From contig DVOS01000036.1 in the NCBI GenBank assembly GCA_018713435.1, positions 1 to 64,000 of the forward strand: a stretch of 64,000 bases of DNA, given 5' to 3'. Within the stretch, counting starts at the first letter, position 1; each line of letters opens with the position of its first letter. Source of the DNA: Candidatus Merdiplasma excrementigallinarum (lineage in GTDB: Bacteria; Bacillota; Clostridia; Lachnospirales; Lachnospiraceae). Made by a program: the position numbers and the translations under genes. Shown here one piece after another: positions 1 through 64,000 of the stretch. Under the pieces are notes generated by a model. That model saw nothing but the letters and a program-made list of their open reading frames with translations, searched no databases and was not told where the DNA came from.

Positions 1-112
1 CCTTCATCTTGTCTATGCCTCCTTTTTGTCTGGTGAGAGATGTATGCCGGACGCCGGAAAATGGCCGGAACCTTTCTTCCGTATTTTTATATTGCCCAAT
101 TCCCGCAGTAAC

Positions 113-154
113 AAAAAAGACCTACCCGTTATTCTGGAAAATAACAGGTAAGTC
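113..154 (-). terminator. Intrinsic terminator, minus strand
   Basis: Read on the minus strand, GACTTACCTGTTATT pairs fully (with G-U pairs) with AATAACGGGTAGGTC across a 6-nt loop and is followed by TTTTTTG. This is a strong 15-bp intrinsic terminator. It points leftwards, away from the ZTP riboswitch promoter, so something must be transcribed on the minus strand from inside the 160-360 region. Confidence 0.6.
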
Positions 155-226
155 TCGCCGTTTAATACCAAGCCAGAGAACTGTTTGTTCCGGTGCTGTT
201 GACTTTGCAACTCCATGCGCGCGCAT
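122..226 (-). CDS. Candidate 34-aa small ORF or non-coding RNA ending at a terminator
   Basis: A short minus-strand ORF (starts MRAHGVAKST) has an AAGGGAG sequence 12-13 nt upstream, and its stop codon lies within the strong minus-strand terminator. A TTGACA box lies further upstream, without a convincing -10. I do not recognise the peptide. The terminator is better supported than the coding potential, so a small RNA is an equally good reading. Confidence 0.2.
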   Translation of the reverse strand: MRAHGVAKSTAPEQTVLWLGIKRRDLPVIFQNNG

Positions 227-366
227 GTGCCGACTACTCCCTTACTTCTCCTAAACGTACCATATCTTTATCTGGTTGTCAAGGCCGAAAATTGACAGAT
301 AACATCATGCTGTTGATAGTATATGCAGTAAATACTTCTTTTATTGCTCTAAATTTCAAAAAAAGA

Positions 367-395
367 TTGAAAACCCGTCTGTTCTGTACTATAAT
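367..395 (+). promoter_or_regulatory. Sigma-A promoter of the riboswitch-hydrogenase operon
   Basis: TTGAAA (367-372) and a perfect TATAAT (390-395) are separated by 17 bp. The predicted start point near 402 coincides with the first base of the riboswitch P1 stem, so the transcript would begin with the aptamer. Confidence 0.75.
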
Positions 396-401
396 AAGAG
401 A

Positions 402-470
402 AAGCTATATGACTGACGGAAGTGGAAAACCACATGGAGTATAGCTTGTATGTATGCCGACCGTCTGGGC
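402..470 (+). promoter_or_regulatory. ZTP (pfl motif) riboswitch aptamer
   Basis: P1 is AAGCTATA (402-409) with TATAGCTT (440-447). It encloses the family signature TGACTGACGG and a GTGG-AAAA-CCAC hairpin. The conserved 3' block GCCGACCGTCTGGGC (456-470) carries the pfl-motif CCGNCUGGGC consensus. ZTP riboswitches sense the purine intermediate AICAR-triphosphate, which accumulates when 10-formyl-tetrahydrofolate is short, and usually control purine and one-carbon genes. Here the next gene is a flavin oxidoreductase followed by an [FeFe]-hydrogenase. The call rests on matching the consensus by eye. Confidence 0.85.
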
Positions 471-499
471 TGAAGTACCCGGGATGGTTGGCTTTTTTT
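456..499 (+). terminator. Riboswitch expression-platform terminator
   Basis: The conserved aptamer block GCCGACCGTCTGGG can alternatively pair with CCCGGGATGGTTGGC and is followed by seven T residues. Ligand-bound aptamer would use the same bases, so the layout predicts transcriptional ON control by ZTP. Confidence 0.75.
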
Positions 500-533
500 G
501 ACATAACAGAGAATAAAAAGGAGGTCAGAGAAC

Positions 534-2378
534 TTGAGCAGACTAAGCATTACCACACAAAGCGCCGCCCAGGCCACGGTGGAGCGTCTCTATAAAGATC
601 TGGAGCGCCGCATCGTTGCCAGCCCGCCCGGACTGTGTCCTGTGGATATGGCGGCCTCATTTCTGAAAATGTGCCACGCCCAGACCTGCGGAAAGTGCGT
701 GCCCTGCCGGGTAGGACTGGGGCAGCTGGGAAAACTGCTGGATCAGGTGCTGGAAGGCGAGGCAACCATGGAAACGATTGATCTGATTGAAAAAACCGCC
801 CGGGTCATCGCCGATACCGCGGACTGCGCCATCGGCTTTTCCGCCGCCAACATGGTGCTGAAGGGCGTCACCGGTTTCCGGGACGACTACGAGGAGCATG
901 TCCGCTACGGGAAATGTCTCGGTTCTCTGGAGCAGCCCGTACCCTGCGTGGCTCTCTGTCCCGCCGGCGTGGATATCCCCGGCTACATTGCCCTGGTGGC
1001 GGAAGGCCGGTATCAGGACGCGGTGCGCCTGATCCGGAAGGACAATCCCTTCCCCACCGCCTGCGCCCTGGTGTGCGAGCATCCCTGCGAGGCCCGCTGC
1101 CGCCGGAATATGATCGATACATCCGTCAATATCCGGGGCATGAAGCTGGCTGCCGTGGACAATGCCGGGCATGTGCCGGCTCCCCAAAAGGCAGAGCCTA
1201 CCGGCAAGCGGGTGGCTATTATCGGAGGCGGCCCCAGCGGCCTGAGCGCAGCCTACTACCTGCAGCTGATGGGCCACCAGACCACCGTCTATGAAATGCA
1301 CAAACAGCTGGGCGGCATGCTCTATTACGGCATCCCCAGCTACCGTCTCCCCAGAGAGAGACTGAAAGAAGATATTGACACCATCCTCTCCACCGGCGTG
1401 GAAGTCCATCTGGAAAGCCCGGTGGGCGATGGGGAGGGCTGCGTGTCCATGACAAAGCTGCGGGAGCAGTATGACGCCATCTACATTTCCATCGGCGCCC
1501 ACACGGACAAAAAAGTGGGGCTGGAGGGAGAGGACGCCAGGGGCGTTATCTCCGCGGTGGAGATGCTGGGCGAGCTGGCCGACGGCGGCACCATTGATAT
1601 GAAGGGCAAGAAGGTGGCGGTCATCGGCGGAGGAAATGTGGCCATGGATGTGACCCGCTCCGCTATCCGGCTGGGCGCCGAAGACGTAACGGTAGTGTAC
1701 CGCCGCCGCCAGGTGGATATGACCGCCCTGGCGGAGGAGGTGCGCAGCGCCATCGCGGAGGGAGCCCAGATCCGGGAGCTTCACGCGCCGGTGCGCATTG
1801 AAACCAATGAGAATAACGAGGTTACCGCCCTGATCGCCCAGCCCAAGCTGATCGGAAAAGTGGGACGGGACGGACGGCCGGCCCCTGCAGACAGCAGCCA
1901 GCCGGAAGTGCGGATCCCCTGCGATATCGTGGTGGTGGCCATCGGCCAGGGTATTGAGACCCACTATTTTGAAGACGCGGGCATTCCCATCAAGCACGGG
2001 GTGATCGCGGCGGAAAACTGGAGCGCTGTGGAGAACGCGCCCGGCGTGTTTGCCGGAGGCGACTGCGTAACCGGACCGGCCACCGCCATCCGGGCCATTG
2101 CGGCCGGAAAAGTGGCGGCAGCCAATATCGACAATTATCTGGGCTATAACCATATCATTTCCACGGATGTGGAGATCCCGGCTCCCAGGATCAAGGATTA
2201 CCCGGCCTGCGGACGGATTAATGTGAAGGAGCGGGACGCGTCTGAACGGAAGAAAGATTTTGACGCGGTGGAATGCAGCCTGACGCAGGAGGAGATCTGC
2301 CAGGAGGCTGGACGGTGCCTGCGCTGCGACCACTTCGGTTTCGGAATACTGAAAGGAGGCAGAGAGACAAAATGGTAA
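534..2378 (+). CDS. NuoF-cluster/GltD-like NAD(P)H flavin oxidoreductase, hydrogenase-linked
   Basis: This 614-aa soluble iron-sulfur flavoprotein has three parts. Residues about 40-130 resemble the C-terminal 4Fe-4S segment of NuoF/HydB (TCGKCVPCRVG). Residues about 135-600 are glutamate-synthase small-subunit-like, with cysteine motifs ALCPAGVDIPGY and CEHPCEARCRR, then two dinucleotide-binding sites (VAIIGGGPSGLSAAYY for FAD and VAVIGGGNVAMDV for NAD(P)). The C terminus ends with a Cys pair (CLRCDHFGFG). The family moves electrons between NAD(P)H, FAD and Fe-S clusters. It starts at TTG, 9 nt after AAGGAGG. The stop overlaps the hydrogenase start by 7 bp, so the two are translationally coupled and probably form one complex passing electrons between a pyridine nucleotide and the H-cluster enzyme. 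The glutamate synthase large subunit is absent, so a GltD role is unlikely. The preferred cofactor cannot be read from the sequence. Confidence 0.8.
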   Translation: MSRLSITTQSAAQATVERLYKDLERRIVASPPGLCPVDMAASFLKMCHAQTCGKCVPCRVGLGQLGKLLDQVLEGEATMETIDLIEKTARVIADTADCAIGFSAANMVLKGVTGFRDDYEEHVRYGKCLGSLEQPVPCVALCPAGVDIPGYIALVAEGRYQDAVRLIRKDNPFPTACALVCEHPCEARCRRNMIDTSVNIRGMKLAAVDNAGHVPAPQKAEPTGKRVAIIGGGPSGLSAAYYLQLMGHQTTVYEMHKQLGGMLYYGIPSYRLPRERLKEDIDTILSTGVEVHLESPVGDGEGCVSMTKLREQYDAIYISIGAHTDKKVGLEGEDARGVISAVEMLGELADGGTIDMKGKKVAVIGGGNVAMDVTRSAIRLGAEDVTVVYRRRQVDMTALAEEVRSAIAEGAQIRELHAPVRIETNENNEVTALIAQPKLIGKVGRDGRPAPADSSQPEVRIPCDIVVVAIGQGIETHYFEDAGIPIKHGVIAAENWSAVENAPGVFAGGDCVTGPATAIRAIAAGKVAAANIDNYLGYNHIISTDVEIPAPRIKDYPACGRINVKERDASERKKDFDAVECSLTQEEICQEAGRCLRCDHFGFGILKGGRETKW

Positions 2379-4114
2379 ATATCAAAATCAACGGAGTCCC
2401 TGTGCAGGTCAAAGAGGGCACTACCATCCTGAAAGCGGCAGCCGGCGCCAACATGCCGGTTCCCAGTCTCTGCTACCTGGAAGGCATCAACGAGATCGGC
2501 GCCTGCCGGGTCTGCGTGGTGGAAATCAAGGGCGTCAACCGGCTGGTTCCCGCCTGCAACAATGTGGTGGAAGAGGGCATGGAGATCGAGACAAACTCTC
2601 CCAGAGTCCGGGAAGCCCGCCGGACCAATGTGGAGCTGCTGCTCTCCCAGCATGACTGCAACTGCCCTTCCTGCGTGCGCAGCGGCAACTGTTCCCTGCA
2701 GAAGGTCGCCAACGACCTGGGTATTTTCGCCACCGAGTATGAAAAGGACGTACCCAAGAAAAGCTGGCCGGTGGACTTTCCTCTAATCCGGGACGCTTCC
2801 AGATGTATTAAATGTATGCGGTGTATTCAGATCTGCGACAAGGTGCAGGATCTGCATGTATGGGATATTGCCAGGACCGGCTCCTGGGCTACCGTGGGCG
2901 TCTCCCACAATCTGCAGATTACCCAGGCGGACTGTTCCCTCTGCGGCCAGTGCATCACCCACTGTCCCACCGGCGCTCTCAGAGAGCGGGACGACACCCT
3001 GAAGCTGACTTCCATGAAGGGCGCCTTCGCGGATCCCGGTAAGGTGGCGGTGGTGCAGGTAGCCCCCGCCGTGCGCTCCGCCTGGGGCGAGCAGCTTGGC
3101 CTGACCCGGGAGGAAGCGACCCCCGAGCGTCTGGTGGCCGCCCTGAAAGCCCTGGGATTCGACTATGTGTTTGACACGGACTTTGGCGCGGACCTTACCA
3201 TTATGGAGGAGGCCAGCGAGTTCCTGGAGCGCCTGACCCACAAGGATGAATATACCTTCCCCATGTTTACGTCCTGCTGTCCCGGCTGGGTACGGTTCCT
3301 GAAATCCCAGTATCCGGAGATGGTGGACCAGCTGTCCACCGCCAAATCCCCCCACCAGATGCAGGGAGCCGTAACCAAAACCTATTTTGCCGAAAAGATG
3401 GGGCTGGATCCGGACAGCATTTACAATGTGTCCATCATGCCCTGCGTGGCAAAGAAAAGCGAGATCGACATTCCCAACATCAATGACGCGGGCCATGGCA
3501 AGGATGTGGACCTGGTGCTTACCACCCGGGAGATTGTGCGGATGATCCGGGCCGATCACCTGGATGTGAAAAAGCTGCAGGAGGTTCCCTTTGATTCTCC
3601 TCTGGGCACCGGAACCGGCGCGGGCGTCATCTTCGGCGCCACCGGCGGCGTGATGGAGGCGGCCCTGCGGACCTGCTACTACATGGTGGTGGGGAAAAAT
3701 CCCTATCCGGATGCCTTCTATATGGTACGGGGACTGGACGGCTGGAAGGAAGCCTGCCTGGATATCCAGGGCACAACCGTCCATGTGGCGGTGGTCAGCG
3801 GCCTTGGCAATACCAGAAAGCTGATCAAAGCCCTGAAGCGGGGCGAGGTCTCCTACGATTTCGTGGAGGTCATGGCCTGTCCCGGCGGCTGCGCCGGCGG
3901 AGGCGGTCAGCCCATCCATGACGGCGAAGAGCTGGCCGGTATCCGGGGCGAAAATCTGTATTTCCTGGACCGCACCAGCGATCTGCGGTTCTCCCATGAG
4001 AACCCGGATGTGCAGGCTCTCTATAAGGAAATGCTGGACGCGCCGCTCTCCCACAAGGCCCATGAGCTGCTTCACACCGATCACCACGGCTGGAAGATGC
4101 CGAATGAAGCGTAA
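2372..4114 (+). CDS. hydA: [FeFe]-hydrogenase catalytic subunit
   Basis: This 580-aa enzyme reversibly reduces protons to H2. In order it carries an N-terminal [2Fe-2S] domain (CYLEGINEIGACRVC), a His-Cys cluster motif (HDCNCPSCVRSGNC), two 4Fe-4S ferredoxin motifs (CIKCMRCIQIC and CSLCGQCITHCPTG), and all three H-cluster signatures: TSCCPGW, MPCVAKK and MACPGGCAGGGGQP. The length fits the clostridial monomeric (CpI-like) class. The ORF-track start at 2273 is too early. ATG 2372 follows AAAGGAGG and begins MVNIKINGVPV, the usual N terminus. It overlaps the upstream oxidoreductase gene and shares its ZTP-riboswitch promoter. No maturase (HydE/F/G) genes are in the window. All ligand cysteines appear present. 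Confidence 0.95.
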   Translation: MVNIKINGVPVQVKEGTTILKAAAGANMPVPSLCYLEGINEIGACRVCVVEIKGVNRLVPACNNVVEEGMEIETNSPRVREARRTNVELLLSQHDCNCPSCVRSGNCSLQKVANDLGIFATEYEKDVPKKSWPVDFPLIRDASRCIKCMRCIQICDKVQDLHVWDIARTGSWATVGVSHNLQITQADCSLCGQCITHCPTGALRERDDTLKLTSMKGAFADPGKVAVVQVAPAVRSAWGEQLGLTREEATPERLVAALKALGFDYVFDTDFGADLTIMEEASEFLERLTHKDEYTFPMFTSCCPGWVRFLKSQYPEMVDQLSTAKSPHQMQGAVTKTYFAEKMGLDPDSIYNVSIMPCVAKKSEIDIPNINDAGHGKDVDLVLTTREIVRMIRADHLDVKKLQEVPFDSPLGTGTGAGVIFGATGGVMEAALRTCYYMVVGKNPYPDAFYMVRGLDGWKEACLDIQGTTVHVAVVSGLGNTRKLIKALKRGEVSYDFVEVMACPGGCAGGGGQPIHDGEELAGIRGENLYFLDRTSDLRFSHENPDVQALYKEMLDAPLSHKAHELLHTDHHGWKMPNEA

Positions 4115-4133
4115 AGCATACTGCGAAAAAGTC

Positions 4134-4163
4134 GCTTCCTGTACACCTGGATGTGCAGGAAGC
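4134..4163 (+). repeat. Inverted-repeat hairpin sharing a 16-bp core with the 6.4-kb element
   Basis: GCTTCCTGTACA and TGTGCAGGAAGC form a 12-bp stem just after the hydrogenase stop. The segment CTGTACACCTGGATGT (4139-4154) is the exact reverse complement of 6464-6479 inside the large palindrome downstream of hsp20. Confidence 0.5.
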
Positions 4164-4205
4164 ATATGTACTCTTTTTTGTAGCTTTCCCTTACATTTAT
4201 GGTAG

Positions 4206-4259
4206 AACGAGGGTGCCGCTTTATCATGAATTTCATGATTTTGCAGCACCCTCGTTTTT
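4206..4259 (+). terminator. Intrinsic terminator of the hydrogenase operon (recurring terminator family)
   Basis: AACGAGGGTGC pairs with GCACCCTCGTT and an inner ATCATGAATTTCATGAT palindrome extends the stem; TTTTT follows. Nearly the same sequence recurs at 21743-21790, with related forms at 26471 and 57934. Confidence 0.85.
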
Positions 4260-4362
4260 GTGACATTTAAATTTGCTGATAGGGATAGATTTTTGATAAA
4301 TGCTTGACTGTGAACCTTGTTTATAGCTTATATTGAAATAAAATAAAGTTGCCTGAGGGGGG

Positions 4363-5208
4363 ATGTATAACATGACTATAAAAGACGCAGAAAAGCGAAC
4401 AGGTTTATCCCGTTCTAATATCCGTTTTTATGAAAAGGAAAAACTCATTGAGCCTTCGAGAAATGAAAGTAACGGTTATAGAGATTATTCTGAGAATGAT
4501 GTAGAAAATATAAAGAAGATTGCATATCTGCGTACATTGGGAATTTCTATTGAAGATATACGAAATATTATATCCAAAAAAGCAACCTTGCAGGAAATAC
4601 TTGAGAAGCAGAATGAAGTATTAAAAAGTCAGATTACTGATTTGAGTAAGGCGAAACTCATATGCGAAAAAATGCTGGATGAAGAAAGTATTAGTTATGA
4701 AAAATTGCAAATAGAACAGTATGTAACAGATTTGCATGACTATTGGAAAGATAATCAAACTGTTTTCAAGCTGGATTCCGTCAGCTTTTTGTATATATGG
4801 GGAAGTATGCTTACCTGGACAACGATTGCCGCACTATGCCTGCTTATTGGGGCTTTGTCTTATCCTGAGCTGCCGGCAGAAATTCCGGTACAATGGAGTA
4901 AAGGAGCAGCGACATCCCTGGTTAATAAAAACTGGATTTTTATTTGTCCGGTTATATGTATTATAATCCGTTATTTATTAAGACCTTTTATCTATGCGAA
5001 ATTGCAGATGAACCATTATTATGGAGAAATTATAACAGAGTATTTGACAAATTATATGTGTTTTATTGTGCTGTCAGTAGAAATTTTCTCCATACTTTTT
5101 ACTTTCGGAGCAGTAAAAAGTGTTGTTGTACTGTTATTTGTGAACACGGCAGTTTTTATTGGGCTGTTAGCAGTTGGCCTGGTAAAAATGGATTTGAGAG
5201 AAAAATAA
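4363..5208 (+). CDS. MerR-family regulator with C-terminal membrane domain
   Basis: The 281-aa protein starts with a MerR winged-helix DNA-binding domain (about 4-75; SRSNIRFYEKEKLIEP and NGYRDYSENDVENI) and a coiled coil (about 75-125). At least four hydrophobic segments follow, with a DUF1648-like PELPAEIPVQWSKG motif between the first two. This architecture, a one-component regulator held in the membrane, occurs in Firmicutes and is thought to link envelope signals to transcription. No effector-binding cysteines are evident. The start could be 4363 or the ATG at 4372, which is better spaced from GAGGGGGG. The gene is visibly AT-richer than its neighbours, suggesting acquisition. A small frameshifted membrane ORF with a strong ribosome-binding site follows by 23 bp. 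Confidence 0.8.
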   Translation: MYNMTIKDAEKRTGLSRSNIRFYEKEKLIEPSRNESNGYRDYSENDVENIKKIAYLRTLGISIEDIRNIISKKATLQEILEKQNEVLKSQITDLSKAKLICEKMLDEESISYEKLQIEQYVTDLHDYWKDNQTVFKLDSVSFLYIWGSMLTWTTIAALCLLIGALSYPELPAEIPVQWSKGAATSLVNKNWIFICPVICIIIRYLLRPFIYAKLQMNHYYGEIITEYLTNYMCFIVLSVEIFSILFTFGAVKSVVVLLFVNTAVFIGLLAVGLVKMDLREK

Positions 5209-5231
5209 ATTTTATTGTCGGAGGTGATTTT

Positions 5232-5306
5232 ATGCGATGGTTTGAATTGATTTTTTTACACTTACCTCGTGTGGGTGGTGGATTTTTGGAATTGCTTTTT
5301 TGGTAG
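5232..5306 (+). pseudogene. Small membrane-protein ORF apparently frameshifted at a T7 run
   Basis: An excellent ribosome-binding site (CGGAGGTGA) sits 4-5 nt before ATG 5232. As written, translation gives 24 residues (MRWFELIFLHLP...). If the seven-T run held one more T, the frame would continue through WWIFGIAFLVGLILITYAQV to a stop near 5365, giving a 40-45-residue single-span membrane peptide. A deletion in the T run, programmed slippage or a sequencing error are all possible. It probably partners the upstream membrane MerR regulator. Confidence 0.45.
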
Positions 5307-5407
5307 GATTGATTCTTATAACGTATGCACAAGTAAAATATAATCATGGACTGATTTGTGTATAATAAAAATATACAAAACATCCCCCGGAGAAAAGAGG
5401 GCTTCGT

Positions 5408-5629
5408 ATGATTATTACCGCAGCGGAACTTAAAACCAATCTCGAAAAATATCTGGAAATGGCAATGTCTCAGGATATTTTCATTACCAAGAACGGAAAA
5501 ATCATTGCCCGTTTCACAAGCCCCGCTGTCAACAAACTGGCGCTTCTGGACGATCTGGTTGGGATCGCTCCGAAAGATCAGGCAATGGACGAAAACACCC
5601 TGCGAGAGGAACGGCTGTCCAGACAATGA
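5408..5629 (+). CDS. Phd/YefM-family antitoxin
   Basis: The 73-aa protein begins MIITAAELKTNLEKYLEMA and continues with a VxITKNGKxIAR-type core, the fold used by Phd/YefM-type antitoxins that bind DNA and neutralise a RelE, Doc or PIN toxin. Its stop overlaps the next ATG (ATGA), the usual antitoxin-toxin coupling. The partner here is a truncated PIN toxin, so the antitoxin is probably orphaned. It is preceded by an AAAGAGGG-like ribosome-binding site. Confidence 0.8.
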   Translation: MIITAAELKTNLEKYLEMAMSQDIFITKNGKIIARFTSPAVNKLALLDDLVGIAPKDQAMDENTLREERLSRQ

Positions 5630-5715
5630 GAATACTGATTGATACCAATGTTATTCTGGATATTGTCCGCAAACGGGAACCATTCTTCGCGGATTCCTAC
5701 TTTTTTATAAAATAA
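5626..5715 (+). pseudogene. Truncated PIN-domain (VapC-like) toxin
   Basis: Translation gives MRILIDTNVILDIVRKREPF and stops after 29 residues. This is the first beta strand and first catalytic Asp of a PIN-domain RNase (LIDTNVILD). A full toxin is about 130-140 residues, and the remaining acidic residues are gone. The coding remnant runs straight into the CIRCE/promoter of hsp20, which implies a deletion joined the two. Confidence 0.75.
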
Positions 5716-5742
5716 TTAGCACTCACCTCTTGACAGTGCTAA
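5716..5742 (+). promoter_or_regulatory. CIRCE operator (HrcA binding site)
   Basis: TTAGCACTC-N9-CAGTGCTAA matches the CIRCE consensus TTAGCACTC-N9-GAGTGCTAA with one mismatch. It overlaps the -35 box of the hsp20 promoter, as expected for HrcA repression. Confidence 0.9.
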
Positions 5743-5758
5743 CAAATCGTGCTATAGT
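5730..5758 (+). promoter_or_regulatory. Sigma-A promoter of hsp20
   Basis: Perfect TTGACA (5730-5735), 17-bp spacer, TATAGT (5753-5758). The -35 box lies inside the CIRCE operator. Confidence 0.85.
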
Positions 5759-5873
5759 ACTGTCAGAACAAAGGAAGAGATAAAAAGTGAGCGCATAAAC
5801 CGTTGTTCCTTTTATCTTATTCCTTATAAATATCGCATACAGTATCAGTTATATAAATGAGGAGGAATGATTT

Positions 5874-6329
5874 ATGTTAATGCCCAGTATTTTTGGAGAG
5901 GATTTATTTGATGACCTGATGGATTTTCCGTTTGAGAGAGACAGCCGCCGCAGAGCCGCTGCCGGTTCTGCCTATGGCAAAGCTGACCGGAATCTGATGC
6001 GGACCGATATCCGGGAGACGGACAATTCCTTTGAACTTGACATCGACCTGCCCGGCTATAAAAAAGAAGATGTTACCGCCCAGCTGGAAAACGGCTACCT
6101 GACCATCAGCGCTTCCAGAAGTGCCAGTCAGGACGAAAAGGATAAAGAAGGCAAATATATCCGCCGGGAGCGTTTTACCGGCCACTGCTCCAGACGCTTT
6201 TATGTAGGAGAGGCCATCACCCAGCAGGATATCCGGGCCAGATTTGAAAACGGGATCCTGAAGCTGTCCGTCCCGAAGAAGGACGCAAAAGAAATCGAAC
6301 AGAGCAAATATATTTCCATCGAAGGGTAA
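5874..6329 (+). CDS. Small heat shock protein, Hsp20/alpha-crystallin family
   Basis: This 151-aa ATP-independent holdase chaperone binds unfolding proteins in the cytoplasm. The N-terminal arm has MPSIFGEDLFDDLMDFPF. The alpha-crystallin domain spans about residues 40-140 (DIRETDNSFELDIDLPGYKK and the family motif ENGILKLSVPK). ATG 5874 follows GAGGAGGAA. The gene stands alone behind a CIRCE-controlled promoter, so it should be induced by heat through HrcA. Confidence 0.93.
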   Translation: MLMPSIFGEDLFDDLMDFPFERDSRRRAAAGSAYGKADRNLMRTDIRETDNSFELDIDLPGYKKEDVTAQLENGYLTISASRSASQDEKDKEGKYIRRERFTGHCSRRFYVGEAITQQDIRARFENGILKLSVPKKDAKEIEQSKYISIEG

Positions 6330-6427
6330 AACCCTTCCGGAAATTTTATCGGATAGAAGCAGTTTTATGTAATGTTTCACCCTCTCTCCTCCCTCTGCAG
6401 GCGCAGAGTTTTCGATAGATAATATAA

Positions 6428-6544
6428 GGGAATGTTACAAAAGAGAGTACATTTGTTTCCGGTACATCCAGGTGTACAGATGTCGATAGGACAAAGTGAA
6501 CACCGGACGTACCGGAAGCAATGAAATCTTTTGGTAACATTCCC
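6428..6544. repeat. Large nested palindrome downstream of hsp20
   Basis: The outer arms GGGAATGTTAC and GTAACATTCCC flank inner arms TTTCCGGTAC / GTACCGGAAG and a further GGTGT / ACACC pair, giving a folded element of about 117 bp. TCTTTTT follows on the plus side, so it can end hsp20 transcription. The core ACATCCAGGTGTACAG recurs inverted at 4139-4154. The size and nested structure exceed an ordinary terminator and suggest an intergenic repeat element. Confidence 0.55.
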
Positions 6545-6582
6545 TCTTTTTATTATGCGCTTTAACGGTTTCCCCAGGTTAT

Positions 6583-6723
6583 CTACAGGTTCAGCCTGGC
6601 GGCGGCTGCCTTCCAGATCCCTTTGAGCAGGCCGCTGCGCCTTTTATAAAGCCTCAGCAGGCTCTTTAAGCGGCGGATCCGCTTTGCGGTCTTCCCCGCC
6701 GTTCTTCTTTTCTTTATTCTCAA
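6583..6723 (-). CDS. Candidate small, very basic protein coupled to the MotB-like gene
   Basis: A 46-aa ORF starts at TTG overlapping the stop of the MotB-like gene (TTGA) with GGAGAAG a few bases upstream. It translates to (M)RIKKRRTAGKTAKRIRRLK..., with about a third Arg/Lys and a hydrophobic C terminus. It is absent from the ORF track because of the rare start. The tight overlap argues for translation, but no family is recognised. If real, it could be a cytoplasmic or membrane-surface partner of the motor pair. Confidence 0.3.
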   Translation of the reverse strand: MRIKKRRTAGKTAKRIRRLKSLLRLYKRRSGLLKGIWKAAAARLNL

Positions 6724-7754
6724 GCCGCTTCTCCATCTCCTTCCTGCACGGCCCCGCTCTCCTCAATCATCTCCCGGAGAGAGGAAATCATCTCTTCATC
6801 CTTCAGCCGGAACTTGATCTCCACCCGGCGGGAGGCGTCCATATCCACTTCCCCGTTTTCATCCAGGATAGGATTGCTCTCCGACCGGCCGTTTACCGTC
6901 AGTTTCTCAGAAAGGACGCTCTGCCCTTCCGCGTCCATAAAGCTTCCCATGGTGTTCAGCAGATACTCCGCCACCGCGAAGGCCCGGCGCTGGGACAGAT
7001 CCAGGTTGGTGATATAGTCTCCCGTGGTGTCCGTATAGCCGTCGATAATTACCTCCGCCACATAGGGCTCGTATTCCTGGCTCAGCAGCACGCTGCAGTA
7101 AACCGGCAGCACCTGGGAGAGGATCTGGGATCCTTCGTCCTTGAGCACGCTCTCATTGTAGTCGAAAAGCACGCTGGAGTTCAGCACCATGGCTCCCGTC
7201 TGGCCGTCAATCTCCACCGTCATCTGGTTCTCCTGAAATTCCTGGTTCAGGGAGGCGATCAGGTCTGCCTTCACCCCGATAATCTGGTCAATTTTTTCCT
7301 GCTGGGAGGCCATCAGGCTGGTCTGTGCATTTAACGTCTCCTGCTGGGAGGCTACCAGAGCGGTCTGCTCGTCCAGGGCGGCCTGGCTGGCCTCCAGATC
7401 TTCCTCCTTCTGGGCCAGCTGGGCGGTCTGTTCCGCCAGCTGGGCCGTCTGCTCCTCCAGCTGAAGCTTCAGCTGGGTCAGGGACAGTTCCTGGGCGGCC
7501 AGCTGATCCGACTGCTCGTCCAGCTGGGCGGACTGCTCATCCAGCTGGGTCTGGCTTTTATTCAGTTCATTCTGGGTCTGAAGCTGTTTGGCCTGCTCGC
7601 TCAGCTTCTCCGCGTAGTTTCGTTCCGCCTGCATCAGGCACACGGCCATGATCAGCACAAACAGCAGCAGAAGGCCCGACATCATGTCCGAGTAGGATCT
7701 CCAGACATTATGGGGCGTCCCCTCATCTGTTTTTCTTCTGGTTCCTCTTTTCAT
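6720..7754 (-). CDS. MotB/OmpA-type ion-motor stator protein, ZorB-like
   Basis: The 344-aa protein has a basic cytoplasmic N terminus, then one membrane span carrying an Asp (SYSDMMSGLLLLFVLIMAV), equivalent to the proton-binding Asp of MotB. A long Gln/Glu-rich coiled coil follows (about 45-160; repeats such as LDEQSAQLDEQSDQLAAQ). The C terminus is an OmpA-like peptidoglycan-binding domain (about 175-330) with GYTDTTGDY and NLDLSQRRA, which hold the Asp/Arg diaminopimelate-binding residues. The second ATG (7754) is preferred because GGGGGA directly abuts the first one. It lies 18 bp after the MotA-like gene. There are no flagellar genes nearby. MotB proteins lack such a long extracellular coil, so the domain order is closest to ZorB-type units. 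The plausible role is a peptidoglycan-anchored proton-driven motor subunit. Confidence 0.8.
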   Translation of the reverse strand: MKRGTRRKTDEGTPHNVWRSYSDMMSGLLLLFVLIMAVCLMQAERNYAEKLSEQAKQLQTQNELNKSQTQLDEQSAQLDEQSDQLAAQELSLTQLKLQLEEQTAQLAEQTAQLAQKEEDLEASQAALDEQTALVASQQETLNAQTSLMASQQEKIDQIIGVKADLIASLNQEFQENQMTVEIDGQTGAMVLNSSVLFDYNESVLKDEGSQILSQVLPVYCSVLLSQEYEPYVAEVIIDGYTDTTGDYITNLDLSQRRAFAVAEYLLNTMGSFMDAEGQSVLSEKLTVNGRSESNPILDENGEVDMDASRRVEIKFRLKDEEMISSLREMIEESGAVQEGDGEAA

Positions 7755-7772
7755 GCGCATTCCCCCGTCTTA

Positions 7773-9161
7773 TCAGTGAAAAAGCGAGCGAAACGAGCGT
7801 TTCTTTCCCCTGCCCTGCTCTTCCATCATTCCGATCAGCTGGTCAAGCCGCCGGTTCAGCTGCTCCATCTGGCCGAAGGCATGATCCTGGGACAGCTCCT
7901 GCAGCTGCCGCTCCACCTCCTCCAGAGTCCGCACGCTCCGGTCGTTCAGCACGGCCATCCGTTCCATCACCTGGGCCATATAGTCTACAAATTCCCGGAG
8001 ATTTTCCTGCTGGGTCCGCATGGCGTCCAGGCACTCCCGCTGGCTCTCGCCTGCCGTTTTCATAGCCCTGGAAACGGCCGCTTCCCCGGCCAGAAAATCA
8101 TCCTGGAACTGCCGGCGCACCTCCATCAGTTCCGCCTGGAACTGCGCCTGATCCTCCTGGGTATGAGACAGGAAGCCCACATAATTTTCCTGTACCCGGT
8201 TGGTCTCTTCCAGAAGAGTCCGCATCCTGGAAAACTCCCGGGTCAGCTCGCTCTTCATGGTATCCATTACATTGGCGGATACCTGCTCCAGCAGATCCTT
8301 CTGATTTAATGTAATGGTCTGGATAAACTGATCCACCGTCTGGTTCAGATGCTCCATGGAAGGCTCCACATAGTGCTCAAATCCGGCCGTGATCTGCTGT
8401 CCCAGCTCTTTGGACTGCTCCCTGGAGAGACGGATCTGCTCCTGCTGGTTGGTCAGCACATGGTTCATGGCCGTTGTGTCCGTAGGCGGCACCGCGCACA
8501 GATAGTATTTATCCAGAAAATTGTCCAGGCTTTCCGCCAGCCGGGAGAACAGCCCCTTCTGCCAGTAGGAAAAGGCCATGGACAGGGTCAGGCCGTAAAT
8601 CGAGGTGACAAAGGCCACCTTGATGCCGTTGATCAGAGATGAAACGGAAGAAGTCATGGCCTCATAGCTTACCGGGTCAAATCCCCGCAGGCCCCACACC
8701 AGGCCCAGGAAGGTACCCAGAATGCCCAGGCTGGTAAGAATATCCGGCACCATCTCAATCAGCCGACGGTGAATATAGTTGTTGATCTCATATTCTCCGA
8801 TGTAATCCCCGATATCGCAGGGACTGTCCGCCTTGCGCAGATAGGCCAGGTATTCCTGATATTTCCGGTCCAGATACTCCACCTGGAAAATCTGGCTGCC
8901 CACAGCCGTCACCTCTTCCAGATCCCCTTTCTCCTGGTAAATCCCGGTCAGTTTCCGGGCGGCCCCATCCAGCCCCCGGATCGTCTGCTGCGTCCTGCTA
9001 AAGCCAAACAGGCCGGAAAAAGCCAGGATCACCAGCATCACCGCCAGCACGGCCAGGTTGAAGGCCATGGAAAACGCGTCCGTATCCATGGTCAGAACCG
9101 TAATAAAAATACACACTGCCGCCGCGATCACGCCCACGGCGCCATTCGATAATTTCCGCAT
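7773..9161 (-). CDS. MotA/TolQ/ExbB-type proton channel with long coiled-coil tail, ZorA-like
   Basis: The 462-aa protein has two N-terminal spans (about 7-55), a cytoplasmic stretch, then the ExbB/MotA core spans EMVPDILTSLGILGTFLGLV and KVAFVTSIYGLTLSMAFSYW (about 135-205). After the core comes an alpha-helical, Gln/Glu-rich tail of roughly 240 residues. TolQ/ExbB proteins do not have such a tail; ZorA of the Zorya defence system and related five-to-two motors do. AAGGAGG precedes ATG 9161. The MotB/OmpA partner follows immediately. ZorC, ZorD and ZorE effectors are not visible in the window, so this is an orphan ZorAB-like motor or another surface motor, not a demonstrable defence system. 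Confidence 0.8.
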   Translation of the reverse strand: MRKLSNGAVGVIAAAVCIFITVLTMDTDAFSMAFNLAVLAVMLVILAFSGLFGFSRTQQTIRGLDGAARKLTGIYQEKGDLEEVTAVGSQIFQVEYLDRKYQEYLAYLRKADSPCDIGDYIGEYEINNYIHRRLIEMVPDILTSLGILGTFLGLVWGLRGFDPVSYEAMTSSVSSLINGIKVAFVTSIYGLTLSMAFSYWQKGLFSRLAESLDNFLDKYYLCAVPPTDTTAMNHVLTNQQEQIRLSREQSKELGQQITAGFEHYVEPSMEHLNQTVDQFIQTITLNQKDLLEQVSANVMDTMKSELTREFSRMRTLLEETNRVQENYVGFLSHTQEDQAQFQAELMEVRRQFQDDFLAGEAAVSRAMKTAGESQRECLDAMRTQQENLREFVDYMAQVMERMAVLNDRSVRTLEEVERQLQELSQDHAFGQMEQLNRRLDQLIGMMEEQGRGKKRSFRSLFH

Positions 9162-9288
9162 ATGTCCGTCCTCCTTTTTCTCATTATATCGTCAGAAAAT
9201 ATCCTTTTCAACAAATATTTTCTTAGTAAATTCTTTATAAATCTGCTATAATCATTCTGGAAATACTGACTGACGAGGAGGAATATTC

Positions 9289-9735
9289 ATGAGCAGAATT
9301 GATGAAGTAAGAAAAGCCATGCAGGACGCCATGAAGGCAAAAGATAAAGACCGCAAGGACGCCCTGTCCATGCTCCTGGCGGCCCTGAAAAACAAGGCCA
9401 TCGACAAGCGGGCCGACCTGACCCCGGAGGAAGAAAACGAGGTAGTTCTCAAGGAAATCAAACAGACGAAGGAAACCCTGGAGCTGACCCCCGCTGACCG
9501 GACAGACATCATAGAGGAATGTAAATTCCGCATCCGCGTGCTGGAGGAGTTCGCGCCCCATATGATGGACGAGGCGGAAATCCGGCAGGTCATCACCGCC
9601 GTTCTGCAGGAGCTGTCCATTGACGCCCCCACCGGAAAAGACAAGGGACGCATCATGAAGGTGCTGATGCCCAGAATCAAGGGCCAGGCAGACGGAAAAC
9701 TGGTAAACGAAGTGCTGGCTTCCATGATGAACTGA
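9289..9735 (+). CDS. yqeY: GatB/YqeY-domain protein
   Basis: The 148-aa protein matches YqeY: all-helical, starting MSRIDEVRKAMQDAMKAKDK, with PEEENEVVLKEIKQTKETLE and a C-terminal KGRIMKVLMPRIKGQADGK(L)VNE segment. YqeY shares a domain with the GatB subunit of the Asp/Glu-tRNA amidotransferase and is presumed to bind tRNA, but its cellular role is not settled. ATG 9289 follows GAGGAGGAA. A TATAAT at 9247-9252 with a weak -35 about 18 bp upstream is the likely promoter. The gene is divergent from the motor pair and monocistronic, ending at a bidirectional terminator. Confidence 0.9.
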   Translation: MSRIDEVRKAMQDAMKAKDKDRKDALSMLLAALKNKAIDKRADLTPEEENEVVLKEIKQTKETLELTPADRTDIIEECKFRIRVLEEFAPHMMDEAEIRQVITAVLQELSIDAPTGKDKGRIMKVLMPRIKGQADGKLVNEVLASMMN

Positions 9736-9743
9736 TGAAAAAA

Positions 9744-9800
9744 GTCCGGCCGGGAAGTATACAGGCCTTTTCGCTCTGTATCCCCACGGCCGGGCTTTTC
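9744..9800. terminator. Bidirectional terminator between yqeY and the transglutaminase-like gene
   Basis: CCGGCCG (9746-9752) pairs with CGGCCGG (9787-9793). TTTTCTTATTTTTT follows on the plus side and a long T run follows on the minus side. Confidence 0.75.
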
Positions 9801-12449
9801 TTATTTTTTCCGGATCTTCACTTTCTTTTTCCCGCACCATCCGCTGTAGTACTTAACCTTATCTACCGTCTTGTAAGTGCGGACTCTCACGTAATAGGTT
9901 TTTCCCTTTTTCAGATTCTTAATAACCCGGCTGGTCTTTCCCTTTACCGTCACCGTTTTCGCGTTTTTGAAGCTGCTGCTGGTGGAATACTGGATCTGGT
10001 ATCCGGTCACCCCGGAAATCTTTTTCCAGTTTACCCCCATACGGCTCTTTGTGTTGGAAACCACTCTGGTGAGGGCGGTCTTTTTCGGCACGATGTTAAA
10101 ATACAGCTTCTTTTTCCCGGTATAGGAGCCCTTTCCCTTTATGGTAATAACCGCTTTTCCGATATTTTTATTCTTGGAATAGGTAATCGTATAATCTTTG
10201 TTCTTCTTCAGCTTTAAGGAACCGTTTTTCACGGTTACATTGGGCTTCTGGGCTTTTCCATTGTAGGTTTTGTCGGAAATCCTGCTGTACTTCAGGGAAG
10301 CCACGGATTGCTTCACGATTTTAAAGGAAAGGGTTCTGGTGCCCCGGTATTTTCCCTTTCCGGTGATGGTCACCTGGGCGGTGCCCACCTTTTTGTTGTT
10401 CCGGTAGGCAAGGGTATAGTCCGTTCCCTGCCGAAGCGTTCTGCCGCCGAAGCTTACCTTCACGGACGGTTTTATGGCCTTCCCGGTATAGCCCTGTTTG
10501 GCGATGGAAGAGACGGAGGCCTTTGTGATGGTATCCCCGATGCCGCACCGGCTGCACAGTCCCTGTACATAGGTGTGGCCGTAAGCCGCCCGGGCCGTCT
10601 GATAGCTGGCTTTGCACCGGCTGCAGGTATAGGTCAGCTTTCCCGCCGAAGTGCAGGTGGCGCTGTCCGCGGTCTGTACGTAGTGGTGACCCAGGGCCGG
10701 GACGGTATCTCCTGTATAGGTGTCTGCGCACCGGCTGCAGGCATATACCGTATAGCCCCCCGCCGTACAGGCGGCAGCCGCAGTGCTCTGCACCCGATAA
10801 TCATGTCCCAGGGCCGAAACGGCATCTCCCGTATAGGTGTCCCCACACCGGCTGCAGGCATATACCGTATACCCGCCCGCCGTACAGGTGGCGGCCACCG
10901 TGCTCTGCACCTGATAATCGTGGCTCAGCGCCGGCACCGTCTCTTTGTAGGAAGCGCCGCAGGCGCTGCACTGGTATAAGGTATAGCCTTCCGTGGTGCA
11001 GGCAGGCGCCGCGGTTTCCACCGCCTCATAGATATGGGCCACCGTGTCGCAGTAACTGATCCCCTGGGTTTCCAGGTAAGGATAGGTAAAAATGGTGGAA
11101 CCGCCCGGGTCTGATCCGCCGAAGTTTCCGGAGGATATCCGGTTGCCAAACGTATCGCCCGCCAGAAAATACTGGTAGGAAATAGTATCGACTTTATCGT
11201 CCCAGGTGGCATCCACCAGGTACCACCTGCCGCCGATCTGTACCCCGTTCCACATATGGCCTTCCCGGACATTATTCTGCACCACAGTGCCTCCGATCAG
11301 CACACAGGGGATCCCCAGCTGGTCACAGAGCACCTTAAATCCTTTCGCGTACCCCTCGCAGACCACACCGCTTCCCACCGTGCCGGGCAGAATCGCTCCC
11401 GCAGAGCAGAAGATCCGGTAATCGCCGGTCTGCTGATAGGATTCGTAGGCCGCCGTATCGTAGTACAGAGTCTGGCAGAGGTAATCGTGGATTCCTCTCA
11501 CCAGCTCCACATCGTCGCATCTTCCGTCTCCGTTATCGTCCGCCTCCTGCGCGATCCGGGCCGCCACCTGAGGCAGCGCCGCGTCATAGGCTCCCATCAG
11601 GCTTTCCGCACCGGAAAACGCCACGCCGGGCGTATACACAAGCTTTGCCAGATAACCGGTCCACTCTCCGGTACTCTCATCGTATTTTTTCCCCGGGGCA
11701 TAAGAATAGCTGCCGCCCCGGAACCAGAAAATCTCCGGGTGGTCGTACAGAAAGGCGTCCACCGAGGACTGCATGGAAAATCTGACCTGATCCTGAAAAT
11801 CCAGGTACTCCTGGGCAGTCCGGTCAATCACCAGCGTACCGTTTTCCTGTTCCACCACCGATGCCTCAAATGTAACGGGCGACGTCTCGGCGGTGTATTC
11901 TACCGTCATGCTGCCGGATGCCCGGCCGGTCACATAGTAGCTGACTCTCTCATCGTAAAATTTTCTGGATACAGAATCCAGCTGGTTGCCGAAAGCTCCG
12001 TCGTAAGAGGCAAGGCTGAAGGTCGTAATCCCTGCCGGAGCCGAATCCGGAACTGCCGTGGCATCCTGCAGGACCACGGTTTCCTCCGGCTCTTCCCCCG
12101 GGATGATCTGGGGCGCTTCCGGATCTTCAATCAGACCGTCCCCGTTCCCCTGCTCCCGGCTTTCCGGCTCTGTCTCTTCCTCCAGAAGCCCCTCTGTTTC
12201 CGTTTCCGGCGCTGCAGGCTGCTCCTGCTCCGCTATTTCCGTCACAGGCTCCGCTGGCTCAGGCTGCGCTCCTGTGGGCGCCTCCTCTTCCAGCAGCAGT
12301 TCTTCCGGCTCTGAAAGGAGCTCCTCTGTTTGCTCTGCCTCGGCGGCAAACACCGGCTCGCTCAGGGGGAACAGGCCCGCCTGCACAAAAAGCAGGAGAG
12401 ACAGCAGGAACAGCAAGGTTCGTTTATATCCCATAGGTTCTTTTTTCAT
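9801..12449 (-). CDS. Secreted transglutaminase-like protein with CxxC repeats and Ig/Fn3-type C terminus
   Basis: The 882-aa exported protein starts at ATG 12449, 5 nt after GAGGTGG; the track start is a GTG overlapping that site. A signal peptide ends near FPLSEPVFA. A long Glu/Pro linker (about 35-130) precedes a transglutaminase/cysteine-protease-like core (about 215-440) with a likely Cys-His-Asp triad in GVVCEGYAKG, VREGHMWNG and VDATWDD. Four CxxC modules of about 35-40 residues follow (YxCSxCG...), which look zinc- or disulfide-stabilised. Two MBG/Ig-like repeats (YTGKAIKPSVKVSF, YNGKAQKPNVTVKN) and an Fn3-like domain (GVTGYQIQYSTSSSFKNAKT) end it. There is no sorting motif; the very basic C terminus may bind the wall. 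It probably cross-links or cleaves surface or extracellular proteins. Confidence 0.8.
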   Translation of the reverse strand: MKKEPMGYKRTLLFLLSLLLFVQAGLFPLSEPVFAAEAEQTEELLSEPEELLLEEEAPTGAQPEPAEPVTEIAEQEQPAAPETETEGLLEEETEPESREQGNGDGLIEDPEAPQIIPGEEPEETVVLQDATAVPDSAPAGITTFSLASYDGAFGNQLDSVSRKFYDERVSYYVTGRASGSMTVEYTAETSPVTFEASVVEQENGTLVIDRTAQEYLDFQDQVRFSMQSSVDAFLYDHPEIFWFRGGSYSYAPGKKYDESTGEWTGYLAKLVYTPGVAFSGAESLMGAYDAALPQVAARIAQEADDNGDGRCDDVELVRGIHDYLCQTLYYDTAAYESYQQTGDYRIFCSAGAILPGTVGSGVVCEGYAKGFKVLCDQLGIPCVLIGGTVVQNNVREGHMWNGVQIGGRWYLVDATWDDKVDTISYQYFLAGDTFGNRISSGNFGGSDPGGSTIFTYPYLETQGISYCDTVAHIYEAVETAAPACTTEGYTLYQCSACGASYKETVPALSHDYQVQSTVAATCTAGGYTVYACSRCGDTYTGDAVSALGHDYRVQSTAAAACTAGGYTVYACSRCADTYTGDTVPALGHHYVQTADSATCTSAGKLTYTCSRCKASYQTARAAYGHTYVQGLCSRCGIGDTITKASVSSIAKQGYTGKAIKPSVKVSFGGRTLRQGTDYTLAYRNNKKVGTAQVTITGKGKYRGTRTLSFKIVKQSVASLKYSRISDKTYNGKAQKPNVTVKNGSLKLKKNKDYTITYSKNKNIGKAVITIKGKGSYTGKKKLYFNIVPKKTALTRVVSNTKSRMGVNWKKISGVTGYQIQYSTSSSFKNAKTVTVKGKTSRVIKNLKKGKTYYVRVRTYKTVDKVKYYSGWCGKKKVKIRKK

Positions 12450-12496
12450 AGACTCCACCTCTGTACTCAGTTTACCTGATTTCTCCGGTTTTGCAA

Positions 12497-12535
12497 GAAA
12501 ATTCGGGGATTTTCTTGAAATTATCGGGGATTTTT
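12497..12535. repeat. Paired direct repeat between divergent genes
   Basis: GAAAATTCGGGGATTTT and GAAATTATCGGGGATTTTT are direct repeats with TCGGGGAT at 12503 and 12524, exactly two helical turns (21 bp) apart. They sit about 50 bp upstream of the transglutaminase start and 35 bp upstream of the aroE-like TATAAT (12571-12576), so a regulator binding there could act on either gene. Confidence 0.45.
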
Positions 12536-12598
12536 GTTTTTACTCCTTTTCTGTCCCGCTCTGTTTATTATATAATAGGAGCGAAAGGAGGAAGTAAT

Positions 12599-13450
12599 AT
12601 GGAAAAAAATTACAGAGCCGAACTGGTAGGCGTATTCGGCGATCCCGTAGACGGAAATCCCACCGGTGTTCTGGAGGAAGCCGGTTTCGCCGCCCTGGGG
12701 CTGAATTACCGTTATCTAACCATGAAGGTTACACCGGAAGATTTTGATACTGCCATGAAAAGTCTGAAGGCCCTTCACATGAAAGGGATTAACCTGACCA
12801 TGCCTCATAAGATTGCGGTGCTGCCCTATCTGGATGAAATCTCCCCGGCCGCCCGGATTATCGGAGCAGTAAACACGGTGGTGGTCCGGGAAGGCAGACT
12901 GATCGGCGACAATACGGACGGAAAAGGATTTGTTCAGGCCCTGCAGATGGAGCAGGTTCCCCTGAAGGGTAAAAAGGTGGTGCTCCTGGGCGCCGGCGGC
13001 GCTGCCAAGGCCATCGCCGTGGAGTGTGCCCTGGCCGGAGCCGCTTCTGTCACCATCTTTAACCGCAGCGCCGCTCATGGTGAAGAGCTGGCCCAAACAG
13101 TCCGGGATCATACCGACGCCCAGGCCTTCTATCAGCCCTGGGAAGCCGGACAGGCCATTCCGGAAGGAACCGATATTCTGATTAACGCCACCCCCATCGG
13201 TTTCCACCCGGATGCCTCCCGGAAACCGGATATTGACTATGACACCATCACAGCCTCCATGACCGTATCCGATGTGGTGTTCAACCCGGACATCACCGAA
13301 TTTCTCAAAGCCGCAGCCGCCAGAGGCGCCAAAACCATCAGCGGCCTGGGAATGCTGGTATGCCAGGGCGCGCTGAACTTCACCATCTGGACCGGAAAAG
13401 AAGCGCCCTATGACGTGATGTATGAGGCCCTCAAAAAAGAATTTGCCTGA
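12599..13450 (+). CDS. Shikimate dehydrogenase-like NAD(P)-dependent oxidoreductase
   Basis: The 283-aa enzyme has the AroE fold: an N-terminal substrate domain with NLTMPHK (catalytic Lys), AVNTVV and DNTDGKGF (catalytic Asp), then a Rossmann domain with LLGAGGAAKAIA and FNRSAAHG. ATG 12599 follows AAAGGAGG; the ORF-track start is too far upstream. The canonical shikimate-carboxylate motif SxSPxxHN near the N terminus is replaced by GDPVDGNPTGVLEEAGF, so the two substrate Ser residues are missing. It may be a quinate-type or other AroE-like paralog. FNRS with no nearby basic pair does not clearly decide NAD versus NADP. TATAAT lies at 12571. No other aromatic-pathway genes are adjacent. Confidence 0.8.
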   Translation: MEKNYRAELVGVFGDPVDGNPTGVLEEAGFAALGLNYRYLTMKVTPEDFDTAMKSLKALHMKGINLTMPHKIAVLPYLDEISPAARIIGAVNTVVVREGRLIGDNTDGKGFVQALQMEQVPLKGKKVVLLGAGGAAKAIAVECALAGAASVTIFNRSAAHGEELAQTVRDHTDAQAFYQPWEAGQAIPEGTDILINATPIGFHPDASRKPDIDYDTITASMTVSDVVFNPDITEFLKAAAARGAKTISGLGMLVCQGALNFTIWTGKEAPYDVMYEALKKEFA

Positions 13451-13499
13451 CCGCCGCCATACGGTCCCGCAAAATGTTTTGGAAGAAAAGAAAAATAAA

Positions 13500-13587
13500 A
13501 ATACGCCTCTTTCCGGCTTCCCGGGGAACATCCGCTGGCTGTGAGCCGGATGTCCGGCGAAGATACCGGAAGGATGGCGTATTTTTT
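13500..13587. terminator. Long terminator hairpin after the aroE-like gene
   Basis: ATACGCC (13501) pairs with GGCGTAT (13576-13582), with inner pairing ACATCCG / CGGATGT, and is followed by TTTTTTA. A-rich sequence on the other side makes it usable from both directions. Confidence 0.7.
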
Positions 13588-13603
13588 ATAAATTTCTGAA
13601 TGC

Positions 13604-15772
13604 TTATGACCAGTAGCGAACTACCTTGATCGGCGTCTGGTAATTATAGGCCGAGATCTTGATGCCGCCCTGGGGATAGGGCTGTGAATTGCTGGCGTGA
13701 ACGATCTGGCCATTGCCGATGTAAATGCCCACATGGCTGGCGTAGTTGGAAGAACCGTAGAATACCAGGTCGCCGGGCAGCATACTGCTGGTGCTCACCG
13801 TCACGGCTTTCTTGTAGCCGGCTTTTATCAGTGCGCTGCTGGGTCCCTTCATCTGATCATTGGCCACCCGCAGCAGCTTGATCCCATAGTTGGCAAATAC
13901 GGTATACACAAATCCGGAGCAGTCCGCTCCGTTGGTCAGGCTGGTGCCGCCGTACACATAGGGATTTCCCACGTATTTGATGGCGAACTTGGCCAGCTTG
14001 GAACCGGTGGTATTTCCAGACACGTTGATGGTTTTTTCCGCCGTCACCACGCCATTTTTGTTGATGGTGTACTCCTTGTTGCTCACCGCCAGCGTCAGGT
14101 TAGCCGCCATAATGCCGGTGGGGTAGAAATAATACTTCTTGTCTCCAATCACCTGCAGACCGGTGCAAGCCGCTCCGTCTGAACCGAAATAATACTTGTT
14201 TCCGCTGACCGTCTGCCAGCCCTTCAGCATATTTCCCTTGGAGTCGTAGCAGTACTTCTTACCTCCGATGGTCTGGATGCCGGCCTGCAGGGTCAAATTC
14301 GTCCGGGCTCCGTTCGAGCCCACATAGTACTGACCCACCCACTTGTTCACGGCCATCTTGCCGTTGGCCTCAAAATAGTAATACTTCTTATTGATCTTTA
14401 CCCACTTGTTCTTGGCTGCCGCGCCGTCTTTTTCAAAATAGTAGGTGGCGCCGCCGATCTTCTTCTTGGTTTTCTTCACCATGCGGCCGTTGGACGTATT
14501 AAAATAATACAGCTTGCCGCCGATGGTTTTCAGCCCTTTGTAAAGCTTTGCGTCCTTACCGGCGTAATACTTGTAGGATCCCTTGGTGAACCACTTGTTG
14601 ACCTTCAGGGCATTGTTCTTGGTGCTGGCATAGTACTGGTCATTCCCATACTTGATCCAGCCTGTCATCAGCGCGCCCTTCTTGGTCCGGCTGAAATAAT
14701 AATATTTGCTGCCAATCTTGGTCACGCCCATACAGCGGGCTCCGTCGGCCCCCACATAATATTTCTTGTTGCTCAGCCACTTGTTGGTCTGCAGAACGCC
14801 GTTCTTGCCAAGATAATAATATTTGCTGCCGATCTTCTTCCATCCGGTGCTCTTGTTTCCGGTGCTCCGGTTAAACCAGTATTTTTTGCCCCCGATGGTC
14901 TGCCAGCCCTTCGCCATGGCGCCGCTGGCCGTCAGATACTTTTTGCCCTTCCAGGTGTTGGTCTGCACCACACCCTTCTTATCGGCATAATACTTGTTGT
15001 TTCCTACCTTGAACCAGCCGGTTTTCACCGCGCCGCTGCCCGGCGTCAGATAATACTTCTTGCCGGAGAGCGTCAGCCAGCCGTACACTTTATTGCTGTT
15101 CCGGTCATAGTAGCAGCGGACGCCGTTGTTGGTCACCCAGCCCACGTTGTTGATCACGCCGGTAAAGCGGCCGTCGGCTCCTACCCATTTGCCCTCGATC
15201 CACTGATTGACGGCCATGGTGCCGTTTTCCTGGAAATAGTACTGCCCCACCCATTTGTCCTGGGCCAGCACGCCGGTAGACTTATCCGCATAGTAAACCT
15301 GTCCGTTGATCCGCAGATAGCCGTGCTGCCGCACGCCGCTCTCATTCAGATAGTAGGACTTGCCGTCAATGGTAATCAGGCCGGTCTGTCTTACGCCCTT
15401 GGAATCAAAATAATAGCGCAGGGAAGTTTTCCCGGATTTAATGGTCTGCCAGCCGGTCCTGCGGGCGCCGTCACTTCCCAGATAGTAAACCTTATCCTTG
15501 ATGGTCTGCCAGCCGGTGCGCATCTTTCCGTCCGTGCCGAAGTAATAATATTTCTTATTCACCTTGGCCCAGCCGGTCTTCATGATGCCCTTCTTGGAAA
15601 AATAGTATTTGGCTCCCTTGATGGTATGCCACCCCGTATAATAGCCCGGAGATTTATTGGTGGTGTACATCATCCCCTGGGAAGTGTTCTTCCAGGCGGC
15701 CTGAGCCGTCACTCCCATAAGCGCGCACAGCAGGAAACAGAGCAGCGACCACGCGGCTAATTTTTTCTTCAT
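13604..15772 (-). CDS. Secreted NlpC/P60 cell-wall endopeptidase with YG-type wall-binding repeats
   Basis: The 722-aa exported wall hydrolase has a signal peptide (MKKKLAAWSLLCFLLCALMG, cleavage near AQA). About 25 tandem repeats of roughly 20 residues follow (types TGWQTIKDKVYYLGSDGARR and NKWVGQYYFQENGTM), the Trp/Tyr-rich choline- or glucan-binding-like family that attaches proteins to wall polymers. An NlpC/P60 domain occupies about residues 595-722, with the catalytic Cys in NGADCSGFVY and the His in SNYASHVGIYIG followed by GQIVHASN. NlpC/P60 enzymes cut peptidoglycan stem peptides. The start follows AGGGGAAGGGA. The gene is monocistronic. Mature function is probably wall turnover or daughter-cell separation. 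Confidence 0.9.
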   Translation of the reverse strand: MKKKLAAWSLLCFLLCALMGVTAQAAWKNTSQGMMYTTNKSPGYYTGWHTIKGAKYYFSKKGIMKTGWAKVNKKYYYFGTDGKMRTGWQTIKDKVYYLGSDGARRTGWQTIKSGKTSLRYYFDSKGVRQTGLITIDGKSYYLNESGVRQHGYLRINGQVYYADKSTGVLAQDKWVGQYYFQENGTMAVNQWIEGKWVGADGRFTGVINNVGWVTNNGVRCYYDRNSNKVYGWLTLSGKKYYLTPGSGAVKTGWFKVGNNKYYADKKGVVQTNTWKGKKYLTASGAMAKGWQTIGGKKYWFNRSTGNKSTGWKKIGSKYYYLGKNGVLQTNKWLSNKKYYVGADGARCMGVTKIGSKYYYFSRTKKGALMTGWIKYGNDQYYASTKNNALKVNKWFTKGSYKYYAGKDAKLYKGLKTIGGKLYYFNTSNGRMVKKTKKKIGGATYYFEKDGAAAKNKWVKINKKYYYFEANGKMAVNKWVGQYYVGSNGARTNLTLQAGIQTIGGKKYCYDSKGNMLKGWQTVSGNKYYFGSDGAACTGLQVIGDKKYYFYPTGIMAANLTLAVSNKEYTINKNGVVTAEKTINVSGNTTGSKLAKFAIKYVGNPYVYGGTSLTNGADCSGFVYTVFANYGIKLLRVANDQMKGPSSALIKAGYKKAVTVSTSSMLPGDLVFYGSSNYASHVGIYIGNGQIVHASNSQPYPQGGIKISAYNYQTPIKVVRYWS

Positions 15773-15925
15773 AATCCCTTCCCCTTTTCTCTATTCCAAA
15801 TCTCTCTTAACTCTGGCAAAATCATTACGATTTTATTAAATCTTATTTAAAATACTACTAAAAAACCGTAACAATGTCAATATCTTACTGGAAAAAAGAG
15901 CCGGGAAAATGAAGTTTTCAAGCCG

Positions 15926-17401
15926 CTAAAATTCAATCTCCAAACAGATTTCCCGATACACCGGCTCCGGCACCCACACAGAGACGGAACCGCCCCGGGC
16001 GGGGAATTCTCCCTTTCCTTCCCCGTCAAGGATCACCGGCTGATCAAAATGTCCCATAGCGTCATAGAACGCCGCTCCCGCGAATCGGCTTCCCATCTCC
16101 ATCACTTTTTTGCCTTCCACCGAATCCGTCAGCACGACCGCCATGCCGGAATCCGGATGCTCCTCATCCCCAGTTCTCACAAATCCCACCAGGGAAGAAT
16201 CATCCAGGTAGTCCCTCTGCTCGCCGTAGGCCCACTTTTTCCGAAGCCTCAGCAGCGTGCGCAGTCCCGGAACCGGCCCGATGCCGTCATGGGGAATGCC
16301 GTAGTAATCCCCGTAAAAGACGCAGGGCAGCCCGTCTTTTCGCAGCAAAATCAAAGCGTAAGCCAGGGGCTTGAACCAGGCCGGAATAAAGGAGGACAGC
16401 GCCTGTCCCGGCTGGGTGTCATGGTTGTCCACAAAGGTCACCGCGCACTGGGGCCGGTTTCCCACCAGGGAATCCCGGAAAATAGCTCCCATATCATAAT
16501 TGCCGTTTGAAGTGGCGGCCGCCAGGAACGCAAAATGAAGCGGCACGTCAAACAGGGACATGCTGCCGGACACCTCGTCCAGATAGTGAAGCAATCGTCC
16601 CAGGTCCGGGGACCAGTATTCGCCCACCGCAAACATCTCTTTCCCCGCGTGCTCCCGCATCTTCTTCAGCCAGTTCTCATAAAAGTCATAGCTGATATGC
16701 TTAACTGCGTCCAGCCGGAAGCCGTCCATTCCCACCGTGTCAATGTACCATCTGCCCCAGGTTTCCAGAGCCTCCACGGTTTTGGGGCAGCTCATGTCCA
16801 GATCCACTCCCATCAGGTAGTCGTAGTTCACATTCTCCGTATCCGTCTGCCGGCTCCACTCCTTGCCCTCAAACTTGTAGATGCCGCCCTTCTTCGTTTT
16901 CTCATCCCAGTCCGTACCGCTGAAATTCTCCGCGCTCCAGCAGAAATCCGAATATTTTCCCTTCCGACCCGGGAACAGAAATTTCGTCCAGGCCAGAATC
17001 TTAAAGTCATCCCGCAGCTCCAGCTCCCGGTTGTTTCCGGCGTTCTCCTCCGCGGCCACCTCTTCCGTCCCGTCCGCTCCCATCATCTGATTCAGAACAA
17101 TATCGGTGTACACTTCCACCCCCGCTTTCTGCAGCCCCTTCACCGCTTTCAGGTAGGCTTCCCGGGTGCCGTACTTGGTGGCTGTGCTGCCTTTCTGGTC
17201 AAACTCTCCCAGGTCATAGGTATCGTACACATCGTATCCCACACTCCTGGAGCCCGCCGCTCCCTTGTAGGCCGGGGGCAGCCACACCATGTCAATCCCT
17301 GACGCCTTCAGGGCCTTTGCCTGGGCCAGGCACCGGTCCCAGTGAAGGCCGTTCTCCGGCAGGTACCACTCAAAATACTGCATCAGCGTCTTATTTTCCA
17401 T
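15926..17401 (-). CDS. Cytoplasmic alpha-amylase, GH13_5-like
   Basis: The 491-aa enzyme has no signal peptide and should act on intracellular or imported alpha-glucans. It aligns with E. coli AmyA-type amylases: MQYFEWYLPENGLHWDR, the region II nucleophile in GFRLDAVKHI, the region III acid in AVGEYW, region IV FVDNHDTQ, and WFKPLAYALILLR. Region I, normally DVVLNH, reads DIVLNQMMGAD, with Gln instead of the conserved His. The catalytic Asp/Glu/Asp are all present. ATG 17401 follows AAAGGGA. Two further genes, GNAT and the molybdoenzyme operon, lie upstream on the same strand, 47 bp away. Confidence 0.9.
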   Translation of the reverse strand: MENKTLMQYFEWYLPENGLHWDRCLAQAKALKASGIDMVWLPPAYKGAAGSRSVGYDVYDTYDLGEFDQKGSTATKYGTREAYLKAVKGLQKAGVEVYTDIVLNQMMGADGTEEVAAEENAGNNRELELRDDFKILAWTKFLFPGRKGKYSDFCWSAENFSGTDWDEKTKKGGIYKFEGKEWSRQTDTENVNYDYLMGVDLDMSCPKTVEALETWGRWYIDTVGMDGFRLDAVKHISYDFYENWLKKMREHAGKEMFAVGEYWSPDLGRLLHYLDEVSGSMSLFDVPLHFAFLAAATSNGNYDMGAIFRDSLVGNRPQCAVTFVDNHDTQPGQALSSFIPAWFKPLAYALILLRKDGLPCVFYGDYYGIPHDGIGPVPGLRTLLRLRKKWAYGEQRDYLDDSSLVGFVRTGDEEHPDSGMAVVLTDSVEGKKVMEMGSRFAGAAFYDAMGHFDQPVILDGEGKGEFPARGGSVSVWVPEPVYREICLEIEF

Positions 17402-17448
17402 TTTAATTGTTCCCTTTCTGATTTTCTGTTTTCAGCTTCCTGTTTTTC

Positions 17449-17979
17449 TCACTTCAGCAGGCAGCTCATCTCGTGCCATATCTCCCCGCCCCAGGCGGAA
17501 TTGGCAGTCCCCAGGTCCCGAAAGCCCATCTTCTCATACATCTCCACCTTGGAATCCAGGCAGGTCAGCAAAAGTTCCCGCCGTCCGGCGGCCCGCTCCC
17601 GCTCCTGGTAGCGGCGCATCAGTTCCCGGGCCAGCCCCTGCCCCCGGTACCGGGGCAGCACGTCCAGCCCCAGCAGCATCACATTTTTCCCCGCCGGGTC
17701 ATACAGGCCCGCGTCAGTAAAGAATTCATCCCGAAAGGAAGTTTCATCCGTAGACAGGCCGTTCAGGAAACCGGCCAGGGCGCCGGTCTGCCGGTCCGCC
17801 GCCACCAGAAACAATTCCGGCGCTTTTTCAATCCGTTCCCGCATCATCTGCCGGGAACAGGCCTCGTTGGGAGGAAAGCAGATTTCCTCTATATCTGCTG
17901 CCTCCTCCGCTTCCTCCGGGCGGATTTCCCGGAATGTAAAGCGAAGAGGTAAATCATATTGCTTTTTATTATCTGTCAT
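17449..17979 (-). CDS. GNAT-family N-acetyltransferase
   Basis: The 176-aa protein has the Gcn5-related fold with the acetyl-CoA pyrophosphate motif RYRGQGLARELMRRY (about 110-125) and a C-terminal VEMYEKMGFRDLG strand-helix typical of the family. The substrate is unknown; the N-terminal ICFPPNEACS resembles arylalkylamine-type GNATs. The start overlaps the end of the molybdoenzyme large-subunit gene by 11 bp, so it is co-translated with that operon. This suggests a role tied to amine- or purine-type substrates, but that is inference. Confidence 0.85.
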   Translation of the reverse strand: MTDNKKQYDLPLRFTFREIRPEEAEEAADIEEICFPPNEACSRQMMRERIEKAPELFLVAADRQTGALAGFLNGLSTDETSFRDEFFTDAGLYDPAGKNVMLLGLDVLPRYRGQGLARELMRRYQERERAAGRRELLLTCLDSKVEMYEKMGFRDLGTANSAWGGEIWHEMSCLLK

Positions 17980-20347
17980 CCTGTTTTCCTTTTTTTGCCT
18001 GCAGCCCTTTCCAGATCTTCTCCCCCGTCACCGGCAGTTCCGTAAACCACAGGCCCGTGGCGTTGGCAATGGCGTGGACAATCGCCGGGGAAGGAGTGTT
18101 GATCACAATCTCGCCGATGGATTTGGCACCGAAGGGCCCGGTAGGCTCATAGCTGCTCTCAAATTCCACCCGCAGCTTTCCCATATCCAGACGGGTGGGA
18201 ATCTTGTACTGCATAAAGGAGTTGTTCAGCATCTGCCCTCTGTCGCTGTAGCGCACATCCTCACAGAGAGCCATGCCGATGCCCTGCACCAGTCCCCCCT
18301 CTGTCTGCACCCGGGCCAGGTTGGGGTTTACCGGCGTACCGCAGTCCACCACGGCCACGTAATCCACCAGTCCCACCTGCCCGGTCTCCTTATCCAGCTC
18401 AATCTCCGCCATACCCACCATAAACGGAGGCGGGGAAATGGGAGAGCTGTTTGTCTCAGAAGCGATCAGCGCCAGGTGATTGCCGCAGGTAGCCGCTTCC
18501 CCGATCTGGCGCAGGGTCAGCTCTCTTCCCGTCGCCGGATCCCGCAGACGGTCCCGGTCAAATTCCAGCCGGTCCTGCTCTCCCTCCGGAATCTCCAGCA
18601 TCCCGCAGGCCGCCTGCCGGATCAGTCCCTGCAGCTTCCGGGCCGCCCGCTCCACTGCCTTTCCTGTCACATAGGTGGTGCTGGAAGCGTAGGAGCCGGA
18701 ATCATAAGGGGAAGAATCCGTGTCCGCCGCGCACACAGAGATCCAGTCCAGCGGACAGTCCAGCACCTCCGCCGCCATCTGGGCCAGAATCGTATCGCAG
18801 CCGGTTCCCATATCCGCCGACCCGATGGACAGCGTATAGGTTCCGTCCTGCTCCAGCTTGAGAATGGCAGAGCCTGTATCCACCCCGGAAATACCGGAGC
18901 CCTGCATGGCCATGGCCACCCCCACGCTGCGCACTTTGCCGTTTCCCATATCCCGGCAGGGATATTTTTCGTCCCAGTTCATCATCTCTTTGGCCCTTGC
19001 CATGCACCGGTCCAGGGCGCAGCTTCTGTTGGGCTCTCCATAGTAGGCAGGCATCACGTCTCCCTGCCGCACCATATTCATCTCCCGCAGCTTCACCGGG
19101 TCCATGCCCAGCTTTGAGGCCAGTTCATTCACCGCCGTCTCCACCGCGAAAATTCCCTGGGTGGCTCCGTATCCCCGGTAAGCCCCCGCCGACATATGGT
19201 TGGTGTACACCACATCATAGGCAAACCGGAAGGCGTCAAGATCCCGGTACAGCGGAATAGACTTGTGGCCGGACAGTCCCACTGTGGTGGGGCCGTGCTC
19301 GCCGTAAGCGCCGGTATCCGAAAGGGTATAGACATCAATGGCCCGCAGCTTCCCTTCTTTTGTAGCCCCCACCCGCACATGGACCTCCATGGCGTGCCGG
19401 GGGGAGGAATCCGTCTGGGATTCATAGCGGGAATATACAATTTTGGAGGGTTTTCCCGTTTTCCAGGTCACAAATGCCGGATACACCTCGCACACCGCCG
19501 TCTGCTTGGCGCCGAATCCGCCTCCGATCCGAGGCTTGCTCACCCGGATTTTCGTCTGGGGAATCCCCAGAGCTCCCGCCACAATCCGGCGCACATGGAA
19601 CACAATCTGAGTGGAGCTGATGATATGCAGCCGGCCGTAGGCGTCCATATGGCAGGCCGTGCGGAAGGTCTCCATCATGGCCTGCTGGTTGGGCTTCGTC
19701 CGAAACGTTCGGTCCACCACCACGTCGCACTCCTCCAGCACCCGGTCCACGTCTCCCTCATGGGTTTCGTCACTGGCGCACAGATTCCGCCGGTTATCCG
19801 CTCCCACCGGAGCCATGGACACCCAGTTGTCTTCCGGATGGATCAGCAGTGTATTGTCCTTGGCCTGCCGGGGATCTAAGATCGCCGGCAGCACCTGATA
19901 TTTTACCTTGATCAGCTTCAGAGCCCGGTCCACGCAGGCCTCATTTTCCCCGGCCACAATCGCCACCGGGTCTCCCACGAACCGCACATGCCGGTCCAGG
20001 ATCAGCCGGTCATAGGGGCTGGGCTCCGGGTAGGTCTGGCCTGCCAGGGTAAACCGCTTCTGCGGCACATCCTCCCAGGTATAGATCGCCTCGATCCCCG
20101 GTACCTTCAGGGCCGCCTCCCGGCGGATCTCCTCAATCATGGCATTGGCATGGGGGCTGTGGAGCAGCTTTACCACCAGGTAATCTCCCTGCAGCACATC
20201 CTCCAGAAATACCGGTTTCCCGGTTACCAGGGCCATGGCATCCTTTTTCCGTACCGGATGGTTTACCATCTTCATGGCAGCCCGCCGCTCTCTTCCTTCC
20301 TCCGGCGCCAGCTCCCTGCGTTCCTCTTCCAGTCTCTCTTTTTTCAT
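17969..20347 (-). CDS. Xanthine dehydrogenase-family molybdopterin-binding subunit
   Basis: The 792-aa large subunit of a molybdenum hydroxylase oxidises purines or other N-heterocycles/aldehydes using water as the oxygen source. An N-terminal aldehyde-oxidase/XDH a-b hammerhead (about 35-140; TGKPVFLEDV and VRFVGDPVAIVAGE) precedes the molybdopterin domain. Signatures are GGGFGAKQTAVCE, AYRGYGATQGIFAVE and the C-terminal GAKSIGEIVINTP, which holds the catalytic Glu. The ATG overlaps the Fe-S subunit stop (ATGA). The extra charged N-terminal stretch (MKKERLEEERRELAPEEGRE) is unusual. Order in the operon is FAD, Fe-S, Mo subunit, GNAT. No cofactor-maturation (XdhC-like) or selenium genes are in the window, and the substrate cannot be fixed. 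Confidence 0.88.
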   Translation of the reverse strand: MKKERLEEERRELAPEEGRERRAAMKMVNHPVRKKDAMALVTGKPVFLEDVLQGDYLVVKLLHSPHANAMIEEIRREAALKVPGIEAIYTWEDVPQKRFTLAGQTYPEPSPYDRLILDRHVRFVGDPVAIVAGENEACVDRALKLIKVKYQVLPAILDPRQAKDNTLLIHPEDNWVSMAPVGADNRRNLCASDETHEGDVDRVLEECDVVVDRTFRTKPNQQAMMETFRTACHMDAYGRLHIISSTQIVFHVRRIVAGALGIPQTKIRVSKPRIGGGFGAKQTAVCEVYPAFVTWKTGKPSKIVYSRYESQTDSSPRHAMEVHVRVGATKEGKLRAIDVYTLSDTGAYGEHGPTTVGLSGHKSIPLYRDLDAFRFAYDVVYTNHMSAGAYRGYGATQGIFAVETAVNELASKLGMDPVKLREMNMVRQGDVMPAYYGEPNRSCALDRCMARAKEMMNWDEKYPCRDMGNGKVRSVGVAMAMQGSGISGVDTGSAILKLEQDGTYTLSIGSADMGTGCDTILAQMAAEVLDCPLDWISVCAADTDSSPYDSGSYASSTTYVTGKAVERAARKLQGLIRQAACGMLEIPEGEQDRLEFDRDRLRDPATGRELTLRQIGEAATCGNHLALIASETNSSPISPPPFMVGMAEIELDKETGQVGLVDYVAVVDCGTPVNPNLARVQTEGGLVQGIGMALCEDVRYSDRGQMLNNSFMQYKIPTRLDMGKLRVEFESSYEPTGPFGAKSIGEIVINTPSPAIVHAIANATGLWFTELPVTGEKIWKGLQAKKGKQDDR

Positions 20348-20811
20348 GCGCCGGCACCTCCTTTTTTATACTCCATAAAAGCATGGATTCCCCGCAGCTG
20401 TCCCTCATAGCCGGAGCAGCGGCAGAGATTTCCCGCCAGATATTCTTTGATCTCCTCATCGGTGGGAGACGGGTTCTCCCGGAACAGAGCAATGGCGTTC
20501 ATCACCATGCCGGGATTGCAGAAGCCGCACTGCTCCGCTCCCTGGTCCGCGATAAAGGCGCCAAACTCCTCCGCCTCTTCCTGCAGCCCCTCCAGAGTAT
20601 CCACCCTGCATCCGTCCGCCCGGGCCGCCAGCACAGAGCAGGAGAGCACCGGCAGATCGTTGAGAAATACGGTACACAGTCCGCAGTTGGAGGTCTCGCA
20701 TCCGCACTTTACGCTGCAGCATCCCCGGGAGCGCACAAATTCATACAGCGTCATGCCGTCCTCAATCTGGGCCGTCACCGGCCTGCCGTTCAGTGTAAGT
20801 TTGATCGTCAT
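20344..20811 (-). CDS. Xanthine dehydrogenase-type [2Fe-2S] subunit
   Basis: The 155-aa small subunit carries two [2Fe-2S] clusters that pass electrons from molybdenum to FAD. The plant-ferredoxin-like cluster is CGCETSNCGLC plus a later Cys (VLSC). The helical-domain cluster is CGFCNPGM and CRCSGYEGQL. ATG 20811 is chosen over the longer track ORF because it starts MTIKLTLNGRPV and forms TGATG with the stop of the FAD subunit. Cys spacing is complete for the family. Confidence 0.92.
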   Translation of the reverse strand: MTIKLTLNGRPVTAQIEDGMTLYEFVRSRGCCSVKCGCETSNCGLCTVFLNDLPVLSCSVLAARADGCRVDTLEGLQEEAEEFGAFIADQGAEQCGFCNPGMVMNAIALFRENPSPTDEEIKEYLAGNLCRCSGYEGQLRGIHAFMEYKKGGAGA

Positions 20812-21656
20812 CACAGGGCTCCTCCTTTCTCTGCTCCCAGAAGCTGTTCCAGGTTCCGCTTCAGCAGCACCCGGGCCAGGTGGCTTCTGTACTCCGCGCC
20901 GGCCCGCAGGTTGCTTCCCGTGGGCACCAGCTTTGCCATCTCCCGGGCGGCCTGCCCGGTCAGCTCCGACAGCGCCTCTTCTCCCGCAGCGCCCCGGATA
21001 AGGTCTTCCCGGCAGCTCTCCGGCAGTTCCAGGCAAATCGCTCTTCCGGGCCTTGCCCCCACCGCGGCCATTCCCTGAAAATCGCCGACGTCTTTGCCGG
21101 CGGGCAGCGCCATGGCGCAGGTCAGCACCGGAAAGTCCGTCTTTGTATTCCGGTACGCCAGGTAGGCCGTTTTCTGGGGCCGCTTTCTGACCGTCAGCCC
21201 GGTGAGAATGTCGTTATCCTTTTTCATCCCGGCAAATTCCCACAGGCTCATCTCCCCGGCCCGGTACAAAAGCACCCGGGTATCCAGCGCCAGAAACAGG
21301 GTCAGCACATCCGAGAAGCCAAACCGACCCCAGATGCTTCCCCCCACTGTGGCCAGGTTGCGAAACTGCACGCCCACAATAGAGCGCACGGCTTCCCTCA
21401 TGGCCCCGCCGGTATAAGCCGCCAGCCCCGGATGCAGTTCCAGCTGCCGCAGCGTCACCATAGCGCCGATGCGAAACTCTTCCTCTGTCTCTTCAATCTC
21501 ATTCAGCCCCAGTCCGGCCAGGTCCACCGCCGTGGCGATGGTCTGGCGGCCGGTCCGAAGCCACATCATGCCCCCGATCAGCCGGGCGCTTCTTTTCTGG
21601 TTCAGCTCCCAGGCCTCCTCCAGGCTGGCAGGTTTTACATAATTTTTTATCTTCAC
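20811..21656 (-). CDS. Xanthine dehydrogenase-type FAD-binding subunit
   Basis: This 281-aa medium subunit (CoxM/XdhB family) binds FAD and reduces NAD+ or another acceptor. The PCMH-type FAD domain is N-terminal (RLIGGMMWLRTG, LATVGGSIWGRFGFSDVL), and the CO-dehydrogenase flavoprotein C-terminal domain follows (AAVGARPGRAICL). GTG 21656 is preferred over the track TTG because CAGGGGG lies 6-7 nt upstream and the protein begins (M)KIKNYVKPASLEEA as in the family. It is the first gene of the molybdoenzyme operon. Confidence 0.88.
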   Translation of the reverse strand: MKIKNYVKPASLEEAWELNQKRSARLIGGMMWLRTGRQTIATAVDLAGLGLNEIEETEEEFRIGAMVTLRQLELHPGLAAYTGGAMREAVRSIVGVQFRNLATVGGSIWGRFGFSDVLTLFLALDTRVLLYRAGEMSLWEFAGMKKDNDILTGLTVRKRPQKTAYLAYRNTKTDFPVLTCAMALPAGKDVGDFQGMAAVGARPGRAICLELPESCREDLIRGAAGEEALSELTGQAAREMAKLVPTGSNLRAGAEYRSHLARVLLKRNLEQLLGAEKGGAL

Positions 21657-21742
21657 TGTGTTCCCCCTGTCTGTCCCCGCCAAGCGCAGCGAAGACCTTT
21701 ACTCTCCCTATATTTTACATGAATCCGGCTTCCGGCGCAACG

Positions 21743-21790
21743 AAAAAAGGGGGTGCTGCAAAATCATGAATTTCATGAAGCAGCACCCTC
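21743..21790 (-). terminator. Terminator after the hydroxyacid dehydrogenase (recurring family)
   Basis: On the minus strand GGGTGCTGC pairs with GCAGCACCC around TCATGAAATTCATGAT, followed by CCTTTTTTC. It is nearly the same as the 4206-4259 terminator, although the genes it serves are unrelated. Confidence 0.8.
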
Positions 21791-21799
21791 GTTCTGCCA

Positions 21800-22741
21800 T
21801 TACACTGCGTTGATCTGTTTTCCCTCCAGCCAGGCATACAGATTGTCAAACACAATCTGCGCCCGCTGCTCCATGGACTCTGCCGACGCAAAGGCAATGT
21901 GGGGCGTCACAATCGTATGGGGCGTGTGCAGCAGCGGATAGTCCGCGGGAAGGGGCGGTTCCATGTCGAACACGTCGCAGGCCGCTCCGGCAATCTTTCC
22001 CTGTTCCAGGGCCGCTGCCAGCGCCGGGGTATCCACCACGCCGCCTCTGGCCGTGTTGATGAGAAAAGCGGTTTTCTTCATCCGCGCCAGCTCCTTCCCG
22101 CCGATCATGCCTCTGGTCTGGGCCGTCAGCGGGCAGTGAAGCGATACGATGTCCGACCGCTCCAGCAGTTCCTCCAGCGTCACCTGCTCATCAATCGACG
22201 GATCCGCCACCCGGCTCCTGTTAAAAGCAAGCACCCGGCAGCCAAACGCTTTGCACAGAGCTGCCGTCTGCTTTCCGATTGCGCCCGCGCCTACAATTCC
22301 CACGGTTTTCCCAAACAGCAGGTTCCCGATCAGGCCCTCCTTTGTGCCGCCCTCCCGGCACCGCTTCCCGGTCTGCTCCACATTCCGCAGCAGGGACACC
22401 ATAAATCCCATGCACAGTTCCGCCACGGCCCGGGTGGCATAGCCGGAAGCGTTGCTCACCGCGATCCCCCGCTCCCGGGCCATCTCCATGGGAATATGGT
22501 CCACACCGGTAAAGGCCACATCAATAAATTTCAGTTCCGGTGCGCCCGCAAGCGCAGAAGGCGCCAGGGGCATATTGGCCAGCATGATCACATCCGCGTC
22601 CCGGCACCTGGCTTCCTGCACCTTCGGATCCGTATCCTTCTCATAGGCCATAAACGTATGGCCCATATCGCTCAGTTTCTTTGCCTGGGCTTCTATCACT
22701 TTTTCCGGGACTCCCAGTCCCTCCAGCAGCACAATCTTCAT
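21800..22741 (-). CDS. D-isomer-specific 2-hydroxyacid dehydrogenase
   Basis: The 313-aa NAD(P)-dependent enzyme interconverts 2-oxoacids and D-2-hydroxyacids. The nucleotide site is TVGIVGAGAIGKQTA. Catalytic residues sit in NTARGGVVD (Arg), FDMEPP (Glu) and VTPHIAFAS (His). The start is ATG 22741, after GGAGG, with the typical MKIVLLEGLGVPE; the track start is too early. Substrate cannot be inferred. The gene stands alone between the molybdoenzyme operon and the LacI gene. Confidence 0.9.
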   Translation of the reverse strand: MKIVLLEGLGVPEKVIEAQAKKLSDMGHTFMAYEKDTDPKVQEARCRDADVIMLANMPLAPSALAGAPELKFIDVAFTGVDHIPMEMARERGIAVSNASGYATRAVAELCMGFMVSLLRNVEQTGKRCREGGTKEGLIGNLLFGKTVGIVGAGAIGKQTAALCKAFGCRVLAFNRSRVADPSIDEQVTLEELLERSDIVSLHCPLTAQTRGMIGGKELARMKKTAFLINTARGGVVDTPALAAALEQGKIAGAACDVFDMEPPLPADYPLLHTPHTIVTPHIAFASAESMEQRAQIVFDNLYAWLEGKQINAV

Positions 22742-22936
22742 CTTCCGTTTCCTCCATTCCGTTCCTGATAAAATTAGCGGATACCGCTGTCTTGAATCAG
22801 TATATCGGTTTTTCTTTCCCAGTACAATAGCCGGAAAGTACAAAAACCTTGGTTCGTATTTTCAACTGGCTCTTAGATATTTTCCACAAAAGCTGTTTCC
22901 ATTATTTGTCTAAACTGCTATTTTAAAATAATATTA

Positions 22937-22965
22937 TTGACAAGTCTTTTTTATTGTATTAAATT
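22937..22965 (+). promoter_or_regulatory. Promoter of the LacI regulator gene
   Basis: Perfect TTGACA (22937-22942), 17-bp spacer, TAAATT (22960-22965). The palindromic operator begins about 10 bp downstream, close to the predicted start point. Confidence 0.7.
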
Positions 22966-22974
22966 GTCAGTAAA

Positions 22975-22986
22975 GAGAACGTTCTC
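22975..22986. promoter_or_regulatory. LacI-family operator 1
   Basis: GAGAACGTTCTC is a perfect 12-bp palindrome with the central CG of LacI-family sites. It overlaps the start-point region of the regulator's own promoter, implying autorepression. Confidence 0.75.
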
Positions 22987-23003
22987 AATCATGCGAGGCA
23001 AAT

Positions 23004-24038
23004 ATGGCAGACAAGAAAAATATAACGATTATTGATATAGCTAAATTAACAGGGCTTTCCAAAGCAACCGTAGGAAGAGTCATTGGCAATTACGGCAATG
23101 TTTCTCCTGAGAGTAAAGAAAAAGTAGAAAAAGCAATTAAAGAATTGAATTATATTCCCAACGCTGTTGCTCAGGGGCTTCGTTCTAACGGCACAAAAAT
23201 TATTGGCGTAATAGTGGGCAGTATCAAAAATAATTTCTGCAATCGTTTTCTTTACGCCGTTGAAAAAGCGGCAATCGAAAAAGGTTACGATGTGCTTTTT
23301 TGTAATACAGGAGAACAAATTGAACGTGAGTTTCAATGTCTCAAAAATTTAAAAGCCAGAAGAGTAGATGGTATTATTTTAATTTCTTCTGTCTTGAAGG
23401 CTCAGGACATTCCAAAGGAAAATATGGATTTATACAAGGATATTCCCATCGTCCTTGCTGACCGCAATATTGAAGATATGGATCTTGATTTAATCACCAG
23501 CAGTAACTGCCAGGGAGCCTATAATATCATTAAAAGTTTTATTCAAAACGGCCATCAGCACATTGGAATTATTTCCTATGGCGAAGTCTCCACTCTCAAA
23601 GAACGTCTGCGCGGCTACCGCCAGGCATGTGATAATTATAAGATTCAGACAAAAGACAGTTATATATTAACCGGAAAAACCATTGATGACATATCAACCG
23701 AAAGAATCAAGGAATTTTTAAAACAGAATCCGCAGCTTACCGCTATTATGGTTCTGAATAACTCTTTATTAGCCAAACTTTTGGTTGCCTTAAAAGATAT
23801 CGGATGTATAGACAATGACCGTTATTCCATCGTCAGTTGGGATGATGATGAATTAAATGAATTATACGCGATCTCTACTGTAGAACAGCAGGTAGAAGAA
23901 ATCGGTTTGCTTTCCACCAAACGATTGATTGAAATTATCAATCGTAAATCAAAAGAATCTGACGCGACAGTCACATTAACTTTAAAAACAATTTACAAAG
24001 AACGTGGTTCCAATCATTGTATCACTGCTGTCAAATGA
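23004..24038 (+). CDS. LacI-family transcriptional regulator of the sugar operon
   Basis: The 344-aa repressor-type protein has an N-terminal LacI helix-turn-helix (about 8-60; ITIIDIAKLTGLSKATVGRV and YIPNAVAQGLRSN) and a periplasmic-binding-protein-like sugar sensor domain (about 65-335). It reads TVGRV where TVSRV is usual. Identical GAGAACGTTCTC palindromes flank the gene, in its own promoter and in front of the kinase operon, so it most likely represses both and is released by the imported sugar or its phosphate. A short GAGG precedes ATG 23004. The gene and the operon behind it are AT-richer than the surroundings. Confidence 0.9.
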   Translation: MADKKNITIIDIAKLTGLSKATVGRVIGNYGNVSPESKEKVEKAIKELNYIPNAVAQGLRSNGTKIIGVIVGSIKNNFCNRFLYAVEKAAIEKGYDVLFCNTGEQIEREFQCLKNLKARRVDGIILISSVLKAQDIPKENMDLYKDIPIVLADRNIEDMDLDLITSSNCQGAYNIIKSFIQNGHQHIGIISYGEVSTLKERLRGYRQACDNYKIQTKDSYILTGKTIDDISTERIKEFLKQNPQLTAIMVLNNSLLAKLLVALKDIGCIDNDRYSIVSWDDDELNELYAISTVEQQVEEIGLLSTKRLIEIINRKSKESDATVTLTLKTIYKERGSNHCITAVK

Positions 24039-24057
24039 ATATTATTATTTTTCGACC

Positions 24058-24069
24058 GAGAACGTTCTC
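24058..24069. promoter_or_regulatory. LacI-family operator 2, in front of the sugar operon
   Basis: The same GAGAACGTTCTC palindrome lies 100 bp upstream of the AnmK-like gene. No clean -35/-10 pair could be assigned around it; TATATAAC at 24121-24128 is a weak -10 candidate. Confidence 0.7.
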
Positions 24070-24169
24070 AGTCCTTAGTGATAAGTTTGCCGCTCTGTGA
24101 TCCGGACACAGCCAGGCTCTTATATAACTCATAACTATTTAAAATTTTTGTGTAAGGAGGTTTTTATTT

Positions 24170-25402
24170 ATGGATTTAATTATGGGAATGAACAGCGGTT
24201 CTTCGTTTGATGGAATTGATGTCATTCTTGCTGAAACTGAAATGGACAGCGATGGCTTTCCCAAAGCGCCAAAGTTTCTTTGCGGAGGTTCTTATTCCTG
24301 GCCTGATGATGTAACCAAAATCGTACGGGATGCGTTTGAAAACAGAGTTGATATGGTTGGTCTGAACAGGCTGAACTATATTTGCGGAGCTGTTTTTGCC
24401 GAAAAAGCGGTTCAGTTTATGCAGGAACATCACATCAATCCGCAGGATGTTAAAGTATTGGGGCTTGATACACAGACCATTTATCAGGAGCAGCCTGATC
24501 ATAAACGAATTAGTGAAATGTCGGAGGAAGAAAAAGCGGACTGGCCTCATCGCTGGCTGAATGGGCCTTACCCGGCAGGTATGCAGATGGGCGACACTTC
24601 TGTTATTGCCAACCTGACAAACATCGACACGGTTACCCATTTCAGGCCGGCGGATCATACTTTTGGAGGAAGCGCCGCTCCCCTTATGCCCTATCTTGAC
24701 TTTATCCTCTTCCGTAAAGAGGACCATCCGGTTATGACATTAAATATTGGCGGAATTGCTAATCTTCATGTTGCAAGCAGTGATCGAAGAAAAATGTTTG
24801 GTTTCGATACTGGCCCCGGCAATGTAATTTCTAACTATATGTGCAGAAAATTGCTGGGAACGGATTACGATGAGAATGGCCAGGTAGCCGCTAAAGGAAA
24901 GACAAATGAAGAGCTGCTGAACTTCTTCATGCATCACCCCTTCTTTGACCGTCCTGTTCCCCGCTCCGGATGGGTAGGCGACTACGATGAAGACTATATC
25001 GACAGTGTTCTGGCAAAATACGGTCATCTTCCTAAAGAGGATATTCTCGCCACCGCATGCGCCTTTACCGGAGAAGCTGTAGCGAAAAGTATGCTGGACA
25101 ATATTCCGGATGATATTATCAAAAATACTAAAAAGCTGTACGCAAGCGGCGGCGGTGTAAAAAACCCGCAAATTATGAAGGAAATTCAGGAAAGAATTCC
25201 TTCGCATATCACTGTGACGACCTCTGATGAAATAGGTATTCCGCCAGAATATAAAGAAGCAGTTAAATTCGCGACGATTGCTTACTCTACTATTCACTGT
25301 GTTCCCGGAAACATTCCAGCAGCAGGCCATGCTTCACAGTATGCAATTCTTGGCAAAATTGCATTGGCACCCCGCAATATCAAAGGCGGAGCACAGCTGT
25401 AA
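24170..25402 (+). CDS. AnmK-like anhydrosugar kinase
   Basis: The 410-aa protein belongs to the AnmK (COG2377-type) branch of the sugar-kinase/actin superfamily. AnmK opens and phosphorylates 1,6-anhydro-N-acetylmuramic acid; the related levoglucosan kinase acts on 1,6-anhydroglucose. Matches are the first phosphate loop GMNSGSSFDGID (AnmK: GTMSGTSLDGxD), the MQMGDTSVIA segment, HFRPADHTFGGSAAPLMP with the expected catalytic Asp, and GFDTGPGN. GQGAPL of AnmK is GSAAPL here and the first loop is also altered, so substrate may differ. It starts the operon with a sugar ABC transporter and a transaldolase-like enzyme; no MurNAc-6-P etherase is present. GTAAGGAGG precedes ATG 24170. Substrate assignment to an imported anhydro- or other hexose is inference. 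Confidence 0.8.
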   Translation: MDLIMGMNSGSSFDGIDVILAETEMDSDGFPKAPKFLCGGSYSWPDDVTKIVRDAFENRVDMVGLNRLNYICGAVFAEKAVQFMQEHHINPQDVKVLGLDTQTIYQEQPDHKRISEMSEEEKADWPHRWLNGPYPAGMQMGDTSVIANLTNIDTVTHFRPADHTFGGSAAPLMPYLDFILFRKEDHPVMTLNIGGIANLHVASSDRRKMFGFDTGPGNVISNYMCRKLLGTDYDENGQVAAKGKTNEELLNFFMHHPFFDRPVPRSGWVGDYDEDYIDSVLAKYGHLPKEDILATACAFTGEAVAKSMLDNIPDDIIKNTKKLYASGGGVKNPQIMKEIQERIPSHITVTTSDEIGIPPEYKEAVKFATIAYSTIHCVPGNIPAAGHASQYAILGKIALAPRNIKGGAQL

Positions 25403-25490
25403 TTACTCTTCCCAGTAACACAGCTTACTTATTGTAACATATTTGGATGAATAAAAACAATTATTTCAAATCATTTTAGGAGGTTTGTAT

Positions 25491-26441
25491 ATGTATAAAA
25501 GAGCACTTGCCATTATTACTTCTGCCGTTATGGCCCTTACACTTTCCGCTCCGGTTTTTGCTGAAGAAACTGCTTCCACAGATATTTCCATTGGTGTTTC
25601 CTTTGGTCAGAATGTCCATCCTTTCTTTGTTGCCATGCAGAAAGGAATTGAAGATGCCTGCACGGAGTACGGTGTAACGGACTATAATTTTCTTGCCGCA
25701 GACAGTTCTCTGGAAACACAGAACACGCAGATAGAAAATCTGGTTACTATGGGTTCTGATGTCATTCTTCTTAATCCTTATGATTCCGAAGGCGTTGTAA
25801 ATGCCGTAAAAGCTGCCAGCGATCAGGGTGTAGGTGTGATTACCATGGACATCGACTGCGAAGGTTCCATTGCTTATTTAGCTTCTGATAATTATGTCAT
25901 CGGGCAGATGCTGGCCGATTACGTAATCGAACAGCTTGGCGGTGAAGGCAAAATTGCCATTATCGATGGTATAACCGTTTCCTCTTTGAAAGATCGTACA
26001 GACGGCTTCATGGATACCATTGCCGAAAGCAATATTGAAGTAGTAGCTGAACAGCAGACCGCCCATGCGCGTGATACAGCCCTGAGTTCCGCGGAAAACA
26101 TTATTCAGGCAAATCCCGATATTGATGCGTTTGTAGGCGTAAATGAAAATTCAGGTATGGCAATTCTGAGTGCGGTAACCTCTGCTAATCTCTCCGACGT
26201 CTTAATTACAACAGTTGACGCCACTGCCGAAAATATGATTGCTATCCGGGACGGAAAAGTTGCTGTCGGCGTATCTCAGGATCCCTACCAGATGGGCTAT
26301 CAGGCTGTTGAGCAGGCAATCAAGTGGCACAATGGCGAAGAAATTGAAGAATTTATTGAGATACCGGTTGAGTACATGACTTCTGATAACATCCAAGACT
26401 TTATTGAGCGTGAAGAAGGTTACGGTGTGGAAGTAGAGTAA
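25491..26441 (+). CDS. Sugar ABC transporter substrate-binding protein, RbsB-like
   Basis: The 316-aa protein has a Sec signal (MYKRALAIITSAVMALTL, cleavage near PVFA) and a class-I periplasmic-binding fold typical of pentose/hexose importers (NVHPFFVAMQKGIEDACTEY, VDATAENMIAIRDGKVAVGV). It captures the sugar for the ABC transporter encoded next. The lipobox Cys that normally tethers such proteins in Gram-positives is missing; no Cys occurs near the cleavage site. ATG 25491 follows AGGAGG by 7 nt; the track start six bases earlier is a TTG inside that spacing. Confidence 0.9.
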   Translation: MYKRALAIITSAVMALTLSAPVFAEETASTDISIGVSFGQNVHPFFVAMQKGIEDACTEYGVTDYNFLAADSSLETQNTQIENLVTMGSDVILLNPYDSEGVVNAVKAASDQGVGVITMDIDCEGSIAYLASDNYVIGQMLADYVIEQLGGEGKIAIIDGITVSSLKDRTDGFMDTIAESNIEVVAEQQTAHARDTALSSAENIIQANPDIDAFVGVNENSGMAILSAVTSANLSDVLITTVDATAENMIAIRDGKVAVGVSQDPYQMGYQAVEQAIKWHNGEEIEEFIEIPVEYMTSDNIQDFIEREEGYGVEVE

Positions 26442-26470
26442 ACCTTACACTTAACTGAGATATCATAATC

Positions 26471-26500
26471 GAGGGTGTTGCAATTTGCAGCACCCTCTGT
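26471..26500 (+). terminator. Intercistronic attenuator hairpin
   Basis: GAGGGTGTTGC pairs with GCAGCACCCTC between the binding-protein and ATPase genes, with only a short T-containing tail. It probably reduces read-through so that binding protein exceeds transporter. The stem matches the recurring terminator family without its inner palindrome. Confidence 0.55.
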
Positions 26501-26517
26501 TAGAAAGGAGAACCAAC

Positions 26518-28035
26518 GTGTCCGATGTTATTGTAAAAATGCAGGATATTTCCAAATCATTCGGCGGTATTAAAGCCCTGGATCATGTTCAGATCGAACT
26601 GCGCAGAGGCGAAGTTCATGCGCTTATGGGCGAAAATGGAGCCGGCAAATCTACGCTTATGAAAATTATGACCGGTGTCTATACAAAGGACAGCGGCACC
26701 ATGTATCTCTATAATGAGCAGACAAAAGAACTGGAAGAAATTGAAATGAAATCTCCCCTCATGGCTCAAAAGCATGGATTAAGCATGGTGTTCCAGGAAT
26801 TAAATCTTCTGGAGAATATGAATATAGCAGAAAATATTTTTATTGGCAGAGAGCCCGGTATAAACGGCGTTTTGAACCGTGCCGCATTAAACCGGAAAGC
26901 AAAAGAAGAACTCAAAAAAGTAAATCTCGATATTTCTCCGGAAACGATGGTTGACAGTTTAAGCTGCGGTCAGAAACAGTGTGTTGAAATTGCCAAAGCC
27001 CTGTCTTTTCAGGCCCGGGTTGTGGTATTTGATGAACCTACTGCCAGTCTCTCGGAAAAAGAATCTCAGGTTTTATTTGATATCATACGTGATTTAAAAA
27101 GCAAAGGAGTATGTATCGTCTATATTTCTCATCGTATGGAAGAAATATTTGACATATCGGATCGTATTACTGTTTTCAGAAACGGCACCTTTATTGATAC
27201 AGTTGAAACAAAAAATGTTTCCGAACCGGATCTGATACAAATGATGATTGGCCATGAGATTCAGGCTGATGCGGGAAAAACTTCCGATAACCATGTTAAA
27301 AAAAATGTCGTAATGGAAGTAAAAAATGTAAAAGTTTTTCCCAACAGTCATCCTGTACATTTTAAGCTGTATGAAAATGAAATCCTCGGCTTTTTCGGGC
27401 TGGTCGGTGCAGGCCGTACCGAATTGGCCCGTATCATATTTGGCGTTGATCCTGTTGGGGAAGGTGAAATCTTCATACAGGGAAAGCAAGTGAAAATCTC
27501 CTGTCCGCAGGATGCTATAAAAAATGGCATTGGTCTTGTTCCAGAGGATCGCAAAAACCTCGGTCTGATTTTGGGAATGAGCGTGAAAGACAATATGCTT
27601 ATTTCAAAATTGCAGCAGATTAAAGGAGCATTTCTGAAAAATTCTCAACTAAAGCAGATTACCGGCACATATATTCAGGATCTTGGAATTTCTTTAAGAA
27701 ACGAAACACAGGAAGTCAAAGAATTAAGCGGTGGAAATCAGCAAAAAGTTGTAATTGCCAAATGGCTGGCTATGACCCCCAATATCCTGATTATGGACGA
27801 GCCCACCAGGGGAATCGATGTCGGAGCCAAAAACGAAATTTATGCGCTGATGCGAAGGCTGGTTAATCAGGGAAAAAGCATTATTATGATTTCATCAGAA
27901 ATGGCAGAAGTAATGAAAATAAGCGATCGCATTATTGTCATGCATGAAGGAAGTATCGGCGGAACTCTTTCTGCCGATGAAATCACTAAAAACAATATTA
28001 TGCAAGCTGCATTCGGAGGAAATAAAGATGAATAA
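26518..28035 (+). CDS. Sugar ABC transporter ATP-binding protein, RbsA-like
   Basis: The 505-aa protein has two tandem ABC ATPase halves. The first has Walker A GENGAGKST, signature LSCGQKQCVEIAKAL and Walker B VVVFDEPTASL. The second has GLVGAGRTELAR in place of a canonical Walker A, LSGGNQQKV and ILIMDEPTRGID, the usual asymmetry of RbsA/MglA. It energises uptake through the permease encoded next. GTG 26518 (MSDVIVKMQDISKSFGG) follows AAAGGAG; the track start is within the attenuator. Its end overlaps the permease start by 8 bp. Confidence 0.95.
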   Translation: MSDVIVKMQDISKSFGGIKALDHVQIELRRGEVHALMGENGAGKSTLMKIMTGVYTKDSGTMYLYNEQTKELEEIEMKSPLMAQKHGLSMVFQELNLLENMNIAENIFIGREPGINGVLNRAALNRKAKEELKKVNLDISPETMVDSLSCGQKQCVEIAKALSFQARVVVFDEPTASLSEKESQVLFDIIRDLKSKGVCIVYISHRMEEIFDISDRITVFRNGTFIDTVETKNVSEPDLIQMMIGHEIQADAGKTSDNHVKKNVVMEVKNVKVFPNSHPVHFKLYENEILGFFGLVGAGRTELARIIFGVDPVGEGEIFIQGKQVKISCPQDAIKNGIGLVPEDRKNLGLILGMSVKDNMLISKLQQIKGAFLKNSQLKQITGTYIQDLGISLRNETQEVKELSGGNQQKVVIAKWLAMTPNILIMDEPTRGIDVGAKNEIYALMRRLVNQGKSIIMISSEMAEVMKISDRIIVMHEGSIGGTLSADEITKNNIMQAAFGGNKDE

Positions 28036-28975
28036 GAAAAAATCGTTTAACATTAGTTCCTTTCGTGAACTTCTTCTGGTGGGTGTAGTCCTTTTGCTCT
28101 GCGTCATCTGGACTGCCATGAACAGCCAGTTTATGTCTCTAAATAATATCACAAACATCTTACGGCAGGGATCTTATACAGCCATTGCCGCAGTAGGAAT
28201 GACCATGGTTATTGTAATTGGGGAAATTGATCTGTCCGCAGGATCTTTGGTATGCGCTTCAGGACTGGCTGGTGCCATGGTTTGCAAAAACACGGGGAAT
28301 GCGTTTCTGGCTGTTATCACCGCACTTGCGGTAGGGCTTCTTGTAGGCTGTGTCAACGGCATACTCTGCGCCTACGGAAAGCTTCCTGGCTTTATTGCTA
28401 CATTAGCCAGCATGACGGTTCTTCGCGGACTTGCCTATATTATTACAGGCGGTAATTCTGTTGTCTGGCAGTCCGAAGCTTTTACCAGTATCGGAACCGG
28501 ATACATTGGCGTTATTCCCATTCCGGTTATTATTATGTGCGTTGTTATTTTATTTGGCTATATCGTTACTTCGAAATTAAAATTTGGCCGCTATATCTAT
28601 GCAGTAGGCGGAAACAGCGATGCCAGTAAATGGTCTGGAATTCCCGTAGAAAAGGTGAAAATTATTGTATATATGATCATGGGAGTTCTTACTGCGCTGG
28701 CTGGTTTGATTATCACAGCCCGCCTTGGATCCGGCCAGCCTTCTGCCGGTCAGAATTTTGAAATGGACTGTATCACAGCTGCTGTAGTCGGAGGCACAAG
28801 CATGTCCGGAGGACGCGGCAAGATTTTCGGAACGATTGTAGGCGTTCTTCTTTTGACCGTCCTTACAAATGGCATGACACTCGTCGGTATTAATACTTAC
28901 TGGCAGCAGGTCTTAAAAGGGGTTATCATTGTTATCTCTGTTCTTGCTGACACCAGAAGCAAAGGAAAAAAATAA
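28028..28975 (+). CDS. Sugar ABC transporter permease, RbsC-like
   Basis: The 315-aa integral membrane protein has about eight to ten hydrophobic segments. It carries family motifs GMTMVIVIGEIDLSAGS, GFIATLASMTVLRGLAY, YAVGGNSDASKWSGI and AAVVGGTSMSGGRG of the ribose/galactose/AraH permease family. ATG 28028 lies inside the ATPase stop region (ATGAATAA) after GGAGG, so ATPase and permease are coupled. With a single permease gene, the transporter would use a homodimeric channel. Confidence 0.93.
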   Translation: MNKKKSFNISSFRELLLVGVVLLLCVIWTAMNSQFMSLNNITNILRQGSYTAIAAVGMTMVIVIGEIDLSAGSLVCASGLAGAMVCKNTGNAFLAVITALAVGLLVGCVNGILCAYGKLPGFIATLASMTVLRGLAYIITGGNSVVWQSEAFTSIGTGYIGVIPIPVIIMCVVILFGYIVTSKLKFGRYIYAVGGNSDASKWSGIPVEKVKIIVYMIMGVLTALAGLIITARLGSGQPSAGQNFEMDCITAAVVGGTSMSGGRGKIFGTIVGVLLLTVLTNGMTLVGINTYWQQVLKGVIIVISVLADTRSKGKK

Positions 28976-29000
28976 GCTCGGAAAGGTACAGGTTGTGCTT

Positions 29001-29657
29001 ATGGAAATACTGCTTGATACTGCAAACCTTCAAGAAATTAAGCTGGCCAGCAAATGGATCCCCATCTGCGGCATTACCACCAACCCCACCATCATCTGCC
29101 GTGAGCATACAAATTTCTTTCAAAGAATTAAAGCAATTAAAAACATAATAGAAAAGAAACAGCTGCATGTTCAGGTTGTCGGAAATACCTGGGAACAAAT
29201 GATCCAAAACGCAGAAGCTATTCTCGATAATTGCAGACAGGAAATACATATAAAAATTCCTGCCACATACGAAGGCTTCCGAGCTATGAAAGAGCTTAGC
29301 GATAGGGATATACCTGTTACAGCAACTACCGTATATTCTCCTGAGCAGGCCATTCTGGCCACATTAGCCGGAGCCGACTGTATCGCAGTTTATTATAACA
29401 AGATGTACAATTTAAACATGGATCCTCAAAAAACAATATGGGAAATCTCCTGTATTATAAAGAGCAGCGATAAGCCGCCCAAAATTCTTGCCGCCAGTTT
29501 TCGCAACAGCCGACAGGTAGTAGAAGCCTTTCTTGCTGGTGCTGATGCCGCTACTCTTCCATACAATATTTTAAAAGAATTCTGGAACAATCCTGCTCCT
29601 GCCCAGGCAGTCCGAGAATTTCAGGACGATTGGGAAAAGGAATACAGTACCGCATAA
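29001..29657 (+). CDS. Transaldolase / fructose-6-phosphate aldolase-like protein
   Basis: The 218-aa TIM-barrel Schiff-base aldolase resembles FSA/TalC. It has MEILLDTANLQEIK at the start, GITTNPTI, and the catalytic Lys in EIHIKIPATYEG, with CIAVYYNKMYNLNMD where FSA enzymes have a PYxxR-type motif; the Pro and Arg are replaced. Such enzymes cleave or transfer dihydroxyacetone units on sugar phosphates. ATG 29001 gives the family start, but the ribosome-binding site GGAAAGG fits an in-frame GTG at 28995 better. It is the last gene of the AnmK-like/ABC operon. The altered motif suggests a substrate other than fructose 6-phosphate. Confidence 0.82.
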   Translation: MEILLDTANLQEIKLASKWIPICGITTNPTIICREHTNFFQRIKAIKNIIEKKQLHVQVVGNTWEQMIQNAEAILDNCRQEIHIKIPATYEGFRAMKELSDRDIPVTATTVYSPEQAILATLAGADCIAVYYNKMYNLNMDPQKTIWEISCIIKSSDKPPKILAASFRNSRQVVEAFLAGADAATLPYNILKEFWNNPAPAQAVREFQDDWEKEYSTA

Positions 29658-29704
29658 CTGTGATGCCCTCTGAACAGTGTTTGTTTACAGAAATATCTCA
29701 TTAA

Positions 29705-29768
29705 AATAACCCGGCTCTCCAGGTAATCTTTTAAATAATGGTTACCAGAAAGCCGGGTTATTTATTTT
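29705..29768. terminator. Terminator between the sugar operon and the convergent LacI gene
   Basis: AATAACCCGGCT pairs with AGCCGGGTTATT, with an inner GGTAA / TTACC stem, followed by TATTTTTA. It can serve both converging transcripts. Confidence 0.8.
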
Positions 29769-29781
29769 TACTTCGGCCGCT

Positions 29782-30750
29782 TTACGCCGTGTCCCCTTTT
29801 CTGATCCGCAGCGGAACCGTCACGGTAACCGCCTGGGTCCTGCGGCACTCCAGCCGCCCCAGAAGCAGGGTCAGGGCATTTTCCCACACATAATCCGGCA
29901 GAACCTCCACCCGGGTTTCCCGGTTCCATCTGCCGTCCAGGGAGCACACATCCTGGCAGACCACCGCTGCCACATCCTCCGGCACCCTCAGCCCCAGATC
30001 CTCAAAAGCCTCCAGGGCTCCCTGGGCCGCTTCGTCGCCGCCCAGCAGCACTACTCTGGCAAGCGTACCTTCCCGGGCCGCCTGGCCGGCAATGCGGTAA
30101 CCGCTCTCACGGGTTCCGTCACCCTGATGAAAAAGTTCCTCCCTGAAGCAGTTCTTCTGCCTGAGACAGCCTGTCAGATGCTCCAGCCCCCGCTCGCCGA
30201 TCCGCGATTCGTCCTGCTCGCGCCAGCCGCCGATATAGCCTACGCTCTCATACTTTTTTTCATCCGTCAGGTAATCCAGCAGATCTCTCAGGCCCTGACC
30301 AAAGTCAAGCTTCACCTGGTCATTTTCATAATCTTTCCGGTCCGCGTCCACAAATACAATAGCAAACGTCAGAGAGCGGAGAAAAAAGATCTCCTCCTCG
30401 CTGTACCTTCCCAGGGCAATAATGCCGTCCACCATTTTCCTCTGGCCGGGCTGCAGTTCCTCAAATTCCACCTCGCAGTGATCCGTCATCATCTCCAGCA
30501 TGGCGGTCAGGTAGGCAGGATGTACATGCTGCTTATCCGCTCTCCAGTCCGCCACTCCGATAATCAGCTTCTTCTTTTCTCCTGCTTCCTTCCGCAGCCG
30601 GGGCGGAACATAGCTCAGCTGATGCGCTGCGCGAAATATCCTCATTCTCACCTCATTGGTCACCGAAAGGCTCTCATCACGGTTCAGGACTCGGGATACA
30701 GTGGTCAGTGAAACGCCTGCCAGCTTGGCTACTTCCTTAATTGTCGCCAT
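29782..30750 (-). CDS. LacI/GalR-family transcriptional regulator
   Basis: The 322-aa protein has the LacI helix-turn-helix (ATIKEVAKLAGVSLTTVSRV, then SYVPPRLRK) and a sugar-sensor domain. ATG 30750 follows AAGGGGGAA; the track adds one TTG codon. It is divergent from an AraC-type regulator across about 400 bp. No metabolic operon with matching operators is in the window, so its target is unknown. Base composition is like the GC-rich background, unlike the other LacI gene. Confidence 0.88.
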   Translation of the reverse strand: MATIKEVAKLAGVSLTTVSRVLNRDESLSVTNEVRMRIFRAAHQLSYVPPRLRKEAGEKKKLIIGVADWRADKQHVHPAYLTAMLEMMTDHCEVEFEELQPGQRKMVDGIIALGRYSEEEIFFLRSLTFAIVFVDADRKDYENDQVKLDFGQGLRDLLDYLTDEKKYESVGYIGGWREQDESRIGERGLEHLTGCLRQKNCFREELFHQGDGTRESGYRIAGQAAREGTLARVVLLGGDEAAQGALEAFEDLGLRVPEDVAAVVCQDVCSLDGRWNRETRVEVLPDYVWENALTLLLGRLECRRTQAVTVTVPLRIRKGDTA

Positions 30751-31078
30751 CAATATTCCCCCTTCCCTTTGAATTGCATCGATTCCCCCTGATTAGTGTT
30801 CTATGATCGGTCAAATTTCGCGGGATTGTTATAATTCTATCATAGTTAAAATTTAAGGAATATACAAGCTTTTCCGCCATTTTTCTGCAAGAATTCTAAA
30901 ATTTCTCCTTTTTCCTCTCCACTATTTCCCCAATACCACCCCCTGTTTTTTGTCTGTTTTGTATAATTTGGGTCTTTTTTAACAATTTATCTATTTTTTA
31001 CTATATAGTTTCACGAAGTATCAATGCTAATTCCCCTCATTTTTCATGAGTTTTCACAATTTTTTTCATACTCATTCC

Positions 31079-31107
31079 TTGCATATCCGGCATTTTCAAT
31101 TTATAAT
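31079..31107 (+). promoter_or_regulatory. Promoter of the AraC-family gene
   Basis: TTGCAT (31079-31084), 17-bp spacer, perfect TATAAT (31102-31107). The rest of the 400-bp divergent region (30751-31078) is AT-rich with no coding potential that I can see. Confidence 0.65.
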
Positions 31108-31150
31108 AAAAGAGGCACAACGCGAAAATACGAAAAGGAGACCTCCGTTC

Positions 31151-32032
31151 ATGACTACCAGCTGCTATTCCTTTAACACTCTGCCCGTCAATCCGGTAGA
31201 CCGGTCAGTCACCCGGCTTTGCTACGTCAGTGAAATCCGGTGCGGCGGCGAAAGGAATTTGGCGTTTCAGCCCCATCCCTGTACGGAGCTGCTTTTTATC
31301 ACGGAAGGAGAAGGAAGCCTGCGGCTGTCCGGGCAGGAGATCTCCCTTGCCGCCGGCGATGCCCTCATCCTGAACTCCGGCGGGGAGCACACAGCATTCG
31401 ATTTCAAAGATGCGCCCCTGGCCTATATTGCCGCGGGAGTAGACGGCCTGGAGGCCCTGTCCGGCGACAGCGCGGCAGAAGAATGGACGGTGGTTCACTG
31501 TCAGTCCGACAGGGAAGCGGTTCTGTTCTGTCTGCAGGGCCTGCTGCGGGAGATGGAAGGCGGACTTCCCGGCTACGATACGGTCTGCCGGGATCTTCTG
31601 GAGGTGCTTCTGCTCTATCTGATGCGGTGCAGCCAGTTTGAGATTTCCTTCGTTCCCTCCTCCCGGAAATCCAGCCGGGAAGCGGCCATTACCCGCCGCT
31701 ATATTGACAGCCACTTCAGAGAAAACCTGACACTGGACATTCTGGCGGAAGCAGTCCACGTAAGCAAATATTATCTCGTACACAGCTTCAGCCGGGAATA
31801 CGGAACGTCCCCCATTAATTACCTCATTTCCCGCCGGATTCAGGAGAGTATGCACCTGCTCACGGAAACCGGAATGAGCCTGGCTGAGATAGCCGGAAAT
31901 CTTGGGTTTTCATCTCCCAGCTATTTTTCTCAGAGTTTCCGGAAAGTGCAGGGTGTAAGTCCTCTGCAGTACCGGATCCGGAACCGGGAAGAAAAAAAGA
32001 AAAAGGACAAAGAAAAACTGCCGCATCCCTGA
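31151..32032 (+). CDS. AraC-family transcriptional regulator with cupin sensor
   Basis: The 293-aa regulator has an N-terminal cupin-like ligand domain (about 25-110; FQPHPCTELLFITEGEGSL and GDALILNSGGEHTAF) and a C-terminal double helix-turn-helix (about 185-285; NLTLDILAEAVHVSKYYLVH and SLAEIAGNLGFSSPSYFSQS). Such proteins usually activate sugar-use genes. ATG 31151 follows AAGGAG; the track start is upstream of the promoter. The stop lies within its own terminator hairpin. Target genes are not obvious here. Confidence 0.9.
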   Translation: MTTSCYSFNTLPVNPVDRSVTRLCYVSEIRCGGERNLAFQPHPCTELLFITEGEGSLRLSGQEISLAAGDALILNSGGEHTAFDFKDAPLAYIAAGVDGLEALSGDSAAEEWTVVHCQSDREAVLFCLQGLLREMEGGLPGYDTVCRDLLEVLLLYLMRCSQFEISFVPSSRKSSREAAITRRYIDSHFRENLTLDILAEAVHVSKYYLVHSFSREYGTSPINYLISRRIQESMHLLTETGMSLAEIAGNLGFSSPSYFSQSFRKVQGVSPLQYRIRNREEKKKKDKEKLPHP

Positions 32033-32050
32033 TGCGGCAGCTGCATTTTC
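32018..32050. terminator. Terminator shared by the AraC and TEAP-repeat genes
   Basis: CTGCCGCATC and GATGCGGCAG form a perfect 10-bp stem over a 3-nt loop, overlapping the AraC stop codon. T-rich sequence follows on both strands. Confidence 0.8.
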
Positions 32051-32056
32051 ATCACT

Positions 32057-32989
32057 TTACAGGGCGAAGTTTACAGAACTCATGGCGCTTCCCTCTGCTG
32101 TGGGAGCGGTCACGTCCTTCACCTGAGAATTCTCATCAATGTGAAGTACGCTCTGATTTCCTTCCGCGCTGTTTTTCTGCTCCTGCTTAAACTGGATCTG
32201 GATCGTTACGGTACCCTCCGGGTAGCTTACCTTCTGTCCGTCGGAGAAGAAGTTTACATCGTAGAACAGGTACTCCATGCCTTCCTTTACGCCGGTCTTA
32301 GCTTCCACAGCCGCTTTGGCCGCTTCATAAGCCTGGGTTCCGGGCTGCAGTTTCTCTACTCTCATCTCTGTATTTTCCGGAAGCTTTGCCGCTTCGGATG
32401 CGCCGGCGGTAATCAGAACTTCCTCATTCTCAAAACGGAAGCTGGTCTTGTATACCACTTTCTCCGTCTCGGTTTCTGTCTCAATCTCAGTCTCTGCGGG
32501 AAGAGTCTCCTCCGCAGGTGCCTCGGTGGCAGGTGCTTCCGTGGCAGGCGCCTCGGTGGCAGGCGCTTCTGTTACAGGTGCTTCCGTAACGGGTGCTTCG
32601 GTTGCAGGTGCCTCGGTAGCGGGTGTTTCTGTTACAGGTGCTTCCGTGGCGGGCGCCTCCGTAACGGGCGCTTCGGTTGCAGGTGCCTCCGTTACAGGCG
32701 CTTCGGTCTGGGGAGCCTCTGTCTGAGGCGCTTCGGTTTGAGGTGCCTCCGTCTGGGGTGCCTCTGTCTGAGGCGCTTCGGTCTGAGGAGCCTCTGTCTG
32801 AGGCGCTTCGGTCTGAGGCGCTTCCGTCTGGGGTGCCTCTGTCTCCGGTGCTGCTTTAGTCTGAACGGCCTCTGTCACAGGAGTCTCTGCAACAGGTGCT
32901 TCTTCCGCCATAGCTGCGGTTCCCTGAAGCAGGAATGCGGTTGTCATCAGGATCGCTGCGATTTTTTTCCAATTCTTTCTATTTCTCAT
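32057..32989 (-). CDS. Secreted (T-E-A-P-x)n repeat protein
   Basis: The 310-aa exported protein has a signal peptide (cleavage near AAMA|EE), then about 150 residues of a five-residue repeat (TEAPQ, TEAPA, TEAPV) that should form an extended, acidic, rod-like stalk. A C-terminal globular domain of about 130 residues follows (YKTSFRFENEEVLITAGASE and EYLFYDVNFFSDGQKV), of the type seen in large clostridial surface proteins. There is no transmembrane anchor or sorting signal, so it is released or held non-covalently. GGAGGT precedes ATG 32989. Its promoter shares a direct-repeat box with the adhesin operon. The 15-bp repeats make length variation between strains likely. Confidence 0.75.
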   Translation of the reverse strand: MRNRKNWKKIAAILMTTAFLLQGTAAMAEEAPVAETPVTEAVQTKAAPETEAPQTEAPQTEAPQTEAPQTEAPQTEAPQTEAPQTEAPQTEAPQTEAPVTEAPATEAPVTEAPATEAPVTETPATEAPATEAPVTEAPVTEAPATEAPATEAPATEAPAEETLPAETEIETETETEKVVYKTSFRFENEEVLITAGASEAAKLPENTEMRVEKLQPGTQAYEAAKAAVEAKTGVKEGMEYLFYDVNFFSDGQKVSYPEGTVTIQIQFKQEQKNSAEGNQSVLHIDENSQVKDVTAPTAEGSAMSSVNFAL

Positions 32990-33069
32990 GACTTACCTCC
33001 ATCTATCCGGACCCCTGCCGCCCGCCAGGACAGCCAACCGGGGATCTTGTTTTCCGTTTTCTTGTTCTC

Positions 33070-33106
33070 ATTATAACAACCCTGTTATTTCGTGAACTCT
33101 TTCATG
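33070..33106 (-). promoter_or_regulatory. Activator-type promoter with GAAA direct repeats (TEAP gene)
   Basis: On the minus strand CATGAAAGAG and CACGAAATA lie 11-12 bp apart, then 10 bp, then TATAAT (33070-33075). No -35 box is present. The repeats and spacing match exactly the promoter at 53888-53924. Confidence 0.6.
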
Positions 33107-33199
33107 GGAGGTATTTTCATCATTTTTTTGGGAAAATCAGAAATTTTTAAAGAGTCTTCTCCCCTCCGGACAGGACAGGCCGATGCAGTCGGATCTGTT

Positions 33200-33574
33200 T
33201 TATCCCACCGGTTTCAAATCCTTTTCCAGCCATTTCTCAACCAGTTCAACACTCACTGATGCTGCCCTCGCAATCTCTTCTACCGGCATTCCCATTCTTA
33301 AAAGCGAAAAGGCCATCTCCTGTTTTCCCTTGGCAATCCCACGCTCCTCTCCTCGCTTCTCGCCGAGCTTCTCGCCGCGTTTCTCCCCGTATCTCTGCCC
33401 TTCTCTGTAGATTTCATCCATCTCCCTGCACATGATATCCACTCCTTCCTGCGTCTCTTTCAGTTCCCTCACCCGCTCCGCCAGGATCTCCACATTAAAC
33501 TGTCTGCCCCCGGCATCCAGCGCCACGCAGTCCAGAACGGCGGTCCGGCTCTGTAAATTTTTTATGTAATTCAT
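33200..33574 (-). pseudogene. Internally deleted copy of the adjacent PD-(D/E)XK nuclease-like gene
   Basis: The product repeats IKNLQSRTAVLDCVALDAGG and FNVEI of the neighbour, then jumps straight to LAERVRELKETQEGVDIMC. This removes about 100 residues, including the Gln of the ExQ motif and the rest of the nuclease core. The join occurs at the dipeptide EI present at both deletion ends. The C-terminal charged GEKRGEKLGEKRGEE stretch and the tail VEEIARAASVSVELVEKWLE are kept. It is a decayed tandem duplicate. Confidence 0.75.
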
Positions 33575-33647
33575 GCCGCCGTGACTCCGTTTTTTTATGC
33601 AGAAAAATAGGCGATATGTCTTGAATATCCCGGCCTTATCGTTCTCC

Positions 33648-34574
33648 TTATCCCACCGGATGCAGCTCCTTTTCCAGCCATTTCTCAACCAGTTCAACAC
33701 TCACTGACGCCGCCTTCGCAATTTCTTCTACCGGCATTCCCATTCTTAAAAGCGAAAAGGCCATCTCCTGTTTTCCCTTGGCAATTCCACGCTCCTCTCC
33801 TCGCTTCTCGCCGAGCTTTATCCCTCGCTTCTCGCCGAGCTTTATCCCTCGCTCCTCACCGCGTTTCTCCCCGCGTTTTTCACCGTATCTCTGCCCTTCT
33901 CTGTAGATTTCATCCATCTCTCTGCACATGATATCCACTCCTTCCTGCGTCTCTTTCAGTTCCCTCACCCGCTCCGCCAGGATCTCGCTGTACATATCCT
34001 CCGCTCTCCTGCAATGGAAGTCATGCATCAGTCGGCCCAGCTCTGTGTCCTCCTGTGTGCCTGCGTTCACATAGAGGATATAAGCTTCATCCCCAAAATC
34101 CGCTCCCACCTCTTCGATCTTTCTGGTCACGTGGTAAACGGGGAGACCGTATCCAAGCGTATCGTCCCGGGTGATAAAAATCACATAGGTCTCCGGCAGT
34201 TCATCAAAATCCTGGCCGGGATTCAGGGTGTTCATATCCATCAAACCGCTGTGATAACGGGCCCGTCGGGGGGATGCCCCTTCCGCATCCTGCTGGATCT
34301 CCACATTAAACTGCCTGCCCCCGGCATCCTGCGCCACACAGTCCAGAACGGCGGACCGGCCCTGCAGATTTTTATAGTCTTTCTGCAGAACCTGCTCCAG
34401 AACCTTCAGATCCCCCTGATTCATAATCACCTGCAGAACATATTCTGTACATTCCTGTTTTTTAAACACATTCCGCATAAACGTATCGCTCATGAGTGTA
34501 AAATTTTCCAAAATCTCCCGGTACCTGCGGCGGCGGGCCTCCGGTCTGCTGTCTATTCGGGTATGCTTCTTCAC
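33648..34574 (-). CDS. Rpn/PD-(D/E)XK-family nuclease (transposase-like)
   Basis: The 308-aa protein is of the Rpn recombination-promoting nuclease / PDDEXK_2 group, mobile-element-related DNases. It contains DTFMRNVF, the active-site strands SAVLDCVAQDAGGRQFNVEI followed by QQ, and RARYHSGLMDMNTLNPGQDF. The C terminus is a charged coiled region with GEKRGEERG repeats and a small helical MGMPVEEIAKAASVSVELVE motif. GTG 34574 is chosen because AAAGGAGAGG lies just upstream; the track start adds a basic tail without a ribosome-binding site. A truncated duplicate follows. Copies of this family are usually numerous in Lachnospiraceae. Confidence 0.8.
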   Translation of the reverse strand: MKKHTRIDSRPEARRRRYREILENFTLMSDTFMRNVFKKQECTEYVLQVIMNQGDLKVLEQVLQKDYKNLQGRSAVLDCVAQDAGGRQFNVEIQQDAEGASPRRARYHSGLMDMNTLNPGQDFDELPETYVIFITRDDTLGYGLPVYHVTRKIEEVGADFGDEAYILYVNAGTQEDTELGRLMHDFHCRRAEDMYSEILAERVRELKETQEGVDIMCREMDEIYREGQRYGEKRGEKRGEERGIKLGEKRGIKLGEKRGEERGIAKGKQEMAFSLLRMGMPVEEIAKAASVSVELVEKWLEKELHPVG

Positions 34575-35021
34575 TTTCCTCTCCTTTTTTGACTTCTTCT
34601 CCACTTCTCTTCCTTGAAAGCAAACCCGTCTCTCCTTTATAAAGCCCCTGTCATCCTTATATAATATGTTTATTATAATTCTTTTGATAATGCGTGTCAA
34701 TCCATTTTATGTGATTCCATCCGCCGCTGTCTGCCTTCCTTCTTTTCTGTCCTTTTTATACCGGAACGTCTTCTGAAACGTTTTCCGGAAAGCTTTCCGG
34801 CGGCTTAAAGAGAACAAAATACCCGGACAGGCGGGCGGAGTTTGCAGGAACCGTCCAAAGGTTCTTTCCCTGCCGGGTACGGTCTCTGCATGCAAACCAT
34901 GAATTTCGGCCGTACCGTTTTTTCTGTGATACCGCCGCACTGCAAAAACTGTATTTCCGACTCTGCAGCCGGCGCCAAACAGACCGATACCGGGCAGCCA
35001 GGCGCACCGCCAGAAAACCAG
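34575..35021. other. Intergenic stretch without recognisable gene
   Basis: Between the nuclease-like gene and the adhesin terminator I see AT-rich promoter-like sequence near 34655-34695 (TATAATATG) and short overlapping ORFs without ribosome-binding sites. Nothing is convincingly coding. Confidence 0.5.
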
Positions 35022-35052
35022 AAAAAAAGACGCGGCCCCGAAGGGCCGCGCC
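35022..35052 (-). terminator. Terminator of the giant adhesin operon
   Basis: On the minus strand CGCGGCCC-TTCG-GGGCCGCG is followed by TCTTTTTTT, a textbook tetraloop terminator 45 bp after the adhesin stop. Confidence 0.85.
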
Positions 35053-35095
35053 TTACGCGTTACCGCCTATTCTGTTTTGTTTCTGACTCCCGGAC

Positions 35096-38000
35096 TCAGA
35101 TTTCCTCTTCATCCTCGCGTCTGCGCTTTCTGTAGACCAGAACGCCTGCCGCCGCGGCTGCCGCCAGAACCATCATTGCCAGGTACGGCATCAGGTTGGT
35201 GTCGTCTCCTGTCTTAACGTTTGCAGTGGACTTGCCGGTAGCTGTACCGGATCCGCTGGTGGTGGTCGTGGTAGTGGTCGTGGTGGTGGTTTCCTCCTCC
35301 TCGAAGGAGTTGGTGATGGTCACCGCGCCTGTGGTATTCTGCTCCGTTACGGTTACGCTGCCCTCGCCGTCCACGCTGTATCCAAAGGCAGGATCATCGC
35401 TGACAGGATTGCCGTTTCCGTCGGTCTCGAATACGTAGAAGGTGGCTGTTCCGTCTACCGGGCCGCCCAGACCGGATACGGTTACCGTATCGTTCTGAAG
35501 CAGCTCCACTTCTACCAGAAGCTCATAGCTTCCATCCTCAAGCTGATTGAACACGCCTGCGTAGAAGGTGTCGTCCACAGTAGCTTCCTCGCCGTTTCTG
35601 AGCACCCGCTTGGTGATGTTCAGAGAAGCCTCCCAGTAATAACCGTCGGGCAGATCCATGTAAACATTCTGCAGTCTCACCAGTCCGGGCCGGTCATCCG
35701 CTGTCAGATCCAGGGTTACCATGTTGGAGCTCTCCTCCTCTGTCTGGCAGTAGAAAGAAGCCGCGTTCATGGTCTGCATCTCATTCATGGGAATGGGATT
35801 GCCTGCCGCGTCTGTCTCCAGGATGTAGTAGGTTCCGCTGGTCAGTCCGTCAAAGGTAACCGGTTCGGATACCGCGATGCCATCCATGGAGATGGAACGG
35901 ATGTAATCGGTGCCGTAGGGCTGTGTGCCAGCCGCATCGGTGAAGATACCCACATAGTAGGTTTCGTTGTTTGCAACAAAGTCTACAAAGTTCAGATCTG
36001 CGTCCAGAGTGCTCAGTCTCTTGGTCACCTGGATGGATCCGGTGGTGGCCAGCGGGTCGATTACGGTCAGAGCCGCATTCACCACTGCCGCCGTGGTTCC
36101 GTCCTCCACTCCGATGGTAAACTCATATTTTACAGGATCGCCGTTGGGATCCGTCTCAATGGCGTAGCCGGCGGGCGCCTGGGTCTCCACGAAGTAGTAG
36201 GTATTGGCCGGCAGGCCCGTCACGGTCAGCTGACCGTTCTCATCGGTGGTGTAGATGCCCTGAGGATTTTCCGCCGCAGCGTAAATCTCGTAAGCATCCT
36301 CCTGGCCGGTGGCCGCATACAGTGTGAACTGAGCGCCTGCCAGGTTCCTGCCGTCCGCGCCCTGCTTGGTCAGGGTCACGGAGCCGTCAAACGCATTTTC
36401 AAAGGTCACTGCCGGAAGCAGTTCGCCCTCAGCAGGTTCTACTACGCTGCTGCCGTTCAGAACGGTGGGCGTTACCACCAGGTTTCCGTCGCTGGTCTCG
36501 CTGTCTTCCACTGTCACCCGTACCGTGTAAGCGGTCTCATCGTAGGTGATGCCGTTTACGCCGGTGTTTACTTCGGATACGGTGTAGACAAATTCCTGTC
36601 CGATATCATCCTGGTCGTAGGTCAGAGGCTCAAAGGCGATGGAGCCGTCCGGGCCGTTGGTCACGGTCTGGAGCACATTGCCCACCTCGTCTGTCAGCTG
36701 GAAGGTAAACTGTCCTTCCGTCAGAGTGCTGCCGTCCAGAGCCTTGGAGAAGTTATCCAGAGTCAGCTCGCCGGCTGCCAGGTACTGGTTCTGGAAGGCC
36801 ACTGTCTGGCTCTCCTCCTGGACTACCTGGGCATCCAGTTTTCCTTCGCCCAGATCCGTCACTTCTACCGTTACGGTAAATACGGTGTCTGTATAGTCCA
36901 CGGTTTCATCCGTTCCGGCCACCTCGCGGATCTCATAGGTGTGAGTTCCGATGTCGCTTCTTCCGGCTTCCACTTTGTACTCAATGGGCTCAAAGTCAAT
37001 CGTTCCGTCCGCCTTGCTTTCGCCGGTAGTCACGACTGTCTGTCCCGGCACGCCGTTTTCATCCAGTTCTCTCACCTCAAAGGTGAACTCTCCGTCTTTC
37101 AGGTCAGCCGCCCGGTTGCCAAGAAGTTCCTTGGTTCCCTCCAGAGTAATGCTGCCCTCGGCATTGTACTGGTTTTTAAATACCACACCTTTTATGTCAT
37201 CCTCGGTCGTCGGATAGGTGATATCCGTGGCAAGCTGGCCCTCAACGTAGTTTCCATTTTCGTCTACTGCGTCGGTTACCTTCACGGTTACAGTGACAGG
37301 TTCCGTCTCATAAGTAATGGAACCATCCTGTCCCGGATCCTCATAGATCAGGTAGGTGTGTACGTCATTCGGATCAGCGGGATCGTTTCGATCATCCTGG
37401 TCGTAAACGATCTGGGTAAACTCGATCTTTCCGCCCGCCACAGTCTTTCCGGTAGCTACTTCTACTTCTGTACCGTCTGCCATCTTCTCCTTTACGGTGA
37501 AGGTGAACTCATTCTCCTCTACCTGTGCCGCTCTGTTGCCCAGCACGTACTTCCAGCCGGTGAAGGCCTCGCTGCCGGTTGCGGTGTAGCTGTTCTTGAA
37601 AGTGATATCCTTCGGATAAGTGGTTGTGGCCGTCATGGTGCCGTCGCCCTTATCTTCCACTTTCACAGTCACCTGGATTTCTTTACTCTTCCACTCTCCT
37701 TCCTCCGTCGTTTCACCATCATAGGTGATGTTGGGATCTCCGGTGTCGATCTCTTTGATCACGTAAGTGTGAGTACCCTGATCTGTCTCATCGTAAGACA
37801 GTTCAAAGCGGATATTTCCGTCTGCATCGTTGCTGGCAATCAGCGCAGTCGTTACAGGCTCATTCTCCTTGACTACTTCCACCATTACCGGCTCCAGTTT
37901 ACCGTCTGCATTTTTCTCATAGATCTCGAACTCAAACTCGCCGGAGATCAGGCCGGTAGGCCGTCCGGTCAGGCTCTTCTTCAGCTCGATTACGCCTGTG

Positions 38001-41000
38001 CCAGTTGCATGGTAGTCATTTGTAAATTCTGCAGCTTCTGCTTCACCGTCAAGTTCTACTTTTACATCCAGGCTGCCCTGTCCGTCTTTATCGCTGACGG
38101 TGATGGTAAGCGGATACGTTGTCTTATCATATGTGATGCCTGTTGTCTCCGTATCAGCTTTATCCACCTCAACCAGCGTATAGCCTGTATATGCCTCTTC
38201 TCTGATGTCATCCTGGTCGAAGGGTACGTTCACTGCATTACCCTCAGCATCTTCAGAAACGGTCTTGTAAATATCTGCGATGGTAAAGTTGCCCTGTCCA
38301 TCATTGACTGCCGTTCCAACAACCTTGTTGTTTCCATCCAGTACCTGGAAGGTGAACTCGCTGGGTTTCACTGCGCCTGTATTCAGACGGTTTCCGGTCA
38401 GCTTCTTGGTGCCGGAAATGCTTCCTGTGCCTGTAGCCAGATACTTGTTGGTAAACTGCGGTGTATCCGTCTTTCCATCTGTCCGTGTTACGGTGATGGC
38501 CAGCTTACCTTTCTCCGTTTTGCTGTCAGCCACTGTCACAGTCAGCGGATAGGTAGTCTCATCGTAGTCGATGCTTGCGTTATATCCTTCTTCGCCTTCT
38601 GCCGGGATCACTTCACGCAGCACATAGTTGGTAAAGGTCTGTCCGATGTCAGCCTGTGTGAAGTTTACTACATCGCCGTCCACCAGTTCCTTACCAAATT
38701 CCACAGTGAAGTCGCCTTTCGCATCGTTATAGGCGTATCCTACAACCTCTTCTGTTTCATCGGCATTTACCTTCACTACCTGGAACTGGAATTCCTGATC
38801 TTTAATATCGTTCTCTTTGTTGTTCCGGTTTCCGGTCAGCTTCTTGTTTCCGCTGATTTTGCCCTTGCCGTCAGCCGTGTAGCTGTTGGTAAAGGTCACA
38901 CCCGTCAGCAGAGTTCCATCTTCAGCCTTCAGTGCTTCTTCCCCAATGGCTGTATGGTAGGTTACTGCGGAAACAATCTTTCCATCGCCTTTACCGCTGT
39001 TGCTGAGAACTACCTTCGCATAGTAATCTGCCGTATCCTTTGCGACACTCACTGCAGCAGAAGCATTTTCGGAGATCTTGTACCAGTAGGTCTTTTCACT
39101 TCCATCCTTATTCAGGTTTTCCTGATTATAGTTGAAAGTAACTGTTCCCTTTGAGGTATAAGGTGTTCCCTCCTCAGCCGCCGGTATCTGTACAGTCTGT
39201 GACGTGCCGGTTTCATTTCCATCCTCATCCAACAGTGTAACAGTGAAGCTAAACTCATTCTCGCCAATTCCCTCTGCCCGGTTTCCGGTAAGGTTCTTGG
39301 TGATATTCAGTGTCGCCTCACCTTTCGCCTGGTAGGTGTTGGTGAAAGTGATGGCCTCTACCGGTTTACCGGTTTCATCTGTCACTGCAGGCGCGGATAC
39401 ATTCAGTTCTCCGTCTCTGTCATTGTCATCCACCGTAATCTTGATGGTGTACTTCTGGCCGCTGTAGAGCATGTACGGATCCTTTTCATCCAGATCCGGA
39501 GTAACCTCCGTCAGCGTGTAGGTATGCTCGCCCAGAAGAGCCGCAAGTTCCTCATCTGTGGTTTCCTCCGTAATCTCATATTTGAACTCATAGGAGAATT
39601 TTCCGCCTGCATCAGTCTTGATCTGAGCAATTTCTGTGTCGCCTTCTTTCAACAGGAAGGTAAACTCAGCATCTTTCACTTCCGTATCACGGTAGGTTAC
39701 TGTCTTAGTACCGTTGATTGTGGTGCTGCCGGAAGCCTTATAGAAGTTGTCAAATGTAACCTCTTCCGTTGCAGGATCCCACTCTTCTGTCTCAGCGTTG
39801 TATTTCTCGTACGTCACCTCCGTGTCAAGTCCGGTTTTATCCTTATTCAGGGAAACCGTTACCTTTGCCCGGTAAACCGCCCCAGAATAAGTGTAGCCGT
39901 CTTTACCATCATTCTTTTCTTTGATCACATAGGTAAAGGTCTTGCCCGCATCGTCCTGGTCGTAAACGTTATCCAGTACGAAGCTTACAGCCGTTCCTGT
40001 ATTCGTTGTAGTTTTCTCCGAAACTTTATCTGCATCTGCAAGTCCTTCTGTCACATCCGTCAGAGTGAACGTAAACTGTCCATCGCTCAGTGTCTGTCCC
40101 TTAAGATTCTTGGCCGCTTTCAGTGTTACCGAACCGCTGGCTTTGAAATCATTGGTAAAGGTAGCACTCTCTACGCTTCCGCTTTCAGGTTTTACACCAA
40201 GATCATTCAGTACCTGGGTGATCACAGGAGCCGATACTGCCAGTGTGCCGGTTCCATTATCAGTCACAGTCACTTCCACTTTATACTTAGCCTTTGAATA
40301 GGTCACGCCTTCAGCGCTTCCCGCCTCCTCTACTATATAGTAGGTAAAGGTCTTTTCAGCCTCATAGCCGCCAGTAGCTTTAGCCAGATCATCCATGTCA
40401 TAGGTAATCTGATCAAATGCAACCTCTGCGCTGTAAGTATTGCTCTCAGCTGTGGCTGTTCCTGCCGGTACCTTTTTAGTCTGCAGCTCATTTTCTTCAG
40501 CATCCAGCAGCTGGAAGGTAAATTCATCTGCCGCAAAGTTTCTTCCGGTCAGCACCTTCTTGGCTTTCAGCTCCACAGGACCTGTTGCCGCATAGCGGTT
40601 CTCGAAGGCTATGCTGCTGCCATCTCCGTCAACCTCTGTAATAGCAGGTGTCGCGGTGATTGTTCCGGTGCCGTTATCCTTCAGGCTGTACTCCACCTTA
40701 AATACGGACGTATCATTGGTGGTAGCATTGTTATCCGCAGCGCCTTCCTCCTTCACATAGAGGATTACGGTTCCGGTGCCATTTTCCTTATCAGTAATAT
40801 CGGCCTCCGTAAAGTAAACCGTGAAGCCAAATGTGCTCTCGGTGGCATCCTGGTTCGCGCTCACAGATACCTGATTTTCGCTTACCCGTTTTGTAGGAGC
40901 TTTCTTTGCAGCCACATCTGCCGCATCGACTGCCAGCTGGTTGCACCCTGCATCCGTATAAATACCGAATGTAAAGTCTCTCAGCGGGCCGCCGGTAACG

Positions 41001-44000
41001 GTCTTGCTGCCATTCAGGGTATCGGATCCACTGGAAGTATAGGTGTTGTCAAATACCACACCATCTTCCGCAGATGCCCAGGCTCCGTTCTCTCCGGTAT
41101 TCGCCTTCACTTCCGCAGTCTCTGCATTCAGTGTTCCGTCTCCGTTGTCGGTTACGGTCACCTGCACCAGGAACTGCTGGCTGTTGTCCGCCAGGCCATT
41201 TCCTGCATTCAGATCCTCCTCGATCAGATAGTAATGGTCTCCTGTCTGATCAACCGTTTCGTTCTTGGTGTAGGAAATCTCATCAAATGTGAAGGTTCCC
41301 TTTGTCTTATCGGTGCTGTTTACCGCATTCTCTGCGGTATAGGTTGCTGCATTCGGCAGCGCTTCGCCGTCCTTATCCGTCTCCACCAGCTTGAACGTAA
41401 ACTCTCCGTCCTTCTGGTATCTGCCGGTCAGGTTCTTATTGCCGGTCAGCTGCCATGTTCCGGCAGCTTCATAGCGATTGGTAAACTGTGCGCCATTCGG
41501 AGCTTCCGTACCATTCACACTGTAAGTCGTTTCAGCGACTGTCAGCTGGTTACCGGTCCACTGGGTGGTTACCTTCACGGTGTACACCGTTTCATCGTAG
41601 AGTATGCCGTCCTTCTTGTTCAGCACCTCTCCTTCATTTTCAGGATCTTCCGGGAGAACCTCTTTAATATAGAAGGTATACGGATTGTCCTCGCCTGCCA
41701 CTCTGGTCAGTTCCACAGCGTCAAATTTTACATTGCCCTCGGCGTCATTGGCCTTAGTCTGCAGAAGCTTTCCTTCGTTGTTCAGCAGCTGGAACTCATA
41801 TGCCCCTGCTGTCAGGTCTTTTTTCGTCAGATCCTTGCTGGCCTCCAGTTCAACCGTGGTCTTACGGATATTGGTTACCGTAACATCCTCAGTCTCCACT
41901 GTAGACTGTGTACCCGGAATACCCAGTACCCAGCCCGGGCACTTGGTTGTTGTTCCATCTTGGTTAGCCACAGTAAGCGCTTCCGGCATTACCTCACCGA
42001 TTTCAGTAGAACCTTCCGCCGTATTGCTGGTAGCCTCTGCGCCTGCCAGTTCATAGCCCGGCGCCGTGGAAGTTTCCACAATCACATAGGCCTTAAACCA
42101 CAGCAGATCAGAGAAGGTCACCGTTCCATCTGAGCCGGTTTTTCCAGTCCATTTCGGCTGCATGCTGTTCAGGTCGGCATTCCGTGCCTCTTCATCTGAA
42201 TTGAAGGGACCGTACACCGCAAAGGTTGCGCCCTCTACCGGTGTATTGGGATCATCCGCAGCCTCCTTGGTCACTACCAGATTTCGGTACAGCACCAGGC
42301 CCAGGTCCTTGGTGTGGTCATACACCTCATCTGTGGACGGATGCAGGAAGAACCGCTCAGAATTCAGTGTAGTGGATGCTTTACTATTGGCTTCCCTGTA
42401 GTTGTTGTCTTTCGTCTCATTCTCATATGTGCTATACAGTTCCTCCAGATCCCGGGAATATCCTGCTCCTGCTTTTTCTGTTACCGCAAAGTTTCCGGAC
42501 ACATTCTGCAGATCCGCCACCAGTTTGTAGGTTGCCGGCGCGCTTCCCCTCAGCTTACCCACATTCAGGGACGCCACTCCGTCAGTCACTGTGTAGGCTT
42601 CGTTTTCATTGTCCGTCTTCAGGGTCGCAGGATCCAGCTTATCAAAGGTGTACTCTGCTTTTGTAAGCCATGTCGTATCCGCTTTCGTATCATAGCCTAC
42701 CTCCGTCGCAGTGCTGCCGCTGTATTTAACCAGCGTGATGCCGATATTATTCAGCATATCCTGTACAATCTTGTAGTTAAAGTAGCTGCCGCCGGTGCCA
42801 TATACATACTCCCCATCCTGGCTGCCGTCATTGTTGGCGTCAATCCAGATATGGCCGCCCACCTTCACCTGTTCGGGAAGCAGGGTGGCGGAAACCACGT
42901 TGGAGCTGACATAGGATCCGGCATTGGACGCTTCGCTGGCTCCCCCGTCAGAAGCATCGCCGTCCGGTACGAAATTCCAGAAATGAGCCTGGAAATCGTT
43001 CATGGCGTTCTCAAAGGAGTCTTTTGCAAAAGCATCTTCATCCGTATCGTACATTTCGGGTACGCTGGTACGGAACTCCACTACCAGCCGGTCGTCTGTC
43101 TCCAGAACAATGTCCTCCCGCAGCACTACCATGATCGCCGTGATCTGACTCTTCTCCGCGCCTGTCATGCCTTCCGTCAGAGTCTCCCATCCGGTAGGCG
43201 GAGCATCAAACTCAGCCGTATTTACCGCCGTGCGGTCAACAGCAGTTTCTGTTGTATAATATACCTTGTAATCACTTTCTGCCGCCAGCGTCTCTCCTGC
43301 TGCCTGCACAGAAGCTATGGAGAAAAACTCCAGTTTCCATTTACTGAAACGGGCTGTTCCATTGCCCATCGTATCATTCAACACAGGCAGAACATCTATC
43401 ACTGCCAGGTGAGAGCGGTACTCCGAGGTGGACGTGTTTGTCACGGTCAGCCGGTAGTCTACCCATCCGCCGTTTCTTGTGGTACGGGCCAGACGGTTGG
43501 TCTGATAGCCGTCCGTATCCTTGCTGCCCTTGTTCTCCTTCAGCAGCGTAATGCCGGAGTTAGTAGTCCAGTTGGAGTCTGCGTAGTTCCAGAGATAACC
43601 GTACCCGGTCAGTCCCGCATTTTTCAGCAGGTCGGACAGTGCCTGTGCCCGGTCGGCTCCGATATCATTAATATCCTCTGCCACTTCCTCCAGTGTTCTG
43701 GCCCATCCGCCGTTTACATCCTTAAACGCGGAACCATTCTCGTTCTCCGCATCCACAATACCCTTGGTCTGTGTGGTGACAAACGCATAGTTCCTCATGG
43801 TATTTCCATAGTTTACCACGCCTCTGCCAACTTTTGCGGTCAGCTCCACTGTCACTGCTGCGCCCGGCTCCAGATCTCCGCTCAGCCGGATTATCGCAGC
43901 CGTATTCTCCTCCTTACTGGAGGCGGTCTGCTGCTGGATTGCCAGGTTACTTGCGCTGGTGCTTTCGGTTATTTTGGCAAAGCTATCGCCGGTCACGGTC

Positions 44001-47000
44001 ACGCCCCGGGGCAGCAGATCAATAATCACCGGGTTAGGCAGACTCTTTCCGCCTTTATCCGACTCGTTTGTCAGAGTGATCTCATACTTCACCGTTCCAT
44101 CCAGGCTGACACTTCCGTATCCTTCTGCCGTCTTCTTGGAAATAGTAATCCTGGGAGCGTCTTTCTCCTTAAAGCTGTTAGTCGCCACACTGTTCCGATG
44201 AATAGTTGTAGCCTCTACAGCCTGCTCTCCCTTTTCATTCCACGTTCTGTAGGTCAGGGTAGCCTCCGCCGTATTTTCTATTTTGCGGATCACAGGAGCA
44301 TAGGTCTGATCTCCGGTTTCTCCGTCAGTCTCGCCCTCGTCTGCACCTGTATTCTGATCCGGCGTCTCTTCGCCGGCATCCTGCCCGGTCTGGTCGTACA
44401 GCAGTACATCCAGGCTGACTGTGCCCGGCTTAAAGTCCGCGCCCAGCGCGTAGCCCTTCCCGCCGCCAAGGTCGCTGCTGTAGTCGATGCGGAAGCTCTG
44501 GATTCTGGCGTCAGCAGGAACGTTTGCATCCTGAAGTGTAACCTTCCTGTCTGTTCCTCCATCCGATACCAGGATCTTTTGACTTGGATAATGATTTCCT
44601 TCAAAGTCAGTAAACGTAACGGTAGCGTACACATTCGCACTGGTGCCATCATCCGTATAGTGTTCCGTCTTGTGGGTTGCCTGTCCCAGCTCTATACTGG
44701 TAATGGAATACTGGCCTTTCAGGTCGATCTCGCCGCCGTCTTTGTCATAAGCGGTCAGTCCCGTATCCTCCAGCACAAAGCTGTCCAGGGGATAATTGGT
44801 GTTGGTCACCACAGGCGTTATGCTATAGGTAATCGTCTGGTTTCCTTCGTACAGACTGGGAAGATCCTCTGTTATGTTGGAGGTCTTCGTCAGAGTCAGG
44901 TCAACCTTGCCCAGCACATTATGCAGAGCGCATACTTCCTGCTCCTTCTGGTACTCTTCAATCTGTACTACTTTATACCAGACTACCCGCTTATCGCCCT
45001 TGATGATCGTGTCATATTTTTTCCCTTCGCCGGTCTCATGGCCTCTGGTCTCTGTCTCCACCACCAGGTAAGTCTTGCCCTGTTCCACGTCAAACATTTT
45101 GAAGGTGGTTTTACCATCGCCATCCAGCTGATCTGTCCAGCCCTGGCCATTCTCGATCAGGTTATTCGCAACCGCATAGGTGCTGATCTGATCATCCGTC
45201 AGAGACTGACCTTCTGTCAGTCCTGCTTCCTCCGGGATCTCATAGACGGACACATAGGCTTCCGGTACAATGCCGGAGTTGCTTACATCGTCCTTTGTCA
45301 CCTTCAGGCTCACCTTGGGAACATTGTAAACCTGGAATGTATAGTCTCCGCTGATCAGATTTCCGTCCGGATTCAGCACATAGCCGGTTATTCCTTCTGC
45401 CACCTCAGTTGAAGCTGACAGCTCCGTTTCACCGTTCCATACGCTGTCCACACCGGAATATCCCTCAACCGGCAGTTCCTCTGCCAGCGCGTACTTCTGG
45501 TCCTCACCGCCGGGCACATAGAAGGAAACCGTACCGTCAGTACCGTCAGTACCGGTCGTCCCCTGAAGTTCCGTATCGGTGGACCATGTCGTTCCATCGC
45601 TGCTGTAGTACAGAGTAAAGCCTACGCCATCCAAAGGCTTTGCCTCTGCGCCGTGACGGTTGTCGAATTTGGTCACCGTGATGGTCACGCCCCTGGTATT
45701 GGGCATAATCAAAGCATCTCGCAGTTCATCTTCCGTCACGTTTTCCTTCTCTCGTGCCCCGTCATCATACTCTGTATGCACTCCGGGCCTCAGCGTTACG
45801 GTAATCGGCTCTTTGGACTTCTCATAGCCTGCGGGAGGCTGGGTCTCTGTAATCGTATACTCAGTGGCCTCCGTACTATACAGCATTACCTCAGCTGTGT
45901 ATACGCCGGTTCCCACACCCTGGCTGGTGGTGATTTCTTCCAGACTAACCGTCTTGTCAGGGGCATCACTGGGCGCGATGGTAAACGCAGCGCCTGTCAG
46001 CGCGGGAGCCGTAGGATCGTCCTTATCAACCTTCAGGATCGTCACTTTGGCCTTCAGGTAGGTATTGGTGACGGATACCTGCAGGGTCCGGCCCGCATAA
46101 TCCTTGGTTATTGTAATCGGGTATCTGCCATCGTCATTTGCCTCAATGTCGATAGTCGTATCTTTTTCGCTGTTCTCTCCCTTCAGAACCAGGGTGATGT
46201 TGGTCAGGGCATAGCCCGTTTTCGTTACCTCCTCCAGGTAGTACGTCTCGCCCAGAGCAAGGTTTTCAAACGTCCCTGCCACGCCTTCTGTAATTGTGAC
46301 TCCATCCGCATCTACCTTGTTTCCGCTTTCATCATACAGGTTGAAGGTAAATTTATCCTCTGCGGGAGCTGCCAGATCAGAATCTGCCGCATCCGCCACA
46401 GTCTTGGTCACTTCCAGCTTGGCTTTGGGCTGATCCGCCACAGTGAAGGAAGCCGCGTAGCTGTCATTTTCCTTCACATATCTGGTGTCCGTCCCCTCTG
46501 TTACTTCTACCTTTACATCCAGTCCGCCGGTGATCACTGTGTACTGGCCTTCCCCGTTCAGCATATAGCCTGTGGGGGCCTTTGTCTCCACAATATAGTA
46601 GATACCAGGCTCCAGATTGCCTTCGGTAGCCGTTCCGTTATCTTTGGTGGATACAGTCTTATAGAATTCCCATCCATCCGGCAGGGAGGACGTATTCAGA
46701 TTTCCGGCGCCAATCACTGCGGAATCTGTCATCGAAGTAAACAGTTTCCGGTAAATGGTAAACTCAGTGCCTGCAAAACCGGTAGCCGTAGCTGAGTTCT
46801 TGGCGTCTTTTTTCTGGATCGTCAGGCTGCCCAGCTTCGGGTTCTTCACCGTCAGAGTTCCATCAAAGCCGTAGTCAGACAGTTTCTTCACCGCCGTCAC
46901 CACCGGCTCACCGGCTTTAGTGCCTGTGGTAATTCCAAGCTCAATCCCTTCCCCTGACGGTACAAACTCAGCAATATCATCAGAAACTCCGTCCTGACCC

Positions 47001-50000
47001 GCAATGCCTGTCAGGTAATCGGTCAGGAAGCTGATGGAATATCCGGACCCGCTCTCTGTCAGGTAGTAGGTGCCGCTGTCAATGGCAGTAAACTCTGCCA
47101 CTCCGCTGCCATTGGTCAGCTTTGTGACTTCTGTTCCCTTCCCGTTTACAGGATTCAGCGTAAAGCTCCATCCGCTTACAGCGCTGCCCTTCATGTCTTC
47201 CTTTTTGATAGAGAGAGAAACCTTCTTCGGGTTGTACATACTGATATGAAGGTTCTCATCCGTCACAGTAAAGTATCTGGCCGTTTCCGCCGTGCCGTAC
47301 AGGCTCTCATAACCGGCGCTGCCTGTGCTGTCTCCGTTCTCAATAACCCGGTACTGGCCGCTCACCAGACCGTTGAGGAAACTGTAACTTCCGGAGTTCT
47401 GTGTTGTAAAGGTGGCTTTTCCGCCCTCTTTCTCACCCAGATAGCAGAGATTGATATAGTCATACGCTCTCCACGTATCATCTTCCGTTGTGGTCGGATC
47501 GCCTGTATCCAGCCTCTCCAGCGTCATTGTCACGCCAGCCAGAGGCTGCCGGCCCGCATAATTCTTCTCAAAGTATCCATCCAGTTCTTCCGCTGTCTTC
47601 TCGGTGTTGACACCGTTTTCCGGCTCATAGCCGTACTTGCTGATGGTAACAGCGTAGTTATCCACGGGACGGTTCACCAGACGTACCTTATTCTCGTTGG
47701 AAGCCCAGTAAATACCTGCCGTTACATCCTCATCATCTGACAGCTTCGGATTATCGCCCGCCTCGATAAAGTAGGCGTCATTCATCTCTACGGTGTCCTG
47801 CGCGCCTTCTTCTCCATTGTCAAGAGCCGCTTTGTCAAAAACGACTTTCATATAGTGGGGCGTTACATCCAGGTTATAGCCTGCCGGAGCGGAAACCTCC
47901 CGCAGCGCCATCCGCACGATAATATCCTCGTCATTTTCGCCACCTACTGTTGCAATACCTGCATCCAGCAGCGCGCTGGCAATCTTCGCATTCTTCTCAG
48001 CTTTTGTTTCAGCACTGTCGTCTTCTTCTATGGCGATGCCCAGCACATCTCTGGCGTAGTCCTCTCTGATCCACTCGTAGTACAGGAAGGACACAGCCTG
48101 AGCTGTCGGGGCTACATTATCATCTCCCTCATTTTCCAGACCGGTGGTCACCCGGTCTACCTGATAGAGCAGACTTCCATTTTCATCTGTCAGCCAGATT
48201 TCAAAGGTTACATTTCCGAGAGGTTTGTAAACTTCCGTTTCGTTCTCCTGATCCGCCGCCCATTTGTTCAGGCGGATTCTGGCCGCATGAATATTGCCGG
48301 GCCCGGTGAGAGGATCGTTGGGTTTCTTATACTCGGTAACGGTATCCTTTATATACACCGCCGTAGCATTAAGATCGTTGGCAGATCCGTTCACATACTC
48401 TGTCGTATCACTGTGGAACAGCACCGGATTCTGGCCCTCCGTAATCTTATAGCCCGGAGCGGCTTTGGTCTCATAGAGCCAATATACCACGTTGTCGGCT
48501 GCCTCCAGAATATCCGTCGCGAACCAGCCGTCCACAGGATTGCCATCCTTGTCCGTCATGGTTCCGCTGGTATAATTTCCCACAACCGAATAGCCGCCTG
48601 TTTCTGCTGCCGCTGCTTTCGCATCAAAGGTCAGCCTGGCTCCGTCTGCCACCCCGTCCAGCACCTGCTTGTACAGAACAAACTGGCTGCCGTCGACCGC
48701 CTTTCTGCCGTTGGGCGTTTCAGGCGTTATATCAACCTGGTATTTCTTATCAGCCTCCGTATCATCAAGATAGTTGGCATACTTGTACACCTGAATCTGT
48801 GTCCAGTGCTTCTCATTAAGCATATCTTTTCGCACTGTCAGACCGTCGGTATGCTCTCTGGTGACATAATTGTAATTATTTAATTCATCTTCAGAAATTG
48901 TATCAGGTACTTCCGCCGGAATGGTGCCCTTGGCCGGCTCCAGGTAGGTATAGATACCGTCCTCCGGCATGCCTACCTCCACCGCGATGTAATCCAGATT
49001 GCGGTCCAGGCCGTCAAACAGCACCTCGCCCACCTGATTCGTGGTCAGGTAATTAACCAGCTCATCCTTCTCATTTCTCACCTGCACCAGCGTATATACA
49101 CTGGTTTCATCGTCCGGGTCTTTCGCGTAGAGAGCGATGTCCACGCCGGAGAGCAGATAGGATTTACCGGTAAACTGGAACTCCCAGATATTCTTATAGG
49201 ATTTCACTACCGTAAAGGTAGCGTTCTTCTTATTGACAATTTCAATGTCTTTGTTGTCCTCGCCGCAGGTAGTTACCGTAGCGTTTGCCTCCAGGGTCAC
49301 CTCGATGGCTTCCCGGTTGAGGGAGTAGGTAGCGGGTGCTTCGATCTCTTTAATCACATAGGTGATCTTCTTTCCCTGTTCATCATAAACAGGCAGATCC
49401 TTAAATTCAAATGTACCGCTTCCGGCAACGGTTGTAACCGTATCAAGTACATTTTCTTCGTTCGCTTCCTCACCTTTCTTCCAGATTCCGATGGTGGCTC
49501 CGCCCAGGGGCTTGTCATCTTCGTCCACCTTCAGTCCCTTCACGCTTCCCGCGTTCTTCAGGTTCTGGATAGTGACAGCCTGCGCGTCGGCAGAGCTTGC
49601 CTCTGCCACGGTAATCTTAAAGTAGAACGCGCCTTCCGCATCTTTATAGCCGTCCTTGTACAGAGCCGCATAGTCGCCATTGGGATCATTGGGATTCAGG
49701 GCGTCTGCCATGCCATCCGCCGTCTGCTCGCCTGTCTCTTTCAGATAATAGGTGCCCGCCGGAATCTGCAGTTCCTCTCCGGAGGTCAGCGTCACTTCCT
49801 TGCTGTCATAGTCTTTTACTCTTTCTAGATTCGTTAATATTCCGTCCGCGCCTTCTGTGGCCGTATACACCTCAAAGGTAACGCCGTTCACTACTTCGCT
49901 GGCAGTGCCGTTTACTACCTGCTTGGTCACCTTCACTTTGGGATCGGGCCGGTTCTGGATCGTAACCGTCTTCACATCCGCGGAAGAGGATACCGCAGAC

Positions 50001-50680
50001 AGATCCACTGATTTTGAAGCATCTACCGGCTTGTACGTCTGAGGCCATTCTGTCTCGGTAACCGTATACTTTCCAGGATCCACCACATACAGCAGACCTT
50101 CTTCGGGAATCTCTTTATTATTAATAGTTTCCGCTTTATCAGCTACTGACAGATTTCCACCCTCTGCCGTCACCAGCTGGCCGCTTATTGCCTTACCCTC
50201 TGCGTCCGTCACTGTAACCTTAGAGCCCTTTACAAAACCATCTGTATAGAGATATTCTTTCGTAATCTTCAGCAGGGCTTTCTTCTCCACGTTGGTGACC
50301 GTGGTAGAGTGGCTGAAAGTAACACCATCCGCAAATGTGTAGGCCTTCACAGCCTGCACGTCTTTTCCGTCAATCTTTACGGTTTCCACTTCCGATGTGG
50401 GTTCCAGCACATAGCTGCCGCTGTTCGTTCCGGTCTCCACCCACCAGTAAGTGACAGCCTGCCCACCTACTGCATTTATATCCAGATTGGTGGCCGTAAT
50501 CTTGCCGTTTTCATCTGTGGTATAAGGCTCTTTATTTACCTTTGTAAGCTGGCCCGTTCCCACCTGTCTGTACAGGTCAAAGGTAAAGCCTGCAGCCGTA
50601 TCATCCGTTACCTTGCTGCCGGTACTGAAGGTCACAAGTTTCTTGGTCAGCTCCAGTTCTCCGGTGCGGCTGTTTTTCAT
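35096..50680 (-). CDS. Giant isopeptide-domain surface adhesin, C-terminal 5,194 residues (after in-frame TAG)
   Basis: This is the larger part of a cell-surface fibre protein. It contains many Cna_B/SpaA-type domains (residues 1 to about 2,600; motifs like YTITETQPPAGYEKS), an SdrD-like segment (GGHIWIDANNDGSQDG, near 2,610), then 13 tandem Spy0128/FctA-type pilin isopeptide-linker domains (about 2,930-4,760), each with a GxKxLTGR-like start and a TFTNxY-type end. Three more Cna_B-like domains, an 11-Thr run, the sorting-like motif NVKTGDD, a membrane span and a basic tail follow. These domains form internal Lys-Asn bonds giving a stiff wall-anchored stalk. Its ATG directly follows the TAG ending the signal-bearing ORF, in the same frame, with no Shine-Dalgarno sequence. 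On its own it would lack a signal peptide, so it is best viewed as one gene with 50681-53509. Ligand unknown. Confidence 0.85.
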   Translation of the reverse strand: MKNSRTGELELTKKLVTFSTGSKVTDDTAAGFTFDLYRQVGTGQLTKVNKEPYTTDENGKITATNLDINAVGGQAVTYWWVETGTNSGSYVLEPTSEVETVKIDGKDVQAVKAYTFADGVTFSHSTTVTNVEKKALLKITKEYLYTDGFVKGSKVTVTDAEGKAISGQLVTAEGGNLSVADKAETINNKEIPEEGLLYVVDPGKYTVTETEWPQTYKPVDASKSVDLSAVSSSADVKTVTIQNRPDPKVKVTKQVVNGTASEVVNGVTFEVYTATEGADGILTNLERVKDYDSKEVTLTSGEELQIPAGTYYLKETGEQTADGMADALNPNDPNGDYAALYKDGYKDAEGAFYFKITVAEASSADAQAVTIQNLKNAGSVKGLKVDEDDKPLGGATIGIWKKGEEANEENVLDTVTTVAGSGTFEFKDLPVYDEQGKKITYVIKEIEAPATYSLNREAIEVTLEANATVTTCGEDNKDIEIVNKKNATFTVVKSYKNIWEFQFTGKSYLLSGVDIALYAKDPDDETSVYTLVQVRNEKDELVNYLTTNQVGEVLFDGLDRNLDYIAVEVGMPEDGIYTYLEPAKGTIPAEVPDTISEDELNNYNYVTREHTDGLTVRKDMLNEKHWTQIQVYKYANYLDDTEADKKYQVDITPETPNGRKAVDGSQFVLYKQVLDGVADGARLTFDAKAAAAETGGYSVVGNYTSGTMTDKDGNPVDGWFATDILEAADNVVYWLYETKAAPGYKITEGQNPVLFHSDTTEYVNGSANDLNATAVYIKDTVTEYKKPNDPLTGPGNIHAARIRLNKWAADQENETEVYKPLGNVTFEIWLTDENGSLLYQVDRVTTGLENEGDDNVAPTAQAVSFLYYEWIREDYARDVLGIAIEEDDSAETKAEKNAKIASALLDAGIATVGGENDEDIIVRMALREVSAPAGYNLDVTPHYMKVVFDKAALDNGEEGAQDTVEMNDAYFIEAGDNPKLSDDEDVTAGIYWASNENKVRLVNRPVDNYAVTISKYGYEPENGVNTEKTAEELDGYFEKNYAGRQPLAGVTMTLERLDTGDPTTTEDDTWRAYDYINLCYLGEKEGGKATFTTQNSGSYSFLNGLVSGQYRVIENGDSTGSAGYESLYGTAETARYFTVTDENLHISMYNPKKVSLSIKKEDMKGSAVSGWSFTLNPVNGKGTEVTKLTNGSGVAEFTAIDSGTYYLTESGSGYSISFLTDYLTGIAGQDGVSDDIAEFVPSGEGIELGITTGTKAGEPVVTAVKKLSDYGFDGTLTVKNPKLGSLTIQKKDAKNSATATGFAGTEFTIYRKLFTSMTDSAVIGAGNLNTSSLPDGWEFYKTVSTKDNGTATEGNLEPGIYYIVETKAPTGYMLNGEGQYTVITGGLDVKVEVTEGTDTRYVKENDSYAASFTVADQPKAKLEVTKTVADAADSDLAAPAEDKFTFNLYDESGNKVDADGVTITEGVAGTFENLALGETYYLEEVTKTGYALTNITLVLKGENSEKDTTIDIEANDDGRYPITITKDYAGRTLQVSVTNTYLKAKVTILKVDKDDPTAPALTGAAFTIAPSDAPDKTVSLEEITTSQGVGTGVYTAEVMLYSTEATEYTITETQPPAGYEKSKEPITVTLRPGVHTEYDDGAREKENVTEDELRDALIMPNTRGVTITVTKFDNRHGAEAKPLDGVGFTLYYSSDGTTWSTDTELQGTTGTDGTDGTVSFYVPGGEDQKYALAEELPVEGYSGVDSVWNGETELSASTEVAEGITGYVLNPDGNLISGDYTFQVYNVPKVSLKVTKDDVSNSGIVPEAYVSVYEIPEEAGLTEGQSLTDDQISTYAVANNLIENGQGWTDQLDGDGKTTFKMFDVEQGKTYLVVETETRGHETGEGKKYDTIIKGDKRVVWYKVVQIEEYQKEQEVCALHNVLGKVDLTLTKTSNITEDLPSLYEGNQTITYSITPVVTNTNYPLDSFVLEDTGLTAYDKDGGEIDLKGQYSITSIELGQATHKTEHYTDDGTSANVYATVTFTDFEGNHYPSQKILVSDGGTDRKVTLQDANVPADARIQSFRIDYSSDLGGGKGYALGADFKPGTVSLDVLLYDQTGQDAGEETPDQNTGADEGETDGETGDQTYAPVIRKIENTAEATLTYRTWNEKGEQAVEATTIHRNSVATNSFKEKDAPRITISKKTAEGYGSVSLDGTVKYEITLTNESDKGGKSLPNPVIIDLLPRGVTVTGDSFAKITESTSASNLAIQQQTASSKEENTAAIIRLSGDLEPGAAVTVELTAKVGRGVVNYGNTMRNYAFVTTQTKGIVDAENENGSAFKDVNGGWARTLEEVAEDINDIGADRAQALSDLLKNAGLTGYGYLWNYADSNWTTNSGITLLKENKGSKDTDGYQTNRLARTTRNGGWVDYRLTVTNTSTSEYRSHLAVIDVLPVLNDTMGNGTARFSKWKLEFFSIASVQAAGETLAAESDYKVYYTTETAVDRTAVNTAEFDAPPTGWETLTEGMTGAEKSQITAIMVVLREDIVLETDDRLVVEFRTSVPEMYDTDEDAFAKDSFENAMNDFQAHFWNFVPDGDASDGGASEASNAGSYVSSNVVSATLLPEQVKVGGHIWIDANNDGSQDGEYVYGTGGSYFNYKIVQDMLNNIGITLVKYSGSTATEVGYDTKADTTWLTKAEYTFDKLDPATLKTDNENEAYTVTDGVASLNVGKLRGSAPATYKLVADLQNVSGNFAVTEKAGAGYSRDLEELYSTYENETKDNNYREANSKASTTLNSERFFLHPSTDEVYDHTKDLGLVLYRNLVVTKEAADDPNTPVEGATFAVYGPFNSDEEARNADLNSMQPKWTGKTGSDGTVTFSDLLWFKAYVIVETSTAPGYELAGAEATSNTAEGSTEIGEVMPEALTVANQDGTTTKCPGWVLGIPGTQSTVETEDVTVTNIRKTTVELEASKDLTKKDLTAGAYEFQLLNNEGKLLQTKANDAEGNVKFDAVELTRVAGEDNPYTFYIKEVLPEDPENEGEVLNKKDGILYDETVYTVKVTTQWTGNQLTVAETTYSVNGTEAPNGAQFTNRYEAAGTWQLTGNKNLTGRYQKDGEFTFKLVETDKDGEALPNAATYTAENAVNSTDKTKGTFTFDEISYTKNETVDQTGDHYYLIEEDLNAGNGLADNSQQFLVQVTVTDNGDGTLNAETAEVKANTGENGAWASAEDGVVFDNTYTSSGSDTLNGSKTVTGGPLRDFTFGIYTDAGCNQLAVDAADVAAKKAPTKRVSENQVSVSANQDATESTFGFTVYFTEADITDKENGTGTVILYVKEEGAADNNATTNDTSVFKVEYSLKDNGTGTITATPAITEVDGDGSSIAFENRYAATGPVELKAKKVLTGRNFAADEFTFQLLDAEENELQTKKVPAGTATAESNTYSAEVAFDQITYDMDDLAKATGGYEAEKTFTYYIVEEAGSAEGVTYSKAKYKVEVTVTDNGTGTLAVSAPVITQVLNDLGVKPESGSVESATFTNDFKASGSVTLKAAKNLKGQTLSDGQFTFTLTDVTEGLADADKVSEKTTTNTGTAVSFVLDNVYDQDDAGKTFTYVIKEKNDGKDGYTYSGAVYRAKVTVSLNKDKTGLDTEVTYEKYNAETEEWDPATEEVTFDNFYKASGSTTINGTKTVTYRDTEVKDAEFTFLLKEGDTEIAQIKTDAGGKFSYEFKYEITEETTDEELAALLGEHTYTLTEVTPDLDEKDPYMLYSGQKYTIKITVDDNDRDGELNVSAPAVTDETGKPVEAITFTNTYQAKGEATLNITKNLTGNRAEGIGENEFSFTVTLLDEDGNETGTSQTVQIPAAEEGTPYTSKGTVTFNYNQENLNKDGSEKTYWYKISENASAAVSVAKDTADYYAKVVLSNSGKGDGKIVSAVTYHTAIGEEALKAEDGTLLTGVTFTNSYTADGKGKISGNKKLTGNRNNKENDIKDQEFQFQVVKVNADETEEVVGYAYNDAKGDFTVEFGKELVDGDVVNFTQADIGQTFTNYVLREVIPAEGEEGYNASIDYDETTYPLTVTVADSKTEKGKLAITVTRTDGKTDTPQFTNKYLATGTGSISGTKKLTGNRLNTGAVKPSEFTFQVLDGNNKVVGTAVNDGQGNFTIADIYKTVSEDAEGNAVNVPFDQDDIREEAYTGYTLVEVDKADTETTGITYDKTTYPLTITVSDKDGQGSLDVKVELDGEAEAAEFTNDYHATGTGVIELKKSLTGRPTGLISGEFEFEIYEKNADGKLEPVMVEVVKENEPVTTALIASNDADGNIRFELSYDETDQGTHTYVIKEIDTGDPNITYDGETTEEGEWKSKEIQVTVKVEDKGDGTMTATTTYPKDITFKNSYTATGSEAFTGWKYVLGNRAAQVEENEFTFTVKEKMADGTEVEVATGKTVAGGKIEFTQIVYDQDDRNDPADPNDVHTYLIYEDPGQDGSITYETEPVTVTVKVTDAVDENGNYVEGQLATDITYPTTEDDIKGVVFKNQYNAEGSITLEGTKELLGNRAADLKDGEFTFEVRELDENGVPGQTVVTTGESKADGTIDFEPIEYKVEAGRSDIGTHTYEIREVAGTDETVDYTDTVFTVTVEVTDLGEGKLDAQVVQEESQTVAFQNQYLAAGELTLDNFSKALDGSTLTEGQFTFQLTDEVGNVLQTVTNGPDGSIAFEPLTYDQDDIGQEFVYTVSEVNTGVNGITYDETAYTVRVTVEDSETSDGNLVVTPTVLNGSSVVEPAEGELLPAVTFENAFDGSVTLTKQGADGRNLAGAQFTLYAATGQEDAYEIYAAAENPQGIYTTDENGQLTVTGLPANTYYFVETQAPAGYAIETDPNGDPVKYEFTIGVEDGTTAAVVNAALTVIDPLATTGSIQVTKRLSTLDADLNFVDFVANNETYYVGIFTDAAGTQPYGTDYIRSISMDGIAVSEPVTFDGLTSGTYYILETDAAGNPIPMNEMQTMNAASFYCQTEEESSNMVTLDLTADDRPGLVRLQNVYMDLPDGYYWEASLNITKRVLRNGEEATVDDTFYAGVFNQLEDGSYELLVEVELLQNDTVTVSGLGGPVDGTATFYVFETDGNGNPVSDDPAFGYSVDGEGSVTVTEQNTTGAVTITNSFEEEETTTTTTTTTTTSGSGTATGKSTANVKTGDDTNLMPYLAMMVLAAAAAAGVLVYRKRRREDEEEI

Positions 50681-53509
50681 CTAAACCTGCGTCACATTCG
50701 CAGTGCCAGTGCCTTCCTTGCCCTTCAGAGTCACGGTTTCGGAATAGACTGCACCGCTGGAAACAAGTTCCGTTTGCAGTTCTCCTTTCTCATTATAGGT
50801 TTCTGCTCCGCTCCATCCTGCGGGAAGGGTTTCCTTAAACCGGTACTGTATCGCCGTGCCGTCCTCGGCGTAAACCGGAACAGTCTCGGTAACAGCGCCG
50901 TTGTTCAGCTCCACTGCTTTATAATCGTCCCAGTTCTTTCCGCCATCCGCGGAGCTTTGCAGAACGAACTGATTCTTGAAGGTATCATTCAGAGAAGCGC
51001 CTACATTCGCATATTCACCTTTGAAATAATTCCAATACTGCTTCTGCAGACGAATCTGGGCGGTGTTGTGAATATTCGTATATTCCTTTTCCGTAACCTG
51101 ATACTCTGTAACCGTTACGGCCACGGGTGTGCTATCCACCTTGTATCCTTCCGGCGCAGCTGTCTCTGCCAGCCAGTAGTCTCCGGGCAGCAGATTGTCA
51201 AATTTCAGAACGCCGGTTGTGCCGGTTTTGCCAGTCCATACATTTTCACCTGCGGCAGTCTTGTCTGCTTCGGCGTTATCAGATGTCTTTTTATACAGCT
51301 CATAGGAAACATTTGCAAGGGCCGCCGTCGCGCCATCCTTTGTACCCTCTTTGGTAATCTGAATCGCACCCAGCTTTTCTTTGTTGGTAAAGGTCAGGGA
51401 CTTGCCGCCCTCCTCTTTTCCATTCACTTCTTTCACGCTGGTCAGCGTATAACTGCCGTCAGTAGGTTCCTCCGATACCGATACGAATTCCGTATTATCA
51501 GGAACACCGCTTTCTTCTATTTTATAATTGCCTGCATCCAGGTACACGGTAAGGGACCCGTTGCTGCTCACATTCCCCCCGGCGTTCTCTTCCGGCGACG
51601 GATTAATGATGATCTTGCCGTCAGTCGTTACAGACGTATAGGTGCCATCATCGTTTTTCTTATATAAGGTAACGTTGGTGTCCTCTGACTTACCTTCAAC
51701 CCGGGTCACCTGGAAGGTGGCAGGGCCGGTAACGTAAGCGTTCTGTTCTCCGCCCTTCTTGTACTCACCTTTATCCATGCCGTCATAGCCCTGGATCTTT
51801 TTGGTAATGGTCAGCTTCGCGGGCTGGGTTACCTCTCCGATTTCTACAGAATCGCCGGATTCCGCTGTGGTTGTCTCCTGGCCGCCAGCAAGCTGATAGG
51901 TCAGCGTAACCGTATTTTCTGCGGTCAGTTTCTCCTGATTCGCATCTGTGTAGTTCGCTACAAAGGAATCGTAGGAATAGGTAATCTCCAGTTTGTAAGA
52001 AGAATAATAGGGCGCGCTGTCCTCCACATTATTCAAGTCATGTCCCGCACAGGTATCATAAGGCAGAGACACATTTGCAAGCTGATCTTCCACAGAGGTT
52101 GTTTCCGCAGTGAAAGTCTTCGCCGCATCCAAATCAAACTCCGGTGTGATCACTGCCTTGGAGGCCGCCAGAGGGTTCCCATTCCGATCCAGTACGCCGG
52201 GCACATCATGAAGGGTAATAGTAGTTCCCGCAAAAGGCGTCCGGCCATTTTGTGTATAGTTGCTGGGATCTGAAATCAAATTTTTATTATTAGCGATCAT
52301 TCCCACTTCGATCTGGTAATACACGGTTACCGTACCGGCGGCGCGGTCTATGGTAACACCAGCAGGATCTCCGCTCGTTCCGCCCTGGTCTTCGTCCACC
52401 GTTTTTTTCACAATCCACTCGTCCGGTGAGGTCGTGGTCAGATCCGGAATCTCCGGTGTTTTGCTTACCGTCTGCGAGTAGTTCTTCAGCACCTCGCTTT
52501 TTCCGTCAAATTTATTTATGACATCAAAGTTAGCGCTCATGGAAACCGCATTCTCAGGGAAGCTGTATGTAGTTCCAATGGCTTTTGTACCGTTTTTATC
52601 CGCCAGAGCGGTAATGGTAAAGGATTGATTGCTGTCAGAGACGGCATCCATCGTCCCTTTTATCTTGAAAGTCCAGGCGTTGTTTCCAGCCGCCGTTATG
52701 TCCTCGATGTTCCCGTTATCCACCTTGATCTTGTTTATCAGATCCTGCGTGATAGTCAGGCCTTCCGGCAGCTGAACAGTAACGGAAATTCCCTTGTATG
52801 TATCAATGAGAGACTGGGGCGGATTGTAGTCAAACAGGGGAGAGCCTTTTGTCCCATATGTTACCCTGTAGGTAATCTGGTCCCCCGTCATGATCGTTCC
52901 GTTTTCTCCCCCTGCTGTCTGTACCATGGACACGTCAAGCATATCCAGGTAAGTATCAGATGAAGGATTTCCGAAGTAGGATTCCGCCATATCCTGCAGG
53001 TCCTGCAGGTCCGTTTTCTGTTCTTCATCCTCCCCCTCATTCAGAAGATTGATCTCATTCTCTTCCTCCTGCTCCTGGGGTTCGGTCTCGGTCAGGGCCA
53101 TAAGGTCTTCTCTTACGTAGCCCTTTGTGCCCTCCGCTGTCTGCACCTCATACCATTTCAGGTCGTCCCCCGGAATGGTCAGCAGGTTCACTGCCGTCAC
53201 AGCCGTATCCTTTGCCAGAGTAGCAAGGGAATTGCTCTCTGTGGTGGGCTGTTCCCGCAGGTTCACCGTGTCAGCGGTGATGATGCCCTGTTGGTTAATC
53301 ACCTTTGTCTCCGTAGGTGTGAAGGCGCTGGTTTCGTCCCCTCCCCCGACATTTTCCGGATCTGTTTCCCCGGGCGTTGCTGCCGGAGCATTATTCTGGA
53401 TGGAATATCCCACAATGTCCGCAAATACGCTCATGGTCTGAGTGGAACAGATCATTGACAGTGCCAGCACCACGGCCAGCAGTCTTTGCCATACTTTTCT
53501 CTTACCCAT
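50681..53509 (-). CDS. Giant adhesin, N-terminal 942 residues with signal peptide, ending at in-frame TAG
   Basis: The ORF starts at ATG 53509 after AAAGGAGAAC. It has a signal peptide (about 1-31; LLAVVLALSMICSTQTMSVF), an SH3b-like domain (about 85-145; ADTVNLREQPTTESNS and GTKGYVREDLMAL), an acidic linker, an Ig-like adhesin segment (about 190-420) and further Cna_B/SpaA-type domains (KEETAAPEGYK-like LAETAAPEGYKVD). It stops ...GTANVTQV-TAG, and ATG AAA AAC continues in the same frame for another 5,194 codons of the same domain type. Together they would be about 6,137 residues. The 68-aa WQG paralog gene lies 73 bp upstream. Either a recent nonsense mutation, read-through or TAGATG reinitiation applies. 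Confidence 0.85.
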   Translation of the reverse strand: MGKRKVWQRLLAVVLALSMICSTQTMSVFADIVGYSIQNNAPAATPGETDPENVGGGDETSAFTPTETKVINQQGIITADTVNLREQPTTESNSLATLAKDTAVTAVNLLTIPGDDLKWYEVQTAEGTKGYVREDLMALTETEPQEQEEENEINLLNEGEDEEQKTDLQDLQDMAESYFGNPSSDTYLDMLDVSMVQTAGGENGTIMTGDQITYRVTYGTKGSPLFDYNPPQSLIDTYKGISVTVQLPEGLTITQDLINKIKVDNGNIEDITAAGNNAWTFKIKGTMDAVSDSNQSFTITALADKNGTKAIGTTYSFPENAVSMSANFDVINKFDGKSEVLKNYSQTVSKTPEIPDLTTTSPDEWIVKKTVDEDQGGTSGDPAGVTIDRAAGTVTVYYQIEVGMIANNKNLISDPSNYTQNGRTPFAGTTITLHDVPGVLDRNGNPLAASKAVITPEFDLDAAKTFTAETTSVEDQLANVSLPYDTCAGHDLNNVEDSAPYYSSYKLEITYSYDSFVANYTDANQEKLTAENTVTLTYQLAGGQETTTAESGDSVEIGEVTQPAKLTITKKIQGYDGMDKGEYKKGGEQNAYVTGPATFQVTRVEGKSEDTNVTLYKKNDDGTYTSVTTDGKIIINPSPEENAGGNVSSNGSLTVYLDAGNYKIEESGVPDNTEFVSVSEEPTDGSYTLTSVKEVNGKEEGGKSLTFTNKEKLGAIQITKEGTKDGATAALANVSYELYKKTSDNAEADKTAAGENVWTGKTGTTGVLKFDNLLPGDYWLAETAAPEGYKVDSTPVAVTVTEYQVTEKEYTNIHNTAQIRLQKQYWNYFKGEYANVGASLNDTFKNQFVLQSSADGGKNWDDYKAVELNNGAVTETVPVYAEDGTAIQYRFKETLPAGWSGAETYNEKGELQTELVSSGAVYSETVTLKGKEGTGTANVTQV

Positions 53510-53582
53510 ATTGTTCTCCTTTCTCTATATCCCGCTATCTATAATAATCAATCATGATTTCTCTGATTGTATTTTCCCTCTG

Positions 53583-53789
53583 TCATCCTGTACCGTCCTC
53601 CCCCGGCCCGGTACCACGCAGCTTCGTCTCCAGGGCGCTGTCCATCAGCTTCATCAGTTCCAGGGCGCTCCGGAATTTCTGTGTCCTGTTCTGATCCGCC
53701 CACACGACCTCACCCTGCCAGGTGGCGTTTTCGTAATGCTGCACATGGACGACGAAAGTTCCCAAGTCCCTTCGCTTGTCCTGTTTCAT
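53583..53789 (-). CDS. WQG-motif small protein 3 (68 aa), adhesin operon
   Basis: Unrecognised family. The 68-aa protein consists almost only of the motif core GTFVVHVQHYENATWQGEVV followed by KFRSALELMKLMDSALE. The core is shared with two larger proteins flanking the BTAD regulator. The predicted core is a pair of beta strands with a turn at WQG followed by a helix. It lacks signal peptide and membrane span, so it should be cytoplasmic. It is the first gene after the GAAA-repeat promoter and is followed by the giant adhesin. GGGGAGG lies 12 nt upstream of the ATG. A regulatory or assembly role for the adhesin is plausible but unproven. Confidence 0.65.
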   Translation of the reverse strand: MKQDKRRDLGTFVVHVQHYENATWQGEVVWADQNRTQKFRSALELMKLMDSALETKLRGTGPGEDGTG

Positions 53790-53887
53790 ACTCTGCCGTT
53801 TCCTCCCCTCAGTCGCTTTCCTTCTCTTTGTCTCTTTTATATGGTAACAGAGCCGGTTTTACCCCGGACTCCCGCATCGTTTTCTCT

Positions 53888-53924
53888 ATTATAACAGCTG
53901 CCCTATTTCCTCATCTCTTTCGTG
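53888..53924 (-). promoter_or_regulatory. Activator-type promoter with GAAA direct repeats (adhesin operon)
   Basis: On the minus strand CACGAAAGAG and GGAAATA lie 11-12 bp apart, then 10 bp, then TATAAT (53888-53893), without a -35 box. SARP/BTAD regulators typically bind direct repeats about 11 bp apart just upstream of the -10. The spacing is identical to the TEAP-gene promoter. Confidence 0.65.
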
Positions 53925-53942
53925 AAACAGGTTTTTTTCCAT

Positions 53943-54374
53943 TTATCTGGCGCTGTCAAATAATTTTAACAACTCCAGGGCGCTTCGGAAGGTCTGGAGC
54001 CGCTGCCGCTCCGCCCAGAAGATCTCTCCCTGCCAGGTGGCGTTCTGCCGGTACTGCACGTGCACCAGAAAGGTGGCGCATCTTCCCTGCTGCCCGGCCA
54101 CCTCCTCGGCCGATACTGCGGGGGTTTTCTCCCCCCGCCCTGTCTCCGGGTTCTTCTTTCCGTAGCTTCTCATCTCCACGGAGGCCTGGGGATAACCGAT
54201 CCGGTCCATCAGTTCCTCCATCAGGGTCAGAAGCTGATATTCATTCTGAAACAGGCCCGGCTCCTTTCCGTACCGGTGGTACAGGCGGCCGCTGCTGCCT
54301 GCCGCCCCTCTCTCGTCGATGCAGACGCACATCAGGTCAGGCGCCGTCATGCCTCTAATGAAATGCTCACTCAT
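53943..54374 (-). CDS. WQG-motif protein 2 (143 aa)
   Basis: Unrecognised family. The C-terminal half contains ATFLVHVQYRQNATWQGEIF and TFRSALELLKLFDSAR, the shared motif with the 68-aa and 162-aa proteins. The N-terminal half (SEHFIRGMTAPDLMCVCIDE, then LLTLMEELMDRIGYPQASVE) resembles the N-terminal half of the 162-aa paralog in layout (a LxxLMExLMDxxGxPxA helix). ATG 54374 after AAGGAG is preferred; the track ATG (54392) overlaps the BTAD stop as ATGA. It is the last gene of the regulator operon. No enzyme motif is visible. Confidence 0.65.
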   Translation of the reverse strand: MSEHFIRGMTAPDLMCVCIDERGAAGSSGRLYHRYGKEPGLFQNEYQLLTLMEELMDRIGYPQASVEMRSYGKKNPETGRGEKTPAVSAEEVAGQQGRCATFLVHVQYRQNATWQGEIFWAERQRLQTFRSALELLKLFDSAR

Positions 54375-54388
54375 GCTCCCTCTCCTTC

Positions 54389-55642
54389 TCATCCCTTATC
54401 CCAGATGTCTGCCGAGCCGGAAAAACTGCGGCCGGTCTCCGGTATGTCCGGGCTGATCTCCGCCACAGAGGCCACGTAGAAGTCCACCTGGAACTCGTTC
54501 CTTCTCATTCTGCGCCGGAAGGCCCCGCCGATCCTGGCAGATACCTTGCTGCAGTTTTCCTGGTTGATGCCGGAAAGCATCACCAGATACTGGCCCACAT
54601 TGTACCGGGTGTAGAAGTCTCCCCGCCGCAGGGACTCCCGGATGGCGTCCATCAGCATCCCGGACACTTCCCGGTTCCGCTCGTCCTCCCCCAGGACGGG
54701 GCCCTTGCTGTTTCGCAGGGTGCACAGCATAATGTAAACCGACGTGCCGTTTCTCTCCATCATCCGGCTGATGATGTGGTAAATATCCACAAAGCTGGGG
54801 AAGGTGCAGAAGTAGGCTCCCTTCACCATCTCCCGCTCGATGAGGCCCTGCTTGATATCCTCAATGGCTCCCGCCGACTGGGAAATCCGCTCGCTCATGA
54901 ACCGGAACCGCTCCAGCATCTGGGGAGAGGGGGGCAGGCTCAGCTCATCGAAGAACAGCCTGGTGGTGGTCTGGTAAATCTCCATGGCTTCCTGGTAGCG
55001 GGCCATGGCGATCAGGCTGTCGATCCGCCAGATCTGCCATTCCTCAAAGGGATAAATGGCGGACGCCTGGGTGGTCAGCTGATAGATCTCCTCAAACTCT
55101 TCCTTCTCTTTCAGCCATCCGCACAGCTCCTCCAAACAGGAAAAGTACAGGTTCCGGTAATGGATGTTCCGCACGGTGACCCAGTCCTCGCCGATCATAT
55201 CCGGCAGGAACTCTCCCGCGTAGAGGCCGCAGGCTTCCCGGTAAAATTCCATCTTTTTCTCAGTCTCTTCCTCCCGCTGCCCGGCCAGGACTTTCTCCTC
55301 AAACCGGCAGCAGTCGATTTCCACAGGGATCTCGGGATCCCAACGGCACATACCCTTCTGTATGTTGATGTAATTGCTCTCCGGCAGCCCTGCCGCTTTC
55401 AGCTGGCGGCGCAGGCGGAACAGGGTGTTGTTCAGGCTGCCGTTCCTGTTTTCCACATCCTCCCGGCCGTACAGGCCGTCGATGAGGCTGGTCTTGGCGA
55501 TGCCGTCCTCCTGATGGAGCAGCACCATCTGTAAAAGCTGGGTTGTCTTGGAGACGCTGCTGCGGTCCAGGATCAGCTCTTTTCCCGCATACAGGAGGGA
55601 AAATCCGCCCAGCATTTTGACAATTAATCGATTATCCGGCAT
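54389..55642 (-). CDS. BTAD/SARP-like transcriptional regulator with degenerate GGDEF-like C terminus
   Basis: The 417-aa protein begins with an OmpR/PhoB-type winged helix (about 1-95; KMLGGFSLLYAGKELILDRS and LFRLRRQLKAAGL) and a bacterial transcriptional activator (BTAD) helical-repeat domain (about 100-245; CCRFEEKV...LYAGEFLPDM). The C-terminal 150 residues (TSVYIMLCTLRNSKGP, LRRGDFYTRYNVGQYLVML) follow the layout of a GGDEF domain, but the GGDEF signature reads NVGQY, so no cyclase activity is expected. ATG 55642 follows GAGGAGG and overlaps the stop of WQG protein 1 by 11 bp; its stop overlaps the next gene. It is likely the activator of the adhesin and TEAP promoters. Confidence 0.85.
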   Translation of the reverse strand: MPDNRLIVKMLGGFSLLYAGKELILDRSSVSKTTQLLQMVLLHQEDGIAKTSLIDGLYGREDVENRNGSLNNTLFRLRRQLKAAGLPESNYINIQKGMCRWDPEIPVEIDCCRFEEKVLAGQREEETEKKMEFYREACGLYAGEFLPDMIGEDWVTVRNIHYRNLYFSCLEELCGWLKEKEEFEEIYQLTTQASAIYPFEEWQIWRIDSLIAMARYQEAMEIYQTTTRLFFDELSLPPSPQMLERFRFMSERISQSAGAIEDIKQGLIEREMVKGAYFCTFPSFVDIYHIISRMMERNGTSVYIMLCTLRNSKGPVLGEDERNREVSGMLMDAIRESLRRGDFYTRYNVGQYLVMLSGINQENCSKVSARIGGAFRRRMRRNEFQVDFYVASVAEISPDIPETGRSFSGSADIWDKG

Positions 55643-56120
55643 ATTCTCCTCCTCGTTTCTGCAATTCTTCAATCTTTTCCATCATATATCCCATCAGCTC
55701 CAGCACGCTGCGGAACTGGTAAACCCCGGCGTCCCCGGAGAAGTGTACGCTTCCCTGCCAGCTCACGTTCTGCCTGTAGCGCAGCGTGAGAAATACGGCA
55801 AAGAGTTCTCCCTTCATGGCGCCGAATTCCTTAAATTCATGGTAAAACCGGACTCCTTTTTCCTCTTCCCCCGACGGGCCGCCCTCCGGGCGAAGGGTAC
55901 GCCTGGCGGGGCTGGCTTCCGGAAAGCCCAGGCTGTCGCACAGCCTGTCAATCTTCAGGATCATATCCCCCATCCCCCGGAAGGGAAGCGGATTTTCCAG
56001 GCAGCAGTGGCAGATCAGGCCGGCTGGTTCCAGCCCCTCCAGCTTCTGCACGCAGATTTTTATGTCGTTCATAACTATTTTCAGGGAAAGCGGGGCAGCC
56101 GCTTCTGTCCGACTGTTCAT
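55632..56120 (-). CDS. WQG-motif protein 1 (162 aa)
   Basis: Unrecognised family. The first gene of the regulator operon has GELFAVFLTLRYRQNVSWQG and YQFRSVLELMGYMMEKIEEL at its C terminus, the core shared with the other two WQG proteins. The N-terminal half includes MILKIDRLCDSLGFPEASPA, parallel to LMDRIGYPQA in protein 2, and two Cys (LICHCCLEN). GAGGGGG precedes ATG 56120 by 8 nt. Its end overlaps the BTAD start, implying stoichiometric production with the regulator and possibly direct interaction with it. Confidence 0.65.
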   Translation of the reverse strand: MNSRTEAAAPLSLKIVMNDIKICVQKLEGLEPAGLICHCCLENPLPFRGMGDMILKIDRLCDSLGFPEASPARRTLRPEGGPSGEEEKGVRFYHEFKEFGAMKGELFAVFLTLRYRQNVSWQGSVHFSGDAGVYQFRSVLELMGYMMEKIEELQKRGGEYAG

Positions 56121-56221
56121 CCTTTGGCCCCCTCTCTGTTTGCCTCCCGGCTCTGTTTTCCCGGGACGCCTGCCGCAGGGGCGGCAGTCTCCATGGTATT
56201 TTTATTCCATCTTATTCTTTA

Positions 56222-56250
56222 ATTATAAATTGCAGCCAACACAGTGTCAA
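56222..56250 (-). promoter_or_regulatory. Consensus sigma-A promoter of the WQG1-BTAD-WQG2 operon
   Basis: Perfect TTGACA (complement of 56245-56250), 17-bp spacer, perfect TATAAT (complement of 56222-56227). The regulator is thus transcribed without the GAAA-repeat box and should be made constitutively. Confidence 0.85.
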
Positions 56251-56487
56251 CCTGAAAAGGGGCGGACACCCGGCAATTTTTACCTGTTTTCACCCCGTTT
56301 GCGGTCCTTTTTTTGTAAATGTGGACAACTTTTTTCTTCCGGAAGGAGGTGTGGATAAGGCTCTGCCTGTGGATAACCCCGGGAAAGGGAGGGATTTGCG
56401 CAGGTTTCATAACCCTTTTGAGGTATGTGAGGTTATATATCATATATTTAGGAAAAAATTTTCGGTTTTGAAGACGCAGAAAAAATT

Positions 56488-56589
56488 ATGGTCTATTCCT
56501 TTGAGTCTGATGATACCGCAGAATATGCCTTCTCAGAGGCTGCCAGAGCCGGGATCTATGACATCTGGAGATTGATTTCAGTTCCATAG
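56488..56589 (+). pseudogene. Possible gene remnant (33 codons)
   Basis: The frame reads FGFEDAEKI then MVYSFESDDTAEYAFSEAARAG and ends IYDIWRLISVP. It has protein-like composition but no ribosome-binding site and no continuation upstream. I do not recognise the parent gene. The rest of 56260-56610 appears non-coding. Confidence 0.25.
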
Positions 56590-56614
56590 ATATCCAAGCA
56601 TAAAATAATAAGCC

Positions 56615-56643
56615 TTGAAAGGCCAGCATAGATATGCTATATT
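56615..56643 (+). promoter_or_regulatory. Promoter of antitoxin RNA, copy 1
   Basis: TTGAAA (56615-56620), 17 bp, TATATT (56638-56643). Copy 2 at 56996-57024 has the same boxes and spacing. Confidence 0.7.
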
Positions 56644-56649
56644 GATACT

Positions 56650-56749
56650 AGAAAAGGGGAAGCCACAGAAGCGGCCTACCCTCAAATAGTAATTAGCAGT
56701 TACTTAGTAACAGCCGTTCACTATTGCAGTAGTGGACGGCTACTTTTTT
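56650..56749 (+). ncRNA. Type I antitoxin RNA, copy 1
   Basis: The predicted RNA of about 100 nt starts after the promoter (conserved block GAAAAGGGGAAGCCACAG) and ends at the hairpin AGCCGTTCACTA / TAGTGGACGGCT followed by TTTTTT. Its 3' end overlaps the last codon of the convergent toxin gene, so base pairing with the 3' part of the toxin mRNA is expected, as in txpA/RatA-type systems. Confidence 0.65.
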
Positions 56750-56832
56750 CCCTTGAAGATCTCATAGCAAAGACCAACAAGAGCGACAATGAATATCATC
56801 AACTGGATTAAATCCGAGTATGTAACATTCAT
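56740..56832 (-). CDS. Type I toxin, small membrane (holin-like) peptide
   Basis: The 30-aa peptide MNVTYSDLIQLMIFIVALVG... ends YEIFKGKK: a short polar start, one hydrophobic span and a Lys-rich tail, the layout of Firmicute holin-like type I toxins that damage the membrane. ATG 56832 is preferred; an in-frame ATG at 56838 (adding MP) is only 3 nt from GGAGG. The ribosome-binding site GGAGGG can pair with CCCTCC 12 nt upstream, hiding it in the full-length mRNA. TGTTATACT at 56923-56931 (complement) is a likely extended -10 promoter. Too short for the ORF track. Confidence 0.7.
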   Translation of the reverse strand: MNVTYSDLIQLMIFIVALVGLCYEIFKGKK

Positions 56833-56995
56833 CGGCATCGCCCTCCTTTCTTTCGTCTGGAGGGTTAGCCCCTCCGATACGCGGAGGGCAAGCCGCCCGG
56901 CTCTGTGGTTCCCCATGCAGGAAGTATAACAATTTTATTTAAAAGTATTTTGATTCAGTAAGCTGATAGCTGTAAACTAATAAAAAAGATAAGTC

Positions 56996-57024
56996 TTGAA
57001 AGACTATCTACGATATGCTATATT
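56996..57024 (+). promoter_or_regulatory. Promoter of antitoxin RNA, copy 2
   Basis: TTGAAA (56996-57001), 17 bp, TATATT (57019-57024), as in copy 1. Confidence 0.65.
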
Positions 57025-57030
57025 GATACT

Positions 57031-57133
57031 AGAAAAGGGGAAGCCACAGGAGCGGCCTACCCTCACATACTTTACAACTTACATTTATACGATGTCAGCC
57101 GTCAGCTAGTTCCGGTAGTTGGCGGCTATTTTC
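57031..57133 (+). ncRNA. Type I antitoxin RNA, copy 2
   Basis: The block GAAAAGGGGAAGCCACAG and GCGGCCTACCCTCA are kept as in copy 1. The RNA ends at AGCCGTCAGCTA / TAGTTGGCGGCT followed by ATTTT. The middle has diverged, so the two RNAs probably do not cross-act fully. Confidence 0.55.
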
Positions 57134-57194
57134 GTCTGTCCTTGAAAATCTCGTAAGCAAAATCGACAAGGGAAACCATGAATATTCTTTCCAT
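57126..57194 (-). pseudogene. Decayed second copy of the type I toxin
   Basis: The frame MERIFMVSLVDFAYEIFKDR ends in RK and aligns with the C-terminal MIFIVALVGLCYEIFKGKK of copy 1, but charged residues interrupt the hydrophobic span. No Shine-Dalgarno sequence precedes the only ATG and the N-terminal codons are lost. The toxin has decayed while its antitoxin promoter is intact. Confidence 0.55.
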
Positions 57195-57214
57195 TATCCA
57201 GAAATGTTTTAAAG

Positions 57215-57243
57215 TTGCTTTTCTGTCATTTCCATGCTATACT
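57215..57243 (+). promoter_or_regulatory. Promoter of the queT leader
   Basis: TTGCTT (57215-57220), 17 bp, TATACT (57238-57243), giving a leader of about 120 nt before queT. Confidence 0.6.
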
Positions 57244-57315
57244 ATGACCTGCTGCAAAGCCCATTAAAACCAAGGTCTTTCCGGGCTTGCCGCCGATTCC
57301 CGGCGTAAAATGAAT

Positions 57316-57358
57316 CGAGTGTTCGAGACCTTCCACTCGTAAAACAAAACTAAAGGAG
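57316..57358 (+). promoter_or_regulatory. preQ1-I riboswitch
   Basis: CGAGTG / CACTCG form a 6-bp P1 stem around a pyrimidine-containing loop (TTCGAGACCTTC), followed by the A-rich tail TAAAACAAAACTAAAGGAG, the compact preQ1-I layout. The tail runs into the queT ribosome-binding site, and CCTT in the loop can pair with AAGG, so translation control is likely. An upstream AAGGTCT (57272-57278) can pair with AGACCTT in the loop as an alternative fold. Confidence 0.65.
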
Positions 57359-57368
57359 AAAACTGAAT

Positions 57369-57869
57369 ATGAGAGACAAAAAGGTATTATTTCTGGTCCA
57401 GGCGGCTGCCATTGCAGCCATCTACGTGGTTCTGACGGTTGCGTTCGCCCCCCTTTCCTTCGGGGAAGTGCAGGTGCGGTTCGCGGAGGGGCTGACGGTG
57501 CTTCCCTACTTTACACCGGCCGCCATTCCCGGCCTGTTTGCGGGATGCCTGATCGGCAACTTCTTTGGCGGCGCCATTCCCGTGGATATTCTCTGCGGAA
57601 GCCTTGCCACCCTGGCGGGGGCTGTGATTTCCCGGCTGCTGCGAAAGCACAAATTCCTGGTGCCCCTTCCGCCCATTATCGCCAATATCCTGGTGGTGCC
57701 CTTCGTGCTCTTCTACGGATACGGCGTAAATCTTCCCATCCCATTCCTGATGTTGACGGTGGGGATCGGCGAGGTACTTTCCTGCGGCGTCATCGGCACC
57801 ATTCTGCTGCTGGCCCTGGAGCGTTACAGAGGAACCCTCTTCGGGACGCACGGCTCCCTTTCCGCATAG
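57369..57869 (+). CDS. queT: QueT-family queuosine-precursor transporter
   Basis: The 166-aa membrane protein is an energy-coupling-factor-type substrate-specific component (QueT family) that takes up preQ0/preQ1 or related deazapurines for queuosine tRNA modification. Hydrophobic segments alternate with family motifs: AAIAAIYVVLTVAFAPLSFG, VQVRFAEGLTVLPYFTP, AIPGLFAGCLIGNFFGG and PIPFLMLTVGIGEVLSC. It needs the shared ECF ATPase/EcfT module encoded elsewhere. AAAGGAG precedes ATG 57369. The upstream preQ1-I-like leader supports the substrate. Confidence 0.92.
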   Translation: MRDKKVLFLVQAAAIAAIYVVLTVAFAPLSFGEVQVRFAEGLTVLPYFTPAAIPGLFAGCLIGNFFGGAIPVDILCGSLATLAGAVISRLLRKHKFLVPLPPIIANILVVPFVLFYGYGVNLPIPFLMLTVGIGEVLSCGVIGTILLLALERYRGTLFGTHGSLSA

Positions 57870-57933
57870 CCGGATACCCCGGCCCAGATATGGGCATACT
57901 TTTTCAGATCAAAATACCGACGGTATAGACCAA

Positions 57934-57980
57934 GGATGCTGTTTCATCATGGAATTCATGGTGGAGCAGCATCCTCTTTT
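57934..57980 (+). terminator. Terminator of queT (recurring family)
   Basis: GGATGCTG pairs with CAGCATCC around ATCATGGAATTCATGGT and is followed by TCTTTT. It is a diverged member of the 4206/21743 terminator family. Confidence 0.75.
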
Positions 57981-58052
57981 AATTAAGTAATGTTTTAGGC
58001 ATAGGAAAACCACCCCAAAACTCAATTTTTCCGGCATCGTCGTCTCCCTTCA

Positions 58053-58082
58053 TTGACAAGCCCTCCGCCGGAATCGTATAAT
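58053..58082 (+). promoter_or_regulatory. Promoter of the VOC gene
   Basis: Perfect TTGACA (58053-58058) and TATAAT (58077-58082) with an 18-bp spacer. Confidence 0.7.
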
Positions 58083-58143
58083 GAGAAAAAGCCCCGGCGC
58101 ATCCGGGACAAACGATTAAACAGTATGGGAGGTAGTTGCATCT

Positions 58144-58536
58144 ATGGACAAAGCAGCACTATTTACAGGACTTTCCCACATCGGTCTTCCTACGGCGGAT
58201 GTGGAGCAGACGGTGAAATTTTATGAGCAGTTCGGCTTTCGTATTCAGTGGAGCCAGCACAGCAGCCCGGAAAGCCACACGGTATTTATGGAGTGCGGCA
58301 GCTGTGTGATGGAGATCTATTACTTCGCCGACCCGGCAAAGGCCAACGGGGCGGTGGACCATGTGGCCCTGAACGTAACGGATATTGAAGCGGTTTACGA
58401 ATATGTCCGCTCTCTTGGCTATACGCCTCTGGAGGAAGCCATCACCTTCCTTCCCTTCTATGAAAAAGGGGTACGCTTCTTTACCATTCTGGGACCCAAC
58501 CATGAGAAGGTGGAGTTCAGCCAGCGGCTGCAGTAA
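58144..58536 (+). CDS. VOC-family (glyoxalase/dioxygenase-fold) protein
   Basis: The 130-aa protein has the paired beta-alpha-beta-beta-beta units of the vicinal oxygen chelate fold: LSHIGLPTADVEQTVKFYEQ in the first half and VDHVALNVTDIEAVYEYVRS in the second. Likely metal ligands are His 12, His 73 region (VDHVAL) and the Glu of EKVEFSQ near the end. Function within the superfamily (isomerase, lyase or resistance protein) cannot be told. GGGAGG lies about 12 nt upstream. deoC follows after 98 bp. Confidence 0.85.
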   Translation: MDKAALFTGLSHIGLPTADVEQTVKFYEQFGFRIQWSQHSSPESHTVFMECGSCVMEIYYFADPAKANGAVDHVALNVTDIEAVYEYVRSLGYTPLEEAITFLPFYEKGVRFFTILGPNHEKVEFSQRLQ

Positions 58537-58634
58537 CGGCAAAAGCCGGCAGACGCCGAATCCTGGCGGACGGCGCCTGGGATGGACAGCGCCGCTGCCG
58601 CCCGCAGACTATATATAATAGGAAGGAACAGGTT

Positions 58635-59294
58635 ATGAATCATTCGGAAATCTTATCTCATGTAGACCACACCCTGCTGGCGCAGACAGCCACCTGGGAG
58701 GAAATCCGGGCTCTCTGCGACGATGCCCTCCGCTTTGGCACTGCCTCTGTCTGCATCCCGCCCTGCCGGGTGAAGCAGGCGAAGGAGTATCTGGGGGAGC
58801 GAATGGCGGTGTGCACGGTTATCGGCTTCCCCAACGGGTACAGCACCGCTGCCGCCAAACTGGCGGAGACGAAGGAAGCTCTGGCCGACGGGGCCGATGA
58901 GATCGACATGGTCATCAATATCGGCACCCTGAAGGAGGGAAATGAACAGCTGGTAAAGGATGAAATCGCCTGCCTGAAGGAAGCCTGCAAAGAAAAAATC
59001 CTGAAGGTAATCATCGAGACCTGCCTGCTGACAGAGGAAGAAAAAATCACCATGTGCCGCCTGGTGGCAGAAGCCGGCGCGGACTATATCAAAACTTCCA
59101 CCGGCTTTTCCACAGCCGGCGCCACCTTCCAGGATGTGGCCCTGTTCGCCAGGCACATAGGCCCTCATGTAAAAATCAAGGCCGCCGGAGGCATCTCCTC
59201 CTTTGAGGACGCGGAGGAATTTCTGAAGCTGGGGGCGGACCGTCTGGGCACCAGCCGCCTGGTAAAAATCGAAAAAGCAGCCCAAAAGGCTTAG
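58635..59294 (+). CDS. deoC: Deoxyribose-phosphate aldolase
   Basis: The 219-aa cytoplasmic class I aldolase cleaves 2-deoxyribose 5-phosphate to glyceraldehyde 3-phosphate and acetaldehyde in deoxynucleoside breakdown. Family motifs are VDHTLLAQTATWEEI, CTVIGFPNGYST, KVIIETCLLTEEE, the Schiff-base Lys in DYIKTSTGFSTAGAT and KAAGGISSFEDAEEF. AGGAAGG precedes ATG 58635. No other deo genes are adjacent. It ends at a strong terminator. Confidence 0.95.
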   Translation: MNHSEILSHVDHTLLAQTATWEEIRALCDDALRFGTASVCIPPCRVKQAKEYLGERMAVCTVIGFPNGYSTAAAKLAETKEALADGADEIDMVINIGTLKEGNEQLVKDEIACLKEACKEKILKVIIETCLLTEEEKITMCRLVAEAGADYIKTSTGFSTAGATFQDVALFARHIGPHVKIKAAGGISSFEDAEEFLKLGADRLGTSRLVKIEKAAQKA

Positions 59295-59309
59295 ACACAG
59301 CAAAAAAAG

Positions 59310-59356
59310 AGGATGTAACAAGAGGCGCTGCAGCCTTTTTGTCACATCCTTTTTTC
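59310..59356. terminator. Bidirectional terminator between deoC and the convergent surface-protein gene
   Basis: AGGATGT pairs with ACATCCT with an inner AGGC / GCCT stem. TTTTTTC follows on the plus side and TCTTTTTTT on the minus side. Confidence 0.8.
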
Positions 59357-59361
59357 TTTCT

Positions 59362-61827
59362 CTACTCCGGTATATACGTCAGGAACACGTTTCCCGCTTC
59401 CTCAAACATGGCCGTGCTGTCATTCAGGCCGCCGTAATACCATTCGGTTGTGCCCGGATCCAGAAGGAATACGTTGAACTCGTCATATCCTACAATGATT
59501 ACCGGGCCCTGGAGAGTCTGGGCGATCACCGGGCTTCCGTGGCTGACAAAGTACAGCACCTGGTCCAGGGTGCAGCCGCTTACGTCCAGCACCCGCTGCT
59601 CTATTCCCTCCTGAAGCTGATCCGGATCTGTGGTGCCGGCCGTCACAGCCGCCGGAAGATCCTCCACCTGCAGTTCCGCCCGGGTCTGCCGGTCTCCTCT
59701 CACCCAGATATAATTCTGCTCTTCATCCACCACCAGCCCCAGCAGCTCATCCGCTTTCACCACGGCCTCGTTGGGCCAGGCGCATACATCCGCCAGCGCG
59801 CCGGAGGCGTATACATAGTACAGATGACGGTCCGGCCGGTCCGGAAGGATCTCCAGAGTGCCGGAAGCGCCGGAGGATAACACCCGGCTGCTGACCGTCT
59901 GCACATCGGAGGGGGAGATGGTGCCTCCTACCCGGAGGATGACCTCTGTCTGCTTCCGGGCGCTGGTCTGGGTGGCGGTTCCCACCAGAACCTCCGACTC
60001 GGTATCCGTGCTGACGATGTGGTCCTCGGTTCCTTCCGCGAACACGTCTCCGTTTTTCACCACCCGGGTCAGGGTCAGCATATTGTCGCTCTGCTCCACT
60101 TCCGTTACATAGGCTCCGGCAGGCTCATATTCCTTCACCGTGTTTCCTTCTCCGTCCCGGATGGTCAGCCGGTACATGGGGAAGATGCCGTTTCCGCCGT
60201 GGGAGACGTCAATATCCTCCGCCCGGGCCACGCCGTAGACCAGATCCTCTTTCATGTAGGCCACCGGACGGATCCTCTCATCCGCCCCGCAGGTAATCTC
60301 CTGGGTGGCCCCGGTCTCCAGATCCAGCACGTTCAGCGCGGTGGAATCCCCTGCATCCCCCTGGGGCAGCCAGGCAAAATACCGGCCGGACTGGGAGGCG
60401 GCATGGCAGTCCTCCGCCACGTCGGAAACCAGCACTTCATAGGTGCGGCTGTTTAAATCGATCTGGTAAACGTTTCCCTCCAGCAGCACGCAGAAGCGGG
60501 AGCCGTCCTGGGAAATATAGGCCAGGCTGTCCACGTCCCGTTTAAGGAATTCCGCGGATTCCATGCTGGAGAGGAAAATCTCTTCATTCACCGTGCTTGA
60601 GGCGGCTTCGTAGTAATAGACCGCCACGCCGTTTTCTCCTTCGTGAAGGCCCCGGTTCATGTAGCCCGCCACGGCGAACCACACGTCCCCCTCTCTGCCC
60701 ACCCGCAGGATATGGATGCTGTGGGCGTCATAGAAGTCCCGGTAGTCCATATTTTCTTTCTGGGGAAAGCCGAATACTTTTGTCAGGGTTCCGTCCAGCC
60801 GCCGGTAGGTCCACAGCTCGTTCTCCTGCACAAAAGCGGTCACCCGGTTTTCCTCATCTGTGACAAACTCCACGTCCTTGTCCGTAATGCCCAGGTTAAT
60901 GCCGTTGTCCTGCAGCACGCTGTTCTCCGGATTGAAAATCTGGTCTGTGGTGCGCTCCAGGTTCAGCAGGTAAATACGGCTGTCCGTGTACCGCACCCGG
61001 TAGGATTCGTGCACGTTGTAAAGCTCCGTCTCACCGGAATCCGTCAGGGACGCGATCCGGTAGTCCATGGTCAGGGTGGCGGTATTCTCGTTGATCTCCC
61101 GGATGCGGGGCGTGGGCTTATAGTAAATCTGAGGATTCAGATTTCCCCAGGTCAGCTGGTCCACGCTGTCGTGAATGTCCATGTAGGCCAGGGTCTGCTC
61201 CGCGTCGGTGGTTTCATCCGGCTCCACCGCGGCGCTCACTGCGCTCAGGTCCGTCTTGTTGACGCACTTGTCATAAAATCCCAGCACATAATCGATGTAG
61301 GCGTCTGTGTGCAGCCCGTCCGCCATCAGCACGTGGGTATAATAGTAGATATTTCTTCCCCCGGAGTTCACCTGGATTTCCAGCATGTACTCCTGGTTCA
61401 TCAGCATCTTGTTCTGCAGTTCCAGAGTGGCGTACAGGTAGTCCCCGTCCTGCTCCAGGGTCACCACCTTGGTCTGCTCCAGAGACTCCGTCCCGTCCAG
61501 GGTCAGCACCTGATAGGTGACGCTGTCAATGGAAGCGCCGAAGGCCTGGATCTGAATATCCAGGCGACGGTCCGCATTCAGGGGCGTAATGCTGTCCCTG
61601 ATGTAGGATACGTCCATCTGGCCTGCATAGCCGTGAAGACAGTTAAAGCTGGTTCCGTCATCCTGCATGTACACCAGCGGGAAGGTGGAATCATCCATGA
61701 TTTCCGCCGTATCCGGAGCCGTCCGGTTGATAATTCTGGAAAATACCAGCACAGAAGCCAGAAACAGCACTATCAGAAATAATATGTGCAGCGCCGCGTT
61801 CCGCGCCGTTCTCATTCGTCCCTTCAT
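59362..61827 (-). CDS. Membrane-anchored extracellular protein, unknown function, with C39-like tail
   Basis: The 821-aa protein has one N-terminal membrane span (about 12-34; ALHILFLIVLFLASVLVFSR) and a large outside region. Residues about 50-230 look like a beta-sandwich. The middle (about 280-700) has repeated YxxxxDGSRFCVLLEGNVY-like strands suggesting a beta-propeller. The last 70 residues (CTLDQVLYFVSHGSPVIAQT, then GPVIIVGYDEFNVFLLDP) resemble the second half of a C39-type peptidase but lack a clear catalytic pair. ATG 61827 follows AAGGAAC; the track start reads through the upstream gene. Not a family I can name; probably a surface sensor or binding protein. Confidence 0.65.
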   Translation of the reverse strand: MKGRMRTARNAALHILFLIVLFLASVLVFSRIINRTAPDTAEIMDDSTFPLVYMQDDGTSFNCLHGYAGQMDVSYIRDSITPLNADRRLDIQIQAFGASIDSVTYQVLTLDGTESLEQTKVVTLEQDGDYLYATLELQNKMLMNQEYMLEIQVNSGGRNIYYYTHVLMADGLHTDAYIDYVLGFYDKCVNKTDLSAVSAAVEPDETTDAEQTLAYMDIHDSVDQLTWGNLNPQIYYKPTPRIREINENTATLTMDYRIASLTDSGETELYNVHESYRVRYTDSRIYLLNLERTTDQIFNPENSVLQDNGINLGITDKDVEFVTDEENRVTAFVQENELWTYRRLDGTLTKVFGFPQKENMDYRDFYDAHSIHILRVGREGDVWFAVAGYMNRGLHEGENGVAVYYYEAASSTVNEEIFLSSMESAEFLKRDVDSLAYISQDGSRFCVLLEGNVYQIDLNSRTYEVLVSDVAEDCHAASQSGRYFAWLPQGDAGDSTALNVLDLETGATQEITCGADERIRPVAYMKEDLVYGVARAEDIDVSHGGNGIFPMYRLTIRDGEGNTVKEYEPAGAYVTEVEQSDNMLTLTRVVKNGDVFAEGTEDHIVSTDTESEVLVGTATQTSARKQTEVILRVGGTISPSDVQTVSSRVLSSGASGTLEILPDRPDRHLYYVYASGALADVCAWPNEAVVKADELLGLVVDEEQNYIWVRGDRQTRAELQVEDLPAAVTAGTTDPDQLQEGIEQRVLDVSGCTLDQVLYFVSHGSPVIAQTLQGPVIIVGYDEFNVFLLDPGTTEWYYGGLNDSTAMFEEAGNVFLTYIPE

Positions 61828-61924
61828 AATCGTTCCTTTTCCCCTTAATTCCAAACGTGCCCAAAAGTCCGGGGGCATTTCAAGATGCCCCCATTCTATC
61901 AGACTTTCCGCCGGCACGCAACCG

Positions 61925-62332
61925 CTAGATTGGAAAGCCCGGGGCCCAGATCCGCTGCCTGCGCCTCTGCCGCCGGCAGCGCCGCCTGCAGATTTCATCC
62001 GCCAGCAGCACCCGGGCCATCTCCTCCAACCAGGGTTCTTCCTTTTCTTCCCGGTCCGGATCCATTTCCCGGGCCGCCTCTTTTGCCATCTTGCTTGCCA
62101 GCAGCCGTACCATGAGCCGGTCCGGGTACTCATCGTACATCAGGCTTCCCTCATACTCCATTTTGTCGCAGTTTTCTTCCGCCTGCCTCCAGAGCCTTCT
62201 GGCCGTCTCCGGATAATAGGACCGCATTTTCCAGACTTCCTCCCGCAGCAGCCGCTCCCTGGACAGCGCGTCCTCCGCAGCCGGAAACAGGCCGGCGCCT
62301 GGGGAAAGGTCCCCGAAATCTTGCCTTTCCAT
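61925..62332 (-). CDS. Small charged protein of unknown function
   Basis: The 135-aa protein is mostly helical and charged (LLREEVWKMRSYYPETARRL, YDEYPDRLMVRLLASKMAKE) and ends with an Arg-rich segment (ICRRRCRRQRRRQRIW). It has no signal or membrane segment. ATG 62332 follows AGAGGAGA. It lies 57 bp after gtrA and 97 bp before the membrane-anchored protein gene. I do not recognise a family. Confidence 0.6.
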   Translation of the reverse strand: MERQDFGDLSPGAGLFPAAEDALSRERLLREEVWKMRSYYPETARRLWRQAEENCDKMEYEGSLMYDEYPDRLMVRLLASKMAKEAAREMDPDREEKEEPWLEEMARVLLADEICRRRCRRQRRRQRIWAPGFPI

Positions 62333-62389
62333 CCGTTTCTCCTCTCCCGGTATCACTATTATCTTATGCGAAGCCGGGCAGAGAGTGTC

Positions 62390-62806
62390 TTACTTTTCCT
62401 GTCTGGCGGCCCTGGCATTGGTATCCAGGGATTTCCCGAATACGAAGAACCGGTCGTAGAGATATTCCAGGACAAAGTTGGCCGCCATGTTCAGCACGGT
62501 CACCGCCAGCCCGTTCCAGCCCAGAGTCTCCGCCAGATAATTTCCCAGCACCGTGCTCACCGGGGTAAATACGCAGTAAAATCCCGCCACCAGGGCCATG
62601 GCCCGGGGTACGTTGCCGGCTGACCGGAAGGTATACTGCCGGTTCAGGGTAAAGTTCCACAGCACGGACAGGATCAGGGCGATCAGATAGCAGGGCCAGT
62701 AATCCCAGCCGGTGACCGTATCCAGCAGGGAAAAGGCCGCCAGCTCAATCACGCCCGCCGATATGGAAAACAGGGCAAATTTTATTGCCCGCGCGGATTC
62801 TTTCAT
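62390..62806 (-). CDS. GtrA-family membrane protein
   Basis: The 138-aa protein has four membrane spans and the GtrA signatures IKFALFSISAGVIELAAFSL and LWNFTLNRQYTFRS near the middle, with NFVLEYLYDRFFVFGKS at the end. GtrA proteins are thought to flip or deliver lipid-linked sugars for surface polysaccharide. The gene starts 11 bp after the FGGY kinase, with a GGAGG in the gap, so the two are co-transcribed. Confidence 0.9.
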   Translation of the reverse strand: MKESARAIKFALFSISAGVIELAAFSLLDTVTGWDYWPCYLIALILSVLWNFTLNRQYTFRSAGNVPRAMALVAGFYCVFTPVSTVLGNYLAETLGWNGLAVTVLNMAANFVLEYLYDRFFVFGKSLDTNARAARQEK

Positions 62807-62817
62807 GTGTTTCCTCC

Positions 62818-64000
62818 TTATGATTCCCGGGCTTCCCGGTTCAGGGCCAGGAAGTTCTTCCGGTTGCTTTTATACAGCTGCCGGAATACCTGATAGTACC
62901 GGTCGTAGATCTGTTTTTTGGCCTGGTCGGGCCGGAATGTTTTCCGGACCGGGATCATCTCCTCGATCTGCTCCAGGCTTTCTATTTCCCCCAATCCTGC
63001 CGCCGCCACGGCGGCCGCTCCCACAGCTCCCACGTTCTGAGGGCTGTCCACTACCTGGACGGTTCTGCCGGTAATGTCCGCCAGGATCTGGCTGGTTACG
63101 TCCGACAAAGCCCCGCCGCCGCAAAAGCGCACCGCGTCGGAGGTTTTTGCTTTCCGTTCCTGGCACTCCAGCATCCAGCGCAGGTGATAGCAGATTCCTT
63201 CCAGCACCGCCCGGATCATCTGCGTCTTTCCTGTCTCCAGGGAGATATTGAAAAACATGCCCGCTGCGTTGGGATCTTCAAAGGGACACCGGTTCCCGTG
63301 AAGCCAGGGGGTAAACAGCACCCCTCCCGCTCCCGGCTCTATGTTTTTTACCGTCTCTGTCAGGTAGTCGTACAGGCTGGTATACACCGCCTCCTGGCCG
63401 CTGGTAATGTCCCGGCTTTCCAGGTAGACGCCGATTTCGTCCAGCGCCAGGTGATCCTTTACCCACTCCAGACATTTTCCCGCCGTCTCCATCTCCGCGA
63501 AGTAATTGTATCTTCCCCGCTGAACGCCCACCACCGCCGCCATCATGCTGCCGGCGTCTGCCATCCGCTTCTCCACCACCGTGGATACCCAGCCGGATGT
63601 GCCGGAATAGATATGGGTTTTTCCCGGCTTTACGCAGCCGGAGCCCACTCCGATCAGGGAAGCATCCCCGCCTCCGCCAAATACCAGGGTTCCCGGCTTC
63701 AGGCCCAGCTCCTCTGCGGCTTTCGCTGTCAGGGTTCCCGCCGGCTCGCAGGCCCCGATGATCCGGGGCAGATGCTCCGGGCGGACCCCCAGCATCCGGC
63801 AGAGTCCCTTATTCCACCCTTCTTTTCCTTTTCTGCTGTCGTACAGGAAGGTGGAAAAAGCGGTATCTTCCGTCATCACAAATTCGCCGGTGCACCGGGC
63901 AATCAGGTATTCTTTCACGTCCAGCCACTTGTAGACCCGGGAGAACGCCTGGGGTTCATGGTTTTCCACCCATTTGTACTTCCACACCGGGTCTTTTACG
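62818..64000 (-). CDS. FGGY-family carbohydrate kinase (xylulokinase-like), truncated by window end
   Basis: The reading frame is open to the window edge, so about the first 100-130 residues are outside. Visible parts include KWLDVKEYLIARCTGEFVMT, the GGGGDASLIGVGSG loop, GGVLFTPWLHGNRCPFEDPN and the FGGY C-terminal signature region VRFCGGGALSDVTSQILADI with VGAVGAAAVAAAGLG. Such kinases phosphorylate xylulose, gluconate, glycerol or related sugars with ATP; the exact sugar cannot be read. GtrA follows immediately. Confidence 0.88.
   Translation of the reverse strand, partial: VKDPVWKYKWVENHEPQAFSRVYKWLDVKEYLIARCTGEFVMTEDTAFSTFLYDSRKGKEGWNKGLCRMLGVRPEHLPRIIGACEPAGTLTAKAAEELGLKPGTLVFGGGGDASLIGVGSGCVKPGKTHIYSGTSGWVSTVVEKRMADAGSMMAAVVGVQRGRYNYFAEMETAGKCLEWVKDHLALDEIGVYLESRDITSGQEAVYTSLYDYLTETVKNIEPGAGGVLFTPWLHGNRCPFEDPNAAGMFFNISLETGKTQMIRAVLEGICYHLRWMLECQERKAKTSDAVRFCGGGALSDVTSQILADITGRTVQVVDSPQNVGAVGAAAVAAAGLGEIESLEQIEEMIPVRKTFRPDQAKKQIYDRYYQVFRQLYKSNRKNFLALNREARES

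Follow-up and report, generated by a model that had tools for sequence, protein, structure and literature searches.

The question raised by this locus is whether a gene pair that resembles the motor of Zorya phage defence, but stands apart from the effector genes, is a small defence unit or a motor with another task. The window (the whole stretch of DNA analysed, 64,000 nucleotides of contig DVOS01000036.1) comes from Candidatus Merdiplasma excrementigallinarum of the Lachnospiraceae, which are single-membrane bacteria. A sequence-only reading of it had noticed the ZorA/ZorB layout, had seen no ZorC, ZorD or ZorE, and had left the choice between a minimal defence unit and a different peptidoglycan-anchored motor. 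The analysis favours the latter: with a probability of about 0.6, the gene pair specifies a wall-anchored 5:2 ion motor that is neither flagellar nor of the Zorya type, is typical of certain Lachnospiraceae and has a role at the membrane-wall connection and not in defence. The locus and its neighbours have the following layout:

5874-6329, downstream of the motor genes: hsp20 gene
6583..6723, minus strand: ORF of a 46-aa basic protein (net charge +18), with a TTG start overlapping the motB stop
6720..7760, minus strand: B subunit, ZorB/MotB-like, 346 aa, having a transmembrane (TM) helix with Asp25, a long coiled coil and an OmpA domain
7773..9161, minus strand: A subunit, ZorA/MotA/ExbB-like, 462 aa, identified from the ORF, Pfam, PADLOC and PDB matches and a structure model
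9183..9211, minus strand: likely sigma-A promoter (TTGAAA-17-TATAAT), located 22 nt ahead of the start codon of the A subunit
9289-9735, opposite strand to the motor genes, upstream of the A subunit: yqeY
9801..12458, minus strand: secreted transglutaminase-core/FN3 protein
13604..15772, minus strand: NlpC/P60 wall hydrolase with choline-binding repeats

Both subunit ORFs are found at the positions where the sequence-only reading had placed them, separated by 12 bases on the minus strand. The ATG of the A subunit is preceded by AGGAGG. The promoter-like element matches 11 of 12 consensus positions, and since about two such matches are expected by chance in the region, it is the position before the A-subunit gene that matters.

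The motor identity of the pair is supported by domain matches, predicted structures and conserved residues. The A subunit matches the Pfam family MotA_ExbB (24.1 bits against a cut-off of 22.9, E=3.3e-5), and in its predicted structure there are four TM-type helices and a cytoplasmic domain at about residues 77-131. The tail, for which about 240 residues had been claimed, comprises residues 216-462 (247 aa), is cytoplasmic and is predicted, with modest confidence, to be nearly all helix. The B subunit matches the Pfam OmpA domain (E=2.5e-13), in agreement with its description as a MotB/OmpA partner with an Asp-containing span, and is predicted to consist of one helix at residues 20-177 (pLDDT >90 over much of it) followed by the OmpA fold. 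The residues and segments on which the comparison with other motors depends are as follows, where the numbering of ZorB D26 and ZorA T147/S184 refers to the plasmid Zorya I system in L089:

8712..8714, minus strand: codon of Thr150, TM3 ion-path residue, aligned with ZorA T147 and invariant in all aligned A subunits
8601..8603, minus strand: codon of Ser187, TM4 ion-path residue, aligned with ZorA S184 and invariant in all aligned A subunits
7776..7805, minus strand: basic-aromatic tail tip KKRSFRSLFH, a conserved C-terminal motif with a consensus of about [KR][KR][GS][FL]F[KR]
7686..7688, minus strand: codon of Asp25, the ion-carrying TM aspartate, aligned with ZorB D26 and invariant in all aligned B subunits
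7230..7628, minus strand: extracellular coiled coil, residues 45-177, within the single predicted helix, about 20 nm long as a straight helix
6804..7208, minus strand: OmpA peptidoglycan-binding domain, about residues 185-319, with invariant D244, N252, L255 and R259

The three ion-path residues are conserved throughout the aligned orphan and Zorya proteins, and together with the adjacency of the two genes they provide the sequence characteristics of the 5:2 ion-motor superfamily (MotAB/ExbBD/ZorAB). The four OmpA-domain residues are likewise shared by all aligned orphan and Zorya B subunits, and this conservation, combined with the OmpA-like fold of the model, points to a peptidoglycan anchor. 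The B subunit is under strong constraint, as calculated for L027-L029 (dN about 0.08, dS about 0.8).

The long extracellular coil had been considered unusual. The coil itself is borne out by the predicted helix, but it is not an oddity of this locus, being a clade-wide trait of the orphan pairs. The span between the TM aspartate and the first OmpA strand is 143-192 aa in 22 orphans and 69-87 aa in seven ZorB proteins, such that the two ranges do not overlap. Within subclades the lengths of this span differ by multiples of 7 (174/181/188, 143/150, 144/151, 157/164/171 and 185/192), as expected of a coiled coil under heptad constraint. In cryosections, the Gram-positive periplasm of B. subtilis measures 22 nm and that of S. 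aureus 16 nm (PMC8141598), although this gap is disputed, according to a citation in the same paper (Beeby 2013). When compared with these dimensions, the modelled coil of the orphans could be long enough to span the Gram-positive inner wall zone. The linker of ZorB proteins of the same phylum is short, and we infer from this difference that the orphan motor can touch the wall at rest, whereas Zorya may do so only upon closure of the gap.

The closest relatives of the pair are ZorA and ZorB, as the sequence-only reading had suggested. They are the best matches in PADLOC (ZorA1, E=4.4e-19; ZorB1, E=1.9e-70, such that both members of the pair are recognized), among PDB sequences and among PDB folds, ahead of ExbB, TolQ and MotA; for the A subunit the closest solved fold is ZorA (E=2.5e-7, probability 1.00), while the B subunit has 8vvi_A (ZorB-II) as its top structural hit. 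The curated cut-offs of the NCBIfam Zorya models, on the other hand, are all missed by a wide margin (54 bits against 250 for the best ZorA model; 51.5 against 100 for the model nearest to its cut-off; 78 against 400 for ZorB1). In the A-subunit tree the ZorC-bearing ZorA proteins form a clade apart from the genus (support 97/98), with the divergent L034 inside it, and when a ZorA2 fragment is included, the genus and L058-L064 form one 19-member clade (100/99). A constraint grouping the kin of the window with Zorya is rejected (p-AU 7e-5). The ZorA2 reference is a partial sequence taken from a PDB alignment, and its branch is too long for a firm placement of type II. An extra beta sheet in the cytoplasmic domain of the A subunit is said to mark Zorya (PMC12505986); the predicted A monomer has no strand of three or more residues. 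Of the ZorA calcium-site residues E86 and E89, just E86 is retained.

When the pair is compared with Zorya I ZorAB (E. coli, 8QYD; Shewanella, 8VVN; Firmicutes, L071-L076), the A/B gene order, the 4-TM A subunit with a coiled-coil tail, the B subunit with a TM aspartate and OmpA domain, and the Thr/Ser ion-path residues are shared. In contrast to Zorya I, the locus carries neither ZorC nor ZorD, its B linker is twice as long, its A tail is shorter (247-263 aa by two measures, against 347-533), and it belongs to a separate clade whose members often have a small basic protein and the tail-tip motif. This motif is found in 17 of 27 orphan A subunits, in one of 10 Zorya A subunits and in one other protein among the 414 scanned. 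Zorya II ZorAB (Sulfuricurvum, 8VVI) resembles the pair in tail length (residues 100-378 in 8VVI) but differs in that no ZorE is seen next door here and that the N-terminal part of the A subunit is longer here. Judged by sequence, the pair is a coil-extended, effector-less relative of ZorAB, and the related orphan pairs are a clade of their own outside Zorya I; by the available sequence and model-based tests it is not a Zorya system.

The flagellar stators MotAB/PomAB (the FIT of PMC12505986) have like ion-path residues and an OmpA-type B subunit, but the sequence and fold of the present pair are far nearer to ZorA, and it has the extra tail and coil. FliG (PF01706) is found in none of the 12 genomes of the genus that were searched, with positive control genomes, which rules out flagellar rotation, and identity with a flagellar stator is rejected. 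ExbBD/TolQR and AglRQS (the GIT of PMC12505986) are likewise non-flagellar envelope ion motors; their B subunits lack OmpA and act in double-membrane cells, whereas here there is an OmpA domain on a long coil. The NCBIfam model NF006543 (PRK09039.1-2), named peptidoglycan-binding protein, matches coil and OmpA domain together (residues 50-317, E=1.3e-15), at 58 bits, which is well under its cut-off of 305.

The 46-aa ORF had been described as an unusual addition coupled to the motor genes. The coupling is confirmed, as its TTG start overlaps the motB stop (TTGA) with a GGAG 7 nt upstream; it is not unique to this locus, since homologues occur elsewhere. The encoded protein has 39% K/R, and its homologue after motB in L024 aligns with z=7.5, with none of 300 shuffles being as good. 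It could be argued that the ORF is unconnected with the motor, having arisen by chance or being a gene that just happens to be located downstream. In line with this, such an ORF is missing after motB at six of the 14 closest loci (L021, L022, L023, L025, L026 and L031), the window/L024 proteins resemble those of L027-L030/L058 more weakly than these resemble each other (z 4-19 for most pairs among L027, L028, L029, L030 and L058), and a dN/dS of about 0.45 in L027-L029 indicates moderate constraint at most. Against it, K/R-rich ORFs are strongly enriched 3' of motB (7/14 related loci compared with 8/154 other genes, the loci not being phylogenetically independent), occurring in the window, L024, L027-L030, L058 and L059, and a profile search at E <1e-3 detects members in seven of 16 genomes, in each case next to motB and nowhere else. 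A missing connection is unlikely. From the sequence comparisons, the ORF is a member of a real small-protein family, though not a universal one, and the protein is probably a cytoplasmic partner of the motor in the loci having it. Its charge of +18 is opposite to that of the A tail (-13); the tail charge does not clearly depend on whether a locus has the small protein.

The motor pair is present in 12 of 13 genus genomes, the window's own included (11 of the 12 others), the exception being a fragmented draft. In the family it is patchy, occurring in 15 of 298 sampled genera, and it is thus not general housekeeping. The loci lie in ordinary chromosomal settings. The viral contigs searched hold no copies; distant matches are found in two unannotated phage records, where they are partial, and in one Nostoc plasmid. 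Within the genus the motor is apparently inherited vertically.

Wall-related genes, often for secreted enzymes, recur among the neighbours. The type-A loci, and also L059 of another genus, adjoin the transglutaminase/FN3 protein and the choline-binding NlpC/P60 hydrolase, and the family of the hydrolase is a repeated neighbour of the motor at related loci. There are no more than 2-9 NlpC/P60 genes per genome, yet six genomes spanning two genera and both genus subtypes (G000, G004, G010, G012, G007 and G105) have one at a distance of up to about 8 kb from the motor. An L,D-carboxypeptidase gene abuts motA in L029, an NlpC/P60 protein is encoded beside the motor in L026 and a CAP/choline-binding protein abuts motB in L061, while no wall gene is next door at L030, L031, L060 and L062-L064. 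Other loci have neighbours that, recognized by eye, we take to be housekeeping genes, such as holB, gyrBA, pheST and the ATP synthase operon. The sequence-only reading had named beforehand a consistent grouping of homologues with housekeeping envelope genes as part of the outcome that would speak against its idea, and this is largely what the survey finds.

The strongest alternative is a minimal Zorya-type defence, in which ZorAB senses the disturbance of the envelope by a phage and its tail, in place of ZorC/D/E, brings in a nuclease of the host, SbcCD for instance, or the basic protein as a DNA-binding one. ZorA and ZorB being the closest relatives is in agreement with this, and on the PADLOC Firmicutes-type ZorB model PDLC00609 the B subunit scores 235 bits, almost equal to true ZorB (271-291), which may reflect a recent Zorya-like function. 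A small protein with a charge of +18 could bind nucleic acid, and sbcD-sbcC lies directly downstream of motB in L021 and L023, which would fit a DNA-related role. These are the only two loci adjoining sbcCD, however, and the near-universal presence in the genus, in ordinary chromosomal settings, also argues against defence. ZorC (EH_Signature, PF15611) is found in none of 12 genus genomes, of which several are incomplete, whereas it adjoins ZorAB in five other genomes of the order or phylum, and in the control L071 both ZorC (E=7.7e-15) and ZorD (E=0) are directly downstream of ZorAB. Among the ten window neighbours scanned there is no ZorC, ZorD, ZorE (HNH) or ZorF/ZorG and no other clear defence gene, such that neither the expected effectors nor a defence island is seen, and inspection of the related loci shows no apparent ZorE or ZorF/ZorG either. 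ZorAB on its own is stated to be insufficient for defence (PMC8565338), and deletion of any component abolishes protection by Zorya I and, for T7, also by Zorya II (PMC11890865). Given this insufficiency, the wall-gene neighbours and the genus-wide presence, an envelope role is preferred and a minimal defence unit is unlikely.

A motor for surface movement, or for energizing an exported structure as in AglRQS or GldLM, is less probable still. Non-flagellar 5:2 relatives do power gliding and secretion (PMC10341847, PMC11890865, PMC12505986), and the exclusion of flagellar rotation in this genus leaves room for such a use, but at the loci examined no gene for an adhesin, for secretion or for motility is a recurrent neighbour of the motor. 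That the pair is the remnant of a decayed Zorya I, already disfavoured, is very improbable, as the homology to Firmicutes ZorB and the identical two-gene order are set against intact motor residues, a strongly constrained B subunit, a clade outside Zorya I, and a shared long coil, with a tail tip or small protein in many members, which nearly all Zorya systems lack.

The wall-anchored motor at the membrane-wall connection is favoured by the OmpA domain, the separate clade and the genus-wide presence. Lacking the DNA-attacking half and having a far longer arm that may touch the wall and, frequently, a basic protein, the pair is more likely a cell-envelope machine than phage defence, and its most likely role is in wall growth or integrity, sensing or working the membrane-to-wall connection. 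By analogy with the ZorAB structures, which are the basis for the proposed A5B2 assembly, ion-driven rotation and tail rod (PMC11890865), the two B helices would be enclosed in the membrane by five A subunits, and A would be driven round B by ions passing B-Asp25 and the Thr150/Ser187 ring of A. The B subunits would be held to peptidoglycan by the OmpA domains at the tip of the roughly 20-nm dimeric coiled coil, which at rest would span the inner wall zone. The tails of the A subunits may bundle into a cytoplasmic rod with the conserved basic-aromatic tip. Rotation or tension would alter this rod, and the output may pass via the tail-tip motif and, where present, the cationic small protein, which perhaps binds the acidic A tail.

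A wider proposal, put forward tentatively, is that single-membrane gut bacteria own a dedicated, constitutively wall-anchored ion motor, a functional counterpart of Tol/Ton that may sense or work the gap between membrane and peptidoglycan and whose output would be a cytoplasmic rod and a coupled cationic microprotein; Zorya would then be a cousin derived from a common wall-sensing motor. A literature search on orphan or Gram-positive ZorAB motors found no description of the coil-extended, effector-less pair in the library covered. Apart from the phage-defence motor Zorya, the non-flagellar ion motors whose function is established come mostly from double-membrane bacteria. The conservation, in Gram-positive gut anaerobes, of a ZorAB cousin that has no effectors but an arm that may reach the wall suggests an envelope role for such motors there. 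It also provides a comparison for asking how Zorya arose from an envelope motor. Defence finders that accept two-gene Zorya matches may label such loci as phage defence.

A neighbour at 26485-28035, 17 kb away from the motor genes, matches the PADLOC model mad3 (E=9e-43), and several generic ATPase models match it too.

The palindromic element directly 3' of the motor operon (window 6425-6550) has 90 BLAST matches within the same draft genome and is therefore a dispersed MITE/REP-like repeat; a related copy lies at window 4139-4193. The stretch at 4001-6000 is A+T-rich (38% GC versus 50-63% in its surroundings), encodes a regulator of the MerR type along with an ORF that resembles Phd/YefM-type antitoxins, and has probably been acquired. 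In two loci of the genus, the genes immediately 3' of motB (L021:5139-9275 and L023:11368-15476) are sbcD-sbcC-like, as identified by eye.

Among divergent orphan motors, which are ZorAB-like pairs without ZorC or ZorD, A subunits share a conserved basic-aromatic C-terminal tip (e.g. KKGFFR), which in the window is found at:

7776-7805, basic-aromatic tip at the C-terminus of the A subunit

Outside the motors, the only match to this motif among the compared loci is the C-terminus (KKKKRGFFK) of a DnaJ-like protein (locus L068, 18654-19820). As a peptide, the tip might serve in docking or bind membranes.

A second type of ZorAB-like pair occurs in Lachnospiraceae, at L035:9334-11095 (G012:C52) and L069:6859-10168, and may represent another motor system; in L035 the A subunit (259 residues) has no tail, and its gene lies near large secreted-type ORFs and a gene for a PP2C-like phosphatase. 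At L034:111-6269 (G054:C55), a ZorAB-like pair with an A subunit of 364 residues is followed by ORFs of 334 and 1009 residues, neither of which matches any PADLOC model, and this locus is possibly a new Zorya-like operon.

Elsewhere in the window, the 516-residue ORF at 26485-28035 matches the PADLOC model mad3 (E = 9e-43) as well as other ATPase models, and could encode a defence-type ATPase. Two large ORFs are also present:

35096-50680, minus strand, ORF of 5194 residues
50681-53509, ORF of 942 residues, directly before the 5194-residue ORF
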